Assembly: GCA_031213475.1 (NCBI GenBank)
Contig: JARUPZ010000015.1
Coordinates: 10,568,528-10,632,527, forward strand
Source: Nereocystis luetkeana
Lineage: Eukaryota > Sar > Phaeophyceae > Laminariales > Laminariaceae
Direction of reading: 5' to 3'
Length of the DNA stretch: 64,000 bases
Below the pieces are notes generated by a model. It saw only the letters and a program-made list of their open reading frames with translations, was not told the DNA's origin and searched no databases. Shown here piece by piece: positions 1 to 64,000 of the stretch. The number at the start of each line of letters is the position of its first letter. The stretch's first letter is position 1. The position numbers and the translations under genes were made by a program.

Positions 1-2144
1 GCACAGACCAACAGTACTCAGCACTGGCATATAGTCGGTCCCGATCGCCAGGAGATCATGAAAGAACACCCCCCCCCTTCGCCCGAAAATAACTGGCACG
101 TGGAGGCGATAGTCGATGCGATATTCAGAGTGGTAGACAGGGACCCGGGCTATCATAACGGTAGCATGTCGTGGGCCAAAAACATTATCATTGGCCAATA
201 AAAAGGCCCTTAACAGAGGAATAACTCAAGAAGGCTTGGTTTATCACTGGAACACATGTCGTGATGTACACTCAGCTTTTGGTCTGGGTAGAGAGCGCGG
301 TGCAGTGAGGAGCTTCGTGAAGCGTTCAAAATATTTCTGCAGTGGGCGCACCGTTGTCGTCCCATGCACCGCAAGATATGCTTTTACGGAAGTATGATAT
401 AATGAGATCTGCTACCGCTGGGGTTGCCCCTTTTAGCTCAAACCTTCCACACCTCTGACAGATCATGCAGCAGGTTCTCAGCTGCCGTTGTGAGAGCTTT
501 CACACCACCTGTAGAACACGTATCCAACCCAGGGAGCATGCTCTACATCATGCGGGTTGTGCGGGTTCTGCCCGGCGACATGAGCCAAACCATAAAAAAA
601 TAGCAATGTTTCCCCCTTGAAATGTTTGTATCATAATGCATGCATGAAGTGTTACTGTAAGTAACAATCGATGATCTGTGCGAGAGGTGAAACATTTCCC
701 TCCCCACGACAGTGCTCCCGTCCTCAACTGAGCGGTTGCGCAAGGTCCTTCGACTCGACGCGTATGACAAAACAAATCCTCGTTAGATACCCAGCCCATG
801 GAGTGGTATGCCGCCCTCGATCCGCTTTCCAGGGTACGATTGTATATACTGTAGGCTTTCTTCTTCTTTGTTATTTTCGCCCTTCTTTTCTCTCTCCCTC
901 ACAATGAAGTAGCTCAGGTCCGGGTCCGCACAGCAGGCTCTCGTTCCTTTCCCAACTATGGTTGATTCATTTCTTTTATATCGCGACTGTGGTTCAGCCC
1001 TTGGTTTCCTCCCCGACTCGTGTCTTAGTGCACAAGCCTGACCCTGAGTCTGACTTTTCCAATAGTTTCGCCCCCCCAACGGGAGCGCAGTCCTTACGTC
1101 GTTAAGGCCTAAAGGGATTGACTCATGCTGGTGCATTTTTATCATGACGCGCGTTGCGATAGATAGGCGTACAGTTTTTAATTTTGACCAACACATTTCT
1201 GACTGACCGGGTTCCTTCAACGCTATATCGCTGAAACGTCACCATTATTAGTTGCTTTACAACATTACTCGTGATACACCTACTACTAATACTAGTAATA
1301 GCCTCTGGGATTGCTCGTCGGGGTGCAGTTTTATTACCGTAGCTTTTTAACGAACTCTAGGTGTTGGGTGGGTTTATAGATCTCGTATCACATATATATT
1401 CAAGCGAAAAAAAAGGTGCAATCATACCGTCGCACGCATCTCGAGAGTCGTTTGTAAGGTGCGGCATGTTTGGAGAGGTGCATGTTGGTTAGCCTGATCA
1501 TGGCGAGTCGGGTCTGACCCCATGGCATCCCATGGGCATTCATGGCGCTGCCGTCATGTCACCACGCCCATCGAATCTCGTAGGCGTTCATGGGCTTGAA
1601 CGAGCTGTCATAGTCCTGCATGGCAATGCCATGGGCTTTCATGTCATTGCTCTTTGTATGCATGGCACAGACGGCCATGGAACCTCCTACGCTTTTGTAC
1701 GAGACTTGCAATAGACAGGTCGTAGGGCGGTGTCGTTGGACGTCTTAAGGCGCTGCACCATGGGATTACCACTGCCGTGAATGTCGAGTTAGTAGTAAGA
1801 TGGCCAAGGCTTCTGCAAGCCGTGTGCAGCACTCCCATCCCATCGACTCTGTCTCCATCCTATGGTAAAGTTTGGTCACTCATGTCGGCCTCCCTACCTG
1901 TACTTTTTACCCTCCATTATACTGAGTCAAGCGCTTACTCAGGGCCCGGAGCATGGAGCGTACAGAGGATGGGAGATCCCACAAGGTATGCGACGGTGGG
2001 GGTGCACCTCCGTTTTCTTAGGTTCCATAACTGAGGAGCTCCGTGTATCACTCAAATATGGGTGGAGTAGAAAAAACCACACGCCCGAAACGATGTGTTG
2101 AGACTTTGATATCTTCAATACGACACCAACATTACCCCTCTGAC
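1..2144. other. Stretch 3' of the last recognised lipoxygenase exon
   Basis: The missing C-terminal lipoxygenase exons should lie here or beyond the left edge, but none could be identified with confidence. A SINE fragment lies at about 865-1020. The stretch at about 1,500-1,690 is unusually rich in CATGG words. A run of nine C at 68-76 and an open minus-strand frame over about 1-190 show no recognisable family. Otherwise nothing is seen. Confidence 0.5.
865..1020 (-). repeat. Diverged fragment of the tRNA-derived SINE body
   Basis: The order of the SINE body is kept: CTCTCTCC, then a GATCCGGGGTCACA-like block, then GCAGGCTCT, then a TATCGCGA block. It matches the better preserved copies near 23.6 and 42.1 kb. 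The tRNA-like head is missing and divergence is high. Confidence 0.5.
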
Positions 2145-2270
2145 CTTGTCGGTGGGGGGAGCGGCATAAATGGCCCCCGGGGTGTTCGGGGCAAACGACA
2201 TTATGGTCTTCTGAGGGAAGTTGACGGCAGCGTGTAGAGTGCTGGCCGAGTAGATCAGACTTGCGAGCAC
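2145..2270 (-). CDS. LOX: LOX exon with third iron ligand
   Basis: Forty-two codons between CTGCAG|GTG and AAG|GTCAGA. It reads VLASLIYSASTLHAAVNFPQ, then KTIMSFAPNTPGAIYAAPP. HAAVNFPQ carries the third iron-ligand His and the conserved Asn. It ends in phase 0, and the following C-terminal exon was not found. Confidence 0.9.
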
Positions 2271-5200
2271 CTGCAGAAAAGCGAGACGAAAAAAGCAAAA
2301 CAAAAAAATAGGAGAAGCAGCGGCAAGGGCGGGGGACAGGGCTCCGTGATCAGCCTTTGTGGTGACCATCGTTCAGGGTAGGGTCTGCTGCACTACTGCC
2401 CAGGGCATCTTCGCGCACGTCGTGGGAGCAGCAGCAAGGGGGACAGACGGCACAGTGGGCGAAAACTTGTCCATGTTGATGTATGACGCACTCCTTTGAC
2501 CAGGGACCACAGCTACGCGCACGTCAACACCTCTTCGTATGGAGATGCACGCCATGTACTTCAGCATGCCATGTCTGCGCGTACCCTATTACGGGGGACC
2601 CTAGTTAACAGGACCTATGGTGCACATAAAAACCTATATATGTAACCATTTTTACTAACAATATTTGGTCCTGTTAACTATGGCCCCCCGTAATAGATAA
2701 CACAGAGTGAACGGTTCCCGCCACTTTAGTATTTCGATATTCGGCAGCTATCTACCTTATCTCGCTGCCTGCGATACGAAAGGGAAAATAGTTTGGGTTA
2801 GGATTAGCTAATAGCTGGAAAGAAGCGACGGTAGATAGAGCGGATGTACAGAAATAAGTCCTACAAAACCTAGTATCACATTAAGTGTCGATGGCTATCA
2901 TACAGCAGTCTCGCAGTAAGCATTGATGGCTATCATGCATGCATGTTTCTGAGGCTGCTCACCTGAAGAGTTATTTACCCCACCCATACCAGAGTGTGAT
3001 AAAACTGTGACGACGCCCTTGGGCGAATGGTACCCGCATGGGCAAGGGTCATGACGAATGATGGCAGTCAAACACGATTCAGATTCTGTAGCTGCTGCAT
3101 GCTCTTAGGGAGTCCCAACACGGGCTTCCTCTATCGTAGAACGCATCTCATATTATATGCACGCCGACGAGGGAATAATTGGGTGAAGTCTCGGAATGAA
3201 AATGAAGGCGCGGACTGTAGGGGGGAGGGGAGCCTGAGGTGTGACCCCGGGTCTGAATTTTCGACTATTGGTAGGAGGGAGAGAGAACATAAGGGCGAGT
3301 GTGATAAACGAGAAGAGGAAACAAAAACAACATAGGCCAGAGACCAAAATACCTAAAATTGCTTTAGTTCGGCAAACCGCCATGCAGAAGAAGAGCTGCT
3401 CGTCGAACATTCCAACACAAGTGGCCGCCTCCCCGGCGCCTGCTAAATGTGGGCGTAAGGTCATCCTTGTTGTGTAGATAATGGACCATGTAGCTCTCCT
3501 CACAAGGTGCTGACACCCTCTCATTTCGGTACGCGTTATGCTACAGTCTTTCGGCGGTTTGTAATGGCAGACACGAACCGCAGTGGGCAGGGGAGAAGAG
3601 AGCCTACTACCTCACCCCGGATCTGAGCTGCTGCTAGGATGGAGAGATGAATGAAGGTCGAAGGCAATGAATGGGAAGAGAAACTACAAACAAAAACCTG
3701 GGGAGCTCCAATGATAAATGTACTCTCAAGATTGTTTTTGCGCCCACATCATGCAACGGGGGGGAGGGGGGGGGGGGGGGGGGTGTCCAAGCTATCTGTG
3801 AATACACCTCACACTCTGTTCAGTATTCAACAACACGCTCTCTGAGCAAAAAACACTATTTTGATAAAAACGAAGATGGATTTGCGAGCTAGAGCACATT
3901 CACATCATGTCAGGTGCTCTCCTTCAGCTGCCTCAAATATTGCCGCACCGTACCTTGGCGAGGAGAGATTTCTTGTCCTTGGAGATGCCCATCTCCTCCA
4001 GCCACTTCATCTTTCCGAGGTTGATCATCTCGCCCACGAAGGCCTGGGCAGTGGTGTGGACATGGATTCGGAGGGTGCCGAGATGGCATCGCCTAAAAAC
4101 TGAAGAACAGGGTGTGTGACGGTATGTCATATGTGGACTCGGTGTAGAGCATGGCCCTAACCTAGCACAGAGCTGGGACCAAAATCTACAGGCCCCAGTA
4201 ATCTCGTGGCAACAGCAAAGCTTGACAGCAAATACTTACTCACCGGGAACATCATCGATAGCCCCTTGAAGGTCTACAGTACATGTCCAGGGTGTAGTTC
4301 ATGTTACCGCGCGAGAGCCTGATGAAAAGTCTGCATGATCTAGGGGAGGTTTCCTGGGCTGGATCTGTACTACTACAAACCAAACCTGCGCAATTTAACC
4401 TCCTAACGGCAGCCTAGGATCTAGATCTTGATCGACGCGATGTGTGAACCCGATCTAGGTTCCAGGTATTAACACGGGAGTATCCAACCGGGAACACTAC
4501 GAACCTTTCGAGGTAGTGATCGAGCAACCCAGCAACTTAGCTATACACAGCCCTTCCACGCATCCACGATTCGTCACCAACCTAACCATAACACCATCAT
4601 TCCTTCCATACCTGAAGTTCGTAGTCGGCCAAGATATCGCCGTCATCTTTGTAGTATAGCTGCTCACCAGACAACGTGGGTCACAAGCGCGCGTAACAAA
4701 AAACAAGTAAGCTTCGTCATGTGGTACGTTTCCCCCCCCCGTCGAAGAGGCCGACGAAGTATCCAGCTAAGCGAGCAGAGGCAGATGACGTTTTTTGGGG
4801 GTTACGTTGCGATTATTGCGCATACGAAGAGGTACGTGCGAAGAGTGCGGTTGGTAGCGAGCGGATAAACTCTACCGAGCTACTAGGTCTGACCTAGCTG
4901 TGCAACGAGAATGTTGGTATTGACCTTGTGCCCCAAGAATTACAGTAGACAGCAGCAGCCTTCGCTGCAGTAGTACTGCAGTTCAGGGATCAGTACCGTT
5001 GCAGATATATACGCACGGAGAGCAGACATGTCGGGGTGGGCGTCCCTATCCCATATTATTAGCAGTTTTTACGGTAGGCTGGGGCGCACGCTACGACAGG
5101 GGTGCATCTACTGTAGGTTTGCTTTCTGAGACTCTCACGCGAGGAGCTCTATGCTATTACTATGTCACCCAAAAAAACTGATTCATTAAAATTGTACACC

Positions 5201-8200
5201 TATCCCGATCGGTAATCCCACAGTCTACGAGGTCTACACCCAAAAATACTGTAAAATATTCAATATTCGCTACTTGGTACTTCCAACTATTATGGCCTTG
5301 TCGGTATTCCGGCCTAAACCCTGCCGTGCCATACCAAAGCTCCGAAGAGTGGTGCGCAGTTGGACAGGGAAGGTGCATGCAAAGTGCAAGCCGAAGACAC
5401 AAATACACCAAGTATAAATGGGGGGGGGGGTTATCATATATATGAGTGAAATTATTAATCAAGGTCTTGCTTGAGGTACAGGACGGGAGCACGAGTTCAC
5501 ATTGCCTGATTTCTTCTAGGAGACAGTAATAAACACCAGACACAACCCAAACAAATAAAATGGCCGCTTTTTTACTCCCCACCCTGAGATGGTAGTGTAC
5601 CATCTAGTTCAACACTGAGGGAATTTGTTGCTTAATACTCGCAGTACCAAGATGTGTCTTAACAAAAATAGGCAGAGTTATACTTCGTGCCATGCATGGT
5701 GCAGCAACACAGTTCTGCTGCACGGGACAGAGCCGGAGGGGTTTCAGACCGCAACTCCCACGGAAGTTGTAGGGGGAAGTACTTTGCTACATTAAGCCTC
5801 GGCGCAGACCTAGCGCTGAATTACACCGCACACGTCGTGTTAGTGAACCGCTAGCCCGGAGATGATCGGCTGAGCGCACGACGATCTTTCATACAGTTTT
5901 TGTCCACCCAACGCTCGGGCCCCCAGGAGAAAACACACACGCCGACCTCGACATGAACGAACGGAAACCGACGAAGGTAGGCGCACTACGCGAGCATCAT
6001 CACCGCTTCAACGACCTTCCTCACATGCCCGAGGTGTAGTGTACGCTGGAGGTAATCACCCCTTCGCGAGCAAGCTCATACCATTACACCATTACACGGG
6101 ACAATACCAATCAAAACCCATCGTACGCAGGAAACATCTATACCTGGTAGATCCTAGCATTTTGAGAAAAAAACATATTTGGCCCTCACTGCTATGACTA
6201 TATTCCCCCGTATTAACACCAACGACCCAACGGGCAGGGTGGACCGTAACTGGACCAAGTCCGGCGGGAAGGCCTCATAGCCTCGGTTTTTGTGAGTGGG
6301 TGGCTATCTCCTCACTAATCGGGGGGTATGACTCTTCAGGGTGGCTACCTCCACCGCACCTGCCCCTCTCGGGGGGCCAGTCAGGAAGGGCCAACGCCCC
6401 CAAGCGCCAGTAGCAACATCAGCCTGCTCTTCTGTTACATGCAACGGGAGCTATGGATTAAATTGACACACGACACGAAATTGGGATGCAGAGGTGTGGG
6501 GAGCTTAAGCTATAGTTACCAATCCGCCGGAGGGTGAACCTAAATATATACAAGTAGTAATACTACTCGTGGCCCCTGTATAGTAATTGTTTGCCCACTA
6601 TGGGGCCCTTGGAATCGCTCGGCACAGATGGGATTCGCTATATAGTCAGTGTGGTTGTGTGAGGAATAGTGATGTTTGCCGGTATAGTGCCGGTGTTGTT
6701 GGCTGGAGCATACCAGCACTATAGAAAAACCACTACTACTGGACTATGTGCTGCAGAAACTCCAAGGCTCACGTCAAGGTAGTCTTTGACCCAGGTGTGT
6801 GTTGCCTCCCAGTACAGCATGCCGCTGTCGCGGTAGGGGTACCGGCCCGGGAAGTCCTCCTTCGTCATCCGCCGAGCCTTGAAGTCCACCTCTGGCGAGA
6901 AATCTTTGGAGATGCGTCCTAGGGTCTGACCGGGCACAAGGCAAGGTATACGTTACAGCTCGTTATTATTGTGCCGCCTTCCGGACGAAAATAATGGAAT
7001 TAATTCACTCTGGCCCAAGTCAATAAATAATGTATTGCACTCACTCCTAACGTGTTCTTCTCACAGTAGCCCAAACAGCTTAAGTCATGCATCATAGTAC
7101 AGAGTTTTCATTCGTCCATACTTCCAAGCATGGTATACGTACCAGTTACGACAATGTACCTGACACTTTATGTAATATATTTTGTCCCCACTCGTCATCC
7201 GTATACCGTAACTAAAACAAAAAATATAGGCAATGCATTGGCTCACACGAACTCAAGCCAGTGACTAGGACATGTTTTCACATCCACACCCTCTAGGCTA
7301 GCCATCATCACCTTGTAGAATGCTGCTGCGTTCGGACTGTGAAAATTATACTTCATACGAGGGACACCCTGCCGACTGACTGCCCATGAAACTGTGTACA
7401 ATGTAATTGTTCTTGATTGTGTGTAAGCAGTACTGCTCCTATCAGGATAGTTTTCCGCACCTGCTCCAGTGCCAAAGTCCAAGACTGTTCGATCTTGTTG
7501 CCCTGAAGCCTGTCCACCCCGCCGCCCTCCACCATTAACAGCTGAACCAAATAGCGTACACAGATAGGGCGGAACATTGTCATGCATACAATCCAAACGT
7601 TGCACGTTCTTACGCCGAACAACTCGTACCCGGAAAAAATAGCATATCAAAATGAAAGTTATGAACAAAAAAACACTAGCTTTCTCACTCTGGCGTGATG
7701 ATAGGAAGCAAGTCGACATGGCTATGGCATAATGAAAACTGCGTTGCGTGCGCTTCGTAACAGTTAAGCAAACTTACAACCTCCATGTCCCGGTGCGCAG
7801 GGGCATCGACAACACACCCGTCTCGTACGAACACGCTGCCGCTACGTCAAAGCCACCCTTTTGGACCCAGGCGAGTTATCGCGATTTTTTTCAATGGGTC
7901 ATTTCATGTTACTACAGCCAGTAGCATATTAGCGCGTAGAATACTAAATATCCCAATGGTCCGTGCGTCTAAGCACAGCCGAGAAAAACAAAAGATGGAA
8001 CGACGACGTCGTCGGGCATTGACTATAAACCCCTCTCAGACAAGAGCGATCACGGGGCTAGATTATATTTCAGGATCCAGGTGACTCAAGTGACGTCGCA
8101 GGTGACTCGTAGTGTGACTCATGTGGTTCGAATATGACATCGACGACTTTTCAGCGCTTGCCTCCTGGGCGCCCCAGTTGATGAAAGCGGTTCCCTCAAC

Positions 8201-11200
8201 GTGCGGCTCGAGCAAGGCGTGTATAGGGTGTTCATTGGGCAGCTGCCGGCGCATGGCGACCATGGGTCCCTCCAGCACCAGGTGGGTTTTGCCCAGGTGC
8301 GATACCACCTCGTGGATGCTGATAGGCCGTAGAGTCACAAAGGAGAAGCGTCAGGTTCATGTAGTGACGTGCACATGCCTGCAACACGAGCAACTGGAGT
8401 CTGAACGCCAGCACGGTAGGACTACTCCGACAGCAAAGCGTTGTCACGGCGTGAAAAGAAACACGTCCATTTCGGGGCTTTGAGCAGGGCACGACACGGG
8501 AGTAGCGCCGCCACATTCCCCAATTTGATGCCCGGAATATGTACTACTCGTACAGTGTACCACGGTGTACTGCCGTGACTGGCCAGACAGCGCTCGCAGC
8601 ATTTACAATTTATAGCCGTTTGGCGTTGAGGTTGCTTTAGGCACGCGGGACTCGACGTGGCGAAAACAACGTGTTCATACTTCTAAATCGGCGCTGCCAG
8701 CGACGAATCACCTTCTTGATTAACCAGCATGAAAACGTTCAACTCATCCCTCACAAGGGTTCGCACTGTTTGGGGCCAGTCCACTCGGATTGGTTGAGCT
8801 CTTCAAGCGAAACAAGTGTTGATATACTGGTTATAGGTATGACACATTAACGATGACGCATAGTGGCAATAGTGTACCTGGTAGTGTAGTGTGTTTACAT
8901 CTTGGCGGCTTTGCGCGAAAACGTTTCTTCGACGACATGTTTCGGGTAAGCTAGGGGGCTCCCCATGTGAGAGACCTCAAAAAACAAGGCGCCGCCCCTA
9001 CAAGGGCATTGCTCAGTTACTCTCTCTCTGTGAGAGTGTCGAAGGGGCGGGTTTCCAGTGCTGAACAATGGCGGTAACGACGCCGAGTTCGACTGAACAA
9101 CACGCGCTTGCTTAGTCCACGTTGTATATCGTCCCCCTCGTTTGTTGAAATCAATCACTCCACACTAGCTCAAGCCGATTATGATTTATATGTGGAATCT
9201 GTAGAGAGTCGGCTTCATTTCCGACGTTGTCCTGAGTCATACCCGACGGATTGCTGGAGTTTGGCGGGGTGGGGGTCATTGGCGTGGGCGTGTCCCAGCG
9301 TTGCCTGGACCATCAGCGTAGCCAGTCGCATGCACCTCATATGGCCTCGAAGGAGAGCGTTTGATACCAAATTGGAACTGTCAGCTGACCGTTGGGCGAG
9401 ACGATGCAACAGCAACGATGCGAGAGACGACTTCCGCTTCTCTCAGACTGACTATCGACAGGCCCACCATACACAATCTTCCACAACGTATCAAGCCCGG
9501 ATGTGGCTACTGTCGGAATTTGTTCGGCGAAAAAGACAATACGGATGAATGGAAGACGCACGAACTATTCTAGCCCCGCTTACATGAAGTCGGAAGCTTC
9601 AAAGCAGGCCTTGGCGATCTTCCAGTTGAAACCGTCTACAGGCGTGAAGATAGGCGTCGCTGTCTCCCCTTGAGTCAGCTGCAAACATCAGATGCCCGTA
9701 CGCGAGACAGTCGTCGGTTTCTCTAGTGGGTACTGTTTGTCCCCGGGACATATACCAGCTGCTGGACGCTTCGGTTCTATCGCTCGCAAAGCATCTATCT
9801 TGCTACCGGTCGTACGCTAACACCTACCGTCACGAACTTTGTGTCCCGTACCGAACTTAGAGCCATCTGGAGCTTGGGCGGGAGCCGTTGACGCGGACTT
9901 GGAGTTCGCTCTCACTTACGCGTATATAAGTCACTGAGCTTTCGAGTGAACAACGGTGATACATAAAAATGGAGTTGGGGCTTCAACGTTGCAAGGCCAT
10001 TAGCCGTTAGTCTGTCGATTGCGATGTCTAACCCGCACTAGCACGCTGCTGCACTACAATGTGTACGCTGCATTGTCCACACCCCGTTGTGTACACATTG
10101 GGTACACCACGTTGCGTACATGTACCCCGGGTAAACCGCGCGCAGTGGCACTCCTCCCATGAGGCAGAAACACAGCTGGAAAGCATTTGCAGCCCTTGTC
10201 TGTGGCACACGCGTCACAAATAGTTTTCCACCTGGATACCGATGGGCCGGATCGGGAGCAATTCGTCGTCCACTACTTCAAAAAGCGCGATGCCAGGTGC
10301 CATGTATCGCGGAATGTGACCATCAAGAGGTGACGACTCCATATCCTGAAACACCACAGTTCAACAAATGAGCGGCCGAGCAATGGCATGTCGGAAACGG
10401 CCAGCGAGTGGGGGTGGAAGGGATAACTTCATCGGAAAATAGGCAATGTTCTGTAGCTCTGTTCGATGCAAGCGATGCCTGCCATTGTATTTCGCCACAC
10501 GCTTTTCACGTTTGGAACCTTATCCTGTGCACTAGGCAATCAAGCGGACCTACTAGATCTAACAAGAGCTCGTGCACGCAGCGTGTTTGTTACGTCTCAT
10601 GAAGCTAGGGTAGTGCTGCGTTCGGGTGAGGCTACTGCGGCGGGGACCTAACACTAAGCTCGTTGTGGGAGCTCGGAGTTGCCTCTAACGTTGCACGGTA
10701 TTATGTTTCGTTTTAAGAAGGATTCTCTGTGGTTCGCGCTTGTTTAAGATGTACGCGTGGTTGGTGTCGGACCCTTACTACGGTGGGCGTAGCGCTTGGT
10801 TTTGTGTTGCTATGGTACGAACTTGAATATAGTATAGCAGCTCTATACCTCAATTGAACCTGATTCGAATGAAATCGAAAAGTGCAACCCTGCTGACCAA
10901 TACCGTAACCTAGTTATAGCACGAAAGGTCAGGCGAAGCACTTTTTAGCTTTCCACCGATATTGAGGTAATAAGCCAAACCAATCATGGTTATTTCGGCC
11001 TGACATTATTACCAGATCGTATCACACCTCGTCGTGAACGGCAGGCGTTCATATTCTCGCCGATCCCGCTAAGGGTCCGCAACGCTACTCGAATCGCAAC
11101 CGGATGGGTATCGCACCATCCCGGTCTTGCACCCGTAACATTCTTGCAGGGATATAAATGTGTCTGTAGCAGCAATGTCATGCCTCACCTTGAGGAGCTC

Positions 11201-14200
11201 GTGGTCGACGACAAAAAGTTTGCCTGCCGCCATGAGGGAATCGACCTTCGTCTTCAAGCCCTGCAAAGGTAGAAATAAAGCGCACCGGGGAAGAGTTCGA
11301 CTTTTGTTACTCTACAGTTCCTTGCACGGCACCGTAGGACTGGGAAACGATGGCAGAGCACTGGTGCAGGCGTTGGCTGGTTCTCGCCCTGCTTGTTGGG
11401 CAGATCTTGTGCCAGTCACCCTTCGGGTCCAACGGGTGCTGACGATAGGGGCGTTGCTGCAAGTAAGTGTTGGCCGAAATAGGTCTGATTGACAGGGGTC
11501 CTCGACAGAACGGGCTGAGCGCAGCACCGGGGGACCCCTAGCATATTTTTGTTTTTCATGTCAAAGGTACTGGCAACGTTTACCGCCTTCACCAGTAGAG
11601 AAGGCAGGCATGTTCTGAAAGTACTTAGTCAGGTTTGCGTGACTTTACTAGAAGTACTACTGTATGTATACAAATAGTCTTAGTTGCGGTGGAATTCCTT
11701 AAGTAAGTAGTGAGGAGGCTAAAATACGCCATTTTTAGGCGTAGGTGCCACCCTTATCATAACGCGCGCCTGCCCTTAACCTAAGGCCAGGGACATGAAG
11801 GATAGTTAGTTGGCAGCCATACCGGTTTGTTCACGACAGTTCAAACTAGAAACACGGCCTGTCCAGAAGAGTGATGAGGGCGGAAAACTCCCACGGATTG
11901 AAGCTGGAACAATACGCAGTGACCACACGGAAGAATTAATTGGATGAGCTCCATCACAATAGTACGGGGAGACACAGCAATGATATCCAATCAGATCCAA
12001 TCGTATCCAAACATGGTGTGCTAAATATCGGGGGATGCCTGGTTTCTTGGGAACATCGTTCGTTCTGATTCCTATGCGCCAGTTTCAACACTTGCAAGTT
12101 TATATCTGCGCCGTTAGTCCGGGCCCCGAGGTAGCCCAACCGCGACAAAACCCACAAAGGCATGTTCGAAGGAATTCCTGTGTGTAAGGGCCGGTCTTAT
12201 CGAGGGCAAAAAAAACGAAAAAAAAAAACGAAATGAAAAAACGAAAAACAGAACTAAAGAGTACGTGAGTTTTATTGGTCAAATTGTAAAAATTAGAAGT
12301 AGAGATCCCGATACCTCCGTTTTCACATTTTGTTTTTTTCAAGTCCCAGAGGACTTGAAAAAACCCGAAATGGGTGCCAAAAACAACGAAATATGGGATA
12401 CCCAGGGTCGAAGAGGAACATAGGAGGAGCTCGACGCGTTGGGATGAACTTCCGATAAAGTTTCTACGACCGGCTGGCAAGCGCACGATGGCCGAGGTAG
12501 TGCATGTGGCTGCCACGCGGCTTGTCTGCTGACGGCGCGAGCACATATGGGTAGGGAATCACCATGGGGTGCCCTCGTAAGAAACCGGGGGATCAGGAAG
12601 TGGCTGTGGCGGTATATTTTTGGACATGAGTCCGACTCAACATTCAAACGTCTGCCATCGAACTGCGATAACCGATACACAAGTTCTAGAGCACTCCGTA
12701 GGAAGCGGGTTGGACCACGAGAACCGCCTGCTGTGGAGGGTGCCTTACGTGTGCGAGTTGTGTCTATCCACCGTCGCTGTCGAGCGCTATCGCCGGGAAC
12801 CACGTGCTGTGGCGGTTGAGTCATTCCGAAAAATTGCACCGCTTAAAAATTCGACTCGGCTTCGTATGTTTGTTTCGTTTTTTTTTTCGTTGTTTTTGCC
12901 CTCGTCAGGACTCAACCTGCTGTTTTTTGCGAAAAACGAAAGTCTGTTCGTTTTATTTCGTTTTTTTCTTCGTTTATTTTGCCCTCGATAAGACCGGCCG
13001 TAACATTGGACGCCTGCTACGATAGCGGTACGCAGCACTTTATGGTCCAAACTGCTTTTGGCTGATGGGGTTTCTCAATGCTAACTATACTTCACAAAAT
13101 ATCGTACGCCTATTAGTAGGAGGTGATAACTATTTAATTCGCCCTACCTTCAAGCAAAAGGATAGATATTACCCACCCATACCCTATTGCATGCATTTCG
13201 CCCATATATATAGTGACCACTAGTATCTGGTATAATCGTTTCGCTTTCACATAAACAAATCGGTTTACGCCTGGTGAATGGATTGCTCATGGGCTCGAGC
13301 AGGGATAGGCGAAAAAACGAAATAACCGAGCTACACTCGCCAAAATATCGGACTTCCAAAATAGGGTTAGGGTTAGGGTTAGGGTTAGAAATTGTCGTAA
13401 ACATCGTCTCTTTTCAATTTATTCTACTCGATCTTGGCATACCCCCTCTGTGACTCGAAACAAAAAGTGGGGTATCCATTTGTACCAGGCGTGCGCCCTA
13501 GGCTCAAGCCTACATTTTTTTCTCGAATCCACTTTAGATAACTTACTAAATAGTGCAGAGCTTCTGTAGTGTAGGCCTCAGAAAACTCTAGAATAACATG
13601 GCGCACGCCTACCGTACCATGCGTCATCCTATTGCATTCCATGGCATGCTTCATTGCGTTCTCGCCATACCGCGTAGGAGGGGTCGGAGTCCAGGGCGTT
13701 GAGCTTCATGCGGGTAGCATCTGTGCACTTCTCGATCACCACGCAGTTCCCACCTGCGACACGAGACCCAAGTAGTAGTGCAATGCTCACGGCATGAGTG
13801 GAACGTACACATTTTACACACTACATGAATAGTCTCCCTCGTACACCAGGTCTGCCAGTCGAACGTTGGTCGTAACGCAACCTATAGCCTGCGCTTTGAA
13901 ACTACAGTCGTGTCCACCGTGTGTAAGGTTTCGATGAACCAGCATTAGAGCACAGCGTTGTGGCTGGTAGTCCTTTTTTTTTCTTCGCAACAGTTGTGTT
14001 CCCCATAGGCTCGTTCGACTGAAGGGTCAAAGTGAGAAACTAAGAGCTGCAGAGATGTGTGCGAACGAGATACACCACGATGTACTGAGAACGGGTTGAG
14101 TACTCCAGGACTATATGGTTCGGCGCTTTCGACTGGTCATGCCGCAACTTCATCACAGCGGTTCGTCTGCCAAATTTCTTCCCGCTGGTGACCGATTGCC

Positions 14201-17200
14201 CTTCGAAAGGGCTGTCAAACATAAGAACTGCGGCCCATCAATGGCATGTTGGTTTCAGCACAGTACAGCGGGGTAAACACGGACGAGCTTCTCTCTACAC
14301 GGAGATTGCGAATCAGAGAAGGAACGTCAGAACATACCGCTGGACAAGCGATACCAGGCGGGACGTAATGCGACCAAGCCCGCACGAATGCGTCTTTCAG
14401 AGAACGCTAGAAACTGCGAGAAAAGCCCTTACCCTGCAGGCGCTGACGAGCAAAAGCATCATCTTCGTCGTAGTCGTACACAGAGTCAGGGGTCTTGATA
14501 GGAAATGCGTGCAGGTCTTCATAGTCTCCGATGTCGAAAGGCTGGCGGTGGAAAACGGTATGGTGGAGGGGTGTGGAGACCGCCACGAGTATCGCTACGA
14601 AACGAGCAGAGCGGGAGTCTTTATATACTCCAGGTATGCCTTTTCTTTTATGTGCGGTGGTGCTGTGTGCTGGGCTTCCCACACCAGGATGGTGATCATT
14701 TTCCGCGGTTTTGTTGGTTGCTCCGCTTACGCTACCGAGTCGGTCACAAGCTAGGTAGCACGCTCGGGTGCTTGGGAAACACTACCGGCTCTAAGCATTT
14801 TTTGTTTCTCCGAACCAATATGACGAGATTGGCATTCCGGCCAAAGAGAGAACAATATCCATGTATACTGGGTTGAACGTTCGGCCATGGATGGTTTCCA
14901 ACGATTTCAGTCAACCTATCTAAAGATTTCGACCTCTCGGACACACCCGTACACTAACCTCAAGGGCACTGGTCAATGCCTGATGACAGTGTTCACTGCT
15001 ACGGCAGATCACGAACATTTATGTGGCCCGAGGCTACGGTCGAGGGCAAACAGTCGACCCCTATGTAAACCCCTGCCGAGGCGTGCTCGCTCAATCAACT
15101 TTCGAGTGTTTTTGTCTCACACGCAACGGTTACGCTCGGTGGTAGCAAAACATTGTCGAGCACAATGCCTTAGTATCAGAAGCCAGGCGTTGTTGCTCAC
15201 CCTCTCGTTAACCTTAGCGTCCTTGACAAGTTCGCTGATTCGAATCGCGAAGGTCTTCGCCCGCGCTGGGTCTGAAAGAGCTTCGACTATTTCCCCAATG
15301 CCGACGGTTCCCCTTTGGCAACGAGAGTGAAACGCGTTGCATTGGAGGAGAAGGCGGGGCCTCATGCATTCGGTGATACGCGATGCTGTCCTAAGACTTC
15401 GGTTTGCAGGGGGGTAATGGTTGATCTGCGTAAGGGCCAGCAACGTTTGCTTGGAACTATAAATATTCTACCGAGTGTGCTTCCACGGGCCACCTGTCGC
15501 TACCCGGGCCGGCTGTTCGACTGCCTAACGTGTGGTGCATGCCAGCGACGTCTGAACCATATACACCTTTGAGGCCCTTTTTGCATTAAGCGTATGTACC
15601 ATATTAAACTTATGGCAGTATTCCCCTCGCTTCGATCACTGCGCTACTGCGTGCACGGCGATCTCCCATGTTAGCCGTGACTTGCTGCCGTCTGTGTCTT
15701 CTGCACAATCACGAGAACATTAGTCGCCCACTACATCTGCTGTACGTTGAATGACATTTTTCTGCCACTAGCTGAAATTTCGAAGATCCCGCAGTGTTCG
15801 GCGCCCCTGCCGTACAGCGCGGCGTCATCGTTCGTAGCACCTTATCCCTCTCAATAGCTATCTGGAGCTGGATACGAAAGGTAAGGGGTCCTGACCCAGA
15901 AGAAGTAAGCGGGGTGTCATATTGTTACACTTGATACTATTAATATTACCGTAGACGATTATTGTGGTAGGGGTAGACACCCAATGTTTCTACGTTTATG
16001 AGACTCCTCACTTGAGTAGCCCCACACCAATTAATTATTGTAAGTCACCCAAAAACTGATACTGCTAAAAAATGTTGGATTAGCTCTACGAACCTTCACA
16101 CATCCTCGTACGTATAGACGACATTTTTTTTGTACGTGGCGCATGGGCCCCTAACTACGAAGTAAGAAAACATGCCTCAATTCATAGCCCTACTTCAGTG
16201 CGCAGTATCAAGTAGGAAGGCCTAAACGTGCCGCGGCACTTATATCGTACCTGGTAGCACGCGCCATATTGATAATGTACTTCCACACTCAGATACAGCA
16301 GTCTACTTGAAAAACACTACATATATATAGCAGTGGAACGGTAGTACCTTGCGGCGCCTAGAAGCGTACGGGCAACTGTGGCGACGAGTTTGGCGATCCA
16401 GGAATACGCCGGGAGCTCATCCGCGGGAGGAAATCCGTCAAGATAGGGCACACCGACCGGAACGCCCTTGGTTGAGCCAGTCGAGCCAGTACCGGAGAGG
16501 GGCAAGCGCGTGGGAAAGGAGCAACAAGAGGAAGCAATCCGGCAGGATGGTGCAACGAGAAGGTTGTCAGAGAGCTGTCGTCTTCGATGGTTGGAATGAT
16601 TACGGCACCGTGTGACACGCAAGATACCACACCCCCTGGCACAAACGATCACACTGTGGCTGGTGATGGTGATACTCTCACTGGTGTTCACAACCGTTCT
16701 ATTACGGGGGACCATAGTTAATAGGACCAAATATTGTTAGTAGAAATTGTTAAATATATAGGTTTTTATGTATACCACAGGTCCTATTAACTATGGTCCC
16801 CCGTAATAGAAGGGTGCAGAGGGCGAGCGACGGCTCTATGGACGGATTTCGACGGGACCTCCCCAAGTTCGTCATTTTCGTTGGGTACGCCTCCCTACAT
16901 ACACTTAACCCCTTTAGAACCGCAGTTCCGTTTCGGGCACAAACTACTCGAAATTTGAGTGGTTTGCCCCCAAAACGGGACGGCGGTAGTTTCGGAGAGG
17001 AGTGGCGGTGATATCAACCACAGGGTGCAAGTGATATCTTGCATGAATTACGGTACTGCACCAGTAGAGGTTAGAGACAAGCAAACAGGGTGGGAAAGGA
17101 GCAACGAGAGGGAGCAAGATCGGGAGAAAGGCGTAACGAGAAGACCGTCTGAAACAGGTCGTCTCTGTCTGTTAGAAGAGAAACCTACTTCTACAGCAAG

Positions 17201-19506
17201 CAGGTGGTAGTCGACGCAATTGCCGCTGATGGTTGAGTAGGCTAGTAGGTTAAGGAAGTGGGAGATCGTTCAGGAACAGTAGGTATGCTGTCATATTACG
17301 CGTTTCGGCCAGCAGTCAGTGTAGAAATTACATGCAAAACGAGTTGGAGGTTTTGTAAACAAGTGCGGCATCTCACCAGTGCTTCACATGATGAGCAAGA
17401 ATCCCGAGCGTTTACGATTTTTTCCCACATTGTTTAGCCCAGCTATATTATACCTGGTATATATTATTATATAACCTTTATCACATGATCGAAAAGTCTC
17501 CGTGCGCAGGATTTTCCGACGGGTCAAGACCCTATATAGCCCGTGGTGGGGAATAAAGCAAACAAAATTGAGCTGAAATCCGCTTAATTCATTAGTGGGA
17601 TGACCATGATGATAGTGCCTGCCCCCACATCGGGCAAACAAAATACCCTATCATCTATGCGATTTTACGTTTTTTTGGCGATGCTGATGACACATGTTCC
17701 TACCTCCAAGCGAACGTTTGTGCTAACATTCATTGCGGACAGCTACAGCTCTCCACAAACCACAGCCCGCTCGATTGATGCACGCTTCTGGTAGAGTGTA
17801 TGAGGGCGTCAGGTGCGCCAGGCAGCAATATAAGGTAGACAGAAACGATCAACGACGTGTTTTCGCGTACTCGTAGTTTGACACGCAACCACGTAATTTT
17901 CATCTGAACCTTTCCCCGCTTAAACAAACGTATACTTTTGCGGGGGCGGAAAACACCGAGACCGTTGAACGTTTTCACCAAGATTGTTTTTTATTTGAAC
18001 TGCCTCGTAATGATGTTTTCAAAAGGATGCATACGCCTAGAAACATTTTTTTCAACCTTTTTTATGAAAAATGCCAAACGTTAGGTGTAAACCTCTGTTG
18101 AGAACCTGCGTACGGCCAAGCTTGAGTTATTTGCAAGTTGTTGTGGACGAGACACGAAGCTCACACTCCCGCTCAGTCTAAGGCACAAACCAGCCGAATG
18201 TCCGAACTCAACATGTAAAAATTGTGGCGGAATTTCTATCATGAAAAAACATCCAGAGATTGAAATCACCCGAAAACCTGGGGATGGGCGGTGGATAAGT
18301 TCCTCTGTGACCTCAAGAGGGATATATATAGAGAGAGCTTTCCCAGACTATTGCAACTAACTGGAGAAGTAAGTGCTGATCGCCGAAAATCGAACTCACG
18401 CTAATAATGTTTATACGACTTCCGCCAGCGCTGACGGGTCAGGTTGTAACAATGTTACTGTTACGGGGATCAGAGTAGATAGGACCAACGATTGGGAGGA
18501 AAAATAGCCAAATATATAGGTTTTTGTGTCAACCGTAGGTCCTAGTTAATAGTTAATTTGATCCCCCGTAATAATAGTAGGTCGCCCCTTCCAATAAACG
18601 CTCTTTGATCGGAGACCAATACTACTACTAAAATATGCACCAGGTGCTCATTTATTTTACACTCGGCTCGTAATTAGCTCTCACCTCTGTGCTCCAGCGG
18701 TATATCTCTCGTGAGTCAGCAAGCTGCTTCTTGCGAGAGGCAGGGTCAGCTTTTGGGTCCTGCGGGAGCGTCGCCTCTGCACCTCTTGCGCCTGGTCAGC
18801 ATTGTTCAATGATGTGTACGGCTTAGCACTGCTGCTATGAATTTCTATATATTTTCCCTGAGATTTTCTTCCACTCAACAGTTTGAAGCTTGTCCGGTGA
18901 CGGCGGACTATGCTCTTCTTGGGGATGAGTCAAAGTGAGAACAATAACAGGCGTCAGCCAGAAGGCGATGCCTTAGTCAGGGGCAAAATTTATCCACGAT
19001 TTTAACCCCGCGAGACTGACCGTCTACTAATTACCCCTCGAGAAAGCCCAAGTGTTCCGTTTTTGTTGATTTGGAAGCGCGTCGAGGGCGAGGCATCGGT
19101 AGACCTTCACTACTAGAGAGACAAGCAAGTCATGCGTAGGCATTCTGAAACCGACCTGCCGGGGCCATTTTCCCACCCACTTTTTGAAACAAGTACGAGC
19201 ACAATTTACTCTCGATATCAACAAGGCGGTCCAGGAATAAAGCATCGTCATCAATCAGTTTAGGCTCGAACATTACTTACGGAAGAAAAAGCTGGAGAAA
19301 TCCCCCAACGATAGTCCGCCAAGCAATCCCTCAGAGGCCTTGGGGGCGCTTTCTGTATCCAGCGGCCCTAGACACGAGATATCCTCGGATTCCTTGGCGC
19401 AGGTTTTGCCCATATCGTTAGCAGTGGCCACACCGATGCTCTTCGCGACAGAGTAGGCCGCCAGAGCAAGCGCGGTAGCACCAGCCACACATCGGACGGG
19501 TGTCAT
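2145..19506 (-). CDS. LOX: Lipoxygenase, multi-exon gene (C-terminus not resolved)
   Basis: Lipoxygenases are non-haem iron dioxygenases that add O2 to polyunsaturated fatty acids, giving the hydroperoxides from which oxylipins are made. Fourteen exons on the minus strand give about 543 residues; family members usually have 600-900. Seen in order: a hydrophobic N-terminus, LPQDPKADPASR, ADELPAYSW, DDAFARQRLQG-GN, LFVVDHELL, YMAPGIALF, the first iron-binding block SHLGKTHLVLE with two ligand histidines, HPIHALLEPH, YPYRDSGMLYWE, WVKDYLD, and HAAVNFPQ with the third ligand histidine and the conserved Asn. Exon phases match at every join except one between 6,773 and 4,043, where about 16 residues of the usual YY...ELQ segment are missing. 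The intron after 8,162 has a GC donor. The C-terminal isoleucine region was not found. Introns hold two MITE families, SINE scraps, an 811-bp TIR element and a TTAGGG tract; the rest is featureless. Family call is firm; exon 1 and the 3' end are less sure. Confidence 0.88.
2589..2693. mobile_element. TTACGGGG MITE, copy 1 (105 bp)
   Basis: An almost perfect inverted repeat starting TTACGGGGGACC and ending in its reverse complement, flanked by TA on both sides. It has no coding capacity. TA flanks and short TIRs suggest a Tc1/mariner-type non-autonomous element. It lies in a lipoxygenase intron. Confidence 0.85.
3190..3310 (+). repeat. SINE body fragment
   Basis: A diverged piece with the GAAGGC-CG-GAC-GTAG, GTGACCCCGG-TCTGA and GGAGAGAGA blocks of the SINE body in plus orientation. 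The tRNA-like head is absent. Confidence 0.55.
3588..3655 (+). repeat. Short SINE body fragment
   Basis: It carries GAAGAGAGCCTACTA and CCCCGGATCTGAG in the order of the SINE body. It is only about 70 bp and diverged. Confidence 0.45.
3954..4043 (-). CDS. LOX: LOX exon 13 (or 14)
   Basis: It reads AFVGEMINLGKMKWLEEMG, then ISKDKKSLLAK, and ends at AAG|GTACGG. The last residues run in frame into VLASLIYSAS of the next exon. The start is uncertain: GCCCAG|GCC at 4,043 is in phase with exon 12, but the open frame continues upstream to about 4,095 and a small exon with the YY...ELQ piece may be unrecognised. Confidence 0.75.
6773..6925 (-). CDS. LOX: LOX exon 12
   Basis: Fifty-one codons between GGTCAG|ACC and GAC|GTGAGC. 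It includes FPGRYPYRDSGMLYWEATHT, then WVKDYLD. The YPYRD-x-G-x-x-x-W-x-A-x-x-x-WV-x-DY block is diagnostic for lipoxygenases. The next exon starts in phase 0 but about 16 expected residues are missing between them. Confidence 0.9.
7461..7541 (-). CDS. LOX: LOX exon 11
   Basis: Twenty-seven codons between TTCAG|CTG and CAG|GTGCGG. It reads LLMVEGGGVDRLQGNK, then IEQSWTLALEQ. LL-x-x-x-GG-x-VD is the segment that usually follows the IN-x-GA turn of exon 10. Confidence 0.8.
8162..8318 (-). CDS. LOX: LOX exon 10: iron-binding histidines
   Basis: It contains IHEVVSHLGKTHLVLEG with the two iron-ligand histidines of the H-E-x3-H-x4-H pattern, then HPIHALLEPHVEGTAFINWG. Where plant enzymes have HWLNTH this one has HLGKTH. 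The donor reads GAG|GCAAGC, a GC-AG type intron, and the next exon joins in phase 0. Confidence 0.92.
9584..9678 (-). CDS. LOX: LOX exon 9
   Basis: It reads LTQGETATPIFTPVDG, then FNWKIAKACFEASDF, matching the TP-x-DG-x-x-W-x-x-AK-A block just before the iron-binding helix. The donor AT|GTAAGC leaves phase 2, and the split Ile codon is completed by exon 10. Confidence 0.88.
10232..10345 (-). CDS. LOX: LOX exon 8
   Basis: Phase 0 at both ends, 38 codons. It contains HIPRYMAPGIALFEVVDDEL, then LPIRPIGIQ. This is the R-Y-x-x-P-x-A-L-F ... L-x-P-I-x-IQ segment that precedes the catalytic helices. Confidence 0.87.
11189..11260 (-). CDS. LOX: LOX exon 7
   Basis: A short 24-codon exon, phase 0 at both ends, between CTTTGCAG and AAG|GTGAGG. 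It reads GLKTKVDSLMAAGKLFVVD, then HELLK. The GKLFVVDH block corresponds to the G-R-L-(Y/F)-x-x-D-(Y/H) strand of lipoxygenases. The 2.4-kb intron before it carries the 811-bp TIR element. Confidence 0.85.
12189..12999. mobile_element. 811-bp element with AT-rich terminal inverted repeats
   Basis: The left end GGCCGGTCTTATCGAGGGC is repeated exactly in reverse complement at the right end. Both copies continue inwards with matching A- or T-rich runs broken by CG (ACGAA-type), so the inverted repeats extend over about 60 bp. There is no transposase-like frame. It is best read as a non-autonomous DNA element in the large lipoxygenase intron between exons 6 and 7. No clear target-site duplication is seen. 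Confidence 0.7.
13362..13388 (+). repeat. Interstitial telomere-type TTAGGG repeat
   Basis: Four uninterrupted TTAGGG-type units in the lipoxygenase intron between exons 6 and 7. They are too short and too internal to be a chromosome end. Confidence 0.9.
13671..13753 (-). CDS. LOX: LOX exon 6
   Basis: It starts with two bases that complete Gly and continues GNCVVIEKCTDATRMKL, then NALDSDPSYA. It completes the QRLQG-GN-VVIEKC signature begun in exon 5. The donor GCG|GTATGG leaves phase 0. Confidence 0.85.
14433..14541 (-). CDS. LOX: LOX exon 5 (D-x-FARQRL motif)
   Basis: The acceptor is CGCCAG|CCT and the donor CAGG|GTAAGG. It encodes PFDIGDYEDLHAFPIKTP, then DSVYDYDEDDAFARQRLQ. The DDAFARQRL-x-G-x-N block spanning this exon and the next is a clear family signature. 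It ends in phase 1. Confidence 0.88.
15201..15312 (-). CDS. LOX: LOX exon 4
   Basis: It reads GTVGIGEIVEALSDPARAK, then TFAIRISELVKDAKVNER. It begins one base into a codon, completing the AG left by exon 3, and ends at AGG|GTGAGC in phase 0. The KDAKVNER end runs directly into PFD of exon 5, as in related lipoxygenases. Confidence 0.8.
16348..16466 (-). CDS. LOX: LOX exon 3
   Basis: The acceptor CCAAG|GGC and donor AAG|GTACTA enclose GVPVGVPYLDGFPPADELP, then AYSWIAKLVATVARTLLGAA. The P-x-ADELP-x-x-W pattern fits the N-terminal lipoxygenase region. It ends in phase 2, matching the next exon. Confidence 0.8.
16702..16806. mobile_element. TTACGGGG MITE, copy 2 (105 bp)
   Basis: A hairpin-forming element, TTACGGGGGACCATAG and its reverse complement at the ends, flanked by TA. 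It has the same length as the copies at 2,589 and 54,708 and is nearly identical to the latter. It lies in the lipoxygenase intron between exons 2 and 3. Confidence 0.9.
16905..16999. mobile_element. Hairpin MITE (GGGACTGCGG family), copy a
   Basis: It starts TTAACCCCTTTAGAACCGC and contains the inward repeat pair CGTTTCGGGCACAAAC and GTTTGCCCCCAAAACG. The right end is decayed. It belongs to the palindromic family seen intact at 22,683-22,779. Confidence 0.7.
18461..18571. mobile_element. TTACGGGG MITE, copy 3 (diverged)
   Basis: The ends TTACGGGGATCAGAG and TTGATCCCCCGTAA are inverted copies, and the inner AAATATATAGGTTTTTGTGT block matches the other family members. There is a small internal duplication near the right end. 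Confidence 0.8.
18685..18776 (-). CDS. LOX: LOX exon 2
   Basis: The acceptor is TGCAG|AG and the donor GAG|GTGAGA. The frame reads ATLPQDPKADPASRKKQ, then LADSREIYRWSTE. The LPQ...R...L...RE-Y-W pattern is the usual start of the catalytic domain in algal and cyanobacterial lipoxygenases. It ends in phase 0. Confidence 0.8.
19281..19506 (-). CDS. LOX: LOX exon 1: start codon and hydrophobic leader
   Basis: ATG at 19,506 opens 75 codons. Residues 4-20 (VRCVAGATALALAAYSV) are hydrophobic, as in a signal or organelle-targeting peptide. An acidic and Ser-rich stretch follows, ending in SSFFF. The exon stops at a strong donor (C|GTAAGT) in phase 1, which fits the phase-1 acceptor of the next exon. 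Its assignment to the lipoxygenase rests on position and phase, not on homology. It could instead be a separate short gene. Confidence 0.6.
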
Positions 19507-19829
19507 CTGTACGACAATTGGAGAGTCCGACTAGGTTTTCAGCCTGGGATGCACGACGAGCAAGCTATATTCTACTGCTAGGAAATGACAGAGCTCATGA
19601 TTGATTGTACTGTAGTAGTCCTGTAGTATATAGCAGGATATCACCAGGGACACTTTGTCACTTCCCAAACACTACGACCTCGCACTACTACTACGAAAAC
19701 CGCTGATTCATTGATTGATGATCATGTTGACGTGATAACGTGATACATTTATTTGAACATCTACAGCGACACTACTGTAGTGTAGGGGAGTCGTGCTATC
19801 CGTTTTTACTCGTATAACCCCCTGCGATT

Positions 19830-19915
19830 GTTTGTGTGTATTGTTTACACTATCAAACCTATATTTCTACCCGTCGACATCAAGCACAACCAGTGTCCGT
19901 ATCGATTCTTTTACA
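19830..19915 (-). repeat. LINE 3' tail fragment
   Basis: The minus strand reads a GGATGTCGACGGGTAGAAA-like block followed by a degraded AC-rich end. This matches the LINE tail at about 35.0-35.14 kb. Confidence 0.6.
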
Positions 19916-20235
19916 GCCCAAAGTGTACGTGCCACTAGCCAACCACAGGACCCACAGAAGTTTCGGAAACTTCGAATTTTATCTATTATTGTCTTTTGGG
20001 GGCCTATTGTATACCACTCGTATAATGATCGAAGAATGTTTATTTGGTTTAGCAATCTGGGAGGTAGGATCTTACGGGGTGTTTTCGACTTGAAAATTGC
20101 GTAGCGTAGTCTGCACTTCGGAGTCGTCGTCCGCAAATGAGAAGTTTCCTCTGGTTCGATGCAAACGCGGCGCAGCCTTCTTTATGGCACGGTTTGACCC
20201 GGATTGGTTGCGGTATGGGGCCAGGGTCAGGGCAA

Positions 20236-20250
20236 GGGTTAGGGTTAGGG
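20236..20250 (+). repeat. Short telomere-like GGGTTA tract
   Basis: Two to three GGGTTA units inside a G-rich AGGGTCAGGGCAAGGG context. It could be chance. Confidence 0.4.
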
Positions 20251-20571
20251 TCGAGGGTCGGGTTGGGTCTTTGCCCATACCTTGATCCCCTCAGGAACCC
20301 AAAAACCTGAACAACCTACCAAGCTGAAGATCCTACCTTCAGGATTGCAATGGGACCTCCTTTTTCCCTTAGATCTCCAGAATTTCTAGACTTCGTTTCC
20401 ACGCAATTTTCTTTTCTCCATTTATGTTTTTATTTTTTCGCGACATATATGAATGCTAATGACATGCTGCAGTCCTGTTGAAGCCCCCAAATAGTAACAC
20501 GATGCCTCCAAATCTCGATACAAACCTGAAATAAACCCCAAAAGGCTTATCACGATACTTTGGCGGGACGG

Positions 20572-20760
20572 TAACGGCGGGACGGGACGGTTAAACCGCC
20601 GCCAAAATGGTCTCGCCGTCCCATCCGGTCCCGCTGGTAAAATCTCTTCCGTTGTAAATTATCGTCTCGTTCCGTCATGACACCGTAAATTTACCGTTCC
20701 GTCCCGCCGATAAAACCTCTTCCCATTGTAAATTTATATTTACCGTCCCGTCTAGTAACT
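20572..20760. repeat. Degenerate GGGACGG / CCGTCCCG minisatellite
   Basis: GGGACGG words on one side and their complements on the other, separated by TAAATTTAC-type spacers. The same CCGTCCCG(CC) words build a longer array at 36,650-36,985. Confidence 0.6.
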
Positions 20761-22053
20761 GGACCGTTGTCACATACAGTCTCCTCCACACAAGATGGCG
20801 CTTTCCGCGCCAGATAGAGTCGTAGTTGTCTGTTCCCGTTCATTCCCACCACGATTTATGAAATAATTTACCACCAGGTATTACAGTCGAGATTTCGAAT
20901 TTTACAAAAAATTCAGTGCGTATTATTGTTTTGCTTGCCATCCGACATTATGTAGTGTTGTTGCATAAATAGGAATACCTACCTTATATATAAATACATA
21001 CCTGGTACCAGGTATCATCAATTGTGCACAGGTTTCCAGACTACAGATAAAATAAGGTACAGGCGTATTACGCAGTTTTCAATGATTATCAACCATTTAA
21101 TCAGCTTAACTCACATCTAAAGTATTTAATCTCGCCGGTTGCAAGAGCATCAACCGAAAGAGGAAAAACCCCCTGTACGAGAGCTTCATCGATTTTCAGA
21201 AAGCGTACGTACGACTCTGGTCGACCGAGAGCTGCAATGGAAGGTACTCACACGCTTTGGCGTACTAACCATCATGCTGACACCTATCCGTAAGTCCCAC
21301 AGAGGTATGCGGGCTCGCGTGCGTAGGGATGACGGCGAGCACTCGGAATGGTTTGTTTCATGTCACACAGGGGCTGCGGCAAGATTGGTTGTTATCAACG
21401 ATACTGTTCAACGTGTTCTTCGCTGCTGCGTGTTTTTCGCTGCTGCGCTACTCGTCGTACTATTAATAGTACCCGTCAACCAAGACGAAACCATCGTGGG
21501 TGATGTTTTTCGAATCGGTGATGCTGGAGTAGTCGGAACAGAGGAGCAGAGCCGTTGGCGCGTGTGCGAAATGCTGTACGGGGCATGTTGTACTCCGATG
21601 ACGCAGGGATTGTGACGAAGTCGATTCAAGGGCTCGCGAAAATGATGACAGTCATCGTGACTGCCTTCGAGGGTGCAGGCCTCACGGTGATGGAAACGAA
21701 GACAGACACAATGCTCCCACGAACACAAGAAGACTAGACCCCCCTCGCACCACCGCTCGTCATCGAAGCAGTAGGCCAAAGGTATAAACAGACGGCGAAG
21801 TTCTCACACACTATGTACATGGGCGGCATTATCCACGAAAACGCTGTCCTCTCACTCGAAATCGACCAACGGATTCGTCTCGTGCGGTCATGCCTCAAAC
21901 GGGTCGGCCCGGGGTTACGCGATAGGATGGCGGGCCCCCTTATCTTTAAAGGCCGAGGTGACTGAGACCCTGCTGAACGGGTGCGTGACGTGGACCCTCA
22001 GAGCGAAACAAACTTGCAATGCTTGGAACGGCTCACTACCGAGTCCTTTTTAT

Positions 22054-22451
22054 CAGACAAATCGGAAAAATGGGAACGAAACAAAAAATGAGAACGGACG
22101 TTGTTTTTTAGAAAGCAAACCAATTGTGTACAACTCCAAGAAAAAAAGTTGACAGTCCTGTGGGGCTGTACAGCAGCCTTCGAATGAGCTGTCTCTCAGG
22201 CTGGAAGTCCTCGGCATCGCCGCGGTAGCCAGCATCTAGAGAAATCACAATAGAGCCAGCGTATATCGCTTTTTGCGCCCACCCGAAGGCACGAGATGGA
22301 GCATGACCGTTCTGACGAGCTCCTCTCACAGGGCTGGCCAAGGGGTTTCGCAGGATCATTTTGGTTATCTGATACCTGGTACACCACATGGTTCTGGAGA
22401 TACGGCTCGGTTCTCATTTTAGGCTTCGTTCCCATTTTTCCGATTTGTCTG
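22054..22451. mobile_element. 398-bp TIR element inserted in LINE A
   Basis: The left end CAGACAAATCGGAAAAATGG recurs in reverse complement at the right end; similarity extends about 45 bp inwards with a few mismatches. The LINE sequence stops on the left (GAGTCCT) and resumes on the right (GGCTTCCAGCG), so the element is an insertion. It has no transposase. Confidence 0.85.
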
Positions 22452-22682
22452 TTAATTTTGGGAGTCAGTGGCTTCCAGCGCCGAATTCGTACTGCCCACG
22501 CCACACCCTCTCGTACGCGAAGGCCCCCAAGCTGACACGTTGCGAGATCATCGAAACGACCATCCGTAAACGGCGGCTCTTTTTTGCGGGGGGCGTGACA
22601 CGGCAAAGCAAGGAGCGATTCCCCAGTCGGGTAATGTTTTGGACGATGATTGGTGGGAAGAACCCGAGACCTGGCGGACAGC

Positions 22683-22779
22683 TTAACCCCTTTAGAGCCG
22701 CAGTCCTGTTTTGGGGACAAACCAGTCAAATTCCAAGTAGTTCGTCCCCAAAACGGGACTGCGGCTCTAAAGGGGTTAA
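22683..22779. mobile_element. Hairpin MITE (GGGACTGCGG family), copy b
   Basis: The best preserved member: TTAACCCCTTTAGAGCCGC at the left and its exact reverse complement at the right, with only about 15 unpaired bases in the middle. It sits inside the LINE A coding remnant. Confidence 0.9.
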
Positions 22780-23556
22780 TACTTGGCATATATACATAGT
22801 CGAAGACCTTCGGGAGTTTCGAGCCACCGAAGGGTCAACGGAAGTTGCCCCCTTGTCGTTTGGAGTTGAGACCGCATTGTGGTCGACTACAGCAAAAAAT
22901 ACTGGGAAGTGGTACGGGGAGGTCCTCGAAACAGCGGAACGGTTCATGGTGAGGTGGCACGAGGGTGAGGCCAAGCCGGGTAGGCAGCGCCGCGCATCCG
23001 CCGTGGGTGGTGTCCAAGGGAATGGGGGGAGGAGGGAAAACAGCAAGAGGAGTGGAAGGTAAACTGACCATGGGAATGCGGGCAGGGGGGAGGACAGGAA
23101 GAGTAGGAGGGAAATCGCGGTGGGCGAAAGTAGGAACGAGATGGCAGACAGGGTAGCAAGGCACCAGGCTGACTAGAAAGTGAAACTTGCCTATGCTACT
23201 GGTGCCGCCACCTGGTGTAGCTGGTTCGAAAGTGGTCTCCCATTGCCTTCTTTTTTCTTCGTTCGCGCGATCCTTGTGATTATATTTGGTTTCTTTCTCT
23301 TCCTTTCTTCTATTGATAAGCCTTAAGAAAGGAATTATGTGGCGAGGGTGGATGGATAGCGAGGCTGTTTTGCCTGTTTTGTGTTATCTGGGCCGAGGGG
23401 AAAACGGAGACGGCAGACAGGGTGGCAAGGTCCCAAACTGACGAGTAGGGAGAACCAGGCTACATTTTTTTGCTGCTCGTACCACAAACGTCTGCTGCTA
23501 CCTGTAGGGTGCTTCGTGTTTCGGTTTGCCTGTTGTTTTCCCTTTTTTTGTTTTTT

Positions 23557-23875
23557 CTCATCCCATTCATTATCTTCGCACATCTTCTCTCTCTCCTTCC
23601 AACTCGTAACTCAGATCCGGGGTCACATAGCAGGCTCTTCTCCCCCCTTCCCGCTACGGTACGTGCCTTCATTTTTATCGCGAGAAGATTTCAGCCTTTT
23701 CTTCCCTCGTCGACTCGCATCGAATTGTGCCTACCCACGCTGCAAGGCGCTCTCAACAATTGAATCCTTTTTTATTTTTGCAAACAAAGTCAAAGTCCGA
23801 CCCACCTGGGGCTCGAACCCAGGACTCAAACAAGTAGAATTCGAGGTTAACCACTTGAACCACCGGGGCGACCGG
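23557..23875 (-). mobile_element. tRNA-derived SINE, copy 1 (left edge of the array)
   Basis: Minus orientation. The tRNA-like head (23,796-23,875) has an A-box TGGTTCAAGTGG and B-box GGTTCGAGCCC, followed by a body of about 240 bp with an A-rich end. It differs from the hybrid copies only in its tail part: CTTCTCTCTC, CCCCCCTTCC, and C at 23,696. Confidence 0.88.
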
Positions 23876-24546
23876 GTTTCCCTTAGTACTTAGTCGCACT
23901 CTGCTAAAAAGTAGAGTGTTGTTTTCTTCTTGAGCACGCTTATTCCAAGTGTCTGCCACATCCATCCCCTGCGAGGAGGCATTACAGTTTTTTCTACCTT
24001 TTTTTGTCTTCGTTATTCCTTTTTCTCTTTCGATTTGTTCATTATATATCTTTCTTCGTGTTCAGCTCTGTTTTCTTTCGTATTCTCTCTTGCGTAGAAT
24101 ATGTACTTCGTGCTCGTCATATCCAGCCTGCTGACATGGCGTTGCATTGTTTACTCTGTGCATACTGCATGCATATCAATGTAATATGCCTCTATGGCGT
24201 CGCGTTGTGACCACGTCTGGCATGGTTGAGTTTTTCACTACGGCTATTATTGATGCGGTCGAACAATAGGTACCACCCCCTGCACGTCGCCACCGCATAC
24301 ATGGATGATATGAGTCTGCCGAAACCTTGGCCGCATTCATACCAGCATGGCCAGCGAGGGAGGATGCACGACAGTTCTTGCGTGCCCACCCCCTGGATAG
24401 AACCGCGTGGAAAACACCGAGATCTGCGTGTGCGAACCTGCAGAAGAAGGTGATTGCCGCAGGACTGCATGCGTACTTCGAAGCGTACCTTGCCGAAACC
24501 GAATAACCCCTAGCGAACAACGACCAGAGAGGCTTTTACAAGCATC

Positions 24547-24643
24547 TTAACCCTTTTAGGACCCCAGTCCCGTTTTGGGGACAAATCAGGTGGAATTAGA
24601 CTGGTTTGTCCCCGAATCGGGACTGCGGTGCGAAAGGGGTTAA
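24547..24643. mobile_element. Hairpin MITE copy c (unit 1)
   Basis: TTAACCCTTTTAGGACCCC at the left and a partly matching inverted end GCGAAAGGGGTTAA at the right. It is inserted in the LINE B linker. Confidence 0.85.
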
Positions 24644-24870
24644 GAGTACGGTAGGATTGGAAGGGACTAAAACGAGGAGCGACCAGTTCATTAGGGACGA
24701 GAATCCCACGCTTTTACGGGATAAGGTGCGAATTCGTGAACGATGGGCGGGGTTTTGCCACGAACTCTTGAACACGAAGTCGCTGAAACTCGATCCCAAA
24801 AGCATCGACCTTTTGCCACCGCGACCGCCTAAACTTTCGCTTGAAGATGAACAATCCAAGGGCGAGATGA

Positions 24871-24953
24871 TAGAGCCGCAGTCCCGTTTCGGGGACAAAC
24901 CACCCAAATTTCAAGTAGTTTGTCCCAAAAACGGGACTGCGGTTCTAAAGGGG
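24871..24953. mobile_element. Hairpin MITE copy d (unit 1)
   Basis: The inverted arms GCCGCAGTCCCGTTTCGGGG and TCCCAAAAACGGGACTGCGG lie between LSLEDEQSKGEM and GMTNWNAVGPDG of the LINE frame. The outermost TTAACCCC ends are lost. Confidence 0.85.
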
Positions 24954-26776
24954 ATGACAAATTGGAACGCTGTCGGGCCAGATGGTCTCCCGGCCGAACT
25001 CCTGAAGATGGAACACCCGGCATTCACACTCAGTGTTTTCACAATATCCTTGTCAATGGTTCGATATTGTGAAAGATGCGATCATCAAGGTCCTGCGCAA
25101 AAAGAAGCACCGAGCTGACTGCAACAAGTAAGTGCAGAGGGATTTCGCGTGTTGCCCACGCAGGCAACTTTTTTGAAAGTCGTCGCGTCCCGCCTCAGCA
25201 ACTACTGCGAGACCGAGGAACTACTCCCTGAGGAACAGTGTGGCCCGGAATTTTATGATAGGACGACCGCCCCCCTTAGCCTTAAAGTCCGAATGCTGAA
25301 GGCCGAGGTGATCGAGACCCTGCTGCACGGGTGTGTGACGTGGACCCTCTGAGCGGAACACTTTTTGCTCACCACCGAGTCCTGTTGCGAGACATTGGCT
25401 TCCAGCGCCGACTTCGTACTGACCATGTCACCCTCTCGTACGCGAAGGCCCTCAAGATGACACGTTGCGAGAGCATCGAAACGACCATTCGTAAACGGCG
25501 GCTCTTCTTTGCGGGGGGCGTGTCACGGTAAAGCAAGGAACGATTACCCAGTCAGTCGGGTAATGTTCGCGACGATAGCTGGTGGGAAGAACCCGAGACC
25601 AGGCGGACAGTGTAAGACTTGGCATAGATGCATAGTCGAAGACCTTAGAGAGTCCCGAGCCACCGAAGGGTCAACGGAAGTTGCCCCCTTGGTGTTTGGA
25701 GTTGAGACCGCGTTGTGGTCCACTGCAGCCAAAAAGGCGGGGAAGTGGTACCGGGAGATCCTTGAAGCAGCCGAACAGTTCATGGTGAGGTGGCACGAGG
25801 TTGAGGCTGAAATGAGTAGGCAGAAAACCCACCCAAGGGAATGCGGAGGGAGGGGGGGCAACAGGAGGAGTAGAAGCGACACTGCGGTAGACGACAGTAG
25901 GAAGGAGATGGCAGACAGGTTAGCAAGGCACCAGGCCGACTAGGAGGTAGAACATGACCATACTCCTATTAATAGTGCCACCAACTGGTACAGCTGGTTC
26001 GAACGTGGTCTTCCCTTGTCTTCTCTTTTTGTTTGTTTTTTCCTTTCTTGCGTTGATTCTCCGTGATTTCATTTTGTTTATTTCGCTTCCTATTTTTGAT
26101 TGATAAGCCGTACTAAAAACTGGTGCAGCTGGTTCGAACGTGGTCTTCCCTTGTCTTCTCTTTTTGTTATTAGTAGTTTGTTTCTTTCTTGCGCTGATTG
26201 TCCGTGATTTCATGATATTTTTTCTCTTCCTTTCTTCGATTGATAAGCCGTATTGAAGGAGTCGCGTAGCGTGGGTGGATGACGAACCTGCTCTGCTTGC
26301 TTCGTATTGTCTGACGCCAAGGGGCTGGGCATAGTTGACGAACGCAGGGCGGAGACGGCAGTCTGGGTAGAGCAAGGTACCAGGCGGACTAGCAGGGAGA
26401 ACCTAGCTAATATTACTCGTACCACAACCTGCGGCCGCAACCTGGAGGGTGCTTTGGGCTTTGGTCTGCCTTTTATTTCCCCTTTGTTTTTTTCCCCTTG
26501 GTTCATTGTCTTCCTCTGTTTACAATCAGTGGTGTTTTTGTTAGTTTTGTTATTTTTTTCCAGCTCATTCTTTTTCAAGTGTTGGCCACCTCGCCTCCGG
26601 GGGAGGGGCACGACAGATTGCTTCTTCTATTTTTTTTCCCCTAATTTTTTTTCTTCTTCTCTTTTGATTCGTCTTCTTTGTTTTTGTTTTCTCTTCGATT
26701 GTTTCCTTTCGTTTCTCTAGTTCATAGAATGTGTATGTCGTGCCTGTTGTATCTTTTTTTTTATTTTTTTTTTCTT

Positions 26777-27098
26777 CTCATCCCATTCATTATCTTCGCA
26801 CATCTTCTTCTCTCTCTCCTTCCAACTCGTAACTCAGATCCGGGGTCACATAGCAGGCTCTTCTACCCCCTTTCCGCTACGGTACGTGCCTTCATTTTTA
26901 TCGCGAGAAGATTTCAGCATTTTCTTCCCTCGTCGACTCGCATCGAATTGTGCCTACCCACGCTGCAAGGCGCTCTCAACAATTGAATCCTTTTTTATTT
27001 TTGCAAACAAAGTCAAAGTCCGACCCACCTGGGGCTCGAACCCAGGACTCAAACAAGTAGAATTCGAGGTTAACCACTTGAACCACCGGGGCGACCGG
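26777..27098 (-). mobile_element. Hybrid SINE, copy 2 (junction of units 1 and 2)
   Basis: The tail part (higher-numbered bases of the element, low coordinates) matches SINE copy 4 (TTCTTCTCTC, TACCCCCTTTCC, CAGCATTTT). The tRNA-like head matches SINE copy 1 (GCAAACAAAGTCAAAGTCC). It is therefore a recombinant of the two. Confidence 0.92.
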
Positions 27099-27769
27099 GT
27101 TTCCCTTAGTACTTAGTCGCACTCTGCTAAAAAGTAGAGTGTTGTTTTCTTCTTGAGCACGCTTATTCCAAGTGTCTGCCACATCCATCCCCTGCGAGGA
27201 GGCATTACAGTTTTTTCTACCTTTTTTTGTCTTCGTTATTCCTTTTTCTCTTTCGATTTGTTCATTATATATCTTTCTTCGTGTTCAGCTCTGTTTTCTT
27301 TCGTATTCTCTCTTGCGTAGAATATGTACTTCGTGCTCGTCATATCCAGCCTGCTGACATGGCGTTGCATTGTTTACTCTGTGCATACTGCATGCATATC
27401 AATGTAATATGCCTCTATGGCGTCGCGTTGTGACCACGTCTGGCATGGTTGAGTTTTTCACTACGGCTATTATTGATGCGGTCGAACAATAGGTACCACC
27501 CCCTGCACGTCGCCACCGCATACATGGATGATATGAGTCTGCCGAAACCTTGGCCGCATTCATACCAGCATGGCCAGCGAGGGAGGATGCACGACAGTTC
27601 TTGCGTGCCCACCCCCTGGATAGAACCGCGTGGAAAACACCGAGATCTGCGTGTGCGAACCTGCAGAAGAAGGTGATTGCCGCAGGACTGCATGCGTACT
27701 TCGAAGCGTACCTTGCCGAAACCGAATAACCCCTAGCGAACAACGACCAGAGAGGCTTTTACAAGCATC

Positions 27770-27866
27770 TTAACCCTTTTAGGACCCCAGTCCCGTTTTG
27801 GGGACAAATCAGGTGGAATTAGACTGGTTTGTCCCCGAATCGGGACTGCGGTGCGAAAGGGGTTAA
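27770..27866. mobile_element. Hairpin MITE copy c (unit 2)
   Basis: Identical to 24,547-24,643, so it was inserted before the unit was multiplied. Confidence 0.85.
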
Positions 27867-28093
27867 GAGTACGGTAGGATTGGAAGGGACTAAAACGAGG
27901 AGCGACCAGTTCATTAGGGACGAGAATCCCACGCTTTTACGGGATAAGGTGCGAATTCGTGAACGATGGGCGGGGTTTTGCCACGAACTCTTGAACACGA
28001 AGTCGCTGAAACTCGATCCCAAAAGCATCGACCTTTTGCCACCGCGACCGCCTAAACTTTCGCTTGAAGATGAACAATCCAAGGGCGAGATGA

Positions 28094-28176
28094 TAGAGCC
28101 GCAGTCCCGTTTCGGGGACAAACCACCCAAATTTCAAGTAGTTTGTCCCAAAAACGGGACTGCGGTTCTAAAGGGG
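28094..28176. mobile_element. Hairpin MITE copy d (unit 2)
   Basis: Identical to 24,871-24,953 in the neighbouring unit. Confidence 0.85.
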
Positions 28177-29999
28177 ATGACAAATTGGAACGCTGTCGGG
28201 CCAGATGGTCTCCCGGCCGAACTCCTGAAGATGGAACACCCGGCATTCACACTCAGTGTTTTCACAATATCCTTGTCAATGGTTCGATATTGTGAAAGAT
28301 GCGATCATCAAGGTCCTGCGCAAAAAGAAGCACCGAGCTGACTGCAACAAGTAAGTGCAGAGGGATTTCGCGTGTTGCCCACGCAGGCAACTTTTTTGAA
28401 AGTCGTCGCGTCCCGCCTCAGCAACTACTGCGAGACCGAGGAACTACTCCCTGAGGAACAGTGTGGCCCGGAATTTTATGATAGGACGACCGCCCCCCTT
28501 AGCCTTAAAGTCCGAATGCTGAAGGCCGAGGTGATCGAGACCCTGCTGCACGGGTGTGTGACGTGGACCCTCTGAGCGGAACACTTTTTGCTCACCACCG
28601 AGTCCTGTTGCGAGACATTGGCTTCCAGCGCCGACTTCGTACTGACCATGTCACCCTCTCGTACGCGAAGGCCCTCAAGATGACACGTTGCGAGAGCATC
28701 GAAACGACCATTCGTAAACGGCGGCTCTTCTTTGCGGGGGGCGTGTCACGGTAAAGCAAGGAACGATTACCCAGTCAGTCGGGTAATGTTCGCGACGATA
28801 GCTGGTGGGAAGAACCCGAGACCAGGCGGACAGTGTAAGACTTGGCATAGATGCATAGTCGAAGACCTTAGAGAGTCCCGAGCCACCGAAGGGTCAACGG
28901 AAGTTGCCCCCTTGGTGTTTGGAGTTGAGACCGCGTTGTGGTCCACTGCAGCCAAAAAGGCGGGGAAGTGGTACCGGGAGATCCTTGAAGCAGCCGAACA
29001 GTTCATGGTGAGGTGGCACGAGGTTGAGGCTGAAATGAGTAGGCAGAAAACCCACCCAAGGGAATGCGGAGGGAGGGGGGGCAACAGGAGGAGTAGAAGC
29101 GACACTGCGGTAGACGACAGTAGGAAGGAGATGGCAGACAGGTTAGCAAGGCACCAGGCCGACTAGGAGGTAGAACATGACCATACTCCTATTAATAGTG
29201 CCACCAACTGGTACAGCTGGTTCGAACGTGGTCTTCCCTTGTCTTCTCTTTTTGTTTGTTTTTTCCTTTCTTGCGTTGATTCTCCGTGATTTCATTTTGT
29301 TTATTTCGCTTCCTATTTTTGATTGATAAGCCGTACTAAAAACTGGTGCAGCTGGTTCGAACGTGGTCTTCCCTTGTCTTCTCTTTTTGTTATTAGTAGT
29401 TTGTTTCTTTCTTGCGCTGATTGTCCGTGATTTCATGATATTTTTTCTCTTCCTTTCTTCGATTGATAAGCCGTATTGAAGGAGTCGCGTAGCGTGGGTG
29501 GATGACGAACCTGCTCTGCTTGCTTCGTATTGTCTGACGCCAAGGGGCTGGGCATAGTTGACGAACGCAGGGCGGAGACGGCAGTCTGGGTAGAGCAAGG
29601 TACCAGGCGGACTAGCAGGGAGAACCTAGCTAATATTACTCGTACCACAACCTGCGGCCGCAACCTGGAGGGTGCTTTGGGCTTTGGTCTGCCTTTTATT
29701 TCCCCTTTGTTTTTTTCCCCTTGGTTCATTGTCTTCCTCTGTTTACAATCAGTGGTGTTTTTGTTAGTTTTGTTATTTTTTTCCAGCTCATTCTTTTTCA
29801 AGTGTTGGCCACCTCGCCTCCGGGGGAGGGGCACGACAGATTGCTTCTTCTATTTTTTTTCCCCTAATTTTTTTTCTTCTTCTCTTTTGATTCGTCTTCT
29901 TTGTTTTTGTTTTCTCTTCGATTGTTTCCTTTCGTTTCTCTAGTTCATAGAATGTGTATGTCGTGCCTGTTGTATCTTTTTTTTTATTTTTTTTTTCTT

Positions 30000-30321
30000 C
30001 TCATCCCATTCATTATCTTCGCACATCTTCTTCTCTCTCTCCTTCCAACTCGTAACTCAGATCCGGGGTCACATAGCAGGCTCTTCTACCCCCTTTCCGC
30101 TACGGTACGTGCCTTCATTTTTATCGCGAGAAGATTTCAGCATTTTCTTCCCTCGTCGACTCGCATCGAATTGTGCCTACCCACGCTGCAAGGCGCTCTC
30201 AACAATTGAATCCTTTTTTATTTTTGCAAACAAAGTCAAAGTCCGACCCACCTGGGGCTCGAACCCAGGACTCAAACAAGTAGAATTCGAGGTTAACCAC
30301 TTGAACCACCGGGGCGACCGG
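30000..30321 (-). mobile_element. Hybrid SINE, copy 3 (junction of units 2 and 3)
   Basis: The same recombinant structure as copy 2: copy-4-like tail part and copy-1-like tRNA head. Confidence 0.92.
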
Positions 30322-30992
30322 GTTTCCCTTAGTACTTAGTCGCACTCTGCTAAAAAGTAGAGTGTTGTTTTCTTCTTGAGCACGCTTATTCCAAGTGTCT
30401 GCCACATCCATCCCCTGCGAGGAGGCATTACAGTTTTTTCTACCTTTTTTTGTCTTCGTTATTCCTTTTTCTCTTTCGATTTGTTCATTATATATCTTTC
30501 TTCGTGTTCAGCTCTGTTTTCTTTCGTATTCTCTCTTGCGTAGAATATGTACTTCGTGCTCGTCATATCCAGCCTGCTGACATGGCGTTGCATTGTTTAC
30601 TCTGTGCATACTGCATGCATATCAATGTAATATGCCTCTATGGCGTCGCGTTGTGACCACGTCTGGCATGGTTGAGTTTTTCACTACGGCTATTATTGAT
30701 GCGGTCGAACAATAGGTACCACCCCCTGCACGTCGCCACCGCATACATGGATGATATGAGTCTGCCGAAACCTTGGCCGCATTCATACCAGCATGGCCAG
30801 CGAGGGAGGATGCACGACAGTTCTTGCGTGCCCACCCCCTGGATAGAACCGCGTGGAAAACACCGAGATCTGCGTGTGCGAACCTGCAGAAGAAGGTGAT
30901 TGCCGCAGGACTGCATGCGTACTTCGAAGCGTACCTTGCCGAAACCGAATAACCCCTAGCGAACAACGACCAGAGAGGCTTTTACAAGCATC

Positions 30993-31089
30993 TTAACCCT
31001 TTTAGGACCCCAGTCCCGTTTTGGGGACAAATCAGGTGGAATTAGACTGGTTTGTCCCCGAATCGGGACTGCGGTGCGAAAGGGGTTAA
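30993..31089. mobile_element. Hairpin MITE copy c (unit 3)
   Basis: Identical to the unit 1 and unit 2 copies. Confidence 0.85.
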
Positions 31090-31316
31090 GAGTACGGTAG
31101 GATTGGAAGGGACTAAAACGAGGAGCGACCAGTTCATTAGGGACGAGAATCCCACGCTTTTACGGGATAAGGTGCGAATTCGTGAACGATGGGCGGGGTT
31201 TTGCCACGAACTCTTGAACACGAAGTCGCTGAAACTCGATCCCAAAAGCATCGACCTTTTGCCACCGCGACCGCCTAAACTTTCGCTTGAAGATGAACAA
31301 TCCAAGGGCGAGATGA

Positions 31317-31399
31317 TAGAGCCGCAGTCCCGTTTCGGGGACAAACCACCCAAATTTCAAGTAGTTTGTCCCAAAAACGGGACTGCGGTTCTAAAGGGG
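31317..31399. mobile_element. Hairpin MITE copy d (unit 3)
   Basis: Identical to the unit 1 and unit 2 copies. Confidence 0.85.
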
Positions 31400-33222
31400 A
31401 TGACAAATTGGAACGCTGTCGGGCCAGATGGTCTCCCGGCCGAACTCCTGAAGATGGAACACCCGGCATTCACACTCAGTGTTTTCACAATATCCTTGTC
31501 AATGGTTCGATATTGTGAAAGATGCGATCATCAAGGTCCTGCGCAAAAAGAAGCACCGAGCTGACTGCAACAAGTAAGTGCAGAGGGATTTCGCGTGTTG
31601 CCCACGCAGGCAACTTTTTTGAAAGTCGTCGCGTCCCGCCTCAGCAACTACTGCGAGACCGAGGAACTACTCCCTGAGGAACAGTGTGGCCCGGAATTTT
31701 ATGATAGGACGACCGCCCCCCTTAGCCTTAAAGTCCGAATGCTGAAGGCCGAGGTGATCGAGACCCTGCTGCACGGGTGTGTGACGTGGACCCTCTGAGC
31801 GGAACACTTTTTGCTCACCACCGAGTCCTGTTGCGAGACATTGGCTTCCAGCGCCGACTTCGTACTGACCATGTCACCCTCTCGTACGCGAAGGCCCTCA
31901 AGATGACACGTTGCGAGAGCATCGAAACGACCATTCGTAAACGGCGGCTCTTCTTTGCGGGGGGCGTGTCACGGTAAAGCAAGGAACGATTACCCAGTCA
32001 GTCGGGTAATGTTCGCGACGATAGCTGGTGGGAAGAACCCGAGACCAGGCGGACAGTGTAAGACTTGGCATAGATGCATAGTCGAAGACCTTAGAGAGTC
32101 CCGAGCCACCGAAGGGTCAACGGAAGTTGCCCCCTTGGTGTTTGGAGTTGAGACCGCGTTGTGGTCCACTGCAGCCAAAAAGGCGGGGAAGTGGTACCGG
32201 GAGATCCTTGAAGCAGCCGAACAGTTCATGGTGAGGTGGCACGAGGTTGAGGCTGAAATGAGTAGGCAGAAAACCCACCCAAGGGAATGCGGAGGGAGGG
32301 GGGGCAACAGGAGGAGTAGAAGCGACACTGCGGTAGACGACAGTAGGAAGGAGATGGCAGACAGGTTAGCAAGGCACCAGGCCGACTAGGAGGTAGAACA
32401 TGACCATACTCCTATTAATAGTGCCACCAACTGGTACAGCTGGTTCGAACGTGGTCTTCCCTTGTCTTCTCTTTTTGTTTGTTTTTTCCTTTCTTGCGTT
32501 GATTCTCCGTGATTTCATTTTGTTTATTTCGCTTCCTATTTTTGATTGATAAGCCGTACTAAAAACTGGTGCAGCTGGTTCGAACGTGGTCTTCCCTTGT
32601 CTTCTCTTTTTGTTATTAGTAGTTTGTTTCTTTCTTGCGCTGATTGTCCGTGATTTCATGATATTTTTTTCTCTTCCTTTCTTCGATTGATAAGCCGTAT
32701 TGAAGGAGTCGCGTAGCGTGGGTGGATGACGAACCTGCTCTGCTTGCTTCGTATTGTCTGACGCCAAGGGGCTGGGCATAGTTGACGAACGCAGGGCGGA
32801 GACGGCAGTCTGGGTAGAGCAAGGTACCAGGCGGACTAGCAGGGAGAACCTAGCTAATATTACTCGTACCACAACCTGCGGCCGCAACCTGGAGGGTGCT
32901 TTGGGCTTTGGTCTGCCTTTTATTTCCCCTTTGTTTTTTTCCCCTTGGTTCATTGTCTTCCTCTGTTTACAATCAGTGGTGTTTTTGTTAGTTTTGTTAT
33001 TTTTTTCCAGCTCATTCTTTTTCAAGTGTTGGCCACCTCGCCTCCGGGGGAGGGGCACGACAGATTGCTTCTTCTATTTTTTTTCCCCTAATTTTTTTTC
33101 TTCTTCTCTTTTGATTCGTCTTCTTTGTTTTTGTTTTCTCTTCGATTGTTTCCTTTCGTTTCTCTAGTTCATAGAATGTGTATGTCGTGCCTGTTGTATC
33201 TTTTTTTTTTTTTTTTTTTTTT

Positions 33223-33547
33223 CTCATCCCATTCATTATCTTCGCACATCTTCTTCTCTCTCTCCTTCCAACTCGTAACTCAGATCCGGGGTCACATAGC
33301 AGGCTCTTCTACCCCCTTTCCGCTACGGTACGTGCCTTCATTTTTATCGCGAGAAGATTTCAGCATTTTCTTCCCTCGTCGACTCGCATCGAATTGTGCC
33401 TACCCACGCTGCAAGGCGCTCTCAACAATTGAATCCCTTTTTTTTATTTTTGCAAATAAAGTCAATGTCCGACCCTCCTAGGGCTCGAACCCAGGACTCA
33501 AACAAGTAGAATTCGAGGTTAACCACTTGAACCACCGGGGCGACCGG
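33223..33547 (-). mobile_element. tRNA-derived SINE, copy 4 (right edge of the array)
   Basis: The tail matches the hybrid SINEs. The head differs from them (CCCTTTTTTTTATTTTTGC, ATAAAGTCAATGTCC, CCCTCCTAGGGCTCG). It interrupts a LINE 3' tail: GTGCCTGTTGTATC before, TTATCTACTGTAG...GATGACATGG after. TATCT may be a target-site duplication. Confidence 0.9.
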
Positions 33548-33763
33548 TTATCTACTGTAGTAGGATGCATGATGACATGGCATTGGATTTCCCACAGCTG
33601 TGCTTACTGCTGTATACGACGGAGTATCTCTGTGGTGTAGCTTCGTGACCACATAACTTGTACCTGGTATCTTTTCTAGGATTGAAAAATCGGCACGGAC
33701 ACTGGTTGTACTGGATGTCGACGGGCAGAAAGAACAGTTTGTTGTGAAAAACTCACACATCAT
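33548..33763 (+). repeat. LINE 3' tail, continuation after SINE copy 4
   Basis: It contains GATGACATGGCATTGGAT, TATCTCTGTGGTGTAGCTTC and GGATGTCGACGGGCAGAAA, then ends in ACTCACACATC, a decayed form of the AC-rich LINE terminus. Confidence 0.75.
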
Positions 33764-34379
33764 CTGAATCTTACATGATGAAATTGGATATATTTCTTTT
33801 GAGCTGCGCAGGTGTTGATATGCTTAAGAAGTACAATATTTACGAGGGTACGAAAAAATTGAATAATTACCTCCAGGTATTAATACTAACGCCCAAGTAG
33901 AAAATGCTCCCTGGTGTGTTTTTTTGTTTGCATTTTTTCAAGAGGTTTTGCCAAAATCAGGTATACCTGGACAGTTTTCGGCCAAAATCAGTTGCATGCT
34001 AAAAACAAGCACAAGACACACCCCAGGAGCCCTGCTCTTGGCCAGGCTGACATCGTAACTGATTTTGGCACGAAAAGGCCAAGGTACACCTGTTTTTTCT
34101 ACTCTTGATCCGTCTAGCTTTCAACTGATTTTGTCCAATTTCAACCAGTCAGAGCGGCCATACGTACACTGTTTTTTCTCTCCGTGGGCCTCTTGCCCTC
34201 CCTTCGTTGAAAGTCCTCTGTATTACCGTATAAACTCTACTAGTACGCCGTACGTAAAATTACGTATTTATACTTACATGCATACAATATCATGTCATGC
34301 GTACGCTGGTTTCACTTTTTTTTCTTTTTTTTTGGGGTGCATGTGCTACGTGCTTCATGTATTTAATGGTTGTTATGAT

Positions 34380-35142
34380 GTGTACTCTGTTGTTTTTTTT
34401 TTCTCTTCCTCTTCCTTTTCTGATTGATAAGCCGTACTCAAGGAGCCGTGTGGCGTGGTTGGAAGACGAACCTGCTCTGCTCGGCTCGTATTGTCTGACG
34501 CCAAGGGGCTGGGCATAGTTGACGAACGCAGGGCGGAGACGGCAGTCTGGGTAGCAAGGTACCAGGCGGATTAGCAGGGAGAACCTGGCTATACTACTCG
34601 TACCACAAGCTGCTGCCGCCACCTAGAAGGTGCTTTGGGCTTTGGTCTGCCTGTTATTTCCCCTTTGTTATTTTTCCTTGTTACTTTCTCCTTGGTTCTT
34701 TGTCTTACTCTGTTCACAAGCAGTGGTGTCTTTTGTTATTTCTTCTTTTTTCCAGCTCGTTCTTTTTCAAGTGTAGGCCACCTCGCCTGCGGGGGGGGGG
34801 GCACGACAGATTGTTTCTCTTAGATTTTGCTTTCATTTTTCTTCTTTTTCTTTTTCGACTTGTCTACCTTGTTTTGTTTTCTCTTTGATTGTTTCTTTTC
34901 GTTTCACTATTTCATAGATTGCGTATGTCGTGCCTGTCGTATCTAGTATGATGACATGGCTTTGCATTGCCCACTGCAGTTCACACTGCACACGTGGCAA
35001 CGTAGTATCTCTGTGGCGTAGCTTTGTGACCACAGAACTTGTATCTCTTCTAGGATGGAAGAATCGGCACGGACACTGGTTGTGCTGGATGTCGACGGGT
35101 AGAAAGAACGGTTTAATGTGAAGAACACACACACACACACAC
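34380..35142 (+). mobile_element. LINE 3' UTR copy C ending in (AC)n
   Basis: A 5'-truncated copy. It opens in the LINE 3' UTR (GATTGATAAGCCGTACTC), continues through CTGACGCCAAGGGGCTGGGC and a T-rich stretch, and ends with GGATGTCGACGGGTAGAAAG, GTGAAG and a run of AC dinucleotides. No coding part remains. Confidence 0.85.
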
Positions 35143-35170
35143 ACCTGGTATGGTCACAGCACTCTATAGC

Positions 35171-35410
35171 CGGTCGCCCCCGTGGTTCATATGGTTAACC
35201 TCGAATTCTACTCGTTTGAGTCCTGGGTTCGAGTCCCAGGGGGGTCGGACTTTGACTTTTTTTGCAAAAATAAAAATAAAAAAGGATTCAATTGTTGAGA
35301 GCGCCTTGCAGCGTGGGTAGGCACAATTCGATGCGAGTCGACGAGGGAAGAAAAGGCTGAAATATTCTCGCGATAAAAAAACTGAAGCGAAGATAATGAA
35401 TGGGATGAGC
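35171..35410 (+). mobile_element. tRNA-derived SINE, copy 5 (internally deleted)
   Basis: The head is intact with a B-box GGTTCGAGTCC. About 90 bp of the body is missing between CGCGATAAAA and GCGAAGATAATGAATGGGAT. Confidence 0.85.
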
Positions 35411-35501
35411 AAAAAAAGATAAAAAAAAATACAGCACCATGGTCTTTGTCTGCACCACTGCGCGTCGAGGTGGTACCAGGTTTGGTACGGCAAGATAATT
35501 T

Positions 35502-35660
35502 CGTGCCGAGAGGGCGGTTCCGCGAGGACGATCTTGAAGATTTAAAGCTACCAACGGGGGAGGGCGCCAGAGTAAATACCCTCGAGCAGGCGGTTCCGCG
35601 AGGACGGTCTAGAAGATCCAAAGCTGTCAACGGGGAGGGGGCGCCAGAGTAAATACTCTC
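35502..35660 (+). repeat. Tandem duplication of about 80 bp
   Basis: Two copies of GGCGGTTCCGCGAGGACG...AAGCT...CAACGGGG...GGCGCCAGAGTAAATAC follow each other with about 85% identity. Their function is unknown. Confidence 0.8.
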
Positions 35661-35993
35661 GGCGCCCCGCCGTGGCGAAACAAATGAAGCCTATTTAATA
35701 GTGACTCTCTGCAGGCCCAAGTGGAGCCCGTGATATTTAAACCCTCAAGAACACCAAACAATTCAGATTTTGGAGGCCATGTGGCATGTGGCACGCTTCA
35801 CTGCTGTTCATGCTTTAGGCGCAGTATTGGTTTTTATGGATTTTCATGGACAGAACACACCGCTTGTGGCGCGCGTTTTTCACTTGGCTTTAGTATATAC
35901 CTGATTTTGGCTCAAACGGAACAACAGGTGTAACCGATTTTGCCCTTTTTTATAGAATCTTCATATTTCATACTCCCACGCACACCTGCCACA
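35661..35993. other. Short stretch without recognised feature
   Basis: Nothing is recognised. Words of the type TGATTTTGGC also occur around 33.95-34.07 kb, hinting at another decayed element. Confidence 0.4.
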
Positions 35994-36167
35994 GCACAAT
36001 TCGATGCGAGTCGACGAGGGAAGAAAAGGCTGAAATCTTCTCGCGATAAAAATGAAGGCACGTACCGTAGCGGGAAGGGGGTAGAACAGCCTGCTATGTG
36101 ACCCCGGATCTGAGTTACGAGTTGGAAGGCGAGAGAGAAGATGGGCGAGGATAATAAATGGGATGAG
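35994..36167 (+). mobile_element. SINE copy 6, head missing
   Basis: A well preserved body from GCACAATTCGATGCGAGTCG to ATAAATGGGATGAGC in plus orientation. The tRNA-like head has been lost at the 5' side. Confidence 0.85.
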
Positions 36168-36311
36168 CACAAGCACACACAGCCGCCAGCTCGCCACTAT
36201 ACACAGACAACAGAGCACCCAACTCGCGGCGGCACCAGTACTGCTGTGGTGTGGCCGGCAAAGACGACATGGATGCCTACCTGTCGGGTGGGATCGATCG
36301 ACTAGCAGCGT

Positions 36312-36365
36312 CGTCACTACGACCGCCACCACCCCCACCTCCACCTCCACCTCCACAACCACCAG
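36312..36365 (+). repeat. CCA/CCT triplet-rich tract
   Basis: An imperfect (CCACCT)n run. It produces proline-rich or glycine-rich shadow frames on both strands that should not be taken for a gene. Confidence 0.8.
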
Positions 36366-36649
36366 CAACACAGCGAGATAAAACACACCAAACCATCAGA
36401 ACAGCCACCAGCTTGCACCGTAACAACCAACAGAGCAATGCTTGGGGCAGGGGTCGGAAGGAATCAGAAGACGTCGCCCGTGTAGCAACACTTCTTGCAG
36501 TTTGAATTGCCAACCAGAAAGAAAAACGTCAAGTGCACGGTGGTCACAAAGTTACCTGCTTCGAGAAGCCCCCCTGCGCGCAACTATTGTAATAGCAGTG
36601 CGGGAAACTCTCCACGGACAAAACCGGGCCTACCTTGCACCGGGAAGGA

Positions 36650-36985
36650 GCAAGATATACATACGATCCCGTCCCGCCGAGGAAAAATATACTTACCGTC
36701 CCGCCCCACCGGATTTTTTTTCTCAACTTCTCTCGTCCCGCCGAGGGAAAATATTTGCCGTCCTGTCCCGACGAGAAAAACAAAATTACCGTCCCGTTCC
36801 GCCGAGGGAAAATATCAGTTACTGTTCCGTCCGGTGGAGAAATTATGGACCCGCTGTCCCGTCCCGTCCCGCCCCACCAACTTTTTATGTCCCTACTTAA
36901 CCGTCCCGTCCCGTTCTTCTTGTTTTTTCCCCGCCAAACAAGTCAGACCTGTCTGTCCCGTCTCGTCCCGTCACGCCACGATTTA
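36650..36985 (+). repeat. CCGTCCCGCC-type minisatellite
   Basis: Degenerate units such as CGTCCCGCCGAGGGAAAATA repeat about every 35-45 bp, then pass into plain CCGTC runs. Overlapping Pro/Arg/Ser-rich frames across 36,442-37,175 come from this composition. Confidence 0.75.
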
Positions 36986-37423
36986 TCAGTCACTGCTGTC
37001 GTATACCTTGAACCATACACGTTTCCCATATCGGAAGGCGCCGCAAAGTTCAGGCCATCGACCCAGGAGGCGGGAAATCTATCTACGTGCCTGCGCCGTG
37101 TTTGCCACTTTGGGCACTAGGCATGCATTCGGCTTAACGGTAGATGTGTGCAGTGTGCAGTTCAACTCGTCGTGAACACTTTAAATATGGATAAGGCGAT
37201 CTGCGAGAGATCTGAGCAAAGGGCAAACAACAACGATCATGGTGTGAAATAAGTTCCTAAGCGACATACACGAGGGAAGGTTGGGTACACAACTGCTGTA
37301 GCTAAGCAGTTAGTTGTCTACGAGTAGCTGCTACCAGCTGCTACGTACCTGGTACACATTTTTCAAAAACCCATCTTGTTTCGTCGAAGATTTTTCCGAA
37401 CTTACTTGGTGAAGCTTCCCTTT

Positions 37424-37506
37424 ATTACCGCAGTCCCGACTCGGGGACGCACCAGTGTAATTCCAAGTGGGTTGCCCCCAGAACGGGACTGGGTCCTAAA
37501 AGGGTT
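37424..37506. mobile_element. Hairpin MITE copy e
   Basis: The arms TACCGCAGTCCCGACTCGGG and CCCCAGAACGGGACTGGGTC are inverted copies. The outer TTAACCCC is mostly lost on the left and remains as AAAAGGGTT on the right. Confidence 0.75.
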
Positions 37507-38396
37507 TACGCCTCATGGTCAACCCTCCAACACAAAATCTTACAGACTGGTTCAAGCGAAAACAAATGCCCCTAATTTCGTCAGCCACAAATGAATGCTG
37601 TATGCAATAGACACTCGATCGAATGTCCAGGCATTTGTTATCATGCAATCCGTAACGATCAACAAATAGGGTGACACATATTATACGTACTCGTAGCACG
37701 TTTTTATTGAGGGCCTAAGGCTGGCGCTACGAGCACGAGTGAAACTGTGTCCCCGACCATCATCTATAGATCTTCAAGATAGCCAATGATAATAATAAGG
37801 CCTTTTTGTCCGCAGGAAGAAACAGACTTCCATATATATACGAGGTATGTATACGTTCTGAACTCACGGACTTGAGTAGTTTGTACAGCAGCAGTACTCC
37901 TAGGCACGCCTTTAACACGTTTCGGGCAAAAATATGTTTTAAAGAACGGACTGCGTGGGACCAATTATGATACGAAGTTTCAACGTAAACATTTGATCCA
38001 CCTCCTTTTTCGTAGCTGCCTCTTTCGACGTGGAGCAAAACTAACTCCAACAAAATATTTACGTGCACATGCCATAATATACCAGGTACTATACCTGCTA
38101 TATCAAGATCAAGATCAAGACCTAAACCACGGAAGGGGCGGTGAAGTATTTGTTGTGCTCCTCACAATGGGCACTCAATATTTCACCTCAAACAAGACTC
38201 GGAAGGTTTAGTTCTTTGCGAGCAACCCGATCCCCGTTTCTATGCGCTAGTAGTCCTAAAATTAATACTTTAGTGAAGTTGTGATATTAACCCTTACCAG
38301 GTACCTGGTATGCAATTAGTAAATAGTTGCCCCCTCGAGAAGCTGAATCAGTCTGAAAACACCGAGCAAGAAAGCGGTACACAGTACGATTTGGGA

Positions 38397-38510
38397 TTAA
38401 CCCTTTTAGAACAGTTAACTGCAGTCTCGTTTTGGGGACAATCGGGGATAAATTACTTGGAATTTGAGTGCCTTGTCCCTAAAACGGGACTGGAGTTCTA
38501 AAGGGGTTAA
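38397..38510. mobile_element. Hairpin MITE copy f
   Basis: TTAACCCTTTTAGAAC and GTTCTAAAGGGGTTAA form the ends; the inner arms carry CAGTCTCGTTTTGGGGAC and GTCCCTAAAACGGGACTG. A small insertion lengthens the left arm. Confidence 0.85.
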
Positions 38511-40345
38511 TCTTGTATGGTATGTTGACAAATAGGTTCTGGATGCTCGGGGGTTTTACCCATTCGGGAGAAAACACGCGCAGGTCTTCTCTACTCCTAG
38601 ATCCGACGTACACTGACTGAAAATGTCTCGGGTAGGCATTTAAAAAACATGCGCCATGGGATCACTGACCGGGTGGTAGAGCGCGTTGTGTCAGCAAACG
38701 GCGACATGTCAGGGCAGGCAGCCTGATCAAGAACGCGCAATAAGCATCACGTATAAGAAGTCCCTATTTTTAAGTTCCAATTTTCGACATGAAACTAAAC
38801 TTTAACTACCATTTCGTATTGAGCTTGTGCTATGTCGAAAGGGGAAAGCAAATTATTAATTATTAATAGTAGAAAATCGAAACATAATGAATATTGAAAC
38901 GTACCCAGGTCGCGATTTCGGGACGAGCGCATCGGTATAAACTAGCACTGATGGACCGCCAAGACGCTGGAGGGAGGGAGAAAGAAGCCGGAGGAATACG
39001 ACCGATGGCCTGGGGATGGAACGTCGTTGATGAGGAATATGATATATACTTACTCGTAGCTAAGATGAAATGATGCGGGGAATGGAAATTGGGAGACGGG
39101 TGGCAGAGAAGGGTATGCCGAATACCGCTGATTTACGGAAGGATATTCGGTTTATGGTGGAAGGGCATCCACGCTATATTGTCGGAAGGCAAGCCTAATA
39201 TTATAGTAATATTGAAACAATGCTATCGTGTCATACATGGTTCCTCGGTGCCTGGCATGGCGTGTTTGGTGACTACGTTTCGGATAGGCGGGCATGAAGC
39301 ACCATGCACACCATGCATACGCAGCAGGTGTGATACATACCAGGCACTTAAAATGATCGAAAAGGCGGGGACGAAACGTGGACTAGTATTCATTTTTCCG
39401 ACAGCAGAAGCCATTCTCAATGCCAAATCATAAAAGAGAACTTACGGGAGTTTGTATATAAATACGTTCTCATACCTAGCAGGGTTTGCAAAACCGAACA
39501 CAATCTATTAATAGTGCGGATCTCGTACGCTCACGAGACCGGTGTGCATAGGTCATCAGTGATTCTTCAGGGAGATAGGTAGGAAGCGCACTATAATCCC
39601 GTGACGGCAGTGCGAGGTTGCACACTATCAGCAGACAATGCCATCAAACTCTTACTCCTGTAGACAACCTAAACAGGATCTCACCAAAACACGTTTTCCC
39701 TCAACCAAGACGTGAAGAAAAAACTGACCGAATAGAATTTAGTATTCCCAACCCTAACCCTGAACCTACAGCAAGCGTATCTCTAACGAAGCACTGCTAA
39801 ACGTTGAGTGTATACCTCATAAACGATCACCTGACACAGGAGCACTGGCGGAAGGTGCTTCCGCGACAAAAACGAACCCCGGCCAGGTATTGTAGAGTTA
39901 GCAGATGTCGGATGTTGCAAACACCGAGCTGGTAGATTGTATTTCGATTTTTTTCTCGAGGAAACAAGTCGATCCACAAAACCGGCAAAACACACAGAGT
40001 AGTATTAATAATAGTGACAAAGGGGGGGGATTGATCGGTGAAAGTGACGACCCGAATAAAATATCAGATACCCCGTAGTGAGATCATATCCCCCCCCCCC
40101 CGCCGCCTGCCCGCCCCATCCCGTGAGTTGTGTTTTGGTAGTCCATTTTGAAGTGGTATTATCCACACCGCATATCGAAACCGTCCGACGGCCTATACAC
40201 GATGCTTGACATTTAACATTAGCTATTTGGCATATATATTCTAAAAAGAACGCTCGTACTACGACTGCTGTGTAGAGTTACACTATTTCATAGGCATCAC
40301 GAAAAGAATACCGCAATGAATGGTGCTGCACGCGGTCTCATACTA

Positions 40346-40573
40346 TTCCGGGGGGCCATAGTAAACAGGACCAAATATTCAAATATTGTCGGTTCACGCA
40401 GCAGCTTGCAAAGTTGAGTATCGATCGATCTGCCGATCGGTTGAACTCACAGCTGCCGTACTCTTTTAATTTCTTATCAAATATTGTTACTAAAAATCTA
40501 AAAATAATAGGTAAATAAACAGTTTTTTGTGTGTACCGTATTAATAGTTCCCCTTTACTATGGCCCCGCGTAA
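40346..40573. mobile_element. TTACGGGG MITE, copy 4 (228 bp)
   Basis: The ends TTCCGGGGGGCCATAGT and ACTATGGCCCCGCGTAA are flanked by TA. It is twice the usual length because about 120 bp of unrelated sequence lies after CAAATATT, with that word repeated on both sides. Confidence 0.8.
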
Positions 40574-40865
40574 TAATAATAAATAGGTGTTGTATGGTAT
40601 ACGACTGTTGTTGTGGTGCTCCATGTACCCGGATATACCTTCCGCTTCAACACTACTACTAGTCATTAGATGTGCATTTGCGTGCGATGTACTGTTAAGA
40701 GTGATATGTCAATTCTTAATACAGCCGTCCTGTACGTTGTTTCCTTCAAAGTGGCCCCGTCATAAGAAAGGCGTGACTCTGTATAATGATAACTGCTGTG
40801 TGTGTAGAACTGGTACGAACGCACCCACAGCAGCACGCTAAATAAATGTTGATACTGGTAGTCGA

Positions 40866-41192
40866 GGGATGAGATTTTCTTTGTTTTTTGTTTCTTTTTT
40901 TCATTTATTTTCTCTTTCGAGTTGGCTTCTTTGTTTTTGTATTCTCTTTGATTGTTTCCTTTCGTTTCTCTATTTCATAGAAAGTGCATGTCGTGCCTGT
41001 CGTATCTAGCATAACGACATGGCATTGCATTGCCCACTGTTGTGATTACTGCATACGTGGCAACGTGGTATATCTGTGGCGTAAGTTTGTGATCACGGAG
41101 CTTGTATCTCTTCTAGGATTGAAGAATCGGCACGGACAATGGTTGTGCTGGATGTCGACGGGTAGAAAGAATGTGAAGAACACACACACACA
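40866..41192 (+). mobile_element. LINE 3' UTR copy D ending in (AC)n
   Basis: The T-rich 3' UTR is followed by GTGCATGTCGTGCCTGTCG, the GACATGGCATTGCATTGCCC block, GGATGTCGACGGGTAGAAAG and an AC run. No coding part remains. Confidence 0.8.
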
Positions 41193-41395
41193 CTTACCCA
41201 AATCGCCATTTCTTTTGTTTTTGTTTTATTTTGTTTTTTTATATATATATGTGTTATCCTAAAATGGTACCAGGTATAATGGTACAACAATTGATTGGTT
41301 GATTGATTACAAGCTCTAGAGCTCTACAGGTAGCGCACTAACACGGTGGTTGGTAGTGACGAGGGACGGCGGGCATATTCATGCACCAACAATGC

Positions 41396-41727
41396 CGGTC
41401 GCCCCGGTGGTTCCAGTGGTTAACCTCGAATTCTACTTGTTTGAGTTCTGGGTTCGAGCCCCAGGTAGGTCGGACTTTGACTTTATTTGCAAAAACAAAA
41501 CTAAAATAAAAAAGGATTCAATTGCTGAGAGCGCCTTGCAGCGTGGGTAGGCACAATTTGATGTGAGTCGACGAGGGAAGAAAATGCTGAAATCTTCTCG
41601 CGATAAAGATGAAGGCACGTACCGTAGCGGGAAGGGGGGAGAAGAGCCTGCTATGTGACCCCGGATCTGAGTTAGGAGTTGGAAGGAGAGAGAGATGAAG
41701 ATGGGCGAAGATAAAGAATGGAATGAG
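41396..41727 (+). mobile_element. tRNA-derived SINE, copy 7 (full length)
   Basis: The A-box TGGTTCCAGTGG (41,408-41,419) and B-box GGTTCGAGCCC (41,451-41,461) are 32 bp apart, as for a polymerase III internal promoter. A body of about 250 bp ends in an A-rich tail. It is followed by a LINE tail fragment. Confidence 0.9.
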
Positions 41728-41747
41728 CAAAAATAAAATAAAAAATC

Positions 41748-41946
41748 TAGTAGGATGACATGGCTTTGCATTGCCCACTGCAGTGCATACTGCACACGTA
41801 TGTGGCAACGTAGTATCTCTGTGGCGTAGCTTTGTGATCACATAACTTGTACCTCTCTAGGATTGGAGAATCGGCACGGACACTGGTTGTGCTGGATGTC
41901 GACGGACGGGTAGAAAGAACGGTTCAATGTAAAGAACACACACACA
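41748..41946 (+). repeat. LINE 3' tail fragment ending in (AC)n
   Basis: It carries GATGACATGGCTTTGCATTG, TATCTCTGTGGCGTAGC and GGATGTCGACGGACGGGTAG, then ACACACAC. Confidence 0.8.
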
Positions 41947-42010
41947 AGGCACCATCTAGTAGTGGTACGGGTGATCATATATATATATAAATATATATAT
42001 ATTTTTTTTT

Positions 42011-42336
42011 CTCATCCCTTTCATTATCTTCGCCCATCTTCTTCTCTCTCTCTCCTTCCAACTCGTAACTCAGATCCGGGGTCACATAGCAGGCTCTTCT
42101 GCCCCCTTCCCGCTACGGTACGTGCCTTTATTTTTATCGCGAGAAGATTTCAGCCTTTTTTTCCCTCGTCGACTCGCATTGAATTGTGCCTACCCACGCT
42201 GCAAGGCGCTCTCAACAATTGAATCCCTTTTTTTATTTTTGCAAATAAAGTCAATGTCCGACCCACCTGGGGCTCGAACCCAGGACTCAAACAAGTAGAA
42301 TTCGAGGTTAACCACTTGAACCACCGGGGCGACCGG
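42011..42336 (-). mobile_element. tRNA-derived SINE, copy 8 (full length)
   Basis: Minus orientation, with head at 42,257-42,336 and body to 42,011. The B-box reads as GGTTCGAGCCC on the minus strand. It is very similar to copies 1 and 4. Confidence 0.9.
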
Positions 42337-42654
42337 CTCTATAAGTATGGTACCTTGCCACTGTTTCTGAGTACCTGGTAGTATACAACAGCATTCATAT
42401 ATATATTTTTTTTCATCTCATTTGTTACAATTTACCAGTATTTCCCCCCTCCTCCCCCCCTATTTCCCCCCTCCTTCCTCCCTATCACCTTTCTGCATGA
42501 AGAGCGTTTTCCGGCCTACGACTGTTTGACCTCGACCTACGTTGGAACCCAACATAGGGGAACGCTTTTTCCTTGTTTTCCTTGAAATCCGTGTTTTGGA
42601 CTGTGTGCTCTCGATATCAGAATATTGAGCGCCCGCTAGAGAGCGCGACAAGAG

Positions 42655-43770
42655 CGCGTGGAGGGGCGGGTACCCGCATCCAGAATGGGCAGTACACACC
42701 CCATCTTGCGAGCGATGAAAATCGTGCGAGCGATGAAATGGGCCTGATCGGCCACAAACAGCCTTGTTGCCAGGCGGTTCGAACTCCTCGCGATTTGTTG
42801 CATCGAAAAAGCGAGAAGCAGGTTTTAGCTCTCAGATGAAAACATTGCGGTACCGTGTATATATATTATGCAGTATTCAAATATCAATTTGAGCATACGA
42901 CCCGCCAGCGCCGACAATTCTGATTTGTTTGTTTGACAGGATCTACACACACCCCATCGTGCGAGCAAGACGGACAGCTTGATCGGACTTGCGCAGCCTG
43001 GTAAAGAGCTCGCCATAGACATTAACTATTTTCTCGATTTCGAACTTGAAGGCTGAAGCATTTGGGCCTACTTGTGACCTTCTGTAATAATGTGGAACGC
43101 CATTTTCACTATAATAACGATGTTGGGAGCCTATCTAATGCGCTGAAGATCAACGAAGTAAAAGCGCCAGCTAGCAAGTGCCACAGAGCGTGTGGTGGGA
43201 TCACAACCTGCCTACAGAATAGGCAGTATATATCTCACAGCGTGAGCGACAGAACAAGTTTCATCGGCTACGAACAGCCTTGTTGCGTGGCCGTCCAAGA
43301 TTCCTTGAGATTTGTTGCATCGAAAACAAATACCCTGGTACCCGCTATCAAATGCGGTAGGCTTATTTATATACAGCGAGCAATAGTTTATGGAAAAAAA
43401 CGGGAAAACTTGATGTTTTGTGATTGTTTTCGAACCTTGTAAAGCATTTCCGAACCTTGATGCATGACCCACACGACGACTTCTAGGCGTGGAAACATAG
43501 CCTTCAGTTAGTTGGCACGGCACTAGCGGCATGCCAATCCCCTTAAACCCTTCGCGCGCCTCAACTTGACCTTGCTGTTGATTAAAGGCCCCTGGTTCCT
43601 GGATACATGTTTCATACCTTTCATTTCAGTATGGAGTGCATAACCCCGGTCTTTGTTTTCGATGCAACGATTTTCGGGGGACCTTCGACAGCCTCGCAAC
43701 AAGGGTTTTCGTCGCCGCTCAGGCTCATTTGTTCGCTCACGCGATGGGATGTGTAACGCCGTTGTCACCA
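42655..43770. repeat. Cluster of an unnamed dispersed repeat (three to four copies)
   Basis: Blocks at about 42,660-42,840 (plus), 43,195-43,365 (plus) and 43,640-43,765 (minus) share CAGCCTTGTTGC or its variant, a GATTTGTTGCATCGAAAA block and a GCGAGCGA-type start. A shorter relative is at 42,935-42,990. Short Cys-containing frames (GHKQPCCQAV, GYEQPCCVAV) arise from it. The element type is unknown. Confidence 0.6.
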
Positions 43771-43870
43771 AGCAGGCTTTTTGGACTCCTCTCTCCTCCC
43801 CACAACGGTTTGTTCCTTTTCATTGTTTCTCGCAATAGACACCCTACCCCTGGTTATATTGTATGACTTC

Positions 43871-44030
43871 ACGGCCTATTCTTCCTTCGTCGACTGGCAT
43901 CGAATTACTACTACTACTGTGTGTACACCTATTCCACGCTACCAGGCGGTCTCACAGAAGTAGATTCCGTTTTTCATTTACTTTGACGAATAAACCTCAG
44001 GAGTCCGACCCACGCGGGATTCGAGCTCCA
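43871..44030 (-). mobile_element. Old SINE copy 10
   Basis: It keeps TTCCTTCGTCGACTGGCATC and AGTCCGACCCACGCGGGATT in the SINE order, but the head is decayed and the middle is diverged. Confidence 0.6.
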
Positions 44031-44094
44031 GTACCAACTCTCTTCAGCGTGGGCAAAACTATTAATAGGCAACCGCGTGGGGTCGGCTGTACAC

Positions 44095-44232
44095 GTGCAG
44101 CGTAGTGTTGTGACTACAGGAGCTCGACTACAGAGCAGGTATCTCTCAGGATAGAAGAATCGACACGGATACTTACTGGTTGTGCTGGATGTCGACGGGT
44201 AGAAAGAACGGTTCGATGTGAAGAACACACAC
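44095..44232 (+). repeat. LINE 3' tail fragment
   Basis: It contains GATAGAAGAATCGACACGGA, GGATGTCGACGGGTAGAAAG and GTGAAGAACACACAC, the LINE terminus. Confidence 0.75.
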
Positions 44233-44577
44233 TACAGGTGTCACAAACGAAAAAATAACCGACCTGTTGTTAAGGTTAAGCCATTTTGTCTTGTCTGAGT
44301 ACTACAATTGATACTACAACATCAGAAGTGATATGTGCCGTGTGCAGTATGTTGATAACTACAGCAGTGTTGACGCGTTCTGCGACAAAGACAGCACTTT
44401 TTTTTCGAAAATGCGTCGTTGTTCTGAAAGACAGCGCGTCTCATCTAAGCCACTAGCCAACCACGTCAGCATTAAAAATTTTGTTGTTGAATACAACTGA
44501 TACCATCGGTCAATATTTCGGACGTTCGTTTTTTCTAGCCGATGAGCAACAACGCTGTCAATACAAGGTTGCTTGGT

Positions 44578-45292
44578 GCACGACAGTTTGTTTCTTCTAT
44601 TTTTTCTTTTTTTCTTTCGATTTGTCTTCTTTGTTTTTGTTTTTCCTTTTTTTCCTTTCGTTTATCTACTTTATAGAATGTGTATGTCGTGCCTGTCCTG
44701 TCGTGCCTGTCGTATCTAGGATGATGGCATGGCACTGCAGGATGATGGCATGGCATTGCATCGCCAACCGCTGTGCTTCGTGCATACCTGGTACGAGGCA
44801 ACGCAACGTAGCCGGTCGCCCCCGTGGTTCAAGTGGATAACCTCGAATTCTACTTGTGTTTGAGTCCTGGGTTCGGGCCCCAGGGGGGTCGGACATTTGA
44901 CTTTATTTGCAAAAATATAAATAAAACGGATTCAATCGTTGAGAGCGCCTTCAGCGTGGGTATAGGCACACTTCGATGCGAGTCGACGAGGGAAGAAAAG
45001 GCTGACATCTTCTCGCGATAAAGGCACGTACCGTAGCGAGAAGGGGGTAGAAGAGCCTGCTATGTGACCACGGATCTGAGTTACGAGTTGGAAGGAGAGA
45101 GAGAGAAGAAGATGTGCGAAGAAAATAAAAGGGATAAGTAAAAATAATAATAAAAAAGTATCTCTGCTGTGGCGTAGCTTTATGACCACATAACATGTAT
45201 CTCTTCCAGGATTGTAGAATCGACACGGACACTGGTTGTGCTGGATGTCGACTCGTAGAAAGAAAGGTTTGATGTGAAGAACACACACACTT
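44578..45292 (+). mobile_element. LINE 3' end copy split by a SINE
   Basis: The left part 44,578-44,811 (T-rich 3' UTR, GTCGTGCCTGTCGTATCTAG) ends at GCAACGTA. The right part resumes at about 45,155 with GTATCTCTGCTG and ends in ACACACAC. Other copies read GCAACGTAGTATCTCTG without a break. Confidence 0.8.
44812..45139 (+). mobile_element. tRNA-derived SINE, copy 9 (nested in the LINE tail)
   Basis: Head and body are complete, with a B-box variant GGTTCGGGCCC. Joining the flanks restores the uninterrupted LINE tail with no visible target-site duplication. Confidence 0.88.
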
Positions 45293-45318
45293 TCAGTACG
45301 ATCTTTTTGCGCCGTGTA

Positions 45319-45432
45319 TTTACGGGGGTACCTAAGTAACAAAACATTGCCAGTAAAAATAGGTAAATACATAGTTTTTGTTTGTGTACCATACCAGGTA
45401 GGATATTTACTATTCTATAGTCCCCCCCGTAC
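45319..45432. mobile_element. TTACGGGG MITE, copy 5
   Basis: TTTACGGGGGTACC at the left and CTATAGTCCCCCCCGTAC at the right are inverted copies. The inner TAGGTAAATACATAGTTTTT matches the family. It is diverged, with a TACCAGGTA insertion. Confidence 0.75.
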
Positions 45433-47416
45433 TACTATTAAATAGCAAAAAGTTCAGAAACGGCACATAAACACAACATCTGTCGGATTCTGCAAGTGCA
45501 AGCTTTTTCGAAGGGATGTTTCGGGTGAGATATGGACTTACAGCAGCAGTAGTCCCCAATGCGAGGCGCTCAAGAAATTAAGGCACCACCACTACAGTGG
45601 CATTTATTGGTCGAGACGTAGCTGACACACATATTATATGACAGGCCATCGAGTTCAGCGTTCATTTCTTCATACAGTCAGTTTTCGGGAGACATGTACT
45701 ACAAGTAAAGTAGGACCCCTTATTATATAGGGGTCCTCTGTGACAAGTGCAGGTGTGTGTGTGTCTGTTCTTCACATTAAACCGCAGGTGCACCCCTACG
45801 GTAGCATGCGCCAGTTGGCTACTGAGTTACTGAGATCCTGTGACAATTTCAAACTGATATTTTATTTGGTTTACGAATGCACACAGCCACGGAAAAGGCG
45901 TTTGTGCTCAGCGGGGAACGTTTCGTTACGTCTTCGTATGCAAGTGCGCTGCAAAATATAAATATCTCTGCTCAACGTTGACATCACCGCAATCCGTGAG
46001 ACCTAGCCAAAACAGGAAATTATCAACTGTGTCGCGTAGACTGTAGCTGTAAGAACTAGTAATGTTTCCATCGGACCCCCAGCCTCCGGAATATCACCAG
46101 GCATCGGGTAGGTGTCACGGAAAGCCGAAACACATACGCACGCGCAGTCGGTCAGACGCAGAGTGCAAAACCGAGAGTCTATGAAGTAGTCTAAATGTCA
46201 TGGGCTGGCAATATATATATCAATATACAGCGATGAGTGACACGGGCTGGTTCAGCGAATGTCTACAGTAACAGTGAGACGTCATCATCGATTTTTGCGT
46301 CTGGTTCTCTCCGAATGGGTCTAAATGTTGCGAAGACCTTGGTTGATGCTTGCCGGAGGATCGTAGGGGTGCGTGCTTTCTTGATTCTTGACAACAGTGA
46401 TCCGGGGTCCGAAGCGGTACTGTCGGTACCGGAATATTTCGCCATTCCCGCCGGGTTCCTTTCAAGGATTGACTGCAGTAACTACTCACTGAGGGAGTAG
46501 CGGGAATAGGTTTCCACCTCCAGGAGGAAATGCCTGCGAATGTGTCGCAAAATCTATTTCGAGTTCGTCTGCCACAAGAGTTACCCTTTCGCTCGACTTT
46601 GCTCAGCCACTGTAAAAATCACCCACCGGGACAAAATACAGTTGCCACTGTAGCATTGGAACATACAAACTACTCGAACCACGAGTGGGATAATTTTAGC
46701 AGTTACGCAAGGGTTAAAACATTACGGCAGTTAATACATATATTATTCAAACAAAAGCTGGTCGGCAGCCCTAACAGGGGAAACTTCGCATGGCCGGGAT
46801 CGCAACCAAGGGTCCCTTTACAAAGGTGGGAGGATAGCTATACCACTTACACGACTGGGGCCACGAGCCTTGTAGTCTGTGAACCTATTTTCACTCCTTT
46901 GCATCATATCATATTCAATGAGACTGTGTGTTTTTACTCTACAGTATTACAGTAGTATTACAGCATAATCGGACACTATTAGGCCGTGTGAATGTCTGCA
47001 GCCGTGCCGTACGATTCGCACGTTTGAGGTGAAGGACAGGGGAAAGAAACCATCAAGTAAATAATGAGTTTGCCTCAACCGGAAGCCTTAACCCAAAAAT
47101 ATTCGCCCTATAGCCACTTTCCTAGCGCGCAACTGCCTTCAAAACCGATCCTTCCACCGGCATCAGCTATTTTTCGATCAGGCGCCTTACAGATTGGCGC
47201 CCAAAACCCCCAAGATATCTTACGAACCACATACTTCGACAGGAAACTAATTGCACCCAAGAAGTGCACGCAATTGGCGTTGTCATAGCGCGTACCACGT
47301 ATGTATTATCAACCTGCAGCTACCATCACGGTTCGGGTCTACCCGGCACTGGACATATCTACTGTTTACCACCCCCCCCGGGACGGCAGCGTGCTGCCTT
47401 TGCCCTGCGGTTGCTG
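45433..47416. other. Stretch 3' of the smaller EsV-1-7 gene
   Basis: A minus-strand LINE tail scrap (TGTGTGTGTGTCTGTTCTTC) lies near 45,752-45,782. Plus frames at 46,237-46,500 and 46,530-46,955 show no known motif. Nothing else is recognised. Confidence 0.4.
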
Positions 47417-47831
47417 CTAATGGGGATGGTGAAACGGTGACGGATGATGACCTGGAGTTCCGTCTGCATGATGTGCCATGTCGACCCCAACAGTTTGTCT
47501 CGATGAGGGGGGAAACAGCTCCGACTGTCGGCCCGGCAAGGCATGCGAGCTTCGGGTGTCTTCATTTCCGAGTGGCTGGCTACCTAAGCTGCCGTTTCCA
47601 CTTCTCAAGTAACCGATTTCATCTCTATTGCTGCTGGCGCCAATAGCATCGTGGACGATTCCGTCGTGCGCTTCTTGGCCGGCGGAAAAGCGATGGGACA
47701 TAGGTGACGACATATCATGTGACGTTTTATCGTCGACGAGCGGCGAATTCGAAGCCGAGGATGGCGGAAGGGAAGGATAACTGCCGTTCACGGGATGCAA
47801 GTCGGACGAGTATGCCGCCAGTCCGGTGCAC
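47417..47831 (-). CDS. EsV-1-7 gene 2, exon d: C-terminal tail
   Basis: The acceptor TTTTCCTAG|G adds one base that completes Gly, then TGC gives the second Cys of CHHRG-C. About 135 residues rich in Ser, His and Pro follow (HPVNGSYPSLPPSSASNSPL ... HHADGTPGHHPSPFHHPH) to a stop at 47,417. No domain is recognised. Confidence 0.75.
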
Positions 47832-50800
47832 CTAGGAAAACAGCAACGACACGAATTCCCAATGGGGAAGCTTGAGTTATGCCTGTCGTCCTACGTCCCA
47901 CTGGAGTTACGAGCACTTCTACGGGAGGCACAACAAGCACGTGCAATCAGAATGATCCATTTCTTCATTTTTCAGACACATCATTATCCCCAGCTTGAGG
48001 CATAGCCACATACTTGAATAGCAGCACCCCTGTTGCCGCTGACTCAAACCACTTGTAGCTCCTCTGGTACACAGACGTGTGGTAAGGGCAGAATAGTGGG
48101 CGTATCGACCGCGCAAAACAAAAAACAGGAAAAGCACCCGCAAGGAATGGGTTTCCCCCGTTTGTGTGCGTTTCCGCAAATCAATCGTGCTATCACCTTG
48201 CGAGTAGAGTATACAAATATGTGAGGAAGTGCTGCGCTAGAACGCGTACGTACGTACGTACCCCCGGTGGTGGCATTGTCGACGTTCCATCTCCATCATC
48301 CCGTCTGCGCAGTGATCCTGACAAAAGCGGCATGCCTCGCCCTCGAATGCGAAGCACGCCTGTTTGAAGCACGCATGGTATCGGCACGGGTGCCCGCCCT
48401 GTAGACGAACGAACGAACGAACGGAAGTCGAAGGATCAGGGGCGCCGGTATCAATGGTCGCAGGTTCACTAACGACCGGCCTAACAGCGCCACTCTAAGT
48501 CCGTACTTTTTAGTTCTCCTGTTGAGGAAGTAGTCCCCCCAATCCATCAGGAAATGCGCCTTTTCATCTGCGAAAGTGAAGGGCGCACGTTGCGCTAGGC
48601 GCATAGAACACTCTCCTGGAAGTTTCAACATGAACACATGCCGGCCGGGGGGAAATCAATTCACCCTTGTGACAATGACACCCACGACTGCGGCAACAGA
48701 AATCAGAAATGAACGATGCTTGTATTGGATACGGAAAAAAGAGTCTAGAAGACTCCGTCGAGCCGCGGAGCAAGTGTCGACGAAAGCCGCCAACTTCCAA
48801 AAACAAACGTATGGTGCGCCACAGTGTATTTCAAGCCAAGTTTTGAGGAAATACTGTTTGCCACAATATACAATAAAAACTAGGAGAGTACGGGGTGCCA
48901 CACTTTATGTGAGAAGGACACGGGTGCATGCATCTCGGAGAAGGCCACGTGCAGTGCTCCTGTAGAGTCCACGATACTGCCTGCCACACAGGGGAATGCA
49001 GGGGTGTCAACACTACTAACCATTGGACTCTCAAAGATCCTGAACAAAGATTGACACTCATGCGGGCACCAAACGAGACCAGGTAGAAGCTTTTGTGCTG
49101 AGGGCATGACACGTTCTGTTCAGCAAAACTATTGGCACGACGCCTGCCTCACGCCGGGCAGCATGCAATCCATACGTGGTAAGCCATAGGAGCAAGCCAC
49201 GCTCTGCAAAGTATGAGCAAAGTGATAGCCACTCGCCATTCGATTGCGCTGCTCATAGAGACCAGATGGTGTTGCGCGGTAAAACAAATGTTTCCTTTTG
49301 ACGTAAAACTTGGGCCGTGACAGACTCACCGGGGACGGCGGCACCATTCCGGGGCAGGCGTGGGCCTCACAAAAACGCGGAGAGTCTTCTCCCGACCACG
49401 AATAAAGCGGGGGTTGCAGGCAGGTTTCCCACACACAGAACCGACGACGCATCTTGACAGAGTCACCTCCCATCATTGCAGCAGCCTGTCAGCGCCGCGG
49501 ATCGCGGCCAAAGCCAGTAAATATATTGATGGGAGTCACGTTTGCGCAGCTAAGCAATCGCAGCGAGCAAGCACGTCATTGCAACCGATAATATTGCCAC
49601 ACGTTCAAGTACTGACGCCTTGATGATGCCACACTTACGGCCCCATGAATTGTGGCCACATATAGACATAAAGCGTGTCGAGAATTCGGTGCGCGGTTAT
49701 CATCGGGCCAGACTGGGTACTTCGGCAGGAAAACATTCCATGCTTGGTTTCCATCAGCAGATGTGTTTGAATCGTTGGTGGATTTGACAGAAGGCTTTTC
49801 TAATTCAACAATGAGAATGTGAACACGCCAACTGGCTACAGATCGAAGACAAGGGTACCAATGATTCCCCAAGACACCACTCACTTAAGTGGGCTACCGC
49901 CACGGTCTGGACACTGCAACTTGAGTATTATTACGGCCGACCAATTTCCACGTTCACGAAGCCGCTATTTTCAAAACGCGCAATGCAGGCCCTGCCACCC
50001 TCCCCACCTGGTGCACGTAGGATTGCTCGCCTGACGGCGAGTGTAGACCGTCCATCGCCCTCCCTCCCCTGCATTCTACCTCACGGCTGCTGGTTGTTGC
50101 CCTGAGGGGTGCGCAATTGATCGAGGGCGGAAGTGGCGGTGAGTGTATATACATTGTCCCGACAAACAGTAACATGTCTGTATCCTTATGGTTTGACGGG
50201 AAAGTTCCGTTGCCGTGGCAGGAAGCCCGGTCAGGGTCCGTTGCGGGCCACGTACACATACTCAAGTCGTGCTGGCCGGCTTCCGCCATGACATACGACC
50301 AGCATAGCCGCACGCCGCCTTCACAGATAAACTGGCTAATCGCGGTGCAGAGGAGGGGTGACACGCAAAGGCCTGCAGCATAACTGTCCAGGTCTACGAC
50401 AAGTGCGGGGTGCGTGGCATCACTGTAATGTTCTTCACGTTGTTCGGGCCGGGGGGTAGCGATCTATCAACCACCAATCACAACCCAGACCGTCCATTGC
50501 CTGCGAGCGGCTATTATACTGCAGTCTTATACTGCGCGAGATAGGCACAGTAGGTTCGCTTACATTGCAGCTCGGACACTATATGTCCCATGAGGTAAGC
50601 GTTTATTCATTCCATGACGTGGATGGGAAATGGCAACGCCAAAGCCCTTTTGTAGCTGCGCCGTGAGGCGAAAACAGCACGCTTGCTATAGAAGGGATAT
50701 CTACAGTAATGGGTACCTGGTATATATATAGCGCGCTTTGGTCCAACGGTTTCCGACCGACGACGCTTTTTGGCTAAGGAACTATCCAGCTATTGTCTCT

Positions 50801-51123
50801 TTCGAACACCGGTATTTCAAAATCAGTGTTATCGTGTGAGTTACTAGTGTGGCAGCAATAGTGCTACTCAAGTGAGGAGCCCCAGGAGCATTTTTCTAGA
50901 GGTATAGCCCTACCGCAGCAAGCATAACTAACATTGAAAACGCACCAACGTTCGACATCTCCCCCCGGTCAAGTCTTTAAATTCTGCCACCTCACCTATC
51001 GGACATGCCGTCGCTCCTATGCCCCCGGCAGAACCGTGGACCCTCGTCATCAAACCCGTACCGCGGCTGCTCTGCGCACCCCCTAAAGCGACACCTCGAT
51101 CCAAATCCATATATCATTCCGCT
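47417..51123 (-). CDS. EsV-1-7 repeat protein gene 2 (5' end unresolved)
   Basis: EsV-1-7 repeats are short Cys/His modules (C-x4-C-x15/16-C-x2-H), abundant in brown algae. The best known member, IMMEDIATE UPRIGHT of Ectocarpus, is a developmental regulator, but the molecular role is unknown. Four exons are read on the minus strand, with three complete repeats (CRFRG-C...FCRGH, CVWET-C...FCEAH, CRYHA-C...FCQDH) and a half repeat CHHRG-C leading into a Ser/His-rich tail of about 135 residues without known domain. The joins at 49,330/48,398 and 48,262/47,831 are in phase and restore repeat spacing. The join between 50,996 and 49,452 is not in phase with any AG seen, so an exon or boundary is missing there. 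The first exon is also not found. It lies directly downstream of the larger EsV-1-7 gene, in the same orientation. Confidence 0.75.
48262..48398 (-). CDS. EsV-1-7 gene 2, exon c
   Basis: The acceptor CTACAG|GGC follows a (TTCG)n-like tract and the donor is GG|GTACGT. It encodes GGHPCRYHACFKQACFAFEG, EACRFCQDHCADGMM and EMERRQCHHR. The repeat has three extra cysteines inside and just after its spacer, unlike all repeats of gene 1. Confidence 0.8.
49330..49452 (-). CDS. EsV-1-7 gene 2, exon b
   Basis: It reads MRRRFCVWETCLQPPLYSW, then SGEDSPRFCEAHACPGMVPP, one complete repeat with a 16-residue spacer. The donor CCG|GTGAGT is in phase 0. The start could be AAG|ATG at 49,452 or CAG|GCT at 49,485. 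Confidence 0.78.
50996..51123 (-). CDS. EsV-1-7 gene 2, exon a
   Basis: The acceptor TTCGCCAG|AGC and donor AG|GTGAGG enclose SGMIYGFGSRCRFRGC, AEQPRYGFDDEGPRFC and RGHRSDGMSD. This is one complete repeat plus the G-M linker on each side. The frame stays open to 51,342, with another possible acceptor at 51,213. Confidence 0.8.
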
Positions 51124-52096
51124 CTGGCGAAGGAACGGAGTTGGGCGCATTAAACAGACTTTCCGGAACAGCGGTGGGGAGGAGTGAAGTAATTGACTCC
51201 AGTACAACACCCCCTTGAAGGAAAACAAGCAAGAAAAACGGCAGGCTGATATTATCAGGAAAATAAGACGTTTGGGAGCTTTGGTGCCGGAGATAGTGTA
51301 TAGCGTACCACATCTCAAAACGACAAATCCAGCCTGGCACACATTTCCTGTTGCTTATTACTGTAGGTGTTCGGTGCTCTGTCAAACTTACATACTTTTA
51401 CCCTGGTACAAAAGGAGTTAATTCATCGAGCATCACGTTCCAAGCATCCGCAGTATGTGCTGAAGCGTAACCAGGAGCACAAATAACTAGTATAGCCGAT
51501 ATTTTGTTGTTGATGATAACTTGTGGCGATATCAAGGGAGAAGGCTGTCATTCGTCATGCTTTCAGTGTTGCCCGCATTTGAGCGCGAGCGAAACGCAAC
51601 GTGGCCACCGCGCGCCGGGGAAGAAAACAAACGAGATTCCTTTGGCGATAGGGAAACACTGGTCCTTTCGGCCCTTACGGCGTAACAAGCTCATAGACAG
51701 CAACTCAACCACGCGGAAAAAATGCTACGTGCAGCCACCCAACGACCACCCCAGTGTCGGCGCGTATGACCGTTGTTTCATCGTTCCGTAACTTACGAGA
51801 GTTGAACTTATCCCGGTTCGGCCCTAAATGTTAGCCCTGAAACATTTCAAGGCCCTTCCTGGCACCTAGATTGAGTAGGCTCGACCTTGGTAGATACGCC
51901 GCGAATCACGCGCGTCGTCACAGACCGGATCGGCCACAAATAGAAGATTTCGCGAGACGACGGTTTTAGCCAACCGTTTAGACTGATCCCACATGACACT
52001 ACCGTCAGCGGGGAAACCCTCATCCCTAACCCATTGATGAGAGGCCGAACCGTTTGGGTTCAGACCTATTTGCTGCTAGTTAGGCTGTTTCATAGG
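51124..52096. other. Gap between the two EsV-1-7 genes
   Basis: The first exon(s) of gene 2 should be here. No further C-x4-C exon was found on the minus strand. A 95-codon plus frame (51,504-51,791) shows no motif. Confidence 0.45.
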
Positions 52097-53423
52097 TCAA
52101 TGCCTGTGGTACGCTGGAAACCAAGAAAATTCCGTCGCCTCTACCACAGCTGTGGGGGGAAGTGTCTGCCAACGTTCACACATCGCAGCGTATAGCCATG
52201 GCGTAAGCGAACCGCACGGAAGCAAAGGGCGATCGCTGTGCGCTATGGGGGGACGCATATGTAATCGACGCTTCAAGCGTACCTGCTTGTGCTGCTGACA
52301 CGCCTGGTAGCCGGGAACCGGCGGCTGCATGGTAGCGGCCGCCGCGTTTGTCACACCACCCAGAGCCCCCCTCGGCCTGTCGAGCACACCTGTGGAAACC
52401 GCTGGCGCCATTGCCTCTGGGTGCAGTCGAAGTGAATGCGTCGAACTAGATTGCCCTGTCGCCATCGCCGGCGGCATTACCGTTGAGTGCAAACTCGTTG
52501 AATTCGAGGAGAGGGGATGTCTTATCGCCATCCCCGGCTCCACTGTGTCTGACTGCAGACCAGTTGCACTCGTCGAAACAAGCCGTCCTGATGTTCGCAT
52601 TACCACCTCTGACGGTGGACTCGTTGAGTTCGTCGAATCGCGTTCTCCTGTTGTCGTCGACGGCGACGTTGTCGTTGAGTGGAAACCAGTTGAATTCGGA
52701 CAAAGAGGTGCTTGTGCCGTTGTTAAGGCCGGCTGCATCGCCTCTGACGGTAAACTACAAGATTGACTCGAAATCGAAACGGACTGTCCTATTAACATCG
52801 TTGGCACTGTGTCCTTCGATCTGAGACCAACTGAAAGCGTTGACGCGGGCTGTCCGGCTACCACCGGCGTTGATACATCCGTTGATAGCAAATCAATTGA
52901 AGTCGGCGCAACAGCCTGCCGCGCGTCGGAAAAGCACACGCCCCTTTCACTACCAGCTACGTCCGCCAATGGCACTCCCGGAGTGAGCGCTTTCGACATT
53001 TCCTGAGCCGTAGTACACATAGGTTGAGGCCCGACTCCTTGCGGGGATAAACTTGCTGAGACTAATTCTTGCGAGGGAGAACCTTCCGGCAGAATCCCAT
53101 GTGGCATTATTCTTTGAGGCCCGACCCCTTGCGCAACCCGGCCAACGTCGACTCGTTGTAGAGTGTTCGAGCGTGTCACCAAATCCACCGACGGGGACAA
53201 AAATACAAGATGGGCCACCGCCGTTTGCGACCCGACACCAGCCAGCCCCTCGGTGTGCGATACAACAGGTAGCACGGACACAGAAGACGTTGCAACAGCA
53301 ACGGCACCGATGTCAGCCACCTTCAGCTTCTTCGTTCGCCCTTGATGCGCGGGTCTGAGCTCTGCCATATCGTTCTGCGAGTGGTCCAAGCAGACGCGCG
53401 GCTTTCCGCCAATTATTCCGAAC
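52097..53423 (-). CDS. EsV-1-7 gene 1, exon I: last half repeat and Ser/Thr-rich tail
   Basis: The acceptor ATCAAG|G completes Arg, then FGIIGGKPRVCLDHSQNDM closes the eighth repeat with a 15-residue spacer. The long tail to the stop at 52,097 has repeated GVGPQ words, a st-rich array of about 22-residue units and a basic stretch (KQVRLKRRLHMR) near the end. No known domain is seen. Confidence 0.85.
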
Positions 53424-56400
53424 CTTGATGCATGCGAACGGAGGTAGAGGCAGATTGTCAAAAGGAAGGGGGATACGGTCGGCTTTATAGCGAATATTTA
53501 CATGACAGCGGATGCGCTTGGGCGCCCGTAGTGGTTGTCCATGACGGCAAAGACCAAGCGGCGCGAGGTGATACGTAGGGTTTTCCTCTTCCAAGTACTT
53601 CGGGGTTTATAATTAGGGGCGTTTTTATCTCCGAAAAGTTTTGTTCAAATACGCGGGTCTGGTCGTTGTAAAAAAACTCCTTGCCGCATGTGAACACAAG
53701 CGCGAACTCGTACATGAGCTACACCATACATATCGTACAGATCACACAGATCAGAAACACATCTGCCCTGAAAGAGCTAGATCCTGAACTGGAAATGATC
53801 TACTGCGCTGCGATAGGGGTATCACATTCGACCTAAAATAATTTTCGAACGGCTGCGCTCCTCTACCCAAAATCGTCAGATTTGTTTTTTTAATCTGTTT
53901 TGCGATGTCAATAGTTGTACACCTACTGTGGGTTGCTCATCAGTCATAATACTCTCAATTGTTCATCAGTTAATGCACCGTTGGGTGACGTCTAGAGCTC
54001 TTCGAGAGAGGAACCTCATAAAACAAATGGGGCACGATGTTTGTACAGCACATAGAAGATGCATGGTGCCGAGTTCCCGTAGAGTTCTATCGTAGGATAC
54101 GTTAATGTTTTGACGATCGCAGGGTTGATGCATAAGGGGGATCGCTAACACGATGGCTAGAAGGAGTCACAAACAATCCGGTATCAATGTTAACACCCTT
54201 CTGAACACAGCAGAAGTTAGTGTTCAGACAGATACTCCTGTAGTGTAATGAAGAAGGGCGGCCAATGTAGCAAACATTTAACGCGGTAGCGTGCCGAAAT
54301 CCCCAAATGCACACATAGTCTAGACCGTGGGGCGACGTACACATTGTGGTAGTGTGAGCTGCCTGGTACGATAGGAGTAGCGGAAAATGTGTTTTGTATA
54401 TTGTATTATGTTGAGGCGCACGACAAAAACGCGAAACAAAGCCACGCTACCCATGTCGGCTCTTCATGGCGTCAAAACTAACACCTAACCAGTGGGGTCG
54501 GAATTCCGGACGAATTTGAGAAAATCGCGGTGTCTCTTTTGGGTTTGCTTTACGTGGCTTCAGCGTACCGCCCACTATCTTGGTCTCGAAAATATCTATC
54601 AGTGGGGCGTCGGATTCTGTATTATATGTGCACCTCTGGGCTATGCCAAGGTGCAAAGCATATTCGTGTATATTAAAAATAGCGGTGCACGCATACTGGA
54701 GCGACTATTAAGGGGGACCATAGTTAATAGGACCAAATATTGTCAGTAAAAATGGTTAAACATATAGGTTTTTATGTATACCATAGGTCCTATTAACTAT
54801 GGTCCCCCGTAATAGTGACGTCGCTGTCTCAGTCTTTCTCGTGTGACACCAACGGCCGAGAGCGCCAAAGTTAGGTATGGGTAGCACGCTTAGACGCCAG
54901 TCCACCACGAAAAGAAGCCACTGAAAAATTCTTCCGACCGAAATGTTGTGCACCAACCGTAGGTGGGAGAGGTGAGAAGAGGCTACTACGTGATCCCGGA
55001 TCTGAGATACCACCGGAAAGGAGAACGAGCAAGACGGGGGAAGATGATAAAAGGGGTGCAAACATAAAAACAGGTACATACTGCAAACGTCGCAGCATAC
55101 ACGTATTCTGATAAAGAAGCACCGCCGTCGTGCACGCTGCTATCGGGACACGCATGACCTCCAAAGCTGGAAACGAGAGGCTTTCCTTACCGTGGCTGTT
55201 TGGTGCACCCATATATCTCGCACCTCCGATTACGCACATTCACCATACCCTGAAACAGCAAGAGAAAACACACACATTGGAAGGAATGATTCGCAAATTG
55301 ATTTTGCAACCGAACGCACGTGGGGTAACGATAAGGCGACGACCTCCAGTACAAACCAGAACGTAATCGCCAGGTGCCCCCAATGACAAGCCCATACCAG
55401 GTACATCTCAAGCGGAAACATGGGTCCAAGCGCCCATGGCTCATTGGTTAAGTTGGGTTGGATCGCTGAGGCTGGCCCAATCATCACCGTCATATCCGTC
55501 ACCATCATCACCACCAATGTCCTCATCACGATTACCATGGTATGATTAACCGTGATGATCATTTCCATCTTTACTATTGCCACCACCCCCACCACCACCG
55601 CAATCTTCATTCTCTGACGTAATCGCCAAGATAAGCATATTTATAGACCAGTTCTACGATAGAGGTAGCCCATTTCCGCTATTTTGTTTCTGAAAGATGG
55701 GGTTCCTTGAGCCCAAATCGTCGGAATGCCAATCTTGATTTCCAAAAAATAACATTTTCCAGACTCGGGCCAAGGGATTATTCGCCGCGATGCAATCTGA
55801 TTTTTGCTGGAGTCAGTTTTCGGGTGAGGTATGGTGCCCCTTGAGTGAGGAGCCTCATAAAAAATAGTGTGGTCCTCTATCGGAGAACGCCTCTCTTGCT
55901 TCTGTGGCAGATGTGTCATCTATGTATCAAGTAACAGGGTGCATCGAGACCATAACACCACCTTCTCGACGGGGGAGACATGAAAGCTTTCTCGTAACAC
56001 CACCACGCTACATACGTATGGTCAACCCCAACTCCGTGGAGCCAGGCGTGCATCGGTTTCGTCTGCTGCCATCATAAGGTCGTTCCACTTCGGGACCTAG
56101 AAAATGTTGGGTGAACGGTTTGCAGTCCCTAGCACAGGCTACGCACATTTCGTATTGCAGTACCGCGAGTTCACGAGATAACAACACTGACTATGCGTAC
56201 GAGCAACGTGGGGGGTTTGCCCTCATACGAGACATGCTAGAACTCCGTGGCGTAGGAGGGACGTTAGAGGCTCATACATATGACGTTTACCTCTGGGGCA
56301 GAGGATACCTAGGGAGCACCAAACGAAGAAACGTCTGATACATGCATGCCCCCCATGAATGCATGCCTCCCGCCACCGCAGTACATACATGTGCCTGACC

Positions 56401-58718
56401 CCAATGCATGCACGACGCTCTCCACCGGTACCCCCCCCCCGCTCCCCCGGGTACATGCACGCCCCCCCTCGCGTCTAAGCGTATCGCCGAGGACGCACTT
56501 GGGAGCGAGAGGTGCTTCAGACGACCGGCATAGTCGGAGACGGCCTAAGACGGAAGGCTAATGCGACAAGGACACACCGGTACAAAGTAAGACTCACGAG
56601 GGTTTTGTGACTTGCGCATGCCGTGGGCTTGCCGTCCTCACTCCCAAAGGTGGGAAGCTTTCTGCACGCCGGAGCTAAGCAGCACTTGTCAAGCACGTTT
56701 CGCATGCCGTCCACCTTGTGCCCCGAGCACAGAGTAGCCTAGCACAAATAGTAAAAGAAAATACGCTCTCAGCAAATGTAAGGCAGCGAAGTGTTTCACC
56801 CCCACATTTAGTGCATACATGTTTCGCTTTCATGAATTATCCACACTTGTCGAGGGGAACTCATTGGCTCAAGTTGCGCCGTATTTATCTGTGTAAACCA
56901 CATGCCGGACATTTTGTATTCACTACAGTAGGACGTTTCGAAGTGGGGTACTGACCCCAGCTCTTTTACCGCCTTCGCCTGTGACGGCATCGAGGGCAAC
57001 AACAGCCCTCATCACGTAGTACCATAACGACAGGAACAAAACAAATCGGCAGAATCAGGCATGTCTAAACACATGTTGAGCCACCAGGGCTGCTGCGCCG
57101 TCAGTGGTGGCTGTGGCGAGAGCTCGTAGCACCACCGTACTAAAAGGATACGATGGAGTGACCGAGAACCCAAACATGGCGAGCAGCAATAGCAAGGTCG
57201 TTAGACTTGATCGTTAGAGCGCATAGCGCGTAGTTAGTTGGACGGCGAGCTGAAAGACGGAAACAGCACGGGAGGCGTCGTCACGATGGCGTACCCGAGC
57301 ACCTGTATACAAGGTGCCCAAGATAAAAAACATGGATAGAGCTAGACCCATTGTCTCGCGCCGGCAACGTTTCCTTGCCCGGGGAGAAAAAACGAAAACG
57401 CACATAAGTGAGGGCGAAGAATAAAAGAGAAGAAGCGTGCCACGACAGGCTTATGTGGTACCATGGGGCTACATACTTCAGTTATCAGAAAAAAAACGCG
57501 TTTTATCCGAATCACATCTGGGAGGCGGCGCTTCTAAACCGAGGAATTACAGTACCCATTATTGACATGCTTCTATTTCAACAGAAAAAATCGATGAATA
57601 GTCGCGGTAGACCATGAAATAGCGTCGTCGGATCGTCTTTTCATAATTTCGCCGTTGGGCGCACCTGTATACAGAGCACCTCAAGTAGGGAGTCTCACAC
57701 AATATTCCACCGTATTAACCGCAACGCGTCTGCAGTCCTCTTTGGCTAAAACACTGTCTGACTTATGCCCCCCGCCCTAACTGAGGCACTACCCAACCAC
57801 TGTATGGTTGGACTAGTCTAGAATGTTCTTCGAACGTTTCTCGTTGTGTACCTACTGCAAGCCGCGGGTGTGTTCGTCGGACCACACATACATTGTTTCG
57901 TTCCTCAAAGGAAGATGTTTCTGGCGGGACAGGGTTCCTCAAGTGCCGGACCCGAGCAAAAATAGAGGCGTTGAACCTCCTACCGTAGCCTGGGCCATGC
58001 CGTACCAGGCGTCCTGGTTATTGCACTGCATCACAAACAATTACGGCGTACCTTGCCCCCGACAAAGCCAAACACGGGTTGCCTCGTGCACGCGCTCTGC
58101 GCACACCGTCTGTGCTTCATGCTCAGCATTCCCGCCTCCTTGTGCCCGAAACAGAACCGGGGTTTCTCCCCCTGAGGCGAAATAAACACCAAATGATGAC
58201 GTCGGGGTGTCGATCACGTCAAATACGGTGCTTGGTTCGACCGCAATGGATGAATACCCTTTGCTTTTCTCTGCCCTGACCAAACCTATTTTGAAAGCGT
58301 AATTTCTCACAACTTTAACGGAATTGCGCTCCACCACATACGTTCTTCTGGCGCGGAGCACATTTGTCTTTCCCAGTGGATAATACCCAGAGCCTTTTTC
58401 CGACAGGGCAATGAAATACCCCGGAAACACTACGAGCTCTGCTGAAATGTGAAACCACGTGCCAGGTACGGGCTTAGGGAGACACATATCCGTAGTCCAA
58501 CCAATACCTTGGACTATCAACAGTTGACGCTCACACCTCATCGTAAGCGAAGATCTTCGTAAGTGGCAAAGGGGAAGGTAGCCTGCCAACCCTTTCGGAA
58601 CTTGAGAGGGGAATCAATACGGACAAAAATGACGACGATGACAGCATCGGCTACAGCTTGATGATTGATTGGCTGATGACATGAGTAGCAACCGAGGCTC
58701 GACACCAACGACAGTATC

Positions 58719-58749
<31 letters not shown>

Positions 58750-61700
58750 CTTATCAGGGTATGCTAAGCAAGCGAAAAACAACAACGCCAGTTGCCGTAC
58801 GACTCGGTGGGTGCATACTGCATGTACTACCTCGCGAACCTCGAATCTCGACGAAGAGTTTCTCGGGGCCTAAAGAGGGCGCACAGTTGAACGAAAATGA
58901 AACACATATACGGGGTACGATATTGTCCTTTACAAGCACTGGAGGGTTCGCCTCCGTTCAAGTTATTATATTGTGAATACCATATAGGACCACCTCGAAC
59001 GCGTAGGCCGCGACTTTGCTGCACTCTCGATTCATGCAGCGAGCGTGCTTGACGTCCAGCATCCCCTCCTCTTTGTGAGCGGCGCATCGACTGCTTCGCT
59101 GTCCCTCAAACCTGCCGTACACGATCACAGGTGGGCACAACTTTCACCGATGCCTTGGTGGAGGTGATGCCCGATTCGCTAACCCTAACCTGACATCAGG
59201 AGCCCAACATCTCTCGCCCGAATCATGACTTCGAAGTAATATTGACTTTGAAGACATTTCTTTGCGCAACCCGGTCAACTTTCTATGCGCGAAGAATAGT
59301 CATAAAAACAATGTCTTATTACAGGTATCATACAAACCGGCTAACTCTAACCTGGGGAACTTGAGTGGACAGAAAATATGGAGCCAACACGTGGTACCCC
59401 TGATAAATATGGTTGACATTGCTCAGATACACACGGCACGCTATCCGCGTTGGTACAAAGGTAAATTTTACACACATCACACCATCTATTACACAGCCGC
59501 ACCGTGCTACGTGTATCTGTACAGGGGCTGGGTATTCGGTGGCTCCGGCGAAAACCATGAGACACGCGGTCTCGCCAGCTTCCTAGATTGAGCGCATATA
59601 ACACCTCAACCATATTCCTCGCCTGTGCATTAAACCCGTGCGTGTCTACTCGGCTTCTTCGGGCGATCAGTAAATCGTACCTTAACCCAGATAGCAGCTT
59701 ATTCAATGTACTGCTGTGACTAATTCTGTAGCCTTCACAAATATTGGGCGATTTCTTGCTGAAGCCCGAAAGGCTTGCAGAAACAGCCTCTGCGGCAGCA
59801 GCAGCAGCAGCAGCAGCAGCACCAGTATCTTCATAACAGCAGACATGGCTGTGCTTTAGCGACCCGTTGAGAAGGTTGCTCCTTTCCCGATCTTACAAGT
59901 ACTGGCAGTAGCCATAGCCAGGATAGCCGAAACACCGATCCTCTAGTTGTCGTCAGGCTACTTGGTCAAACTCAAAAACAACAAATACACTGCCAATATA
60001 GACCGGGTTTGTGCTCCAACCAAGACGCGGGTTGTATTATGTCGACAAACTAAACGTCACCGCTTATGCTCTCAAACGACCCTTTCCCCAAACACAGCAC
60101 GTGTGCTATAGCCGCGGTACATATACCACAGACGGGGCAACTGGACCAAGCCGAAGAACGGATGCCGAGGCCCGTAGCCCTGTCCAAGGGCGAGGACCGA
60201 CCCCCACCCCCACTCACCCGAATATCGGATTCCTCGAGCATTCGGGAGCGTCACATGCTCGGTTGGTGGAAATGTTGATCATCCCTTCCGCCTTATGGCT
60301 CGTGCACACTCGATAGCCTTTGTCGACCTGAAACATCCACAAAAAAAAAAAAAAAAGCGCGGGGGAGGAAAGCGATTTCGGTTTCGGAATAGCCGGCGCC
60401 CCACAGTGTGCGATGGCGAGTACCCTATTGGTGTTATGAACAGGACTGTGGTGTTGCAGCATTCAAACGCTGTCTACGGTACAAGAGGTTATTTCCTAGC
60501 CCACTAAGGGCTATGACCTTCCCGTCGACCCCGGCTGCAAGTGATCGCTAAATAGATAGGCATAATGTTCACCGACGGCCGGTGGCCACAGACGAAACCC
60601 CTCTGCCAGGATAAACGCCGGGAAATGAGCTACACCGGGGACCACGTCGCTAACATTGATGCGCGACTGCCCAACCCACACGGAGAGTACGAATCGCTGG
60701 TGGTGGGCGAGGGAATGCCGACAGAGGTCCTCTATCAAATTCCCGCCATCAAATGGAAAAACCGCCATTTCCCTTCACTGTGGCCACTCACCGCGGCCAT
60801 AGCTGAAAAGCCGAAAAGGTGAAGAGTCGGCGACGCAACTGACACCCCCGATTTACTCTTATGTTGCTCATAGCTTTCCGCGGCGGAAGCCACGTCTCAG
60901 GGTGTTTGGGGGCCATTTTTTTACCCTAACTTGAATATCATCGACTATCATAAGGGTGCACGAAAAAGTAAGTGCGACACCTCCACTATCTATTTTCGAG
61001 ACCCAGACGGGAGTCAAGTTGAAGAAACACGTTTTCGTACAGTCGTCAAAAACTCCCACCGCACTGATTTGTTTTTGATGATGACTTTTTCGGGAATGAG
61101 ACGTTATTTTTCCATTTTTTCGTGGGTCCCTGACGATCGACACAGAAATTTAACGCCGTTGCCGTGACTGTGTTGACCGTTATCCTGGCGTAGATACGTA
61201 TACGTCGACTCTTCGTGCATCCTATCAATAGTCCTGATTAGCGAAGATGGTGTGACACTCCTTCTCTCTCTGCTCGAGGCTTCCTTCTACGACAACAATC
61301 TTAGACAAATGCCACCAATGTTGGCCCTAGCATCGCGTTAACCTGCGGAAGGCACACTTGAAAACTCACCTCCGAGCTGTGGGTCGGGATCTTAGAACAC
61401 CCCTCAATGGAGCATCTTCTTGACACGACGTTGCACATGCCAGGCTCCTTGTGGCGCGAACAAAACCTCGCCTGACGCCAGCAAGTGTGTCAGTTGCGGT
61501 TCAGAAACACATTTTCTTGAACGTTGGATTCGTCAACGACTCATAAACAACGCGTGTACGCCAGCGTGGACGTGACTCCAATATAAGACATGTTTACCAA
61601 GACCATTCATGATACACGTTTTTGAAGTCGAGGTAGTTGGCATTTGCTCCATTGCTAACACCACACGAAGGTCAAGCCAAGCCATGCCGGAAATGTATAT

Positions 61701-63762
61701 CACGGTTCCCGAAATCCTCCGGCAATTGGTTCCAGAAACCGTTCGACAGGCGAAAGCATGGCTCAAGCGCGCTGCACACATGCTGAAGGTCCCAAAATCG
61801 CATAGTGCCACGAAAACCCCGGCTATGTTCCTCGTTTCCGCAAGTAGAATGGACGGATAAGGCTAACTGTCCTCAACGAACTGACTTGGGAAACACCGTA
61901 CATGTATCCCGACACCAGTTGAAACTTAGCGATTGGAAATATCCCCCAAACACACTGCCCTGGACGAACACCACCTCCAATGCGAGGAAAAAATAAAAAT
62001 ACATCCTCGCGGAATTCCTGCGGCTCAGAGCAAGCGTCAAAACGAGTAAAAAAAAACACCCAGTAGCTGAGTCAACTCGCCACAATGAAAGGCAGAGTCA
62101 ATCTGCTGCTTTGTCGCTATGACCACGTCACGTTTATTATTTTCCAATCCTATGTATCATCTTCGACCTTCTTTTCTCTCTCCTTTATCACCGTAGCTCT
62201 CTTCCCCCCTACCCCCTACCCACTCCATGCCTTCATTGCTATCGCGAGAAGGCTTCATCCCTCTTTTCCCGAGTAGACTCGCGTCGAATGGCACCTACAA
62301 ACGCTATGCGCTCTCACCAGTCGATTTCGATCAAAATAAGTAGCCGCCCAACATGGCAGGGCTCCAAGCCCAAGCCCTCGGCCTTGCCTCGAAAATAATA
62401 CCGCTGATTCAACATGTTGTGGAAAAGGCGATAAGTAATCGTTGCAAGCCTCCATCCCGCAACTCCCGTGAACAATGTAACTGCCATGCCATACTGCGTT
62501 TCCAGCCACCAGTGCAAAATCTCACTTTGCCGCCGGGAACGCCATAGACCCGATGGCGGACGCAGTCCACGACCTCGCAGCGCTTGTGCTTGAGGTCGAC
62601 CATTCCCCGAATTTTGTGAATGCCGCACGCCGTCGCTTGTTGTTTCACATCGAAACCTGACAAACGACAAAGGACAAAGGAGGACCGAGATCGTGATGGT
62701 GCGATGACAGGACAGCAGGCCCTATGGCATTCAGGCTGGAGAGCAATCCTGTTTTCCTATATATGCGTTTGAAGAGTAGGAATAGTATCCCCTTCACACT
62801 AAAGCCACCTATGTTACGTCGGCATTCGGTCAACGACTATTCGTGCGGTCAAGTGTTACTACCCAAAGGCTACCAATGACTCCCTGCCCAAAGCTAGTGT
62901 CCGGTTTTCAAACCTGAAGCTGCCGCTGCAGTCAGGTCTGCATACAACACCTGAAGCGTGTCCAACGTTATATTCGAACTGCCACCAGTCAAACCAACCT
63001 CGATGAATATGACTCTCCTTGTTTATCATGTAGGGCTCGGCCTATTCCGATGAACGAACAAGCAACTTGTCAGACCGAATAGAATCATGCCATCCTTGGG
63101 CGCGATGTACAGGCGGCCTGTTGCCGATGAACGCATACGGCACGAAAGACGAAGCACTACGGAAACGACGCCCCTCCACGCGAGACAGGTATCAAATATA
63201 CTGCTTCAACAGGCCGGCGTGTGAATTCCGTGGGATGGAAAGCAGGGCGTATTCAACTACCAGGTATAGCATGGGAATGTACTCGCCCATATACTTGCAT
63301 CATCGTTCACTTGACATGTTTATATTTGTGCCACCGCATTTCAATATACCAGCAACGTCCCCCTGCAACCGGCAAGTTTCCCGAAGGGAATCAAACCAAA
63401 CATGACAATCGCGAGGGCTGTATCCATCAGCTCCATCACAAGGGCTTCGAAATATACTTGACTGGAGTCTAGCCCTAATCCTAACATCAACCCAGTCCAC
63501 CTAGGGGATCCCCAAATACTGACCTCATACCCGACCGCTGTGGGATTTAGTGATAAACGACTATCAACCATATAAGGTACCAGGTATGGTCCAAGCTGGG
63601 TCAATTCATAAATACTACTGAATTCCTCATGTCGGAAAATGTCACCGCGAAGAACGTACCGTAGAAGGCGGCGCGGTGGCAGTCGGGCGTCTCGCATCCT
63701 TTGGTAGTCCGCAATACCATTGACTCTAGTCGGTGCCGTGCGCATGCTGTCTGGGTCGCCCC
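52097..63762 (-). CDS. EsV-1-7 repeat protein gene 1, eight repeats plus Ser/Thr-rich tail (5' end outside window)
   Basis: Nine minus-strand exons join in phase across eight introns of about 0.8-1.8 kb. Each join places the next Cys exactly 15 or 16 residues after the previous pair, so the model is strongly constrained. The product has eight complete C-x4-C-x15/16-C-x2-H repeats linked by H-x3-GM-x6/7-(R)C, preceded by the C-x2-H end of a ninth. A 441-residue tail follows, rich in Ser, Thr, Ala and Pro, with about seven degenerate 22-residue repeats. All introns fall inside a repeat or in the H-GM linker, so most exons carry the back half of one repeat and the front half of the next. EsV-1-7 proteins include the Ectocarpus developmental regulator IMMEDIATE UPRIGHT; biochemical activity is not known. 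The start codon lies beyond the right edge. Introns hold a MITE, SINE scraps and (CAG)n and (CAA)n tracts. The family also occurs in a phaeovirus, but introns and host repeats argue for a host gene. Confidence 0.88.
52388..52860 (-). repeat. Coding tandem repeat, about seven 66-69-bp units
   Basis: On the minus strand the units read like GQPASTLSVGL, GQSVSISSQS, NSTGFHSTTT, GRLVSTSATGL, NSTSLHSTVM, GQSSSTHSLRL, each followed by a P/A-x-M/T segment. They are in frame with the EsV-1-7 tail and degenerate in sequence, so they are not a recent expansion. Confidence 0.7.
54708..54812. mobile_element. TTACGGGG MITE, copy 6 (105 bp)
   Basis: TTAAGGGGGACCATAG at the left and its near-perfect reverse complement at the right, flanked by TA. 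It lies in the H/I intron of EsV-1-7 gene 1. Confidence 0.9.
54893..55062 (+). repeat. Old SINE-like body fragment
   Basis: It carries GAGAAGAGGCTACTACGTGA and TCCCGGATCTGAGA in the SINE body order. It is diverged and headless, in the H/I intron. Confidence 0.55.
55191..55249 (-). CDS. EsV-1-7 gene 1, exon H
   Basis: A 59-base exon between TGTTTCAG|GGT and CG|GTAAGG. It reads GMVNVRNRRCEIYGCTKQP and ends in phase 2 within an Arg codon. Confidence 0.9.
56598..56738 (-). CDS. EsV-1-7 gene 1, exon G
   Basis: It reads ATLCSGHKVDGMRNVLDKCC, LAPACRKLPTFGSEDGK and PTACASHKTL, with a complete repeat inside one exon. The acceptor is GTGCTAG and the donor CTC|GTGAGT in phase 0, splitting the H-K-x-x|GM linker. 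Confidence 0.88.
58052..58171 (-). CDS. EsV-1-7 gene 1, exon F
   Basis: Between CCTCAG|GGG and AAG|GTACGC, phase 0 at both ends. It reads GEKPRFCFGHKEAGMLS, then MKHRRCAQSACTRQPVFG and FVGGK, close to the family consensus. A longer 182-codon frame on the same strand overlaps it in another phase and is probably fortuitous. Confidence 0.9.
58717..58750 (+). repeat. (CAA)n microsatellite
   Basis: About eleven CAA units in the E/F intron. The Leu-rich minus frame over it is fortuitous. Confidence 0.9.
58994..59111 (-). CDS. EsV-1-7 gene 1, exon E
   Basis: One base completes the Gly of exon D, then FEGQRSSRCAAHKEEGML, DVKHARCMNREC and SKVAAYAFE follow. The donor GAG|GTGGTC is weaker than the others but is the one that restores a 15-residue spacer with exon F. 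Confidence 0.87.
59794..59823 (+). repeat. (CAG)n microsatellite
   Basis: About nine to ten GCA units in the D/E intron of EsV-1-7 gene 1. Confidence 0.9.
60218..60327 (-). CDS. EsV-1-7 gene 1, exon D
   Basis: An unusually long T-run and GTTTCAG precede GTC. The exon reads VDKGYRVCTSHKAEGMI, then NISTNRACDAPECSRNPIF, and ends GG|GTGAGT in phase 2. Confidence 0.9.
61370..61471 (-). CDS. EsV-1-7 gene 1, exon C (no ATG)
   Basis: It reads ARFCSRHKEPGMCNVVSRRC, then SIEGCSKIPTHSSE, between GCGTCAG|GCG and GAG|GTGAGT, phase 0 at both ends. It has no ATG upstream in frame, so it is visible only through the repeat pattern. Confidence 0.87.
62125..62300 (-). repeat. Old SINE-like body fragment
   Basis: TTTTCTCTCTCCTT, CCTTCATTGCTATCGCGAGA and GTAGACTCGCGTCGAATGG follow the order of the SINE body in minus orientation. 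The head is lost. It lies in the B/C intron. Confidence 0.6.
62526..62656 (-). CDS. EsV-1-7 gene 1, exon B
   Basis: Two bases GT complete the Gly of exon A, then FDVKQQATACGIHKIRGM, VDLKHKRCEVVDC and VRHRVYGVPGGK follow. The spacer across the A/B join is 16 residues. The donor AAA|GTGAGA is in phase 0. Confidence 0.88.
63660..63762 (-). CDS. EsV-1-7 gene 1, exon A
   Basis: Between TATCACAG|GGG and TACG|GTACGT. It reads GATQTACARHRLESMVLRTT, then KGCETPDCHRAAFY. It gives the C-x2-H end of one repeat and the first C-x4-C of the next, ending in phase 1. Confidence 0.85.
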
Positions 63763-63861
63763 CTGTGATAAATAACAGCAATTAGTGCTCGACAATGGCG
63801 ACTGTGCTGCTCCTGTGAAAAATATCAGCAAGTAGTGCTCGGGATAGCGGCAACTGTGCTG
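63761..63861 (-). repeat. Tandem duplication of a 3' splice-site region
   Basis: Two roughly 48-50-bp copies (63,761-63,808 and 63,811-63,861) share, on the minus strand, CAGT(T/C)GCC, CGAGCACTA and TTGCTG-TATTT-TCACAGG. The copy next to exon A supplies its acceptor; the other is a second potential acceptor upstream. Confidence 0.75.
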
Positions 63862-64000
63862 TTGGTACTCGGGGAGTACAATTCACAGCGGCGCAACCGC
63901 AGTAGAGCCGTCAGGACCCCGTTTGCGCCACCAATAGGATGCGTCAGTGTTTTATATTTTAGGGGCCGACAACTGCCTGGAGGATGCGTGACAGCGTCTT
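63862..64000. other. Right edge of the window
   Basis: This is intron or upstream exon of EsV-1-7 gene 1. An LRRCELYS word on the minus strand (about 63,876-63,900) resembles the start of a repeat but lacks the second Cys, so no exon is called. Confidence 0.3.

What the first reader, a model, noticed from the sequence alone, without database searches (positions are those of the whole stretch)
52097..63762. A large EsV-1-7 gene rebuilt from nine exons, several of them invisible to ORF calling
Seen: eight splice joins in three different phases each restore C-x4-C-x15/16-C-x2-H spacing, which is very unlikely by chance. Known: the family includes IMMEDIATE UPRIGHT of Ectocarpus. Inference: this is a long member with at least eight repeats and a large tail, combining a repeat array with an unusual low-complexity region.
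Basis: partly seen in the sequence, partly recalled or inferred. Interest (0 to 1): 0.78.

Follow-up and report, generated by a model that had tools for sequence, protein, structure and literature searches.

The report
Multi-exon EsV-1-7 zinc-finger-like repeat gene
This is a real, long, intron-rich gene of a zinc-finger-like family known from brown algae and giant viruses; it looks intact, probably runs past both ends given for it, and is otherwise an ordinary member of its family.

Summary
On the minus strand, nine exons (63762 down to 53423 and beyond) join through eight GT-AG introns in phases 1,0,0,2,0,0,0,2 with no stop. Seven joins rebuild C-x4-C-x15/16-C-x2-H; the eighth (G-H) rebuilds the 12-residue link between repeats. 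Pfam's EsV-1-7 profile (PF19114) matches the joined protein in 8 stretches, E=5.2e-72; five of nine exons pass its cut-off unjoined. It is a new member of a known family.

Two corrections. The 1.1-kb 'large tail' is probably an internal linker: a donor after ...CQQHKQ (52283) and an acceptor at 51123 restore the repeat link exactly and add a repeat (exon J); 1 of 20,000 random pairs allowed the like. The 5' end most likely lies beyond the window.

A second, shorter EsV-1-7 gene follows on the same strand (49476-47417). Intron positions differ between repeats, so whole-exon duplication alone does not explain them.

The parts
63660..63762 (-). Exon A: end of a repeat whose first half is not in the window (CARH) and start of repeat 2 (CETPDC)
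   Evidence: acceptor ATCACAG|, donor ACG|GTACGT; Pfam 17.0 bits alone; no in-frame ATG from 63882 down to the exon
62526..62656 (-). Exon B: end of repeat 2, start of repeat 3
   Evidence: Pfam 31.2 bits unjoined; join A-B in phase 1 restores x16
61370..61471 (-). Exon C: end of repeat 3, start of repeat 4
   Evidence: Pfam 36.4 bits unjoined; join B-C phase 0, x15
60218..60327 (-). Exon D: end of repeat 4, start of repeat 5
   Evidence: Pfam 24.7 bits unjoined, just under the cut-off; join C-D phase 0, x16
58994..59111 (-). Exon E: end of repeat 5, start of repeat 6
   Evidence: Pfam 29.0 bits unjoined; join D-E phase 2, x15; weak acceptor tract and weak donor
58052..58171 (-). Exon F: end of repeat 6, start of repeat 7
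   Evidence: Pfam 42.2 bits unjoined; join E-F phase 0, x15, the better of two choices
56598..56738 (-). Exon G: end of repeat 7 and the C-x4-C-x15-C-x2-H core of repeat 8
   Evidence: Pfam 38.6 bits, 2 stretches; join F-G phase 0, x15
55191..55249 (-). Exon H (59 nt): link of repeat 8 and start of repeat 9 (CEIYGC)
   Evidence: join G-H restores the 12-residue link KTLGMVNVRNRR; alone only 10 bits in Pfam
52283..53423 (-). Exon I: end of repeat 9 (CLDH), then about 360 residues rich in Ser/Thr/Val/Ala/Pro with degenerate 66-bp periodicity, ending ...CQQHKQ; read here as internal
   Evidence: donor CAG|GTACGC. Read through, the ORF continues to a stop at 52097
50996..51123 (-). Exon J: completes the link KQSGMIYGFGSR and holds the full repeat CRFRGC-x15-CRGH; donor ATAG|GTGAGG, phase 2
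   Evidence: only one GT-AG choice gives a link of 12-13 residues; Pfam 35.7 bits alone, 46.3 bits joined to the end of exon I; next exon not found
49330..49476 (-). Neighbour gene, exon 1: ATG and repeat CVWETC-x16-CEAH
   Evidence: Pfam 28.1 bits unjoined; donor CCCG|GTGAGTC
48262..48398 (-). Neighbour gene, exon 2: repeat CRYHAC-x15-CQDH and start of a third, degenerate repeat (CHHRG)
   Evidence: Pfam 23.7 bits alone, under the cut-off; joined product 39.9 bits; acceptor CTACAG
47417..47831 (-). Neighbour gene, exon 3: completes CHHRGC, then Ser/Pro-rich tail to the stop; whole product 232 aa
   Evidence: acceptor TTGCTGTTTTCCTAG

Best explanation
The feature is an intact-looking protein-coding gene on the minus strand for an EsV-1-7 domain protein. 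Its array has at least nine complete C-x4-C-x15/16-C-x2-H repeats: eight in exons A to I and one more in exon J after a long low-complexity linker. Shown by sequence: the exons, the open frame, the repeat pattern and the splice-site grammar. Inferred: each repeat folds around one zinc ion held by three Cys and one His (about 0.8 likely); the array is a multi-finger nucleic-acid or chromatin binding surface of a nuclear regulator, with the Ser/Thr/Pro-rich stretch as a flexible linker or effector region (about 0.45 likely); exon I is spliced to exon J, so the stop at 52097 lies in an intron or is used only by an alternative transcript (about 0.75 likely). The confidence below is for the gene and its family, not for the mechanism.
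For: Pfam PF19114: 8 stretches, E=5.2e-72. Eight of eight joins in frame with GT-AG sites; seven have a single choice. No stop in 2153 nt over ten exons. GC at third codon positions of the repeat exons is 0.70 against 0.54 and 0.51 at the first two. Join I-J: unique choice, donor 5 of 7, 12 of 15 pyrimidines, restores K-x2-G-M-x7-C; of 20,000 random pairs 16% allowed any join, 0.14% one with good sites, 1 pair one with K and GM in place. Intronless relatives with 7, 8 and 12 Pfam stretches in 3 of 19 fetched loci. The model of one relative matches the viral protein EsV-1-7 (Q8QNQ2) at E=7.6e-10.
Against: No transcript was available. Two of the eight joins (D-E, E-F) miss the good-site standard. 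The Cys and His of the repeats were used to find them, so their presence is no separate proof of function. The window's exon G model has low confidence (mean pLDDT 65.6); the relative's three-repeat model (83.6) matches no solved structure at E<=0.001 (best 0.86), so fold and zinc binding are not shown. The last half repeat of exon I (CQQH) has no C-x4-C upstream. After exon J no next exon could be placed. Exon I has no third-position GC bias (0.547). The I-J join was noticed by eye before it was tested.
Confidence: 0.88

Rival explanations
1. One reading: the gene ends at the stop at 52097, so exon I is terminal and the low-complexity part is a C-terminal tail; exon J belongs to another gene whose first exon is nested in exon I (an ATG opens MQPPVPGYQACQQHKQ).
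For: The ORF stays open for 61 codons past the proposed donor. An in-frame ATG stands 16 codons before the donor. The exon after J was not found.
Against: The end of exon I and exon J have a donor and acceptor that restore the family link exactly. A nested start on the same strand and in the same frame needs an extra assumption.
Confidence: 0.2
2. A decaying pseudogene or a set of unexpressed exon relics.
For: No transcript evidence; the last half repeat of exon I and the third repeat of the neighbour gene are degenerate.
Against: No stop or frameshift over ten exons; GC bias at third codon positions in the repeat exons.
Confidence: 0.06
3. All EsV-1-7 exons from 63762 to 47417 form one very long gene, with exon J leading through an unseen exon to the repeats at 49437 and 48386.
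For: Same strand, same family, gaps of about 0.9-1.5 kb as between the other exons.
Against: No GT-AG choice from exon J to the repeat at 49437 gives a link of 12-13 residues; the exon at 49476 has its own ATG and gives a closed 232-aa product.
Confidence: 0.12
4. Chance: Cys/His pairs joined by freely chosen GT and AG sites.
For: A free choice of GT and AG gives some join of the right length in 16-17% of random pairs.
Against: Eight of eight joins succeed, Pfam gives E=5.2e-72, and five of nine exons pass its cut-off before any joining.
Confidence: 0.001

Closest known systems
EsV-1-7 domain family (Pfam PF19114), including Ectocarpus IMMEDIATE UPRIGHT (IMM)
   Same: Same repeat, recognised by Pfam at E=5.2e-72. 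[quoted passage not shown] the eight repeats of the main array are 37-39 residues long.
   Different: At least nine full repeats, seven of the eight introns of the main array between Cys2 and Cys3 of a repeat, and a long low-complexity stretch between repeats. How unusual this is among the 90 members of Ectocarpus species 7 (PMC12629598, passage) could not be checked; the founding paper (Macaisne 2017) is not held.
EsV-1-7 protein of Ectocarpus siliculosus virus 1 and giant-virus relatives
   Same: The model of relative L013 matches Q8QNQ2 (EsV-1-7, E=7.6e-10) and other giant-virus proteins; 23 matches at E<=0.001.
   Different: The three relatives read here (L002, L009, L013) are arrays in one uninterrupted frame; this gene is split by introns of 0.8-1.8 kb.
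TcMar-2_Ec32 transposase with an N-terminal EsV-1-7 domain (Ectocarpus)
   Same: Shares the domain (PMC12477816, passage).
   Different: Pfam at E up to 1 named no transposase domain in the joined product. A weak hit to a putative transposase family (DUF4096, E=0.13, under the cut-off) lies in the read-through frame around exon H.

Membership tests
EsV-1-7 domain family (PF19114) | Tandem C-x4-C-x15/16-C-x2-H motif recognised by the curated profile above its cut-off | tested here: met
   237.8 bits against a cut-off of 25, 8 stretches; exon J alone 35.7 bits
EsV-1-7 domain family (PF19114) | Repeat unit of about 38 residues in an array | tested here: met
   Eight units of 37-39 residues in the main array
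EsV-1-7 domain family (PF19114) | Relatedness to the viral protein EsV-1-7 | tested here: met
   Indirect: the window's repeat profile finds L013 (E=1.9e-94), and the model of L013 matches Q8QNQ2; no direct comparison with the viral protein was made
EsV-1-7 domain family (PF19114) | Brown-algal (or giant-virus) origin of the gene | not testable with these tools
   No genome is held for the window; the organism was not identified
Zinc finger | Zinc held by the Cys3His set | not testable with these tools
   Cys3His is invariant in 11 repeats of the window, but these were picked by that pattern; an invariant Met was not. No solved structure of the repeat found by sequence or fold at E<=0.001
IMM orthologue | Five repeats at the C-terminal end | tested here: not met
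   At least nine repeats, with a long stretch after the eighth full one
IMM orthologue | IMM N-terminal region | not testable with these tools
   The 5' end is outside the window and no IMM sequence was at hand

The most novel reading that the evidence does not exclude
The repeat array was built first and split afterwards: introns were gained separately in successive repeats, mostly in the stretch between the second and third Cys. The eight introns of the main array stand at six different places of the repeat frame and in all three phases, and share almost no sequence. Seven of eight lie between Cys2 and Cys3, a stretch that makes up 41-43% of the repeat (binomial 0.009-0.014), and the three relatives read here are intronless.
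Probability: 0.3. Interest if true: 0.5.

Novelty: new member of a known kind. Interest (0 to 1): 0.32.

Why it matters
EsV-1-7 genes have expanded in brown algae, include a developmental regulator (IMM) and occur in viral genomes (PMC7457493, passage; giant viruses: PMC12477816, passage). A correct model of a long member, with its repeats, linker and neighbour gene, is needed before such genes can be counted, expressed or edited; ORF-based annotation would miss most of it. The uneven intron positions make a testable case of how a family shared with giant viruses came to be split by introns in a host.

Tried and rejected
The window's own genome was asked for: none held. Single-protein scans gave no confirmed relative: 1 stretch of viral contigs and 12 of genome contigs matched a pattern, none passed tblastn. 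A two-repeat DNA pattern then gave 3 and 16 loci; 3 of these 19 hold EsV-1-7 arrays at profile E<=0.01 and 16 do not. Direct joins from exon J to the repeat at 49437, and from that repeat to the one at 48386, with a link of 12-13 residues do not exist; the second pair does join in frame with a 14-residue link. Candidate exons after J were listed and none was convincing. Tandem Repeats Finder found nothing in exon I; DNA autocorrelation at 66 bp (4.3 sd above other lags), protein autocorrelation at 22 residues (z 3.4 against a 95% shuffle limit of 3.1) and a four-copy 74-nt family did. Whole-exon duplication as sole origin of the array was rejected because intron positions differ. Recent copying of introns was rejected: compared with each other at E<=1e-3 they share one 41-bp match, though introns B-C and H-I each hold an old copy of a repeat common elsewhere in the window. 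Weak Pfam hits under their cut-offs (SBP, WRKY19 zinc finger, ARL6IP6, EGF_LRP2, DUF4096 and others) were not followed. PHROGs and NCBIfam gave nothing useful. A literature search for the Pfam name or accession found no paper; 'EsV-1-7' is in 5 papers of the library, read as passages only. In one search exon J was started one base late and its printed product is wrong; corrected. In one search the neighbour gene's exon 2 was cut one base short; corrected.
Full report
What is there. The finding describes a gene on the minus strand. I read the region, translated it and fixed nine exons by their splice sites: A 63762-63660, B 62656-62526, C 61471-61370, D 60327-60218, E 59111-58994, F 58171-58052, G 56738-56598, H 55249-55191 and I from 53423. 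The eight introns are 822-1767 bp long, all GT-AG, in phases 1,0,0,2,0,0,0,2. The joined frame is open to a stop at 52097. It holds eight complete C-x4-C-x15/16-C-x2-H repeats and, at the 5' edge, the second half of another.

Is it more than chance. Pfam's EsV_1_7_cys profile (PF19114) matches the joined product with 237.8 bits, E=5.2e-72, in 8 stretches. Before any joining, five of nine exon frames pass its cut-off of 25 bits (B, C, E, F, G); A (17.0), D (24.7), H (10.0) and I (12.6) do not. Joining does not raise the total (241.7 bits summed over single exons), so the joins must be judged on spacing and splice sites. For seven joins there is exactly one GT-AG choice that restores the spacing, and for E-F two, of which the better was taken. 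Random site pairs in this window offer any x15/16 join in 17% of 8000 trials, and one with good sites in 0.19%. Six of the eight joins meet that good-site standard; D-E (poor pyrimidine tract) and E-F (poor donor) do not. Seven joins restore the motif itself; G-H restores the 12-residue link between repeats. A DNA pattern for the second half of one repeat and the first half of the next has five matches in the window and none in 100 shuffles; I wrote the pattern after seeing these exons, so it is a weaker test.

Further down the same strand lie three more repeats, at 51093, 49437 and 48386, scoring 35.7, 28.1 and 23.7 bits in Pfam, the last under the cut-off. The stretch ...ACQQHKQ in exon I is followed by the donor CAG|GTACGC, and the repeat at 51093 is preceded by the acceptor TTCCTTCGCCAG|. 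Joined, they read CQQH-KQSGMIYGFGSR-CRFRGC, with the family's 12-residue link. It is the only GT-AG choice that gives a link of 12 or 13. Of 20,000 random pairs, 16% allow any such join, 0.14% one with good sites, and one pair (0.005%) one with K and GM in place. The join lifts the Pfam score from 35.7 to 46.3 bits. I noticed it by eye before testing it. I conclude that exon I (53423-52283) is most likely internal and that exon J is 51123-50996. Exon J ends at a good donor in phase 2, but I could not place the next exon. At the other end, the frame of exon A has no ATG up to 63882, where it closes, and exon A opens with half a repeat, so at least one more exon most likely lies beyond the window.

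The linker. The 361 residues between the two repeat blocks are 14% Ser, 10% Thr, 10% Val, 10% Ala and 9% Pro. The DNA has a period of 66 bp (4.3 sd above other lags) and the protein one of 22 residues (z 3.4, just above the 95% shuffle limit of 3.1). A 74-nt family has four copies, three of them 61-73% like the fourth. Tandem Repeats Finder saw nothing. I read it as an old, degenerate minisatellite rather than simple sequence.

The neighbour gene. Exons 49476-49330, 48398-48262 and 47831-47417 join in frame to a 232-residue product beginning MMGGDSVK, with two complete EsV-1-7 repeats linked by 14 residues, the start of a third, and a Ser/Pro-rich tail (39.9 bits in Pfam). I read it as a second gene: no join from exon J gives a 12-13 residue link.

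Relatives and structure. A two-repeat DNA pattern in viral contigs and in prokaryotic genome contigs gave 19 loci. Three hold EsV-1-7 arrays in one uninterrupted frame, with 7, 8 and 12 Pfam stretches: L002 (IMG/VR), L009 and L013 (contigs of MAGs labelled Terriglobia and Planctomycetota, which may be misbinned). The other 16 do not. A three-repeat model of L013 (mean pLDDT 83.6) matches EsV-1-7 of Ectocarpus siliculosus virus 1 (Q8QNQ2, E=7.6e-10) and other giant-virus proteins, 23 matches at E<=0.001, but no solved structure at E<=0.001 (best 0.86). Sequence searches found no convincing solved relative (best E 0.23; none). The model of the window's own exon G is of low confidence (65.6). Zinc binding therefore rests on the Cys3His pattern (11 repeats picked by that pattern) and on the literature's proposal, not on a test here.

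How it most likely works. The passages I read call the motif a possible class of zinc finger (PMC12477816), say that the 90 members of Ectocarpus species 7 have been hypothesised to be zinc finger transcription factors (PMC12629598), and report that loss of one member, IMM, changes early sporophyte development (PMC7457493; PMC12853178). Ten members are among generation-biased genes (PMC6368402, passage). By analogy this protein would be a regulator with a long finger array split by a flexible linker. That is inference.

Introns. Measured from the first Cys of the repeat, the eight introns of the main array stand at 10.67, 12.33, 12.67, 15, 15, 18, 18 and 28 residues. Only two pairs agree. Compared with each other the introns share one 41-bp match, apart from old copies of a window-wide repeat in introns B-C and H-I. 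Whole-exon duplication alone would keep one place and one phase. Seven of eight lie between Cys2 and Cys3 (binomial 0.009-0.014 by chance). This suggests that introns entered after the array existed; moved splice sites are not excluded, and no related algal genome was at hand.

Verdict. The introns (0.8-1.8 kb) are longer than the Ectocarpus autosomal median of 524 bp (PMC12477816, passage), which hints at, but does not show, another species. I cannot say whether the gene is already annotated. The founding paper (Macaisne 2017) is not held; what is said of it comes from papers that cite it.

Noticed in passing
23544-33547: Three tandem copies of a unit of about 3.22 kb, 99.5-99.7% identical, with the same ORFs, one of which looks to me like part of a reverse transcriptase (no search made). 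Either a recent triplication or an assembly effect.
   Followed up: partly
2586-2697, 16698-16809, 18458-18573, 54705-54815: An element of about 111 bp in four copies, 74-95% alike, the last one palindromic and inside the intron between exons H and I: a likely miniature inverted-repeat transposon.
   Followed up: partly
54878-55074 and 62196-62319: Old copies (70-75% alike) of parts of a roughly 340-bp repeat that is common at 23-45 kb, inside introns H-I and B-C.
   Followed up: no
63763-63830: A short near-duplicate stretch carries a second acceptor-like TTTTTCACAG just upstream of exon A's acceptor.
   Followed up: no
L009:1410-3140: After its EsV-1-7 repeats the protein on this contig of a MAG labelled Terriglobia has a long C-terminal region that Pfam does not name at E up to 0.1; it looks nuclease-like to me, untested, and some giant-virus matches are named endonuclease.
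   Followed up: no
L013:6518-7999: A 12-repeat EsV-1-7 array on a contig of a MAG labelled Planctomycetota, possibly a misbinned giant virus.
   Followed up: no
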